The notes under the pieces: model-generated
Databases searched by the model: none
Seen by the model: only the letters and a program-made list of their open reading frames with translations
What the model was told of the DNA's origin: nothing
Position numbers and translations under genes: made by a program
In this document: positions 1 through 33,776 of the stretch, piece by piece
Layout: each line of letters starts with the position of its first letter
Position numbering within the stretch: the first letter of the stretch is position 1
NCBI GenBank assembly: GCA_019752795.1
Contig: JAIELS010000124.1
Location: forward strand, 1 to 33,776
Direction: 5' to 3'
Length of the DNA: 33,776 nucleotides
From: Sphingobacteriaceae bacterium
Lineage (GTDB): Bacteria > Bacteroidota > Bacteroidia > Sphingobacteriales > Sphingobacteriaceae

Positions 1-2
1 AT

Positions 3-410
3 GTTACCTCGGCCGCGATTATGGGTTTGTCAACGCATTACCTAAAACAAGGTGTTGGTAGACTTAGGCCAAGTGGAAATGAACACAACTCGTTCCCCTC
101 CGGACATACCGCTTCAGCATTTGTAGCAGCAGAATTTTTGCATCAAGAGTATAAAGATGTTAGCCCATGGATTGGCTATGGTGGTTACTTTGTAGCTTCC
201 GTTACTGGTACTTTGCGTATGTACAACAATAAACATTGGTTTAGCGATGTAGTAGCCGGTGCCGGAATTGGTATTGCATCAGCAAAAATTGCTTATCTAG
301 TTTATCCACAAATCAAAAAAGTGCTAAGGCCTAAAAAAGTATCAAACTTCACTTTAATGCCAAGTTATAACCAAGGAAACAAAGGTTTGATCTTATCAGG
401 CCGTTTTTAA
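3..410 (+). CDS. PAP2-family phosphatase, 5'-truncated by window edge
   Basis: Membrane-associated acid phosphatase of the PAP2 superfamily, which removes phosphate from lipid or isoprenoid phosphates; the exact substrate cannot be read. The frame is open to the window edge upstream of the ATG listed in the track (VTSAAI precedes it), so the gene starts outside the window. All three family signature blocks are present in order: K-x6-RP (KQGVGRLRP), PSGH (FPSGHTAS), and R-x5-H-x3-D (RMYNNKHWFSD), which supply the catalytic histidines. The short tail after the last block contains one more hydrophobic stretch (AKIAYLVYP). Its stop lies 13 nt from the stop of the convergent LtaS-like gene, with no hairpin between. 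The missing N-terminal part should hold a signal or the first membrane helices. Confidence 0.9.
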   Translation, partial: VTSAAIMGLSTHYLKQGVGRLRPSGNEHNSFPSGHTASAFVAAEFLHQEYKDVSPWIGYGGYFVASVTGTLRMYNNKHWFSDVVAGAGIGIASAKIAYLVYPQIKKVLRPKKVSNFTLMPSYNQGNKGLILSGRF

Positions 411-423
411 ATACCTTGACTTA

Positions 424-2358
424 TTAATTTTTAGTTGAAAATTGATAGCCTTTGCGTTTGTAAAGTTCAGAGGCCATTTGGTAATTAGCAATTGCTTCTT
501 CCGTAAGCCATTGTTCATTTTCGGTAGCAACAGAATTCCCTGTTTTAAAATCCGGAATGAAGGTGTTTGTTTTCTTATTCGGGCCTAAAATTACCAATTT
601 GTTGTTTTTTAAATAGCCAAGACTTTGGTAAGTACTGATGAAGATCCGTTGATCTTTCTCATCCATTTTAAATACATCTTGTCCAAAGAATTTACTTTTA
701 TAACTAAAGTTTAGGTAGCCTAAAATTGTAGGTCCTACATCAATTTGTGCAGTAAGTTTTTCGAATTTGCCAGGATTAATTTTTCCAGGCGCATAAAATA
801 TCATTGGAATATGGTATTTATTAACAGGGAGTTCTACTTTTCCTGCGCTAGATGCGCAATGATCTGATACAATAACAAATAGCGTATTGTTAAACCAGGG
901 TTTACTACCAGCATCTTTAATAAATTTACCTATTGCGTAATCTGTATATTTTACTGCACCCTCTCTTCCAGTATGAGATGGAATATCAATTCTTCCCTCT
1001 GGATAGGTATATGGACGATGGTTAGAAACCGTCATAATTTGGGTGAAAAATGGCTTTTTGTTTTTATAGTCTTTATCAATTTCTTTCATTGCTAACTTGA
1101 AAAGATCTTCGTCAGCTACTCCCCAAGTATTTTCATAAGTAATCTCATTTGGTTTTAAAGCATTTCTATCAGTTACTTCATAACCATTCTGCGAAAAGAA
1201 TTCGTTCATGTTGTCAAAATAGCCATAACCGCCGTAAATAAATCTACTATTATAACCTTTTGAACGAAATACGCTTCCAAGTGTAAAAAGATTTTTGTTG
1301 TCTGGACGTTTAACAATTGATTGCCCCGGTGTCGGAGGAATACAAAGTGATAGCGCTTCCAAACCTCTAACTGTACGTGTGCCAGAAGCATAAAGATTAG
1401 TAAAGAGTAATCCTTTTTTAGCTAAAGAGTCTAAATGGGGGGTGATGTTCTGCGTATTACCAAAACTTCCTAAAAAGTCTGCACTTAAGCTCTCTACACT
1501 AATCATTACTACATTCATTTTGTTCTCTTTTTCTGTAGCAATAATCTCTCTAACAGTACCTAATGCTGCGGTATCTGCGCTTTTTTCAGAGCGCTCACCA
1601 CGAAGAATACTTGTAGCTTTGTCTAGTGGTATGGTTTGATAAAAGGTATCGTAATCAAGTTGGTTATTCCAAAATGCAAATCCAAAATCATACATTCCAT
1701 TTCCGGCAAGCTCATTTGCATATTGATTGGCACTATGTTCTTTCCATTTATGGTCTACAAAAAAATAAGTGATTACCGGAATTAGCAGTAGCAGTAGTGC
1801 AAATTTTGTTCTTTTTAAAAATTTTATGGGAATACTAAAAGATGGGTTTATCCATTTTCTTAAGAAATAAGTTGCTAAACCAGAAACTAATAGTAACGTT
1901 ATTAATATAGGTGTAATTGGGTAAGATTGGCGGATATTACCAATTACTTCAGTTGTATAAATTAGATAATCTACTGCAATGAAATTGTAACGTACAGAAA
2001 ACTCATCCCAGAAAAACCATTCAGAAATTCCGTTAAAAATTAATGTTGTTACTACGATAAAGAAATATATAGTTAATAGAATAGTATTTAATTTTTTTCC
2101 ATACCACTTGCTGGGGAATACCCATAAGTAAATTACTAATGGAATAACTGCAAAAGAAGCCGCTGCTAAATCAAAAAATAGTCCGATAATAAATACGCTG
2201 AAAAAATTAGCTAATGTCCAATCGAATGAACTTGCAGAAGCGATTAACAATATTATTCTGGTTATTAATGAAATACTACACAATAACAATGTAGCTAAAA
2301 GTACAGGTCCGAATCGATGTTGAAGGATTAATCGAAAATTTTGCTGAATCTTATTCAT
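424..2358 (-). CDS. LTA synthase-like membrane sulfatase/phosphotransferase
   Basis: Member of the LtaS/alkaline-phosphatase superfamily: about five N-terminal transmembrane helices (residues ~18-205) followed by a periplasmic sulfatase-fold domain (~280-600). Visible catalytic and metal residues are E289 (SVESL), the probable nucleophile T329 (GTRTVRG, aligning with Thr300 of Staphylococcus LtaS), H447 (SNHRP) and D499/H500 (SDHCA). Length (644 aa) is normal for the family. In Gram-positives these enzymes move glycerol phosphate from phosphatidylglycerol to lipoteichoic acid. Gram-negative Bacteroidota have no lipoteichoic acid, so the acceptor is unknown; a membrane lipid or glycan is inferred. 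The gene stands alone, convergent with the PAP2 gene. Function class is firm, substrate is not. Confidence 0.88.
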   Translation of the reverse strand: MNKIQQNFRLILQHRFGPVLLATLLLCSISLITRIILLIASASSFDWTLANFFSVFIIGLFFDLAAASFAVIPLVIYLWVFPSKWYGKKLNTILLTIYFFIVVTTLIFNGISEWFFWDEFSVRYNFIAVDYLIYTTEVIGNIRQSYPITPILITLLLVSGLATYFLRKWINPSFSIPIKFLKRTKFALLLLLIPVITYFFVDHKWKEHSANQYANELAGNGMYDFGFAFWNNQLDYDTFYQTIPLDKATSILRGERSEKSADTAALGTVREIIATEKENKMNVVMISVESLSADFLGSFGNTQNITPHLDSLAKKGLLFTNLYASGTRTVRGLEALSLCIPPTPGQSIVKRPDNKNLFTLGSVFRSKGYNSRFIYGGYGYFDNMNEFFSQNGYEVTDRNALKPNEITYENTWGVADEDLFKLAMKEIDKDYKNKKPFFTQIMTVSNHRPYTYPEGRIDIPSHTGREGAVKYTDYAIGKFIKDAGSKPWFNNTLFVIVSDHCASSAGKVELPVNKYHIPMIFYAPGKINPGKFEKLTAQIDVGPTILGYLNFSYKSKFFGQDVFKMDEKDQRIFISTYQSLGYLKNNKLVILGPNKKTNTFIPDFKTGNSVATENEQWLTEEAIANYQMASELYKRKGYQFSTKN

Positions 2359-2529
2359 TGAGAAGGATTATAGTTTTATAGTGTCTGGAATGATTTTATG
2401 TAAAGTTATCATTTAGTTCGCTTGAAATTTTATCTTTAGTAAGTTAATAAAAATTTAAATTCACTAAAAACAATGGTTTTACTAACAATAGTACAGATGA
2501 TTTAGAATTAGTTACAGTTATAAAATAAG

Positions 2530-2904
2530 CTAGTAATCTTTTCTGTTTTTGTAAATTTTAGAAGGACTTCTTGTAATTAAGGATAGTGCTAGAATTGTAA
2601 AAATTATTTGCAAAATCATTAGGAATAAGCCGAGGTAGTATAAACTAGTTTCGGGGTATTCTATAATATACCATAAACGATAAAGACTTCTTCCCAATAA
2701 AATGATTAGCAGATACTTACTCCATGTAAAACTTCTTTTAACAAGTACGAAAGAAAAGTACCTTAAAACTATGATGGCGATTGATATGATTAAGTCTGCT
2801 AAATCTACTAAGCCATGGATGAAAATATTAATTATTGCAATAACAATAGTTCCAAAAACAAAATAAGAGGCCAGCGTGTAATTATTAAGAAATTTAAGAT
2901 TCAT
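2530..2904 (-). CDS. Small membrane protein of unknown function
   Basis: A 124-residue protein I do not recognise. It has four hydrophobic segments (about residues 11-30, 33-53, 62-80 and 87-110) and a charged C-terminus (SPSKIYKNRKDY). There are no cysteine pairs, catalytic motifs or signal peptidase sites. It lies upstream of and on the same strand as the LtaS-like gene, 171 nt away, which is too far to assume an operon. Codon use and AT content look like the surrounding genes, so it is probably a real gene. A four-helix integral membrane protein is all that can be said. Confidence 0.6.
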   Translation of the reverse strand: MNLKFLNNYTLASYFVFGTIVIAIINIFIHGLVDLADLIISIAIIVLRYFSFVLVKRSFTWSKYLLIILLGRSLYRLWYIIEYPETSLYYLGLFLMILQIIFTILALSLITRSPSKIYKNRKDY

Positions 2905-3230
2905 GAGCGATTACGAAGACGGCAAAAGTTTTGTTTATTGTTTGGTCGTTAAATATCGTAATTTTTTTAATATTCTTCTCTTCATTTTTAAATTTTGATG
3001 GAAAAAGATGATGTTTTTGCTTTTTAACTTGTTAAAAGACTTTGTTTTAAGGTTATATTTAGTATTATTTGATTATATCGATTTCGTAATTAACTTATAT
3101 TTAATAATACCCTAAATTATTGTACTTTGAGTTTGATTGTCTCAATGTATACTAATGGAACCTTATAATGTTTTTAAGAAGCACGTTGATTTCTTTTTTA
3201 TAAAAACTCGCTTATTTTAAATTTCTTTAG
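2905..3230. other. Gene-free AT-rich gap downstream of the mannan operon
   Basis: This 326-nt stretch lies between the end of the eight-gene mannan operon and the start of the small membrane protein gene. It is very AT-rich. I see no credible ORF, no tRNA-like fold and no GC-rich hairpin followed by a T-run that would end the mannan transcript. It presumably contains the promoter of the 124-aa gene near 2905-2960, but only an imperfect match to the Bacteroidota -7 element is visible there. Confidence 0.5.
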
Positions 3231-4433
3231 TTAATTAACCTTTTTAGTTCGCTTAATAATTTCGATACATGCTCTTCCATTGTGATAAGGACATTTCCAG
3301 AAACCAGCTTTGTCTTCGCCATTAATTAAAGTATAATCGCTATTCACACCCCAAAACCATTCTCCTTTTACCTCATTTTTAAGATGGTGTTTAATAAACG
3401 TCCAACTTTTTAAGGATTGAATTAAATATTCGTCTTTTGCATTGATTTGCCAAGCATTAAAAAAACCCACCATCGCCTCTGCTTGTGGCCACCAATGTAA
3501 TTCTTTTATCCAATGATTTGTTGTAGGATCATATTCATACCAAAGACCACCATTTTTATCAAAGCCTTTTTGGGTAGCGTCTGCCATTTGAATAGAAATT
3601 TTCCTAAAAGAAATAATTTCATCCTCATCATTTATAACTTCAGCAGCTTCTTGTAATAACCAAGCTGCCTCAATATCATGGCCAAAAGAGATTAAGGTAG
3701 ATTTGACTTGCCATGTTTCAGTGAAAAATAAGTTTAGATGATGATTTTCTTTGTTGATAATGTGATCTTTGAAGTTGGTAAGTAGCTTTTTAATAGCTAG
3801 TTTAAGTTCTTCATTATGCCAAACGCTGTATAGATTAGCATAGGCTTCTATGATATGCAAATGCGTGTTCATCGACTTTTTATCATTTTGATCTTTTTCG
3901 CTTAGACGAAGATCTTCTATAGGTTCCCAGTTTTTTGTAAGGGCTTCCGTATAGCCGAGGTTAATTGGGTCGAAACTGTGTTCTTCTAATAGGTTAAATG
4001 TATTTATTGCCAATGCTAAAGCTTTTTCATGCTTTGTTATTTTATAATATTCGGCAAAGGCATAGATGGCAAAAGCTTGACCGTATATTTGCTTTTTGCT
4101 ATCCAACATTCCGCCCATTTCATCAACAGACCAAAAAAAGCCACCATCTAAAGTGTCTGCAAAATTTTCAATTAGGTAATTAAAAGCTCGGTTAGCAGTT
4201 GTTAAATATTCATTGTTTGCATTTAAAGCATAGGCTGATGAAAAAGTGTAAAGTATTCGAGTATTTAATACAAGCCCTTTTACAGCTTCAGAACTAACGT
4301 AGTTGTCATTGTCAATTTTTCCATAAAAACCTCCGTTATCTATATCGATGGCATATGTCATCCACCAATTTAGGATGTCTTTCAATTCAGTTTCTACTTC
4401 TGATTTAAATTTATCTAATGATTTTAAACTCAT
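3231..4433 (-). CDS. Cellobiose/mannobiose 2-epimerase (AGE family)
   Basis: Cytoplasmic epimerase of the N-acylglucosamine 2-epimerase superfamily, (alpha/alpha)6 barrel, 400 aa and no signal peptide. It should convert beta-1,4-mannobiose to mannosylglucose (and cellobiose to glucosylmannose) at C2 of the reducing sugar. Family residues visible are R59 (NTRI), the NTHLH histidines (~191-193), H252 (FGHDIEAAW), paired tryptophans 314-315 (ELHWWPQAEA), W379 and H384 (FWKCPYHNGRACIE). It is the last gene of the operon, 2 nt after the GH130 stop, so it is probably translationally coupled. The pairing of GH130 with this epimerase is the signature of the Bacteroides fragilis mannan pathway and makes mannobiose the likely in vivo substrate, rather than N-acetylglucosamine. 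Confidence 0.92.
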   Translation of the reverse strand: MSLKSLDKFKSEVETELKDILNWWMTYAIDIDNGGFYGKIDNDNYVSSEAVKGLVLNTRILYTFSSAYALNANNEYLTTANRAFNYLIENFADTLDGGFFWSVDEMGGMLDSKKQIYGQAFAIYAFAEYYKITKHEKALALAINTFNLLEEHSFDPINLGYTEALTKNWEPIEDLRLSEKDQNDKKSMNTHLHIIEAYANLYSVWHNEELKLAIKKLLTNFKDHIINKENHHLNLFFTETWQVKSTLISFGHDIEAAWLLQEAAEVINDEDEIISFRKISIQMADATQKGFDKNGGLWYEYDPTTNHWIKELHWWPQAEAMVGFFNAWQINAKDEYLIQSLKSWTFIKHHLKNEVKGEWFWGVNSDYTLINGEDKAGFWKCPYHNGRACIEIIKRTKKVN

Positions 4434-4435
4434 CT

Positions 4436-5656
4436 TTATAAATGGGTAGATTCTCCTTTCAAATCTACAGTAATTGGAGCTTGAAAAAAGCCCTTATTCT
4501 TATCAATTATATCAACAATTGTTTGAACTGATGAGGCAGAACGTAAACCATCTTCAGGATTCATTGTTACATAATCAACTAGTTGCTGAATTGTACTTGT
4601 AGCTACATGCATTCTTGTGTCAGAAGATGCATAATAGATATAAACGCTTCCATCATCTTCAGCAATCCATCCGTTGCAGAATGCAACGTTTGATACATCT
4701 CCAACTCTTTCTTCATTATCTGGTGCTAAAAAATAACCTCCAGGTTTATGTATTACTTTCGTTAAATCATTCAAATCCGTCATAAACATATATAAAACAT
4801 ACCTTAAGCCTGCTGCGGTATTTCTTACGCCGTGCGCAAGGTGTAACCAACCTTTATCCGTTTTAATGGGTGCTGGGCCTTGTCCATTCTTTGCTTCATA
4901 AACAGTATGGTATACTTTTTTATCTATTACAGTTTCTTTATCAACAACTGCATTTTCTATAGATGCTGATAAGCCAAAACCAATGCCACCACCTTTGCCA
5001 GCCTCTATAAAGCTATCTTGAGGACGAGTGTAAAAAGCGTATTTTCCATTAACAAATTCTGGGTGTAAGACTACATTTCGCTGTTGAGGGGATTTTGTTT
5101 TTAAATCAGCTAATCTTTCCCAATCAATAAGATTTTTGGTTCGAGCAATACCGCATTGTGCAATAGCGGCAGATTGGTCTCCTTCTGGAGCCGATTTATC
5201 TCTTCGTTCTGTGCAAAATAGACCATAAATCCAACCATCTTCATGTTCAACTAATCTAATGTCGTAAACGTTAGTGTCTGGTTCATCAGTTTCTGGCATT
5301 ACAACAGGGTAATCCCAAAAGCGGAAATTGTCTATTCCATTTGAACTCTCGGCAATGGCGAAGAAAGATTTTCGGTCATTTCCTTCTACTCTTGCCATTA
5401 ATATGTATTTTCCTTTCCACTTAATTGCACCAGAATTTAAAACGGCATTAATACCAAATCTCTCTATTAAGAAAGGATTGGTTAATGGGTTAAGATCATA
5501 CCTCCAATTGTAAGGGATGTGAGCTGATGTTAAAACAGGGTTTTTATATCTATTGAAAATTCCATTACCTTCCTCAATCTTTTGATTAGGAGTAGTAATT
5601 AATCTTTCTTGGTTTTGTGCTAATTGTGTAATGCGTTGTTCGAAATTCGTTTTCAT
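4436..5656 (-). CDS. GH130 4-O-beta-mannosyl-glucose phosphorylase
   Basis: Cytoplasmic glycoside phosphorylase of family GH130, 406 aa, five-bladed propeller, no signal peptide. Predicted reaction: beta-1,4-mannosyl-glucose plus phosphate gives alpha-mannose-1-phosphate plus glucose (EC 2.4.1.281). The probable proton donor is D132 (NVYDIRL), matching Asp131 of the B. fragilis enzyme. Other conserved stretches are [13 protein letters not shown], the phosphate-site arginine/histidine region [11 protein letters not shown] with YTRPQD, and [10 protein letters not shown]. The neighbouring epimerase and GH26 argue for subfamily 1 (mannosylglucose) rather than the mannooligosaccharide or N-glycan core enzymes; this last point is inference from context and from overall resemblance. 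It sits 4 nt after the symporter stop and 2 nt before the epimerase start. Confidence 0.92.
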
Positions 5657-5660
5657 TGTC

Positions 5661-7487
5661 TTAATCTTCTAATCTGTTCCACCAAGTTCTTTTTAAAATA
5701 AATATGATTACCGCCAAAATGCCGATAGTTATCCATAAGGGATAAAACATACCCGTAATTAGATACATCGGGAAAACGGTGAGGCATAGCTGTGCAATAA
5801 TACCAAGTACTACATTAAACATGTCTAATTTAAAATTCTTATTGGCTTCAAAACTTGGATCTTCTGCAATGACTAAATCGTGTACAGGTTTCCAAAAACC
5901 CCAGGGTTTTACTGTTTTATAAAATGATTTCAGCACTTTTTCTTCGGTAGGAGGGGCGGTATATGTACCGATTAAGCATCCAATTATAGACAATACAAAT
6001 AGTGCTGGCCACCAATATAAAGGGAGCCCTGTAGTTACATAAGGCATTAACAAAGCTGCTCCTACGCCAACAGCCATTCCCCAAAAGAAGCCGTTTGCAT
6101 TAAAGCGCCACCAGTACCATTTTAGGCAATTCGCAGCTACATACCCTCCATATAATCCGCCAACTATCCATTGTAGAATGTCGTTTACATTATTGGCCAT
6201 AAAGCCGAAGAAAATGCCAACTATTACTACAATGATTCCAACGATGTAGTTCATTGAAATGATCTTTTTAGTAGGGGCATTTGGGTTAATGTACTTTAAA
6301 TAGATGTCGTTTACAATGTAAGCTTGAGCAGCATTTAATGTACCACTGAAAGTACCCATAAAGGCGCCAAGTAAGCCAGTTAAAACTAAACCTAATACAC
6401 CAACAGGTAGAAAATTATTAATTGTTGCTGGTAAAATACGTTCGAAATCGGTTACGCCATCAGGTCCTTTTAGGTATAATTGATTGTAATACAATAATGC
6501 CAAAACAGTTAAACCAGTAATCATGCTATAACGAATTGGCAATAAAATAATGCTTACAAAGCCAGTCATTTTACTCGCTTCTTTAGGGCTGCGTGTGCTC
6601 AAGATTTTTTGCATATCATAGTTTGGAGCAGGTCCGGCGAGAGATGCAAAAATACCTTTCATTAACATCATCATAAAGAAAATGCCAAATAAGCTGAAGC
6701 CATCGTCAGCAATTTTTTTGTTAGCATCAGCAGCTATTTTACTCCAATCTAAATTTAATTCCCAACTAAAGAAAGGGTCGTTCCATCCCTCTGGGACATT
6801 TAATTTTTGCCCATTTAAATGCTGTACCGCAATAATGCCAATAGCAACACAAGCAATTGTCATGATGGCATATTTAATCGCATCACCTAAAACAATACTA
6901 TGCATACCACCTAAAATGGAATAGAACATGGCAAATAATGTAAAAACTATTCCGTAAAAATGTGGTACATATTTGTCTGTAATGTGAAAAGGAACATAGT
7001 CTTTTACCATATCCCATGGGATGAAAACTTGAACAAATTTTCCTAAACCGACAAAGCCATAAGCTAAAAAACCTAAACAACTAATTAGTGCAAATGCAAT
7101 TACGATAATATGTGAGCTTTTAACACCTTTTCCCGTTAATCCGAATCGGGTTTTTAACCATTCGGCACCTGTTGTTGCATTAGATCTTCTTAGCCATTTG
7201 GATAGGAACATCATCATAAAAACTTGGTTAAAAACTGGCCATAACCAAGGGATCCAAATACTTTTAAAACCGTAAACAAAACAGAGTGCAACCATCCACA
7301 TGGTGCCACTAATGTCGAACATGTCGCTTGCATCACTTAAACCTAACATGTACCAAGGTAGTTTTTTGCCACCCATTAGGTAGCTGTCTTTATCTTGCTT
7401 AGCCTTGTTTCTCATGTAAAAACCTATGAGCACCATTGAGGCGAGGTAAGTAACTAAAATTAAAATATCTATTAGTTGTAGTTTCAT
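5661..7487 (-). CDS. Sodium:solute symporter (SSS family), mannobiose uptake
   Basis: Inner-membrane Na+/sugar symporter, 608 aa with about 14 hydrophobic helices and no cleavable signal peptide. The N-terminus ([20 protein letters not shown]) and the following [17 protein letters not shown] stretch are typical of SSS transporters. A hydrophilic loop near residues 230-255 ([20 protein letters not shown]) and an extra C-terminal helix pair are present. It corresponds in position and type to the sugar transporter of the B. fragilis GH26/GH130/epimerase cluster, so beta-1,4-mannobiose is the likely cargo. The flanking gaps are 1 nt to GH26 and 4 nt to GH130, so all three should be made from one mRNA. 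It brings disaccharide from periplasm to cytoplasm, where the epimerase and phosphorylase act. Confidence 0.88.
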
Positions 7488-7488
7488 G

Positions 7489-8625
7489 TTAGTTTGCGTA
7501 GTATAGTTTCTTTTTGCCTAATGTTTTTTCAAAAAGTATCTTTTTGTTTTGATAGAATTTTATAAAATCTGGTTCGGATAATTGACCTTTAAATGGTGCA
7601 TAATAATGCATTTTTTTCATTGATGGCATGTAGCCGGCGTTACGCCAAACTAACACATAGGCTAAAGGATAATCTTTTATAGCAGGCCATAAAGTTTCTG
7701 TCCACCATTTGGGTTCAGGTATAGCTTCATAACCAGTTTCGGCAAAAGCGGCTAGTTTCTTTTTTTCTCTTGCTATTTTTGTTAAAATTGATAAACTCTT
7801 TTTTACCGCATTAATAAAGGTGTTTTTATTTTGGTTCTCGAATTGGTACATATCAAAACTTACTATATCAACCATATCATCTCCGGGATATCTTTCTAAA
7901 AACTCTTTTTCATTTGCAAAATCATTAGTGTTATACACATAGATTAAGTTGTGAAGCTTTTTTTCATTACGTAAGTAGTTTACTGTAAACTGCCATGCTT
8001 TGATTAATTCTTCAGGGCTGCAAGTGTTTTTGCCCCACCAAAACCAATTGCCAGTTAATTCATGAAATGGACGAAAAAGAATAGGGATTTGTTCGCCATT
8101 ACTTCCTTTTAAGGTATACATAAAATTGGCAGCCTTGTTTAACCAAGATTTATATAATTCGTGTTTTTCTCCGCCAGGCAATATAGAGGCTACTGCATTT
8201 TTTGTGGTGTCCCAAGCAGTGCCGCCAGATAATGGATTGTCAAAATGCCAACTTAAAGTAATTACGCCACCTCTTTTATAGCCCTCTTGAATGTATTTTC
8301 TCATTTTTGCAAAAGGAACGCCATCTATATTGTTGATAGAATCTAACTCTATTCTTGCAATGTCCCACCCATAAACTGCTGGATAGTCATTAACCATATC
8401 TTTAATGTCGCTTTTGCCTTCAATATATTTCCAGTTTACACCATAAGCTAAATCGTCTTGATGCCCGAATAAGGTAAATTGGGTGCTTAATTTGTGTAGG
8501 TTTTTATAGAGAGAAATGGTCTCTTGTGTTGCTAATTTATCGCTCAAAGATTGTGCATTCGCTATTCCCATAAAGGAAAGTAAGTAAATGCAAATAATCG
8601 TTAAAACACTTTTATATATCTTCAT
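7489..8625 (-). CDS. GH26 beta-mannanase (periplasmic/secreted)
   Basis: Family GH26 beta-1,4-mannan hydrolase. The track start at 8703 would overlap the upstream phosphodiesterase gene by 65 nt; the internal ATG at 8625 gives a clean signal peptide (MKIYKSVLTI...GIANA, cleavage before QS) 13 nt after that gene, so I use it (378 aa). In this numbering the acid/base is E189 (RPFHELTGNWFWWG) and the nucleophile is E296 (FAETGYEA). WHFDNPLSGGTAW and the C-terminal VWRNAGYMPS are also typical. There is no lipobox cysteine, so the enzyme is probably periplasmic rather than surface anchored. By analogy with B. fragilis ManA it likely releases mannobiose from chain ends, but endo- versus exo-action cannot be read here. 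No accessory binding module is present. Confidence 0.93.
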   Translation of the reverse strand: MKIYKSVLTIICIYLLSFMGIANAQSLSDKLATQETISLYKNLHKLSTQFTLFGHQDDLAYGVNWKYIEGKSDIKDMVNDYPAVYGWDIARIELDSINNIDGVPFAKMRKYIQEGYKRGGVITLSWHFDNPLSGGTAWDTTKNAVASILPGGEKHELYKSWLNKAANFMYTLKGSNGEQIPILFRPFHELTGNWFWWGKNTCSPEELIKAWQFTVNYLRNEKKLHNLIYVYNTNDFANEKEFLERYPGDDMVDIVSFDMYQFENQNKNTFINAVKKSLSILTKIAREKKKLAAFAETGYEAIPEPKWWTETLWPAIKDYPLAYVLVWRNAGYMPSMKKMHYYAPFKGQLSEPDFIKFYQNKKILFEKTLGKKKLYYAN

Positions 8626-8638
8626 CAATTGAATCTGC

Positions 8639-9727
8639 TTATTTTTGTAATAAAACTTCTTTAATAGGTTTGCCGATATCATGACCGTTTTCAAACTTAA
8701 CACCTAAAAAACAAGCAATGGTTTGCGCAATTTGATTTTGATATAGAACACCTTTGGTTTTAATTTCTCCCAAAGGTTTAGTATCGGGTCCCATTACTGC
8801 AAAAAATATCTCATTAGAGTGTGCTACACTATAGTAATGGTGCTGCCAATTATCCTCATAACCTCTGCCATGATCTTCTGTAATGATAAATGTAGTTTGA
8901 TCTTTATAAAAAGGATCATTCTGCATAAATTTCCATAAGTCTTCTATCATTTTGTCGTTGTAATTGGCCGCATCGAGATAAAAATCATATTTTCCACTAT
9001 GTGCTAAAGCATCCGTCTCTATAAAACTTAACTGTAAAACTCTAGGGTGATGGAGCTTTACATATTCTTTGGCTAATGAATAGGTAATGCCATCATTTCT
9101 TTCGCCCATGCCATAATCTTTTGGCAACCACCATTGTAAATCGTTTAGTGTTTCCTGAACATCACTTAACTTTTCGCCCTGCATATTTTTAAACCCAGAA
9201 TTGATAGGAAGACCTGATCTCTTTTGATTTAAGATGTTATAAAATGCATCCCAAGAGGTAAATGTTGCAACTTTGCCTTTAAATTCTGGTTTATTATTTA
9301 AAAACTCAAGAACATTAATGTTAGGGTTTGGTCCATAATCATTTTTGTTGATTAACGTATCTGGATAACCTGTGAAGATTTCATTATAGCCCGGATAAGA
9401 AAACCAATACTTGTTGGTTACGTTTACAAAATTTCCGTAATTACGATTGCCATAAATCTGCCCATTTTTAGCTATGTTATTCCAAAAGAAGGGCATTAAC
9501 TTAGCCCTTCTTTCTGTTGTATTTTTAGCCCAGTATTTTTTTACACGCCAAATTGAATCTTGTGAAGTAAACTTCTTTCCAAAAAGATTACTGGAATCTG
9601 CGCCATTAAACATATCCTTCCACCTGTAGCCATCAAAGGTAATGATGACAACATTTTTTGTTTGTTGCGCATTAGCAACATTGAAACAAAAAAATAAGAA
9701 TAGGAGGGCTATTTTTTTAATAAGCAT
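8639..9727 (-). CDS. Secreted type I phosphodiesterase/alkaline phosphatase-family protein
   Basis: Alkaline phosphatase superfamily hydrolase of the nucleotide pyrophosphatase/phosphodiesterase type, 362 aa. A type I signal peptide (residues 1-20, NVANA before QQ) sends it to the periplasm. The two-metal site is complete: D32 (TFDGYRW), probable nucleophile S110 (YWFSYPGYNEIFTG), D239/H243 (ETDALAH), D285/H286 (TEDHGRG) and H303 (VAHSNE). Serine takes the place of the threonine found in classical ENPPs. It sits inside the mannan operon, 13 nt after the glycan-binding protein and 13 nt before GH26, so it should be expressed with them. Its substrate is unknown. A phosphate or phosphodiester group on the imported glycan is a plausible inference; a sulfatase role is less likely because the sulfatase C/SxPxR signature is missing. 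Confidence 0.85.
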   Translation of the reverse strand: MLIKKIALLFLFFCFNVANAQQTKNVVIITFDGYRWKDMFNGADSSNLFGKKFTSQDSIWRVKKYWAKNTTERRAKLMPFFWNNIAKNGQIYGNRNYGNFVNVTNKYWFSYPGYNEIFTGYPDTLINKNDYGPNPNINVLEFLNNKPEFKGKVATFTSWDAFYNILNQKRSGLPINSGFKNMQGEKLSDVQETLNDLQWWLPKDYGMGERNDGITYSLAKEYVKLHHPRVLQLSFIETDALAHSGKYDFYLDAANYNDKMIEDLWKFMQNDPFYKDQTTFIITEDHGRGYEDNWQHHYYSVAHSNEIFFAVMGPDTKPLGEIKTKGVLYQNQIAQTIACFLGVKFENGHDIGKPIKEVLLQK

Positions 9728-9740
9728 GGAAGTCTAGAAC

Positions 9741-10763
9741 TTAATAAAAGCCAACATCATCAACATAAATTTGTGAAGCAAAACCGCTAAATTCTTGAAA
9801 GGTTAAATATTCAATCGTTGCAGGACTTCCAATATTAATAAGAGGTACTTGATAATCTGTCCATTTACCTTCATTTAATATGAGTTCATACGAGCCCGCA
9901 GTAGGAGTGACTGAAATTTTAACTTTTTTACCTTGTGTGCCTACTCCGCCATACATAGAGATTTTAAGAGTTGTATACCCAGTCATATTCAATTTAGCTA
10001 CTAATCGAAACCTTAAAGCTGAAAATGCTTTATGGCTTACCATAATAGAATTAGTTCCTCTTCTTACAACTGCTGTACTATTGAATACTAAGTTTGAAGT
10101 AGAATAAGAAGTATTTGTCCAACTATTTTTAAGAGCATCATCAAAAATAACATGTTTTAAACCAAATGTTTTTGTAGCTGTTACTGTTCCTACAGGTGTA
10201 GTAACTACAACCTCACCATTAGTTACTCCAGTAGGAACTTTTGCTTTAATTTCTGTTTTTGTGTTTGATAAAATTGTAGCAGCAACGCCATTAATCTTCA
10301 CCTCTGTTACGCCTTTAAAATAAGCGCCGTAAATAGTTACTTCGTCATTTGCTCCACCAGCAGCAGGGTCAATATCGTTAATAATTGGCCCTGGCTGTGT
10401 AACCTTAAAATTTAAAGTAGCGGATCCAAATTTGGTAGTAACAGTTATCGGATTATTTATTGGGTCGACTAATTCTGCGGGTATTTTAACAGTAATACTG
10501 TTGTCATTAGCGTATACTAATGAATCTGCAGCTAATACACCATTAAAGTCGACTTTAGTTGTTGTACTTAGATTACTCCCACTAATAATAATCCATTCGC
10601 CATAACCTATTGACTGTAATGGATTATCTCTTTCAGTTAAATTGGTAACTTTAGTAAGCGTGGGGGTGTTAGTGCTTACTGTGTTATCTTTTTTACAAGC
10701 TAAACTAGCGATAGTTATCAGAATAAATAGGCTAGCATTTACGTATTTTTTGATCTTTTCCAT
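9741..10763 (-). CDS. IPT/TIG-domain surface glycan-binding lipoprotein (SGBP)
   Basis: Lipoprotein in the SusE/F position, 340 aa. The signal ends at a lipobox with C23 (ASLACKKDN). Two immunoglobulin-like IPT/TIG domains follow at about 33-115 (YGEWIIISGSNLS, VDFNG) and 118-195 (IDPAAGGANDEVTIYGAYF, VKINGVAAT). A C-terminal beta-sandwich module (~200-340) ends in IYVDDVGFY, as jelly-roll carbohydrate-binding modules often do. The Ig domains likely act as spacers and the last domain as the glycan-binding part. The gene lies 23 nt after susD and 13 nt before the phosphodiesterase gene. Surface exposure is inferred from the lipobox and locus position. The ligand is inferred to be beta-mannan from the enzymes encoded downstream; the binding residues cannot be named from sequence alone. 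Confidence 0.85.
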   Translation of the reverse strand: MEKIKKYVNASLFILITIASLACKKDNTVSTNTPTLTKVTNLTERDNPLQSIGYGEWIIISGSNLSTTTKVDFNGVLAADSLVYANDNSITVKIPAELVDPINNPITVTTKFGSATLNFKVTQPGPIINDIDPAAGGANDEVTIYGAYFKGVTEVKINGVAATILSNTKTEIKAKVPTGVTNGEVVVTTPVGTVTATKTFGLKHVIFDDALKNSWTNTSYSTSNLVFNSTAVVRRGTNSIMVSHKAFSALRFRLVAKLNMTGYTTLKISMYGGVGTQGKKVKISVTPTAGSYELILNEGKWTDYQVPLINIGSPATIEYLTFQEFSGFASQIYVDDVGFY

Positions 10764-10786
10764 GATTTGAAAAATTGATTGTAAAA

Positions 10787-12436
10787 TTACCAGCCAGGGT
10801 TATTTGTGGTTAAGGCTGTATTTGAGTTTAGTTCGTTTATTGGAATTGGTAACAAAAGATTTTTTGCAGTTCTTACCTTAGATATATTGTTTTGTCCAGA
10901 TGATATTTTATTCATTACTTGAAGATATATTCCCCAGCGCATTAAATCAAACCTCCTTACTCCTTCTAAATTAAATTCTCTAGCTCGTTCGGCTAAGACA
11001 TAACTACGGAATTGTTCTGATGTCATATTTGCAGGTGCATATGCTTCTGCAACAGGTACAGCTGGTGAGCCAGTAGTAGGGAATGAGCGAAATCTAACTG
11101 TGTTTAAAGCATTGTATGCATTGCTTGTTGGGCCATTTATTTCGTTTTCAGCTTCTGCATACATTAAATATAATTCTGAATAACGAAGTAACGGATAAAA
11201 CGCATCACTATTTGCTACAGTTGGATCTGCAACACCGCTGTATTTAATGGTGTAAGCTCTTTCTGCAGTTGTGCTACCTGTATTGTTATAGGTAATTCCA
11301 TTAACTACTTTATATTGTGCCGACTGAGATAGGGGGTAAAAGATGTAAGTTCCTTGTAATGTTTGATAGTTATGAGTAATCCCGTCAAGTACTCTTTTGT
11401 CTAATATATCGTAATCATTGTAATGGTTATTAGTTGTCCAAACTGCACCTACTCCAAACGTAGATCTGGCAGAAAAATAAACGCCTAAATTGTTAATAAA
11501 TGCACTTCCCGCTAAAGATTGCACTTCCCACATTTGTTCTTTAGAATTTCGTCCAGCTATGCTCCACAAGTCGGTCCAGTTTGGCGTAAGCTTATAGAGA
11601 TTGCTTGATATAACTTCTTGTGCCTTATCTCTTGCTAAAGTGTAATATGCTTTTGCATCTAAACCCTCTAAACCTTTTACTATATTTTTAGCGTAAGTGT
11701 AATATCCATTATCAGTGCCACCTCGAACGGTTATGTTTCCAGTTGATGCACCAGAGGCCATTGTTAAATAAGTTTTAGCTAAGAAAGATTTTGCTATACC
11801 TTGGTTTACTCTGCCAGCTTCGCCTGCCTTAGCATGTCCGACTGGTAATAAGTTTGTTTCTGCAGCTTTTAAATCTGAAATAATAACATCGTAAGTTTCT
11901 TTTACTGTTGCTCTTGGTATATTTGTTTCGGGATTATTTGCAGAAACTGAATTTAAACGAATTGGTACGCCGCCATAAAGTTGTACCAATTGAAAGTATG
12001 CCCATCCTCTTAAAAAATATGCTTCACCTAATATTCTCTTTTTTATGTCTGGATCTATTTCGGTAATATTTGGTACATTTTCTAACACGGTATTTGCTCT
12101 TGCAATAATTGTATAACAACCAATCCAAGGTCCATCTACTCCCCAGTAATTTTGAGGATTACCTGCACCGGTACTACCCAAATACCAATCTGCACCAGAC
12201 ACATGATCGTCATCTAAAACGGTTATATTCCAAAATGGTTGTATAAACAAATCATACGTGTATAGCTCTGCATATACGCCATTAATAGCTGCTCTAGCAT
12301 CGCTTTCATTTTTATAGAAATTTTCTGGAGAATAAAATGAAAATGGTTTTTCTTCTAATGCCTTTTTGCACGAGCTTGTACTTAGTAAAACTAAGCCGAT
12401 AACCGATGCTATAAAATATGTTGAAATCGCTTTCAT
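10787..12436 (-). CDS. SusD/RagB-family nutrient-binding lipoprotein
   Basis: Outer-membrane lipoprotein that forms the lid of the SusC transporter. It has 549 aa, a normal length. The signal ends at lipobox C23 (LLSTSSCKKALEE). The N-terminal SusD-like region shows YKNESDARAAINGVYAEL; TPR-like helices include EAYFLRGWAYFQLVQLYGGVPI, a segment typical of the family. The C-terminal region has YSELYLMYAEAENEING and AYVLAERAREFNLEG-type sequence (here SYVLAERAREFNLEGVRRFDLMRWG), both hallmark RagB/SusD stretches. It lies 17 nt downstream of susC. Ligand specificity for manno-oligosaccharides is inferred from the enzymes of the operon. Confidence 0.96.
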   Translation of the reverse strand: MKAISTYFIASVIGLVLLSTSSCKKALEEKPFSFYSPENFYKNESDARAAINGVYAELYTYDLFIQPFWNITVLDDDHVSGADWYLGSTGAGNPQNYWGVDGPWIGCYTIIARANTVLENVPNITEIDPDIKKRILGEAYFLRGWAYFQLVQLYGGVPIRLNSVSANNPETNIPRATVKETYDVIISDLKAAETNLLPVGHAKAGEAGRVNQGIAKSFLAKTYLTMASGASTGNITVRGGTDNGYYTYAKNIVKGLEGLDAKAYYTLARDKAQEVISSNLYKLTPNWTDLWSIAGRNSKEQMWEVQSLAGSAFINNLGVYFSARSTFGVGAVWTTNNHYNDYDILDKRVLDGITHNYQTLQGTYIFYPLSQSAQYKVVNGITYNNTGSTTAERAYTIKYSGVADPTVANSDAFYPLLRYSELYLMYAEAENEINGPTSNAYNALNTVRFRSFPTTGSPAVPVAEAYAPANMTSEQFRSYVLAERAREFNLEGVRRFDLMRWGIYLQVMNKISSGQNNISKVRTAKNLLLPIPINELNSNTALTTNNPGW

Positions 12437-12453
12437 GTGATCTTTATTTTAAG

Positions 12454-15400
12454 TTAAAAATTGCAACGTAATGAAAAGTTATAAGTTCTGGAATTAGGAT
12501 AGCCACCTAAGTCAACACCAAAAACAGCAGGGTTATCTCCATAACTATTGATTTCAGGATCGTAACCAGAGTAATTGGTAAAAGTGAATAAGTTGTTTGC
12601 TCCCACAGCAACTCTTAAGGCAGAGATGGTTTTAGATTTTATGGGAACATTGTAGCCCAACGTTACATTTTTTATCCTTACAAAACTTCCATCCTCAATA
12701 AATCTTCTGCTAAATAAAAGATCTCTAAAGAACTGACGCATTATTTTAGGTCCAGTTGCATTACTATTGTCTTTGCCTTGTGCCCAAGCACCATCAGCCA
12801 TTTCTTGTGTAATGTTTTTATTAGTACCTAAGTTAGCGTTAAAGCGAGTATTCATGTTAATTACATCATTACCTTGTACGCCATTTATAAAAACACTTAA
12901 ATCAAATCTTTTGTACTTAAAATTGTTGGTAAATCCGAAAGTGTAATCTGGATTTACGTCTCCAATAAAAGTTCTATCACTTTGACTGATTGAGCTAGGG
13001 TCATTATCTAAATTTTTGTATTTAACTTCTCCAATGGTACGTAAAATAATAGCACTGCTTTGGTTGACGTAAACTAAATTATTTCTAACTTCTGCTTCAT
13101 TGTCATAATAACCATCTTCTACATAGCCATAAAGGGCACCTATAGATTTACCAACGGTTTGTATAAATGGAGCGTCTCCTGTAGAGATATTTCTTCCATA
13201 TTGCTCAGTTACATCAGAGCCCAAGCTTAAAATTTTATTTCTATTGAAAGATATGTTGAAATTTGAACTCCATTCAAAATCTTTTGCTTTGGCAACCACA
13301 CCATTCAATGTTACTTCGAGCCCTTTGTTTTCGATTGAGCCAGAGTTTACAAGTTTTGTTCTAAAGCCAGTTGATGAAGGAATAATTAGATTTTGTAATA
13401 AATCATCTGTAATTTTCTTGTATACTTCAACACTTAAATTAAGTCTATTCTTGAACATGCCAATATCTAAACCTAAATTGTAGGCACTAGTGGTTTCCCA
13501 TTTTAATTTTTCATTAGCTGGACCAGCATACAAATCATTAGCTAAACCAGTTTGTATCGCTCCTCCAAATACATAATTGTAAACACTTAACTTTGCTAAT
13601 GAAGCATATGATCCAATTCCTTGATTCCCTGTTTTTCCATAGCTGGCACGTAATTTCAAGTTACTAATTGGTTTTACGTTTTGCATAAAATCTTCACTAG
13701 AAATCTTCCAGGCAGCTGCTGCTGATGGAAATCCTGCCCATTTGTTGTCTTTTCCAAATTTGCTAGAGCCATCTTGACGGTATGATAGGGTTAATAAATA
13801 TCGATCATCATAGTTGTAATTCGCTCTAGCTAGGAACGAAATTAAAGTTGACTGATAACGCGAAGTAATTACGGGCATGATTACTTCACCGGCAGCTAAG
13901 TTTTCGTTCTCTAAAGCATCATTAGGGAACGTTTTGGCTTCAGCTCTTTTGCTTTGACCATTTGTGCGCTCATAAGTTGCTCCACCTAAAATATTTAAAC
14001 TATGTTTATCAATTTTTTTATTATAAGTTAAAATGCTTTCTGAAGTAATATTACTCCATATATTATCGGCCTTTAAACCCCATCCTTTCATTGCAAAACC
14101 TTCATAAACAGTTCTTGGGTAATATTGGTCTCTTGCACTGTTAGAATAATTAAAACCAACATTTTGTCTGAATTTGAAATCTTTTAAAAAAGTTGCTTCA
14201 GCATAATTGGAAGAGAAAATATTTAAGCCCTTAACGGTGTTCATCGCATCGTTTACATAAACGTAAGGGTTTGTGATAAAGGCATCACCCACACCATCAT
14301 ATGCTATTGGATCTGAAATAGTTGATGGAAAAGTAAGTGCAGAACGAATAACTCCAGCGCTTGCCGCATCTGATTTATCAGTTCCTGTTTTTACACCGTT
14401 AGTAAGTGTGCTGGCTAAAGAAGTGCTTGTGCCTACTTTAAAAGTTTTACTAATATTTCTGTTTAAATTTAAACCTAAACCAAATCTATTATATTTAGAA
14501 TTAATGACAGTGCCCTCTTGATCTAAATAATTAAAAGTAATACTGTGTGTGCCAAGATCTGTTCCTCCTGATATATTTACAGAATAATTTTGATATAATC
14601 CGCTTCGAAATATTCTGTCTTGCCAATCGTTGTTGTTTCCAACATAATCTTGGGGTCCTTTATCGTAATAAGTTTGACCAGGATTATTTGGATCAGGAAG
14701 ATTGGTGCCAGAATAAGGAACATTATAGTTTGTTCCAGTGTATTTATTCGAATTAAGGTAGGCTAAATTTTGATAACTAGCATATTCTGCTGGATTTAAC
14801 ACATCTAGCGTTCTAGAGACTTGCGCCATTCCTGCACTAAAATTCCCTTCAATTTTGTCTTTTCCACTTTTACCTTTTTTTGTAGTGATTAATACTACTC
14901 CATTCGCTCCCCTCGACCCATAAATTGCAGTGGCTGAAGCATCTTTTAAAATATCAATGGTTTCAATATCATTAGGGTTAATAAACGACATAGCATTTAA
15001 TGTCTGTTTTTCATCTTCGCCAATAGACATAGGTGTGCCTCCACTACTTGAATTATTATATGGAATTCCATCGATTACATATAATGGTTCTGTTCCTCCT
15101 AAAAATGAATTAGAGCCTCTAATTCTGATGCTTAATCCAGCTCCTGGAGCGCCATCATTTTGAGTGACGTTTACGCCAGCAATTTTCCCTTGCAAGGCTT
15201 GCAGAATGTTGGTTGGAACGTCTCTAACAAAATCTTCATTCTCAATTCTAGCAACAGAGCCCGTGAGGTCAGATTTTTTTATAGATCCATACCCAATAAT
15301 AATTACATCAGAAAGTGATGTGCTTTTGGACAAAAGTTTAATGTTGAATGAAGTCTTGTTGCCAATGACAAGTTCTTGGTCTTGCATTCCCAAATAAGAA

Positions 15401-15627
15401 AAAACAATAGTTTGGCTAGTTGCTGGTGCACTAATGGCAAAGTTTCCATTTTCATCTGTAACGGCAACTACATTTGTGTTCTTAATTTTAACGGAGGCTC
15501 CTGGAAGGGATAATCCTGATTCATCAGTAACTTTTCCAGTAATTCTTTTATCCTGTGCAAAAACAGTAGTAACTGATAGTAGGCATACAAGAAGCGCCAA
15601 TAAATTAGTGAATAGTTTATTAAGCAT
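12454..15627 (-). CDS. SusC/RagA-family TonB-dependent glycan transporter
   Basis: Outer-membrane beta-barrel importer, 1057 aa. A signal peptide (cleavage after VFA, before QDK) is followed by a carboxypeptidase-like regulatory domain (~28-105, ITGKVTDESGLSLPGASVKIKNT), a TonB-box-like segment (VIIIGYGSIKKSDLTGSV), the plug domain (~115-235, with the SusC signature DPNDIETIDILKDASATAIYG-like sequence) and a 22-strand barrel ending in aromatic residues (YNFSLRCNF). There is no N-terminal STN domain, so it should not signal through an anti-sigma factor; this agrees with an AraC regulator controlling the locus. It is the first gene of the eight-gene operon and pairs with SusD. Imported ligands are probably linear or acetylated manno-oligosaccharides. 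Confidence 0.96.
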   Translation of the reverse strand: MLNKLFTNLLALLVCLLSVTTVFAQDKRITGKVTDESGLSLPGASVKIKNTNVVAVTDENGNFAISAPATSQTIVFSYLGMQDQELVIGNKTSFNIKLLSKSTSLSDVIIIGYGSIKKSDLTGSVARIENEDFVRDVPTNILQALQGKIAGVNVTQNDGAPGAGLSIRIRGSNSFLGGTEPLYVIDGIPYNNSSSGGTPMSIGEDEKQTLNAMSFINPNDIETIDILKDASATAIYGSRGANGVVLITTKKGKSGKDKIEGNFSAGMAQVSRTLDVLNPAEYASYQNLAYLNSNKYTGTNYNVPYSGTNLPDPNNPGQTYYDKGPQDYVGNNNDWQDRIFRSGLYQNYSVNISGGTDLGTHSITFNYLDQEGTVINSKYNRFGLGLNLNRNISKTFKVGTSTSLASTLTNGVKTGTDKSDAASAGVIRSALTFPSTISDPIAYDGVGDAFITNPYVYVNDAMNTVKGLNIFSSNYAEATFLKDFKFRQNVGFNYSNSARDQYYPRTVYEGFAMKGWGLKADNIWSNITSESILTYNKKIDKHSLNILGGATYERTNGQSKRAEAKTFPNDALENENLAAGEVIMPVITSRYQSTLISFLARANYNYDDRYLLTLSYRQDGSSKFGKDNKWAGFPSAAAAWKISSEDFMQNVKPISNLKLRASYGKTGNQGIGSYASLAKLSVYNYVFGGAIQTGLANDLYAGPANEKLKWETTSAYNLGLDIGMFKNRLNLSVEVYKKITDDLLQNLIIPSSTGFRTKLVNSGSIENKGLEVTLNGVVAKAKDFEWSSNFNISFNRNKILSLGSDVTEQYGRNISTGDAPFIQTVGKSIGALYGYVEDGYYDNEAEVRNNLVYVNQSSAIILRTIGEVKYKNLDNDPSSISQSDRTFIGDVNPDYTFGFTNNFKYKRFDLSVFINGVQGNDVINMNTRFNANLGTNKNITQEMADGAWAQGKDNSNATGPKIMRQFFRDLLFSRRFIEDGSFVRIKNVTLGYNVPIKSKTISALRVAVGANNLFTFTNYSGYDPEINSYGDNPAVFGVDLGGYPNSRTYNFSLRCNF

Positions 15628-15649
15628 AAGCGGTTTAGTTTGGTTTACT

Positions 15650-15657
15650 CAAAAGTA
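15650..15657 (-). promoter_or_regulatory. Candidate -7 element of the susC operon promoter
   Basis: On the minus strand the sequence reads TACTTTTG, an exact match to the Bacteroidota -7 consensus TAnnTTTG, about 23 nt upstream of the susC start codon. No TTTG is found at the expected -33 distance (about 19 nt further upstream), so activation by a bound regulator would be needed. That fits an AraC-controlled operon. The leader would be only about 16 nt long. Confidence 0.4.
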
Positions 15658-15796
15658 GTCTTGAATTGGAGGCGATTAGTAATACTATTTTATCTGTTTA
15701 TAATATTTTTATCACTTTATAGTTGATTTCTTTAGTTTTTGGAAGCTGTTAGTATTGTTTAAACTATTTTGATTAGTATATGAGCTATACAGTTGT

Positions 15797-15804
15797 TATA
15801 TTTG
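15797..15804 (+). promoter_or_regulatory. Candidate -7 element of the araC-CE2 promoter
   Basis: TATATTTG matches the Bacteroidota -7 consensus TAnnTTTG exactly. The nearest upstream TTTG (15768-15771) is 25 nt away, somewhat longer than the usual spacing near 19. Transcription would begin near 15810, which rules out the TTG at 15809 as a translational start and leaves a leader of about 40 nt before the GTG at 15851. Confidence 0.4.
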
Positions 15805-15843
15805 ATTATTGGTATTATTTTATCCTAATTATTGGTATTATTT
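15805..15843 (+). repeat. Perfect 16-bp tandem direct repeat, candidate AraC operator
   Basis: ATTATTGGTATTATTT occurs at 15805-15820 and again, unchanged, at 15828-15843. The start-to-start distance is 23 bp, about two turns of the DNA helix, so both copies face the same side. AraC-family proteins typically bind two direct half-sites with this kind of spacing. The pair lies in the leader of the araC gene and between the two divergent transcription units of the mannan locus. A regulatory role is inference. Confidence 0.5.
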
Positions 15844-15850
15844 ATTCATT

Positions 15851-16729
15851 GTGATACATTCAAATATAATAAAAGAAATTACACCACTTACAAACAGTGA
15901 TTGTTTTACAATTTTCGAAAGAAAAAAGAAAGAATTTGACTTTCCATTACATTACCACGAGGAAATGGAATTGAACTTTATTTCTAATGCAAGTGGTGCA
16001 AGAAGGGTAGTTGGTGATCATATCGAAGAAATCGGTGATGCCGAATTGGTTTTAATTGGTGCTAATTTGCCTCACGTATGGGAAACGCATAAATTGAAAG
16101 GTAAAGAAATTCATGAAGTAACTATACAATTCCACAAAGACTTGTTTGATGAAAAGCTTTTGAGACGTAATCAGCTTCGTGTAATTAGAGAAATGTTTGA
16201 AAAATCTAAATGTGGTATCTTGTTTTCTAAAGAAACAACGGCTGTTGTTGGTTCTCGATTAGTACAATTGAATAAAAAGCATGGATTTGATTCTGTTTTA
16301 GAATTAATGTCTATTCTTCATGATTTATCAACATCTAGAAATATGCGAACGCTATCAGATTCTACCTTTAGCAATGCAGAGTTCTCTTATAATAGTCGAA
16401 GAGTAGAAAAGGTAATGGAGTACATCAATATAAATTTCGATAAACAAGTTAGTTTGGCAGAAGTGGCCAGAATTGCAAGTATGACCGAAGTTTCGTTTAG
16501 TAGATTTTTTAAAAGTAGAACAGGAATTAGTTTTATTGATAGTCTAATAGAAATCAGACTAGGGCATGCATCTAGAAAGTTGATAGATACTACAGAAGCA
16601 GTAGCAGAGGTTGCTTATAATTGTGGATTTAACAATATTTCGAATTTTAATAGAATTTTTAAAAAGAAAAAGGGTTGCACCCCAAAAGAATTTAGAGAGA
16701 ATTTATCAGGTAATAGAATTTTTGTGTAA
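15851..16729 (+). CDS. AraC-family transcriptional regulator of the mannan locus
   Basis: One-component regulator with an N-terminal cupin sensor domain (HYHEEMELNFI) and a C-terminal AraC DNA-binding domain with two helix-turn-helix units (SLAEVARIASMTEVSFSRFFKSR and AVAEVAYNCGFNNISNFNRIFKK). The track uses a TTG at 15809, which adds an aromatic tail and overlaps the direct repeats and the predicted transcription start. No ATG precedes the cupin, so the GTG at 15851 (MIHSNIIKEITPL, 292 aa) is preferred. The gene is divergent from susC and 4 nt upstream of the CE2 gene. It probably senses a cytoplasmic sugar of the pathway and controls both arms; which ligand is not visible. Confidence 0.9.
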   Translation: MIHSNIIKEITPLTNSDCFTIFERKKKEFDFPLHYHEEMELNFISNASGARRVVGDHIEEIGDAELVLIGANLPHVWETHKLKGKEIHEVTIQFHKDLFDEKLLRRNQLRVIREMFEKSKCGILFSKETTAVVGSRLVQLNKKHGFDSVLELMSILHDLSTSRNMRTLSDSTFSNAEFSYNSRRVEKVMEYININFDKQVSLAEVARIASMTEVSFSRFFKSRTGISFIDSLIEIRLGHASRKLIDTTEAVAEVAYNCGFNNISNFNRIFKKKKGCTPKEFRENLSGNRIFV

Positions 16730-16733
16730 AACG

Positions 16734-17798
16734 ATGAAACGTATATTTTTAGTTTACATATTTATGGTTTTGGTTTTAAATTTAAAAGCTGACGAAATTG
16801 GCAGTTTTTACAAAGGAAATCACAGTTTTATTCAATATACTGGTAGAATTGATTTTTCTAATACAACTAAACCTAAATTATGGGCATCTGGGGCATATGT
16901 TGAAATTAAATTTAGTGGCACATTTTGTATTTTAGAAATTAATGATGAACTGTTATGGAACAAAATTCATAATTATATCGAAATTAAAATAGACAATCAG
17001 GAGCCCTATCGAATACAGCTTCAAGCGAAAGAAAATAAGATCACTTTGGCACAAAATCTGCCAAAAGCAGAACATACGGTTCTTATTTGTAAAAACACTG
17101 AGTTCGAAAATGGATATATAGAGATAGTTGGTTTTAAGGTAGAAAAATTATTAAAACCAAAAGTCAAACAAAAAAGGAAAATAGAATTTATTGGCGATTC
17201 GATTACATGCGGAGCCGCAAGTGATGAAAGTGATGTTAAGTGTGGTGTTGGAGAGTGGCATGACCAGCATAATGCTTATTTGGCTTATGGACCAACTACA
17301 GCAAGGAATTTAAATGCCCAGTGGCACCTGTCTGCTGTTTCTGGAATTGGATTAATGAAAAGTTGCTGTAATAAACCGATAATAATGCCACAGGTTTTTG
17401 ATAAAGTAAATATGGCAAGAGATTCGATAAAATGGAATTTTGATTTGTACCAACCAGATGTTTTAACCGTTTGCTTAGGACAAAATGATGGATTACAAGA
17501 CTCAGCCCAATTTACTAATGCATACCTTGTTTTTGCTAAAACTTTAAGACAGTATTATCCGAATACAAAGCTGGTTTTTTTATCAAGTCCAATGGCAGAT
17601 AAAACTTTAAAAACTGCATTAGTAAAGTATATTACAGCTGTTGAAAAACAATTGAAAGCAGATGGAGATATCAATGTCGGAACATATTTTTTTGCTAAAC
17701 AATATAACGAAGGTTGCGGCGGCCATCCCTCCATTAAAGAACATCAAGAAATTGGATTAGAGCTTACAGCATACCTCAAAAAAACAATGAATTGGTAA
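16734..17798 (+). CDS. CE2-like acetylesterase (jelly-roll + SGNH), mannan deacetylase
   Basis: Carbohydrate esterase resembling family CE2. The track ORF begins inside araC; the ATG at 16734 gives a signal peptide (MKRIFLVYIF...LNLKA, before DE) 4 nt after the araC stop (354 aa). Residues ~25-140 form the beta-sandwich domain and ~148-354 the SGNH hydrolase domain. The catalytic serine is S156 (FIGDSITCG), N251 lies in GQNDG, and the histidine is H331 (GGHPSIKEH). CE2 enzymes remove O-acetyl groups from mannan and glucomannan, which suits the locus and would open acetylated chains to GH26. Location is probably periplasmic because no lipobox is seen. Co-transcription with the regulator is implied by the 4-nt gap. 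Confidence 0.85.
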   Translation: MKRIFLVYIFMVLVLNLKADEIGSFYKGNHSFIQYTGRIDFSNTTKPKLWASGAYVEIKFSGTFCILEINDELLWNKIHNYIEIKIDNQEPYRIQLQAKENKITLAQNLPKAEHTVLICKNTEFENGYIEIVGFKVEKLLKPKVKQKRKIEFIGDSITCGAASDESDVKCGVGEWHDQHNAYLAYGPTTARNLNAQWHLSAVSGIGLMKSCCNKPIIMPQVFDKVNMARDSIKWNFDLYQPDVLTVCLGQNDGLQDSAQFTNAYLVFAKTLRQYYPNTKLVFLSSPMADKTLKTALVKYITAVEKQLKADGDINVGTYFFAKQYNEGCGGHPSIKEHQEIGLELTAYLKKTMNW

Positions 17799-17904
17799 TT
17801 TGAATAGCAGTAATTCAAGTTTGATGCTAATTATTACTTTGCGCAAAATTGAAATTGCTTTTATTCAGAACATAAAAATTTGAAAACACTAATAATTTTA
17901 ATTT

Positions 17905-18555
17905 ATGAAAACATTAAAACTGATCACCTTACTTTTACTTGTTAATTTTGTTTTAAGAGCACAAGAAAAGCCAGCTTTTTACAATGAAATTCAATATTTT
18001 AAAAAGCAAGATAGCCTTCAATTTCCTCCAAAAAATGCTGTTTTGTTTATAGGTAGTTCAACTTTTACCAATTGGAAAGATGTACAGACTTATTTCCCGA
18101 AGCATGTAATTGTTAACAGAGGTTTTGGTGGTTCTTCATTACCGAATGTAATTAATTATGTAGGTGATATTGTTTATCCTTATCATCCTAAGCAAGTGGT
18201 TATATATTGTGGGGAGAATGATTTTACTGGTAATGCGACTCCGCAAATGGTATTAGAAAGAGTGAAAAAATTAATAGATACCATTAGATTTAAATATCCC
18301 AAAGTACCAATTGCATTTATTTCGATTAAGCCAAGTCCTTCTAGAGAAAAATATATTCCTCAAATGAAGGAGGCAAACCAAATGATTGCGGATATGCTTA
18401 AAGGGGTAAAACGTACAAATTTTATTAATACTGCAGACGCCATGTACACAGCAGACGGAAAGATAATGACAGACATATTCTTGAAAGACAATCTACATAT
18501 GAATGCCAAAGGTTATCGAATATGGCAAAAAATAATGGAGCCTTATTTAAGATAA
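17905..18555 (+). CDS. Secreted SGNH/GDSL-family hydrolase, probable acetylesterase
   Basis: A 216-aa secreted SGNH hydrolase; the signal is MKTLKLITLLLLVNFVLRA before QEK. The four blocks are visible: S51 (FIGSSTF), G75 (RGFGGSS), N105 (GENDF) and the D195/H198 pair (DNLHMNAKGY). It lacks the N-terminal jelly-roll of the preceding CE2-like protein and is closer to the platelet-activating-factor acetylhydrolase-like esterases. The gap to the CE2 gene is 106 nt, so it may share that transcript or have its own promoter. A deacetylase acting on a different O-acetyl position of mannan is the favoured role by context, not by direct evidence. A terminator follows. Confidence 0.8.
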   Translation: MKTLKLITLLLLVNFVLRAQEKPAFYNEIQYFKKQDSLQFPPKNAVLFIGSSTFTNWKDVQTYFPKHVIVNRGFGGSSLPNVINYVGDIVYPYHPKQVVIYCGENDFTGNATPQMVLERVKKLIDTIRFKYPKVPIAFISIKPSPSREKYIPQMKEANQMIADMLKGVKRTNFINTADAMYTADGKIMTDIFLKDNLHMNAKGYRIWQKIMEPYLR

Positions 18556-18632
18556 TTTTAATTTTTTCAAATTAAATATCAAACTCCTTAATAAATGAGA
18601 TGAACGGTGTAATAAAATTTAGATTATAAACC

Positions 18633-18676
18633 AAAAAAAAAGCCCAAAAAGATTAAACTTTAGGGCTTTTTTATTT
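18633..18676. terminator. Bidirectional terminator between SGNH hydrolase and desaturase
   Basis: Left arm AAAAAAGCCC (18636-18645) pairs with GGGCTTTTTT (18663-18672), with further imperfect pairing (AAAAG/CTTT) inside. A-run on the left and T-run on the right let it end both convergent transcripts. It marks the right end of the mannan locus. Confidence 0.85.
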
Positions 18677-18702
18677 AGTTACGTAAATTGAAATAAATAT
18701 AA

Positions 18703-19851
18703 CTAAGATTGCGAGATATTTATTTTAGTTGCAAGCATACAAGGTATTCCCGCCACTTTTTCTTTTTCGATATAGGCTTCTTTCCCTAGCTTCTTAAGCA
18801 TACGATAATGTGAAGTTAAAGCATTCATAAATGTAGGACTTTCTATGTATGGGAGGTTAAATTCTAGCGCAGTTTCCTTTACTATTTTACCAATTGCTGG
18901 GTAATGTATATGACAGATTTTAGGGAACAAATGATGTTCTACTTGTCTGTTTAAACCACCACATAAAAAGCCGGCTAATTTGCTGTCTACGGCAAAGTTT
19001 GCAGTAGTCATCATTTGGTGTGCTGCCCAGGCTTCTTCTATATTGCCTTCTTCATTAGGTAGTGGAAAAGTTGTACCCTCAACAACATGTGCCAATTGAA
19101 ATACTAAACCTAAAACCAAACCTTGTGCAAACTGCATGGCTAAAAATCCAATTATAAATTGCCACCAAGTAATATCTAATACGATAAGTGGTAAAATAAT
19201 AAATAAGAAGTAATACAAAAATTTAAAAAAGAAAAGGTTAAAATATTCAATTTTTGGATGATTAGCTACTTGAGAACCAATTTTAGTTTGAAAGAATTTT
19301 TTATAATCTTTTCTAAAAACCCACGATAACATCGCTAAGCTATATAAGCCAAATGCATAGATGTGTTGGTAGCGTTGTATTTTATTTACAGGTTCTTCAG
19401 TAGAAAATCTTATTAAGCCAGGAGCAACATCAATATCTTCATCATGCCCTGCAATATTGGTATAAGTATGGTGTACAATGTTGTGGCAAATACTCCAAAC
19501 GTAAGCACTTGCGCCAATTAAACTAAATAAAAAACTAAAAATTTGATTTACAATTGGTTTGTCTGAAAATGCTTTGTGTATCGCATCATGACAAATATTA
19601 AATCCTACAAATGCGCCAAAAACACCTAAAAATATGGCTAGGCTTAGCATAATTAGCGGAGTAAAATTCCCCAACAAAATCAATAAATATAAAGTGATAA
19701 AAGTTCCTAAAAAGAAAGATGCTTTAACCCACATTGCCGTATTTGCATGTATACTTAAGTTTTGTTCTTCAAAATGTTGGTCAACACGTTTGCGTAAAGT
19801 GGCATAAAATGTGGATTTATTAACATTGGTAAACTTAACTTTCTTTGTCAT
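18703..19851 (-). CDS. Membrane fatty acid desaturase (front-end type)
   Basis: Membrane di-iron acyl-lipid/acyl-CoA desaturase, 382 aa. The three histidine boxes are HDAIH (88-92), HNIVHH (123-128) and QVEHH (303-307). A glutamine opening the third box is typical of front-end (delta-5/delta-6) desaturases rather than delta-9 enzymes. Hydrophobic segments at ~43-60, 65-85, 103-121, 205-225 and 230-250 place it in the inner membrane. No fused cytochrome b5 domain is seen at either end, so electrons must come from a separate carrier. It is transcribed alone, between a terminator and a 280-nt divergent intergenic region. The position of the inserted double bond cannot be decided from sequence. 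Confidence 0.9.
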   Translation of the reverse strand: MTKKVKFTNVNKSTFYATLRKRVDQHFEEQNLSIHANTAMWVKASFFLGTFITLYLLILLGNFTPLIMLSLAIFLGVFGAFVGFNICHDAIHKAFSDKPIVNQIFSFLFSLIGASAYVWSICHNIVHHTYTNIAGHDEDIDVAPGLIRFSTEEPVNKIQRYQHIYAFGLYSLAMLSWVFRKDYKKFFQTKIGSQVANHPKIEYFNLFFFKFLYYFLFIILPLIVLDITWWQFIIGFLAMQFAQGLVLGLVFQLAHVVEGTTFPLPNEEGNIEEAWAAHQMMTTANFAVDSKLAGFLCGGLNRQVEHHLFPKICHIHYPAIGKIVKETALEFNLPYIESPTFMNALTSHYRMLKKLGKEAYIEKEKVAGIPCMLATKINISQS

Positions 19852-20131
19852 ATTTAGTTTAGAGTGTAATAGGGACAGTTTTTAATAATTTAGCTAATGT
19901 ACTTTAATTAAAACACAATTGTCATATTAATTTCATAAAAAACTAATTTTATATACGCTTAATTATCTAAATTGGTTTTGGGGTTAGGTTTTAATGATAC
20001 GATATTATTTACCTTTCAATTTTTTTTAAATTGGATGTTTGATTTAACTATATAGAATCTTTGCAATTAGTTAGGATAGACTAAAGTTAGCTTGTAACTT
20101 TAAATCGGTTAAAAGATTTTAATTTTTAAAG

Positions 20132-21403
20132 ATGTTAAACGCTAAATCATTACTGATTTTTATTTCTTTGGTATTTGCTGTACCAATCCTAAAGGCTCAA
20201 GATACAGTTCAAAAGGTAATTCCAAATAGGTATAATAGTATAGAACAGCAGCAAAAACCTTATGTAATTTTAATTTCTATTGATGGTTTTAGATGGGATT
20301 TAGCAGATAAATATCAAGCTAAAAATTTAATTAAATTGAGAGAGAGCGGCGTGCAAGCAGATTATTTAAAAGCTTCTTATCCTTCTTTAACTTTTCCAAA
20401 TCATTATAGTATTGTAACTGGTTTATATCCTTCTCATCATGGTGTGGTAGACAATATCTTTTATGATAAGACGACTGATGTTTTATTTAAAAGGTCTGAT
20501 AAAAGTATGGCTGTAGATAGTACTTGGTATAAAGGTAAGCCACTTTGGGTATTGGCAGAACAGCAGAAGATGTTAAGTGCAATTTTTTATTGGCCAGGTT
20601 CTGAAATTAGTATGGATGGCATTAGGCCAACATATTATTATAATTATGATGAAATTATTCCGATAGAGAGACGAATTAATATTGTTAAAGACTGGCTAGA
20701 GTTGCCAGAAGAAAAGCGGCCACATTTTATTGCTTTATATTTTCCGCAGGTAGATAAAGCTGCACATAAATATAGCGTAGATTCAGAACAAACTAAAGCA
20801 GCAGTGCAATTAGTAGATGATGCAATTGGCAAAATGCTAGAAAATGCAAAGGCAACTGGTTTAGCTATAAATTTTATAGTATTGTCAGATCATGGGATGA
20901 CAACTGTTGACCAAGATAACACGATCGCTTTGCCTAAAGAGATAGACTTAAATCAATTTAAAGTACCAACAGGAACTGCCCTCTTGCACCTTTATGCTAA
21001 TAAAAAAGAATATATTAAGCCAACTTATAAAGCTTTAAAGTTAAATGCTAATGATTACGATGTTTATTTAAGCAAAGAAATCCCAAAGGCTTGGCACTAT
21101 AATAAAAAGGAGGATAGATATACTAGAGTAGGCGATATTTTACTAGTTCCACACTTGCCAAAAGTATTTAGCATAAATAATGCAAAGCCAGAGATGGGGC
21201 AACATGGCTTTAATCCTGCAATAACTGATATGCATGCCACATTTTATGCTTGGGGGCCACAATTCAAATCAGGCTTGAAAACTCCTGCATTCGAAAATGT
21301 AAATATTTACCCTTTAATTGCTAAAATTTTAGGCTTAACCTATACACAAAAGATAGACGGCAAGGAGAAGTACATAACGCCTATACTCAAATTAGCTAAT
21401 TAG
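20132..21403 (+). CDS. Secreted ENPP-type nucleotide pyrophosphatase/phosphodiesterase
   Basis: Exported phosphodiesterase of the ENPP family, 423 aa. The signal peptide ends at ILKA before QDT. The complete two-zinc site is visible: D51 (SIDGFRWD), nucleophile T87 (YPSLTFPNHYSIVTGL), D208/H212 (VDKAAH), D253/H254 (SDHGM) and H358 (GQHGF). It probably cleaves nucleotides, dinucleotides or similar phosphodiesters in the periplasm to scavenge phosphate and nucleosides. It differs from the shorter serine-type relative in the mannan operon and carries the classical threonine. The S10 peptidase gene follows 82 nt downstream on the same strand, so the two may be co-regulated. Exact substrate is not determinable. 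Confidence 0.92.
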   Translation: MLNAKSLLIFISLVFAVPILKAQDTVQKVIPNRYNSIEQQQKPYVILISIDGFRWDLADKYQAKNLIKLRESGVQADYLKASYPSLTFPNHYSIVTGLYPSHHGVVDNIFYDKTTDVLFKRSDKSMAVDSTWYKGKPLWVLAEQQKMLSAIFYWPGSEISMDGIRPTYYYNYDEIIPIERRINIVKDWLELPEEKRPHFIALYFPQVDKAAHKYSVDSEQTKAAVQLVDDAIGKMLENAKATGLAINFIVLSDHGMTTVDQDNTIALPKEIDLNQFKVPTGTALLHLYANKKEYIKPTYKALKLNANDYDVYLSKEIPKAWHYNKKEDRYTRVGDILLVPHLPKVFSINNAKPEMGQHGFNPAITDMHATFYAWGPQFKSGLKTPAFENVNIYPLIAKILGLTYTQKIDGKEKYITPILKLAN

Positions 21404-21448
21404 TTGTATCAGTAACAATTTCGTGTTTTTGCGTAATATTTAATTCAA

Positions 21449-21470
21449 TTTTAGATATTTATATCTAAAA
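21449..21470. repeat. Inverted repeat upstream of the S10 peptidase gene
   Basis: TTTTAGATA and TATCTAAAA form perfect 9-bp arms around a TTTA loop, 15 nt before the peptidase start codon. It has no GC-rich stem or clear T-run, so it looks more like an operator or an RNA leader hairpin than a terminator. Confidence 0.4.
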
Positions 21471-21485
21471 CCAAAACTATAAAAA

Positions 21486-23084
21486 ATGAAGAAAATATTT
21501 TGCGCTGCTCTTATTGCTTTAAGTATTGTAAGTTATGCAAATGCACAACAGCAGAGACCACAAGGTCAAAATGGCGCTAGACCTACGGGAGCTGCTACAG
21601 CAGCTACAACTACTCCAACAGTTGCTGTAAAAGACGAGTCAACAAAGATTAATTCGAATATTGCTTCAAGAACTATTGTTCCAGAAAGTGCAGTTATAAC
21701 AAATCACACTGTAACGATAAGAGGAAAAGCTGTACCTTATAAAGCTACTACTGGTACATTGCCAGTTTGGGATGAAGAAGGAAAACCAATTGCTGGCTTA
21801 TTTTATACTTATTATGAACGTACTGATGTGTCTACTAAAGAAAGAGAAAGCAGACCATTGGTTATTTCATTTAATGGAGGTCCAGGTTCAGCTTCTGTTT
21901 GGATGCACATTGCTTATACTGGTCCTGTAGTTTTAAATATAGACGATGAAGGTTATCCAGTTCAACCTTATGGTTATAAAGACAATAGCACTTCTATTTT
22001 AGATGTAGCTGATATTGTTTACATCGATCCTGTTAATACAGGGTATTCTCGTATTGTAGGTAATACGCCAGGAAGCAAATTTTTTGGTGTTAGAGCAGAT
22101 ATCAAATACTTGGCAGAATGGTTAAACACTTTTGTTACCCGCAACAACCGTTGGGCTTCTCCTAAATTTTTAATTGGCGAAAGTTATGGTACCACTCGTG
22201 TATCTGGTTTAGCATTAGAATTGCAAAGTAACCAATGGATGTATTTAAACGGTGTAATTTTAGTTTCACCAACAGATTTAGGTTTAGAGAGAGGTGCAGT
22301 TTTAGATGCTGCTTTACGTTTGCCTTACTTTGCAGCAACTGCTTGGTACCATAAAAAGTTACCTGCTGATTTGCAAGGTAAAAAATTAGAAGCTATGCTG
22401 CCGGAAGTAGAAGATTTTACCATTAATACACTTATCCCTGCAATTACTAAAGGCGGATTTTTACCAATGGCCGAAAAACAAAAAATCGCGGCGAAAATGG
22501 CTCGTTTTTCTGGTCTATCGGAAAAGGTAATTATGCAGAATAACTTAGATATATCAACTAATTTATTTTGGAAAGAGTTGTTACGTGATCAAGGTTTTAC
22601 AGTTGGTAGATTAGATTCGAGATATAAAGGTATTGATAAATCTGATGGAGGAACGGGACCAGATTACAATGCTGAGCTAACTTCTTGGTTGCATTCATTT
22701 ACACCAGCAATTAACATGTATTTGCGCAATGAGCTTAATTATAAAACTGATTTAAAATACAATATGTTTGGTCCAGTTAACCCATGGGATAATACAGGGA
22801 ATCGTACTGGAGATAATTTAAGAGCAGCTATGGCGCAAAATCCTTATTTACATGTATTAGTGCAGTCTGGATATTATGATGGTGCTTGTGATTATTTTAA
22901 TGCAAAATATAACATGTGGCAAATGGATCCAAGTGGTAAATTAAAAGACAGAATGAGCTGGGAAGGTTATGAAAGCGGACACATGATGTATTTACGTAAA
23001 CCAGATTTAAAATTGGGTAACGATCACATTAGAGATTTCATCGCTAAAGCAACGCCAAAACCAGGTACTCCGGCAAAATTTTAA
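21486..23084 (+). CDS. Secreted S10-family serine carboxypeptidase
   Basis: Exported serine peptidase of family S10, 532 aa. A signal peptide (MKKIFCAALI...YANA before QQQ) is followed by a low-complexity Q/P/T-rich linker (~21-50) and the alpha/beta-hydrolase domain. Catalytic triad: S233 (GESYGTTR), D465 (SGYYDGACD) and H499 (ESGHMMY). The oxyanion-hole stretch FNGGPGSASVWMH (~129-141) is classic for S10. It removes C-terminal residues from peptides in the periplasm or outside the cell. The length is normal for bacterial members. It follows the ENPP gene and precedes a strong hairpin. Nothing ties it to the mannan locus. Confidence 0.93.
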   Translation: MKKIFCAALIALSIVSYANAQQQRPQGQNGARPTGAATAATTTPTVAVKDESTKINSNIASRTIVPESAVITNHTVTIRGKAVPYKATTGTLPVWDEEGKPIAGLFYTYYERTDVSTKERESRPLVISFNGGPGSASVWMHIAYTGPVVLNIDDEGYPVQPYGYKDNSTSILDVADIVYIDPVNTGYSRIVGNTPGSKFFGVRADIKYLAEWLNTFVTRNNRWASPKFLIGESYGTTRVSGLALELQSNQWMYLNGVILVSPTDLGLERGAVLDAALRLPYFAATAWYHKKLPADLQGKKLEAMLPEVEDFTINTLIPAITKGGFLPMAEKQKIAAKMARFSGLSEKVIMQNNLDISTNLFWKELLRDQGFTVGRLDSRYKGIDKSDGGTGPDYNAELTSWLHSFTPAINMYLRNELNYKTDLKYNMFGPVNPWDNTGNRTGDNLRAAMAQNPYLHVLVQSGYYDGACDYFNAKYNMWQMDPSGKLKDRMSWEGYESGHMMYLRKPDLKLGNDHIRDFIAKATPKPGTPAKF

Positions 23085-23104
23085 AAAAGATTTAATCATT
23101 TAAT

Positions 23105-23156
23105 AATCATCCAATGAGAGGAAAAGTAAATTATCCTTTCGTTGGATGATTTTTTG
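23105..23156 (+). terminator. Rho-independent terminator after the S10 peptidase
   Basis: A long hairpin: AATCATCCAATGAGAGGA on the left pairs with TCCTTTCGTTGGATGATT (23134-23151) with a few mismatches, followed by a T-run. It ends only 17 nt before the DUF3784 start codon. Confidence 0.8.
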
Positions 23157-23173
23157 TATATTCATAATTAGAT

Positions 23174-23485
23174 ATGGAATTTGTATTCATAATTATTTGT
23201 GTGCTTTTTATAGCGCTGGCTTTTATTTTAACAGAAAATAATGCCAAATATCTTTTGGCTGGTTACAATACCATGTCTCCAAAAGAAAGAAAAAAAGTAG
23301 ATATTAAAGGATTGATAGCCTATTTTAAAAGGTTTTTTATTTTTTTAGGAGTTTCATTAATGATAGTTGGTTTAACAGCAGGTTATTATTTAAGTGAAAA
23401 GAATACGGCTTTAATCTTCAGCTTTTATATCATTATTGCTTGTATTTATTTGGTCATCAGTAGTCAAAAATTTTATAAAAAATAA
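23174..23485 (+). CDS. DUF3784-family small membrane protein
   Basis: A 103-residue membrane protein that resembles the DUF3784 family, of unknown function. The first helix (residues 2-20) is followed by a conserved cytoplasmic stretch (AKYLLAGYNTMSPKERKKVD), then two more helices (~53-71 and 78-96). Family members usually have this three-helix plan and about 100 residues. It starts directly behind the peptidase terminator and lies 134 nt upstream of accA. No promoter matching the Bacteroidota consensus is seen between the hairpin and the ATG. A link to fatty acid synthesis through accA is not supported by anything beyond position. Confidence 0.75.
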   Translation: MEFVFIIICVLFIALAFILTENNAKYLLAGYNTMSPKERKKVDIKGLIAYFKRFFIFLGVSLMIVGLTAGYYLSEKNTALIFSFYIIIACIYLVISSQKFYKK

Positions 23486-23579
23486 TAATTTATAGAAAGT
23501 ATAAACTAATATCGATTAACATTTAAGTGTATTATCCCTATAATTAACAAGCGTATTTATGCTTTGATAATTTTACACT

Positions 23580-23609
23580 ATTGTTTTTCAGCTTTATTGT
23601 TTAATTTTG
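23580..23609 (+). promoter_or_regulatory. Candidate accA promoter
   Basis: A perfect -7 element TAATTTTG (23602-23609, consensus TAnnTTTG) is preceded after 18 nt by ATTG (23580-23583), one base from the -33 consensus TTTG. Transcription would begin within a few bases of the accA ATG at 23620, implying a very short or absent leader. Confidence 0.5.
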
Positions 23610-23619
23610 TAGCCCGCTT

Positions 23620-24585
23620 ATGGAACAGATCAAAACATCATTCGATTTCGAAAAGCCTTTGGCTGATTTAATTCAACAAATTGAAAAGGTAAAGCAAATT
23701 GCTGAGAAAACTAAAGTAGACATGTCTGCAACTCTAGCAGAACTTGACGAAAAAGTAGCAAATACTAAGAAAGACCTTTATAATAATTTAACTGGATGGC
23801 AAAAAGTGCAAATGTCACGTCATGCAGAAAGACCACAAACTTTAGATTATATCAATATGATTTGCGATGATTTCATCGAAATGCATGGGGATAGAACAGT
23901 TAAGGACGATAAAGCAATTATTGGTGGTTTTGCTACAATAGATGGTCAAACAGTAATGATTATCGGTCACCAAAAAGGTAAAAACACCAAAGAACGTCAA
24001 TACCGTAACTTCGGAATGGCAAATCCTGAAGGTTATAGAAAGGCATTGCGTTTAATGCGCTTGGCAGAAAAATTTAACAAACCAGTTATTTCTTTTATCG
24101 ATACTATGGGCGCCTACCCAGGTTTAGAAGCAGAAGAACGTGGACAAGGTGAAGCAATTGCTCGTAATTTGTTAGAAATGTCTGTGTTAAAGGTGCCAAT
24201 TATTTGTTTTGTAATCGGCGAAGGCGCTTCTGGTGGAGCTTTAGGGATTGGTATTGGAGATCATGTTTACATGTTAGAACATACTTGGTATTCTGTAATT
24301 TCTCCAGAATCTTGTTCATCTATTTTATGGAGAAGCTGGGATTTTAAAGAAAAAGCTGCAGAGTGTTTAAAGCTGACTTCAGAAGATATGTTCAAAAACC
24401 AATTGATTGATGGAATTGTAAAAGAACCATTGGGTGGTGCACATCAAAATCCTGAATTAATGGGAGAGACTTTGAAAGCACAAATCTTAAAAGATTTAAA
24501 AACATTAAAAAAAGTAGATACAGAAAAACTAATTGCAACCAGAATTGATAAGTTCTGTGCAATGGGCGTAGTAGTTGAAGGATAA
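23620..24585 (+). CDS. accA: Acetyl-CoA carboxylase carboxyltransferase subunit alpha
   Basis: Alpha subunit of the carboxyltransferase half of acetyl-CoA carboxylase, which transfers CO2 from carboxybiotin to acetyl-CoA to make malonyl-CoA, the first committed step of fatty acid synthesis. It works in the cytoplasm as an alpha2beta2 complex with AccD. The 321-aa length is normal. An N-terminal coiled-coil region (~1-50) precedes the crotonase-fold domain, with typical stretches [56 protein letters not shown] and [15 protein letters not shown]. accD is not in the window. The gene has its own promoter and terminator and appears monocistronic. Confidence 0.98.
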
Positions 24586-24601
24586 TTCATCTTAATAGTA
24601 T

Positions 24602-24638
24602 AAAAAAGCCTTCTAATTATGTATTAGAAGGCTTTTTT
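24602..24638. terminator. accA terminator
   Basis: Perfect 16-bp arms (AAAAAAGCCTTCTAAT / ATTAGAAGGCTTTTTT) around the loop TATGT. The A-run and T-run allow function in both directions, though the minus-strand msrA transcript must first cross the adjacent REP-like element. Confidence 0.95.
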
Positions 24639-24659
24639 GTGAATTGAAATGTTCAAGTA

Positions 24660-24746
24660 TCGTCATTCCCGCGAAGGCGGGAAACCTAAAGCGATCGAAG
24701 GTATTATATTTCGCATTACGATACCCAATCGAGTTGGGTATGACGA
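24660..24746. repeat. REP/BIME-like intergenic double-hairpin element
   Basis: An 87-bp element bounded by inverted ends TCGTCATtCCC and GGGtATGACGA. Each end forms a hairpin: TTCCCGC-GAAG-GCGGGAA (24666-24683) and ATACCCAA-TCGAG-TTGGGTAT (24721-24741). The left hairpin is far richer in GC than the surrounding DNA. The layout of two head-to-head REP-type hairpins with a spacer is that of a bacterial interspersed mosaic element, usually spread by a REP-associated tyrosine transposase. No such transposase is in the window. Confidence 0.75.
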
Positions 24747-24779
24747 AATCACCACGAAAATGATATGTTTTGATATAAT

Positions 24780-25379
24780 TTAATGTTTCAACTTAGCTTT
24801 AAATAATTTTTCTAGTTTTTCCATTTTTGGTAAAATTACTAAGCGACAATAAGGTTGCTCTCCATTTTTAATAAAATAATCTTGATGGTAGTTTTCTGCT
24901 ACATAGAAAGTTGACGCTTTATCGATTGCAGTTACAATAGGGTTATCAAAAGCTTTAGTTTTGTTTAATTCTTCTTTATACTTAGTGGCGATTTGCTTTT
25001 GTTCTTCAGAATGATAAAAAATAACTGATCTGTATTGTGTGCCTACATCAGCGCCTTGTCTATTTAATGTGGTAGGATCATGGCTTTTCCAAAAAATTTC
25101 TAAAAGCTCTTCAAAACTAATTTTTGCAGGATCGAAACTAATTTCTAAAACTTCCGCATGATTAGTTTCTCCAGTGCAAACATCTTCGTAAGTTGGATTC
25201 GGGATATCGCCACCTTCGTAGCCAGATGTTACACTAACAACGCCATTTATACGCTGAAATATTGCCTCTGTACACCAGAAACAACCCATGCCGAAAGTAG
25301 CTTTTTGTAATTTTTGTTTTTGCGCATTAGCCTCATTCATGGTTAGTAAGATTAAAAATAGGAATACTATTCTTTTCAT
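24780..25379 (-). CDS. msrA: Exported peptide-methionine (S)-S-oxide reductase
   Basis: MsrA reduces methionine-S-sulfoxide in oxidised proteins. The catalytic motif GCFWCTE places the nucleophile at C33, with a second cysteine at C36; a C-terminal cysteine (QPYCRLVI) is a candidate resolving residue. Other family stretches are SVTSGYEGGDIPNPTYEDVCTG, HAEVLEISFDP and HDPTTLNRQGADVGTQYRS. The first 19 residues form a signal peptide (MKRIVFLFLILLTMNEANA), so this copy repairs periplasmic or outer-membrane proteins. It would need a periplasmic reductant such as a thioredoxin-like protein, not seen here. It is a single gene, divergent from the oxygenase gene. Confidence 0.97.
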   Translation of the reverse strand: MKRIVFLFLILLTMNEANAQKQKLQKATFGMGCFWCTEAIFQRINGVVSVTSGYEGGDIPNPTYEDVCTGETNHAEVLEISFDPAKISFEELLEIFWKSHDPTTLNRQGADVGTQYRSVIFYHSEEQKQIATKYKEELNKTKAFDNPIVTAIDKASTFYVAENYHQDYFIKNGEQPYCRLVILPKMEKLEKLFKAKLKH

Positions 25380-25487
25380 TGCTCTGTGTTTTAATTTAGT
25401 AATTAACGTAAATCAAGATAGGATAGTTTTTTGATATATAAACTGCTCTAAATTATGATATTGATATGAAATTAAATCAAACTGCTT

Positions 25488-25560
25488 TTGTTAACAACTT
25501 AAAAAGCTGTTTTATAGCTCGTTAATTAACAAAAATAATACAGATTGTTAATTATTAACA
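25488..25560. promoter_or_regulatory. Cluster of GTTAA-type palindromes between msrA and oxygenase gene
   Basis: Three palindromes with a shared GTTAA core lie in 73 bp of the divergent intergenic region: TTGTTAACAA (25488-25497), GTTAATTAAC (25521-25530) and TGTTAATTATTAACA (25546-25560). They end about 40 nt before the oxygenase start codon. They could be operator sites, but the region is AT-rich and chance occurrence is possible. Confidence 0.35.
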
Positions 25561-25600
25561 TATCTTTTCTAAATTTAACTATTCATTAAAAATAATAGAT

Positions 25601-26563
25601 ATGTCTACACCTTATATTCCATGCCTAGACTTAGGTAGTTACGTTAATGGCAATGAAGAGCAACGCAAAAAGTTTTCAGATGATTTGGGAAGAGCTTTTA
25701 ACGAATCTGGTTTCGTAACCATTACCAATCATGGTATCAGTCAAGATTTAATTGACAAGTTATATGTAAATATTAAAGCAGCTTTTGCTTTACCAGTAGA
25801 AACTAAGCGTAAATATGAGAAACCAGAATTAGCTGGACAGCGTGGTTATACCAGTGCAGGTAAAGAAACTGCAAAAGGTGCTAAAACGGCTGATTTAAAA
25901 GAATTTTGGCAAATTGGTAATGAAGTAACCGATGGCGATCCAATTAAAAATGAATATCCTGATAACGAAGTTTTAGAAGAAATCCCACAATTTAATAACG
26001 TTACAAGAGAAATTTATCAAAAATTAGAAGAAAACGGGAAGCATCTTTTGCGTGCTATTGCTACCTATTTACAATTACCAATTGATTATTTCGACAAACA
26101 TGTGCACAATGGAAATTCAATTTTAAGAGGGATACATTATTTTCCGATTGAAAATCCTGATGAATTACCTGCAGATGCAGTGAGGGCAGGAGCGCACGAG
26201 GATATTAATCTCATTACTTTGTTAATTGGTGCAAGTGCTGATGGATTAGAGGTATTAACAGCAAGTAAAGAATGGTTGGCCATTAAAGCTGCACATAGTG
26301 ATATTGTAGTAAATGTTGGCGATATGTTGCAAAGATTAACCAATAATAAACTAAAATCTACTACACATAGAGTGGTAAATCCACCTCGCGAATTGATGAG
26401 AACATCCCGTTTCTCGGTGCCATTTTTCTTACATCCGCGTAGCGATATGGATTTAACCAGTTTGCCATCAACAATTGACGCCGAACACCCTAAAGCTTAT
26501 AGCAATATGACTGCCGGAGAATATTTAGATGAACGTTTAAGAGAAATAGGATTGAAGAAATAA
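25601..26563 (+). CDS. 2-oxoglutarate/Fe(II)-dependent oxygenase, isopenicillin-N-synthase-like
   Basis: Cytoplasmic non-haem iron oxygenase, 320 aa. The N-terminal DIOX_N-type domain (~5-120; ALGFVTITNHGI-like sequence, here SGFVTITNHGISQDLID) is followed by the double-stranded beta-helix core. The iron ligands are H199 and D201 (AHEDINLITLL) and H256 (STTHRVVNP); R270 and S272 (RTSRFSVPFF) bind the 2-oxoglutarate carboxylate. The RxS motif indicates a 2-oxoglutarate-using oxygenase rather than ACC oxidase or IPNS itself. The substrate is unknown, and the gene has no biosynthetic neighbours. It is bounded by the GTTAA-rich region upstream and a terminator downstream. Confidence 0.88.
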   Translation: MSTPYIPCLDLGSYVNGNEEQRKKFSDDLGRAFNESGFVTITNHGISQDLIDKLYVNIKAAFALPVETKRKYEKPELAGQRGYTSAGKETAKGAKTADLKEFWQIGNEVTDGDPIKNEYPDNEVLEEIPQFNNVTREIYQKLEENGKHLLRAIATYLQLPIDYFDKHVHNGNSILRGIHYFPIENPDELPADAVRAGAHEDINLITLLIGASADGLEVLTASKEWLAIKAAHSDIVVNVGDMLQRLTNNKLKSTTHRVVNPPRELMRTSRFSVPFFLHPRSDMDLTSLPSTIDAEHPKAYSNMTAGEYLDERLREIGLKK

Positions 26564-26589
26564 TTTAAATTTATTTAAACAATTAAATT

Positions 26590-26618
26590 AAAGCGCTAAA
26601 TATTTTGGCGCTTTTTTT
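26590..26618. terminator. Terminator after the oxygenase gene
   Basis: AAAGCGCTAAA (26590-26600) pairs with TTTGGCGCTTT (right arm from 26604) around a TAT loop, with one G-T wobble, followed by a T-run. Confidence 0.88.
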
Positions 26619-26661
26619 AAGTCAATATTATGTACATAAGTGAGTTAAAATTTAGATCTAA

Positions 26662-27264
26662 ATGAAATGTAAACTAATCACACTGTTGCTTATTTTAATA
26701 AGCTCACAATTATATAGTCAAAATAAAATAGCTACTATAAATGGTTTAGTACACAATAAAACATTTACCTATGCCTATTTATACGATTTTGACAATAAGG
26801 AAACTAAGGTATGCCAAATTGTTGCTGACAAGTTTAAATTTGAGCTGGAGATTGAAAAGGAATTAAAAATATATAAGTTATTTCTCGGTTCTGAAAGTTC
26901 GATTTTACCTGAAAACCAAATTGAACATCGAATTCAGGACCGTTCTGGAACAAGGATGATCGCTTTAGAAAATATGAACATTGATATTACCGATGGAGTA
27001 ATGAGTGCTATAATTGAAGGTGGCGAGTTAAACAAATCGTTAGATGAAATGAATATCACTATAAAAAATTTTGATTATGATAGTTATTTTGAAAAATTTC
27101 CAGATTCTCCAGTATCTATTTTATTTCTGAAAGCATTAGTTAGAATAAGCAAGGCTCCTATTCTTGATTCACCAATAAATGTGCAATCTTTTTACACAAA
27201 GCTTTCTGATCGGCTAAAAAATTCTGAAGACGGAAAAATACTTTACGCAAGCATTTTTAAATAG
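26662..27264 (+). CDS. Exported DUF4369-like protein lacking a thioredoxin domain
   Basis: A 200-aa exported protein; the signal peptide is MKCKLITLLLILISSQLYS before QNK. The body resembles the DUF4369 domain that precedes thioredoxin domains in many Bacteroidota TlpA/ResA-like proteins: a beta-rich start (KIATINGLVHNKTFTYAYLYDF), a cargo-like central strand region, and a FDYDSYFEKFPDSPVSILFLKAL segment where such proteins read like NPDSPVS. No CxxC thioredoxin motif follows; the protein simply ends. It may be an orphan domain or a truncated TlpA-like gene. Terminators stand on both sides, so it is transcribed alone. Function unknown. Confidence 0.6.
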   Translation: MKCKLITLLLILISSQLYSQNKIATINGLVHNKTFTYAYLYDFDNKETKVCQIVADKFKFELEIEKELKIYKLFLGSESSILPENQIEHRIQDRSGTRMIALENMNIDITDGVMSAIIEGGELNKSLDEMNITIKNFDYDSYFEKFPDSPVSILFLKALVRISKAPILDSPINVQSFYTKLSDRLKNSEDGKILYASIFK

Positions 27265-27274
27265 CAGAGTAGTG

Positions 27275-27296
27275 ATTTGGCTATTAATAGCCAAAT
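27275..27296. repeat. Perfect 22-bp palindrome
   Basis: ATTTGGCTATT followed directly by its exact reverse complement AATAGCCAAAT. It begins 10 nt after the DUF4369-like stop codon and abuts the long terminator hairpin with no gap. There is no T-run, so it may be a stability element or a protein-binding site. Confidence 0.7.
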
Positions 27297-27346
27297 ATTA
27301 TATACAACAAAAGCGCTAATCATTTAGCGCTTTTGTTGTATATAAT
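27297..27346. terminator. Bidirectional terminator with 23-bp perfect arms
   Basis: The arms at 27297-27319 and 27324-27346 are exact reverse complements around the loop TCAT. The core is ACAACAAAAGCGCTAA / TTAGCGCTTTTGTTGT. It separates the convergent DUF4369-like gene and the beta-lactamase-family gene, and its stem core (AAAGCGCTAA) is shared with the terminator at 26590. Confidence 0.9.
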
Positions 27347-27361
27347 CGAAAATTTATTAAC

Positions 27362-29176
27362 CTACATTCCCTTATCTATTGCCCTATTAATCGCATCTTG
27401 TATTCTTGGCCTGATATTCAATTTACCCAATTGTTCGCTAACACCTGGGTTAACACGGTTTGATAAAAAGATATAAACCAATCCTCTTGCTGGGTCTACC
27501 CAAACGCCAATTCCAGTGTAACCAGTATGACCAAAAGTTTGAGGCGACGCCAATTCAGAAGGGTATTTTTTTGTTAAGTCTGGATCCCAACGGTCGAAAC
27601 CTAAACCTCTTCTGCTCACATCAGATTGCTTTGTTGTAAACATTTCTACTGTTTCAGGTTTAAAGTATTGTTCTCCACCGTAAGTTCCTTTATTCAACAG
27701 CATTTGATAATAGGTCGCTAAATCGCTAGCATTACCAAATAAACCAGCATGCCCAGCAACACCTCCTTTTAATGCGGCACCTTGATCGTGTACATAGCCT
27801 TCTAATAAGGTTTTTCTAAATATTTGATCATCTTCTGTAGGTACAATTTGTTCTTTTGTAAAACGATTTCTTGGTAAGTATCCTGCAGTGTGCATGCCTA
27901 ATGGCGTATAGAAATTATCCAAAACATATTGCTGTTCTGGTTTTTCAGAAATATGTTCTACAATGTCTTGCATTACGTACATGCTGATATCGCTATAAAC
28001 ATACGTGCCTCTAGTTTTTATAGGTGAGTTTAACATTTTAGGCCACATGAAATCACTAAAAAAGCCTTTTTTGATGTAATAGTTATCGGCAACTTTGGTA
28101 GGGAATGTAGCGGATGAATCTCTACTGTAATCTCCTTCTTTGATATTATTGTGAAAAGGAATATAAGGAATAAAACCCGCTTGGTGCAACATTACTTCAC
28201 GAACATTAATTGCATTCATCGGAGTATTTCTTGCTCTAGGAATATAGTAACCAATATTGGTGTCTAACTTTAGTTTTCCTTGTTCAACCAACCTCATTAC
28301 TGTTGGTGTGGTAGCAGTAACCTTTGTAACCGATGCCAAATCAAATATATCCGTTACTTTATTTTTGATAATATTATCATAAGTGTGAGAACCGAAAGCT
28401 TTGTTGTAAATCACTTTTCCATCTTTTGCTACTAAAACCACAATGCCAGGAGCAGCTTTACCGTCAATTGCTTCTAAAGCGATTTTATCAATCTCTTTTA
28501 AATTTTCAGAATTTACACCAGCATCCTCTGGAACTGTATATTTTAAACGAGTTACATTTGTGCTATACCCAGAACCTACCGTATACTTGCCCGAAAATTC
28601 TTTTGATAAGGTTTTTTGAACTGCAATACCGCCAAAAACAATTTGCGGAACAACCATTGCAGCTTCCAAGCTATTTTGTGGACACCAAATAACTGGCGCA
28701 GTTAAATGATCAAAAGCATCTAAACTTTTACCATCTCCAAAAACAGCTAAAACAATCTTTTTATGTTTTGTAATGTCGTTGATAAAATTAGTAAAACGTT
28801 CATTTTTAGTCATTTGGTCAGTAATGGCAATTATTACTGTGCTGTAATATTTTAAATCGTCTGCTAAATCATTTAAAGTTGTAGAGTCTTTATATTTTTC
28901 GGCATTTAATGGGGTAATTTCTGCGTATTTATTCAATAAGCTATCAAAAGCAATTTGATGAGTGAATCCTAAATTAATTGAAGCAATTTTCTGCTCTGCC
29001 AACTTAGTAATTGGGATAAGACTTTGTTGATTATTTAAAAGAACAGTGCTATTAGCTATTGCATTAATTGTTTTTAACCTGCTTTCATTTTTTTTATGCT
29101 CTTGAGCGCAAGCACATAAAGTAAATATAAATACAAAGCAAATGGCGATAATTCCCGTTAACTTATTTTTTCTCAT
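27362..29176 (-). CDS. Beta-lactamase-family serine hydrolase with a detached GH3 C-terminal domain
   Basis: The start at 29176 (MRKNKLTG, 604 aa) is preferred over 29191 because it gives a normal lipoprotein signal (FIFTLCAC) and less overlap (14 nt) with the amidohydrolase gene. Residues ~35-210 resemble the C-terminal domain of GH3 enzymes (NSTVLLNNQQSLIPI; HKKIVLAVFGDGKSL; VVPQIVFGGIAVQKTLS). Residues ~215-600 are a class-C/S12-like beta-lactamase fold with S282-x-x-K285 (ASVTK), Y-S-D (YSDISMY) and H-T-G (GHTGYTG). Many Bacteroidota have a GH3-N/GH3-C/beta-lactamase fusion near 1000 aa; here the catalytic GH3-N domain is absent. An esterase or D-amino-acid peptidase role in cell-wall turnover is more likely than beta-lactam resistance. 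Confidence 0.85.
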   Translation of the reverse strand: MRKNKLTGIIAICFVFIFTLCACAQEHKKNESRLKTINAIANSTVLLNNQQSLIPITKLAEQKIASINLGFTHQIAFDSLLNKYAEITPLNAEKYKDSTTLNDLADDLKYYSTVIIAITDQMTKNERFTNFINDITKHKKIVLAVFGDGKSLDAFDHLTAPVIWCPQNSLEAAMVVPQIVFGGIAVQKTLSKEFSGKYTVGSGYSTNVTRLKYTVPEDAGVNSENLKEIDKIALEAIDGKAAPGIVVLVAKDGKVIYNKAFGSHTYDNIIKNKVTDIFDLASVTKVTATTPTVMRLVEQGKLKLDTNIGYYIPRARNTPMNAINVREVMLHQAGFIPYIPFHNNIKEGDYSRDSSATFPTKVADNYYIKKGFFSDFMWPKMLNSPIKTRGTYVYSDISMYVMQDIVEHISEKPEQQYVLDNFYTPLGMHTAGYLPRNRFTKEQIVPTEDDQIFRKTLLEGYVHDQGAALKGGVAGHAGLFGNASDLATYYQMLLNKGTYGGEQYFKPETVEMFTTKQSDVSRRGLGFDRWDPDLTKKYPSELASPQTFGHTGYTGIGVWVDPARGLVYIFLSNRVNPGVSEQLGKLNIRPRIQDAINRAIDKGM

Positions 29177-30794
29177 ATACTTTCTCTCCATTTAGATATG
29201 TTTTTAATACTTTATTAGTCAAAATTTGTTGAGCATTTCCCTTCATGATGTCGTTTTCCATCATCACAAAATCAGCGAATTTTCCAACTTCTAAACTTCC
29301 TTTCTCTTTTTCTTCGAAATTTGCTTTTGCAGCCCAAATTGTCATTCCTCTTAAGGCTTCCTCAGCTGTTAATGCATTCTCCATTTGAAATCCATCTTTA
29401 GGAAAATCTTTCGAATCTTTTCTAGCTGTAGCCGCAAAAAATGTGAACATTGGGTTAATTTCTTCTACCGGAAAATCGGTTCCTAATGGAATCCAACCAT
29501 TTTGATCTAGTAATTGTTTGTAAGCATAAGCTCCTTTTATTCTAGTTTCTCCTAAACGATCTTTTGCCCAATACATATCTGAAGTAGCATGCGTAGGTTG
29601 CACAGAAGGTACAACACTCGATTTGCCAAATAGTTTAAAATCTTCTGGCGCAACAATTTGCGCATGTTCAATTCTCCAACGTTTATCATTCTTTTCGCCT
29701 AAGACTGCATTGTATATTTTTAGAATGCTGCGGTTGGCAGAATCGCCTATGGCATGCGTACACATTTGAAAATTATTGGCGTAAATTTTCTTAGCAACTT
29801 CTTCGAAATGCTTAATGTCACTTAATAAAAAGCCAGATTTATCAGGCATGTCACTATATGGGTGTAATAAACAAGCACCTCTAGAACCTAAAGCACCATC
29901 GCTGTACACTTTAAAAGATCTTACATTTAACCTGTCTGTTTTAATAGCACCACGTTTAATTAAATAATCAAAGTTTTTTTCTGCATCAGACAGCATTACA
30001 TATAAACGCATTTTTAAACTATTATCTTTCTGCATTTTTTCGATAAGATCTACAGCATTAAAATCTAAACCACAGTCATCGATGGTGGTTAGTCCAACCG
30101 CAAAACAATTTTGTTGAGCATCTAATAGTATTTTTTTAGCTTGATCCTCATTAGGCGAAGGAATTTTGCTAGCGACTAAATCAACAGCATTATCAATCAA
30201 TAAGCCAGTTAATTTACCATCTTTTTCTACAATGTCGCCACCAGTTAAAGTAAATGATTTTGTAATTCCAGCTGCGTTTAAAGCACTTTGATTGGCGATA
30301 GCAGCGTGTCCATCAACTCTTGTTAGTATAACTTCTCTGTTTGGGAACAACGCATCTAATTTTTCTTTGCTAGGAAATTGTTTGTCCTCCCAATCGTTTT
30401 GGTCCCAGCCCCTGCCAGTTAACCAACCATCAGGATGCGTTTTAGCAAATTCATTTAAGCGATTGATCACTTCTTCCCAACTTTTTGTTCCTCTTAAATC
30501 TATACTTTGTAAGCTTTGTCCGTAACCATAGAAATGTGCATGAGCATCTATAAAACCAGGGTAAATGGCTTTTCCAGCAGCATCTATTTCTTCTTTTCCA
30601 CTAAATTGTTTACGGATTTCGGCACTGTTGCCGACTGCCAAAATTTTACCGTCTTTAATTGCCATTGCTTCAGCAATATCAAATTTTTCGTTTACGGTAT
30701 AAATTTTTGCATTGTAAATAATCAAATCAGCCTTTGGCATGTTACAACTACAAAACACAATTATAGCTGCAAATAAGGATAGCATTCTTTTCAT
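29163..30794 (-). CDS. YtcJ-like metal-dependent amidohydrolase, lipoprotein
   Basis: Amidohydrolase-superfamily TIM-barrel enzyme of the YtcJ type (Amidohydro_3), 543 aa. The signal ends in a lipobox-like FCSC with C17, so it is probably membrane-anchored outside the cytoplasm. Metal and catalytic residues are H85 and H87 (GFIDAHAHFYG), histidines in CTHAIGDSANRS and RIEHAQIV, and an aspartate in LGTDFPVEE. The small beta-sandwich is built from both ends (DLIIYNAKIYTVNE and KFADFVMMENDI...VLKTYLNGEKVYE). It probably hydrolyses an amide or N-acyl bond; the substrate is unknown. The downstream beta-lactamase-family gene overlaps its end by 14 nt, so the two form an operon. Confidence 0.9.
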   Translation of the reverse strand: MKRMLSLFAAIIVFCSCNMPKADLIIYNAKIYTVNEKFDIAEAMAIKDGKILAVGNSAEIRKQFSGKEEIDAAGKAIYPGFIDAHAHFYGYGQSLQSIDLRGTKSWEEVINRLNEFAKTHPDGWLTGRGWDQNDWEDKQFPSKEKLDALFPNREVILTRVDGHAAIANQSALNAAGITKSFTLTGGDIVEKDGKLTGLLIDNAVDLVASKIPSPNEDQAKKILLDAQQNCFAVGLTTIDDCGLDFNAVDLIEKMQKDNSLKMRLYVMLSDAEKNFDYLIKRGAIKTDRLNVRSFKVYSDGALGSRGACLLHPYSDMPDKSGFLLSDIKHFEEVAKKIYANNFQMCTHAIGDSANRSILKIYNAVLGEKNDKRWRIEHAQIVAPEDFKLFGKSSVVPSVQPTHATSDMYWAKDRLGETRIKGAYAYKQLLDQNGWIPLGTDFPVEEINPMFTFFAATARKDSKDFPKDGFQMENALTAEEALRGMTIWAAKANFEEKEKGSLEVGKFADFVMMENDIMKGNAQQILTNKVLKTYLNGEKVYEKK

Positions 30795-30967
30795 GGTTTA
30801 AAGATATAAATCCATTTTTAGTTTTTATGTAACAATCAAGTATTTAGATTTTCAAACTATCTCACACTGCTAAAGATAGTTTAGTCAATTTTACAATTAA
30901 ACAATCAACATTTATCGATTAAATTCTTGTATTTTCGCTAAATTAGCACCCTTACAAGAGCTTATAA

Positions 30968-32812
30968 ATGTCTGATATTATACAACTTTTACCCGATAGT
31001 GTTGCCAATCAAATTGCAGCAGGAGAGGTGGTGCAACGACCTGCATCAGCGGTAAAAGAATTACTCGAAAATGCGGTTGATGCTGGTGCAGATAGAATAC
31101 AATTAATTGTTAAAGATGCAGGCAAAGCATTGATACAAGTGATAGACAATGGTTGTGGAATGTCTATTACAGATGCTAGAATGTGTTTCGAGCGTCATGC
31201 AACTTCTAAAGTTCGCAAGGCGGAAGACTTATTTACAATCAGAACAATGGGTTTTAGAGGAGAAGCTATGGCTTCAATTGCCGCTATTGCGCAAGTAGAA
31301 ATGAAAACCAAACGTCATGAAGACGAAGTAGGTACATTGATACAAATTGAAGGTGCTTCTTTTGTAAAACAAGAGCCAATTGGCACGTCAAATGGAACAA
31401 GTATTGCCATAAAAAATCTATTTTATAATACACCTGCTCGAAGAAATTTTTTAAAAAGTAACGCTGCAGAAATGCGTCATATTATTGATGAATTTCAAAG
31501 GGTTGCTTTAGCTAAACCTCATATTGCTTTTAGCTTGAACCATGATGGAGTTGAGATTTATCGTTTGCCAGCTTCGGCATTGAAACAACGTGTGGTTCAT
31601 TTATTTGGCAATAATTACAATGAGCGTTTAATTCCAGTAGAAGAAGAAACAACGATTATTAATTTAAAAGGATTTATTGGGAAGCCAGAATTTGCTAAAA
31701 AAAGCAGGGGCGAACAGTTCTTTTTTGTAAATGATCGTTTTATTAAAGATGCTTACTTAAATCACGCAGTTACTAAGGCTTATCAAGAATTATTAGCTAA
31801 TGATAATTTTCCATTATATGTTCTTTTTATCGATATAGATCCTGCAAAGATTGATGTAAATGTCCATCCTACAAAAACAGAAATTAAGTATTTAGATGAG
31901 AGCTCTATTTATGCTATTATTCATTCGGCAGTAAAAAGATCATTGGGTAGGTTTAACATTAGTCCAACTATAGATTTTAACCAGGAAACTGGCTTTAGCA
32001 ATATGATTACGCATAAAGCACCAGAAGATATTGTACCGCCGAGTATTTCATTTAATCCAGATTTTAATCCTTTTGCACAAACTAATTCTGCTACAAAAGG
32101 GCAATCCTATTCAGGCGGTTCTGGTTCTTCAATGGCACCAAGTAAGAATTGGGGTTCTTTATACGAAATTTCTAGTCATCAACTGCCAGAGCAAGCTAGT
32201 TTAGCAATTGATACTAAGAAAGAAGATGAATTTGAACCCTTTCAAAAGCAATTTATGCAGTTGCATAATCGTTATATTGTTTCGCAAATTAAATCTGGCG
32301 TAATGATAATCGATCAGCAAGCTGCACATGAAAGGATTTTGTATGAGCGTTTTTTACTACATTTAGAAGATAGGAAAGGCGCTTCACAGCAAAGTCTTTT
32401 CCCGCAAACGGTTACTTTAAGTCCGAATGACTATGAGTTGGCAAAAAGTTTACTAGACGACATTAAAAGTTTAGGTTTTGAAGTAAGAGAGTTTGGTAAA
32501 AATACTTTAGTGATAGAAGGTATTCCAGTAGACTTAGGCAGTAAAAACATTAACGAAACTCAACTATTTGAGCATTTAATAGAAGGTTTTAAAAACTCGC
32601 AACAGGAATTAAAATTAGATAAGCGAGATGCATTGGCAAGAAGTATGGCGAAAAATAGTGCAATAAAAGCTGGTACAAAACTAGAACAACAAGAAATGAA
32701 CGCTTTAATAGAAGAATTATTTGCTTGTAAAACCCCTAACTTTGGTATCAATGGTAAGTTAGTAGTTCAAACAATAGGGCTGCAAGAAATTGCTCAAAAA
32801 TTTGAGAAATAA
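30968..32812 (+). CDS. mutL: DNA mismatch repair protein MutL
   Basis: MutL couples MutS recognition of mismatches to strand removal. Its N-terminal GHKL ATPase domain (~1-330) is intact: ELLENAVDAGA (E34, N38-type motif I region), IDNGCGM, TMGFRGEAMASIA and NGTSIAIKNLFYNTPARR, with VNDRFIKD and VNVHPTKTEIKY further on. A flexible linker (~335-420) leads to the C-terminal dimerisation domain (~425-614). There the usual nuclease motif reads DQQAAHERILYE (D449), with glutamine for the expected histidine, and the tail reads FACKTPNFGINGK where nuclease-active MutL proteins have CPHGRP. The length of 614 aa is normal. It starts 173 nt from the divergent amidohydrolase gene and is followed by the rhomboid genes. 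Confidence 0.97.
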   Translation: MSDIIQLLPDSVANQIAAGEVVQRPASAVKELLENAVDAGADRIQLIVKDAGKALIQVIDNGCGMSITDARMCFERHATSKVRKAEDLFTIRTMGFRGEAMASIAAIAQVEMKTKRHEDEVGTLIQIEGASFVKQEPIGTSNGTSIAIKNLFYNTPARRNFLKSNAAEMRHIIDEFQRVALAKPHIAFSLNHDGVEIYRLPASALKQRVVHLFGNNYNERLIPVEEETTIINLKGFIGKPEFAKKSRGEQFFFVNDRFIKDAYLNHAVTKAYQELLANDNFPLYVLFIDIDPAKIDVNVHPTKTEIKYLDESSIYAIIHSAVKRSLGRFNISPTIDFNQETGFSNMITHKAPEDIVPPSISFNPDFNPFAQTNSATKGQSYSGGSGSSMAPSKNWGSLYEISSHQLPEQASLAIDTKKEDEFEPFQKQFMQLHNRYIVSQIKSGVMIIDQQAAHERILYERFLLHLEDRKGASQQSLFPQTVTLSPNDYELAKSLLDDIKSLGFEVREFGKNTLVIEGIPVDLGSKNINETQLFEHLIEGFKNSQQELKLDKRDALARSMAKNSAIKAGTKLEQQEMNALIEELFACKTPNFGINGKLVVQTIGLQEIAQKFEK

Positions 32813-32841
32813 AATATTAAATAAGTGCATAAAACATAAAT

Positions 32842-33537
32842 ATGAATAACATTACTCCAGTAGTTAAAAACTTATTAATTATCAACGTAATCTTCTTTTT
32901 TGCAACGTGGCTTTTTCAGCAACAAGGAATTGCGCTAGATCAATATTTAGCTGTTTTTTACTTTGATTCGCCTAATTTTAAAATTTGGCAACCTATCACT
33001 TACATGTTTATGCATGGTAATCTAACCCATATTTTCTTTAATATGTTTGCCTTGTACTCTTTTGGGAGTATTTTAGAAGCACATTGGGGTGGGAAACGTT
33101 TTATCAATTTTTATTTAATTACAGGTTTAGGTGCATTGGCCTTACAATGGGGAGTGCAAGCATTTGAAGTTTATCAGATTACAGGTTCATCCATTCATGA
33201 TTTGGCGACATTAACTGTACAAAACGAACGTGACTTGGGTACTTTACAACAGATCTATTTCGGGCCGATGGTTGGGGCTTCTGGTGCAATTTTCGGACTT
33301 TTAGTAGCGTTTGGGATGTTATACCCGAATTTGGAAATGTACATTATGTTTATTCCAGTGCCAGTTAAAGCGAAATATATTGTGCCGGTTTATATTGTAT
33401 TAGAACTCGTATTAGGTTTTAGTAAAATTGAAGGAGATTCTGTCGCACACTTTGCACATTTAGGTGGAGCCTTAATTGGTTATATTTTAGTTAAAATTTG
33501 GCGTAATAAAACCACTTATTTCGATTATTATGAATAA
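32842..33537 (+). CDS. Rhomboid-family intramembrane serine protease
   Basis: Inner-membrane serine protease, 231 aa with six predicted helices. The catalytic serine is S147 (GASGAIFG) and the histidine is H206 (HFAHLGGALIGY). The oxyanion-side stretch MHGNLTHIFFNMFALYSFG matches the conserved H-x-x-x-N region after the first helix. It cuts single-pass membrane proteins within the bilayer; the substrates are unknown. It starts 29 nt after mutL and overlaps the next rhomboid gene by 8 nt, so it belongs to a mutL-rhomboid-rhomboid transcription unit. Confidence 0.93.
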   Translation: MNNITPVVKNLLIINVIFFFATWLFQQQGIALDQYLAVFYFDSPNFKIWQPITYMFMHGNLTHIFFNMFALYSFGSILEAHWGGKRFINFYLITGLGALALQWGVQAFEVYQITGSSIHDLATLTVQNERDLGTLQQIYFGPMVGASGAIFGLLVAFGMLYPNLEMYIMFIPVPVKAKYIVPVYIVLELVLGFSKIEGDSVAHFAHLGGALIGYILVKIWRNKTTYFDYYE

Positions 33538-33776
33538 TAGTGTGTTAGAGGATATTAAGTTTAAGGTGCTTAAATCAGGCAACCCTGTATTTTTATACAT
33601 GGGTATTAACATTGCTATTTTTGTTGTTTTTTCGTTATTATCTGTTATCCTTTTTTTTGCGGGTTATCAAGGTTTAGTTGAAGGATTTGTAACTGATTAT
33701 TTAGCTTTTCCATCAAATCCAAATTTATGGTTAAGTCATTTTTATACTCCATTAACCTATCAATTTTTCCATGCAG
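33530..33776 (+). CDS. Second rhomboid-family protease, 3'-truncated by window edge
   Basis: Not in the ORF track because it runs off the window. The ATG at 33530 overlaps the end of the previous rhomboid gene by 8 nt in another frame. The readable 82 residues begin MNNSVLEDIKFKVLKSG, continue with one long hydrophobic helix (GINIAIFVVFSLLSVILFFA) and end in LWLSHFYTPLTYQFFHA, the conserved loop that leads into the rhomboid H-x-x-x-N region (compare PITYMFMHGN in the upstream copy). The catalytic GxSG lies beyond the window. The assignment rests on this loop, the spacing from the first helix and the tandem position. Confidence 0.78.
   Translation, partial: MNNSVLEDIKFKVLKSGNPVFLYMGINIAIFVVFSLLSVILFFAGYQGLVEGFVTDYLAFPSNPNLWLSHFYTPLTYQFFHA

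Follow-up and report, generated by a model that had tools for sequence, protein, structure and literature searches.

Why should a gene for a putative phosphodiesterase lie in the middle of an operon for mannan degradation? The question is raised by a contig from a soil bacterium of the Sphingobacteriaceae (assembly GCA_019752795.1, JAIELS010000124.1), which we analysed over a stretch of 33,776 nucleotides (hereafter, the window). A first-pass annotation had singled out this gene, here termed PDE, and had proposed that the natural glycan carries a phosphate or phosphodiester group that must be removed, or that phosphate scavenging is coupled to mannan use. As detailed below, the evidence from the PDE family strengthens the phosphorus-ester reading, whereas gene losses weaken the idea of necessity; substrate and activity are predictions from sequence.

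A putative phosphodiesterase gene within a β-mannan operon

The operon reads, in order, SusC, SusD, TIG lipoprotein, PDE, GH26, SSS, GH130 and epimerase. By increasing coordinate, these genes and two syntenic neighbours are:

3231..4433, minus strand: cellobiose/mannobiose 2-epimerase (PF07221; 3wkf, a cellobiose 2-epimerase, E=3e-98)
4436..5656, minus strand: GH130 4-O-β-D-mannosyl-D-glucose phosphorylase (PF04041; 3was, E=1.4e-176)
5661..7487, minus strand: SSS sodium:solute symporter (PF00474)
7489..8625, minus strand: GH26 β-mannanase, with its own ATG at 8625 (PF02156, 160.6 bits; 4zxo, E=5.5e-101)
8639..9727, minus strand: PDE, alkaline phosphatase (AP)-superfamily phospho(no)diesterase-like protein, 362 aa, ATG start
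9741..10763, minus strand: TIG-domain lipoprotein, putative surface glycan-binding protein (PF01833)
10787..12436, minus strand: SusD-like lipoprotein (PF07980, PF14322)
12454..15627, minus strand: SusC-like TonB-dependent transporter (PF07715, PF00593)
15965..16729, plus strand: divergent AraC-family regulator, conserved with the operon (PF12833; synteny)
16734..17798, plus strand: CE2-type acetyl/glucomannan deacetylase-like esterase, syntenic with the operon (PF17996; NF042969 below cut-off)

PDE is separated by 13 nt from each neighbour (the GH26 ATG ends at 8625, the stop of the TIG lipoprotein ORF being at 9741). All the elements of a β-1,4-mannan utilization locus are present, namely GH26, a GH130 mannosylglucose phosphorylase, a 2-epimerase, a transporter and SusC/D. 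The nearest solved relatives of GH26 (the GH26 structure 4zxo; also CjMan26C), GH130 and the epimerase agree with the partner genes as first annotated and confirm the predicted β-1,4-mannan route. Moreover, the syntenic CE2-type esterase and AraC regulator point to an acetylated (gluco)mannan as the likely substrate, as does the pairing of the CE2-type esterase with a GDSL esterase beside the regulator (16734-18555, plus strand).

The window also encodes a classical NPP-type phosphodiesterase that is separate from this operon (20132-21403, plus strand; PF01663, 275 bits), and a large sulfatase/LTA-synthase-like protein (424-2358, minus strand; PF00884).

PDE belongs to the alkaline phosphatase superfamily

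The following features were assigned in PDE, the signal peptide by reading the translation:

9665..9727, minus strand: predicted signal peptide, residues 1-21 (MLIKKIALLFLFFCFNVANAQ), no lipobox Cys
9632..9634, minus strand: D32, predicted metal ligand, invariant
9398..9400, minus strand: S110, predicted nucleophile (S-Y-P-G-Y-N-E-I-F-T-G), placed via the NPP T-F-P-N-H motif, invariant
8999..9013, minus strand: D239 and H243, predicted metal ligands, invariant
8870..8875, minus strand: D285-H286 (DHGRG), predicted metal ligands, invariant
8837..8839, minus strand: H297, predicted metal ligand, invariant

Because the N-terminus resembles a signal peptide and lacks a lipobox, PDE is probably a periplasmic or secreted enzyme. 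Pfam scores of the window protein were sub-threshold (PF01676, 22.5 against a cut-off of 24.3; PF01663, 18.2 against 23); in a diverse alignment of the family, PF01676 was matched by 26/26 and PF01663 by 23/26 members. A direct phmmer search of the PDB with PDE gave no match, but the family profile did, identifying a Xanthomonas NPP as the nearest solved relative (E=5.9e-5). An AF2 model built from seven sequences was of moderate quality (pLDDT 64.1, pTM 0.72), and its top Foldseek matches were all AP-superfamily folds (probability 1.00, TM about 0.4-0.5). The class, AP superfamily, is safe, but the model is too weak to assign a subfamily. Across 43/43 homologues there is no variation at D32, S110, D239, H243, D285, H286 or H297, nor at Q21; with roles assigned by motif, the first seven residues appear to fit a two-metal ligand set with a Ser/Thr nucleophile. 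Coordinates, profile and fold matches and these invariant residues bear out the original description of an AP-superfamily ORF between the TIG lipoprotein and GH26 with 13-nt gaps.

PDE stands apart from the characterised families around it. NPP-type phosphodiesterases (PF01663; Xanthomonas NPP, 2gsn/7mw8) have in common with it the superfamily and a profile-aligned D..DxxxH..DH ligand pattern; however, PDE scores below the family cut-off, its nucleophile is Ser and not Thr, and the insert before the third His is apparently missing (H297 is only 11 residues past H286). Its C-terminal half weakly resembles the PF01676 metalloenzymes, including cofactor-independent phosphoglycerate mutase, with which it also has the Ser nucleophile in common, but PDE is exported, lacks a phosphotransferase domain and, besides missing the PF01676 cut-off, scores far below that of TIGR01307 (19.4 against 330.65).

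Position 114 (9386-9388), beside the nucleophile, varies within the family. It is mostly Tyr, as in all mannan-operon copies, and is Arg in 12/43 homologues (L040, L044-L053, L063), which mostly adjoin metallophosphoesterases and none of which is a mannan-operon copy. This position may be a specificity switch.

PDE is a conserved but optional module of the operon

All of the closest homologues of PDE (76-83% identity) are found at this position of this operon. Counting the window, the gene is kept in 7/10 orthologous operons; the other six bearers are L031/L071 (Pedobacter boryungensis), L032/L072 (Nubsella zeaxanthinifaciens), L033/L073 (P. ureilyticus), L034, L035/L075 and L074. By ORF coordinates, relatives mostly have flanking gaps of 10-14 nt, and in L034 the PDE stop is 2 nt from GH26. 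Identity among the operon copies is 76-91%, above that of GH26, TIG lipoprotein and epimerase, and dN/dS was 0.035-0.063 in the four pairs with computable dS. PDE in mannan operons is under strong purifying selection.

The gene was nevertheless lost in some relatives. In two close relatives (L078, L079) the TIG lipoprotein gene is directly followed by GH26, PDE being cleanly absent, and L077 holds a decayed remnant between the same two genes (10044-10330), with the start and middle gone and an in-frame stop. The annotation had held that absence from this locus in close relatives would speak against its reading, and such absence is thus found in part; likewise, the conserved position that it had claimed is true of most operons but not of all. 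In a core-gene tree, and likewise in outgroup trees built for SSS and GH130, L078/L079 form the sister of the gene-bearing L032/L033/L035, and the mannan-operon copies of PDE are monophyletic. One ancestral presence followed by two losses is therefore the simplest account, and independent gain in several operons was rejected on the same two grounds; a late gain is possible, the rooting being only moderately supported.

The L077 operon belongs to a different genus (genome G118), and is as near to that of the window as are the operons of congeners (SusD 90%, SSS 92%), which suggests that the operon was transferred horizontally.

Kept in seven operons, decayed in one and absent from two, PDE is an optional module of the mannan operon. 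It follows that mannan use does not generally require the gene, and that a group that "must be removed" was too strong a claim. Moreover, a GH130 homologue (E<=1e-60) is present in 133/301 genomes of the bacterial family, so most β-mannan loci of such kind lack a PDE gene.

PDE homologues elsewhere often lie near phosphonate or phosphoesterase genes

PDE-family members were found in 53/396 genomes sampled across the phylum, and those outside mannan operons are 40-61% identical. We counted marker genes up to eight genes away at 73 such homologue loci and, with shared seeds and thresholds, at 20 control GH130 loci. A C-P catabolism marker was near the PDE homologue in 21/73 loci and another phosphoesterase in 25/73, each against 0/20 controls. 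Either type was present in 42/73 loci compared with 0/20, which is to be read as an enrichment and not as a formal test, since the seeds were drawn from the same neighbourhoods and the loci are related by descent. Several neighbours scored above NCBIfam cut-offs: TIGR03250 phosphonoacetaldehyde dehydrogenase and TIGR02335 phosphonoacetate hydrolase in L038, TIGR03250 and TIGR03364 in L063, and TIGR03351 PhnX-like in L116 and L117; the Phn-HD of L058 fell slightly short (213.9 against 214.6). This clustering supports phosphorus-ester chemistry, which, together with the operon membership conserved in seven orthologous loci, is the part of the original claim that stood. The gene context gives no hint of a role restricted to nucleotides.

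A recurrent arrangement consists of an XRE-like regulator, Phn-HD, SusC, SusD and PDE, with PhnX-like and MFS genes; the latter we take to be DUF5690, no NCBIfam model matching the MFS protein. Phosphonate-catabolism loci with a PDE-family member (L055, L057-L059, L061, L062, L065, L067, L068, L099, L102, L104, L105, L107-L109, L116, L117, L127) are spread over Bacteroidota. Most of them hold SusC/D, and Phn-HD, PhnX-like, HpnW and DUF5690-like genes are often present as well. They possibly constitute an undescribed uptake system for aminophosphonate esters.

The sister homologues nearest to the mannan copy are found mainly in glycan loci: L036 with sulfatase/DUF2264/GH88, L037 with GH43/GH2/sulfatase/FGE and L039 with GH2/GH92, while L038 adjoins the phosphonoacetate hydrolase. 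Near the mannan copy itself there are no linked C-P cleavage genes. Moreover, Phn-HD, HpnW, PhnX-like, PhnA, PhnJ and phosphonoacetaldehyde dehydrogenase were all missing from the mannan-copy genomes (5/6 near-complete; the window's own 83% complete), and a phosphonate product would thus not be broken down there by known routes. A direct phosphonate-feeding role of the mannan copy was set aside on this ground; probably, it serves to unmask carbon or has phosphate diesters as its substrates.

A proposed role in unmasking mannan oligosaccharides

We propose, with about even confidence, that PDE is a phospho(no)diesterase recruited into the mannan operon, where it would unmask mannan oligosaccharides with phosphodiester or aminophosphonate substituents for GH26. 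It would be a periplasmic, two-metal AP-superfamily enzyme that uses Ser as its nucleophile. The Bacteroidota family to which it belongs is uncharacterised and probably served ancestrally in phospho-/phosphono-diester hydrolysis at SusC/D-dependent uptake loci; a glycan-locus branch of this family would then have been recruited into one Pedobacter-type β-1,4-(gluco)mannan operon. SusC/D, with the TIG lipoprotein, would import mannan oligosaccharides, from which PDE most likely strips, in the periplasm, phosphodiester-linked substituents that would block GH26. Cleavage by GH26, uptake by SSS, epimerisation and GH130 phosphorolysis would follow. Candidate substituents on mannose are phosphoethanolamine and 2-aminoethylphosphonate. 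Penicillium N-glycans are reported to bear phosphoethanolamine on their mannose, and oligomannosidic glycans of Euglena to bear aminoethylphosphonate; both groups can be cleaved from glycans with hydrofluoric acid (PMC6994554). Such substrates thus exist, though on no known β-mannan: our literature search found no phosphodiester-substituted β-1,4-mannan, the known examples being N-glycans and glycolipids instead of hemicelluloses. Also against the proposal are the gene losses, the missing C-P pathways of the mannan-copy genomes, and the absence of a second phosphatase from the mannan operon.

Phosphate scavenging coupled to mannan use, the second option of the first-pass annotation, is possible, if doubtful. 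PDE would free phosphate or phosphonate headgroups from organophosphorus compounds entering with the glycan, and would be in the operon only through co-induction on plant or fungal debris. The occurrence of homologues alongside phosphonate and phosphoesterase genes in SusC/D loci is consistent with this, as are comparable phosphate-utilisation SusCD systems in F. johnsoniae (PMC8115612). However, the operon holds no P-regulon gene, phosphate transporter, phosphomonoesterase or phosphonate gene, the mannan-copy genomes lack phosphonate pathways, and in seven operons PDE is tightly flanked by the TIG lipoprotein gene and GH26.

Less probable still is that PDE is a glycan-directed phosphomonoesterase, similar to a mannose-6-phosphate phosphatase. 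The PDE pattern, a Ser nucleophile with D/D/H/D/H/H ligands, is also compatible with phosphomonoesterases such as E. coli AP, and on sequence alone either a mono- or a diesterase would fit; but the profile similarity is to NPP diesterases, and the neighbours of the homologues are diesterases or phosphonate enzymes. It is hard to believe that PDE is a passenger gene with no part in mannan use: on the simplest tree reading it was lost at least twice in the ten orthologous operons, yet its constrained sequence, conserved slot and congruent phylogeny in seven of them argue against retention by chance. The slightest chance falls to a sulfatase-like enzyme taking sulfate off the glycan, for although PF00884 was weakly matched by 18/26 family members, sister homologues adjoin sulfatases and PLSDB labels homologues sulfatase-like, PDE has S-Y-P-G-Y where S1 sulfatases have the C/S-x-P-x-R formylglycine motif (no mannan-operon copy has the Arg), and its three invariant histidines set its ligands apart from those of Ca-dependent S1 sulfatases.

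The proposed unmasking role suggests that natural plant mannan sometimes carries phosphorus-containing groups that PDE would clip off, while close relatives evidently manage without the gene. If true, the mannans met by soil Bacteroidota would have phosphorus-ester decorations that have been overlooked, a concrete role heading phosphonate and phosphodiester-glycan breakdown would fall to a large enzyme family so far uncharacterised, and PDE would be a tool enzyme for glycans bearing aminoethylphosphonate or phosphoethanolamine. More speculatively, and in our opinion rather improbably, the whole family might supply the first, extracytoplasmic step that is missing from the use of aminophosphonate/phosphodiester glycoconjugates by Bacteroidota, stripping 2-aminoethylphosphonate or phosphoethanolamine from glycans; the mannan copy would then reveal such decorations on natural β-mannans or mannose-rich oligosaccharides.

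Comparison with known systems

A mannan locus coping with phosphorylated mannan has reportedly been described in the yeast α-mannan utilisation loci of Bacteroides (Cuskin 2015), which are said to differ from the window operon in their substrate, α-mannan, and in their enzyme set. Our literature search found no source describing a phosphodiesterase in a β-mannan locus, and the words phosphatase, phosphodiesterase and sulfatase are all missing from the diatom β-mannan PUL paper. Flavobacterium johnsoniae has comparable phosphate utilisation SusCD systems (PUS), in which SusC/D are associated with phosphodiesterases and, in some clusters, with phosphonate-degrading enzymes (PMC8115612). PUS are phosphate-regulated and contain no CAZymes, and the phosphodiesterases listed for PUS I are PF00149/PF16670, other than the PDE family (PMC8115612); the mannan operon, with its CAZymes, is thus not of this type. 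It is close to the Bacteroides fragilis-type β-mannan pathway, of which GH26, SSS, GH130 mannosylglucose phosphorylase and 2-epimerase are all present here, in order. To this pathway the window operon adds linked SusC/D and CE2 esterase genes and, between the TIG lipoprotein and GH26, the AP-superfamily PDE-like gene.
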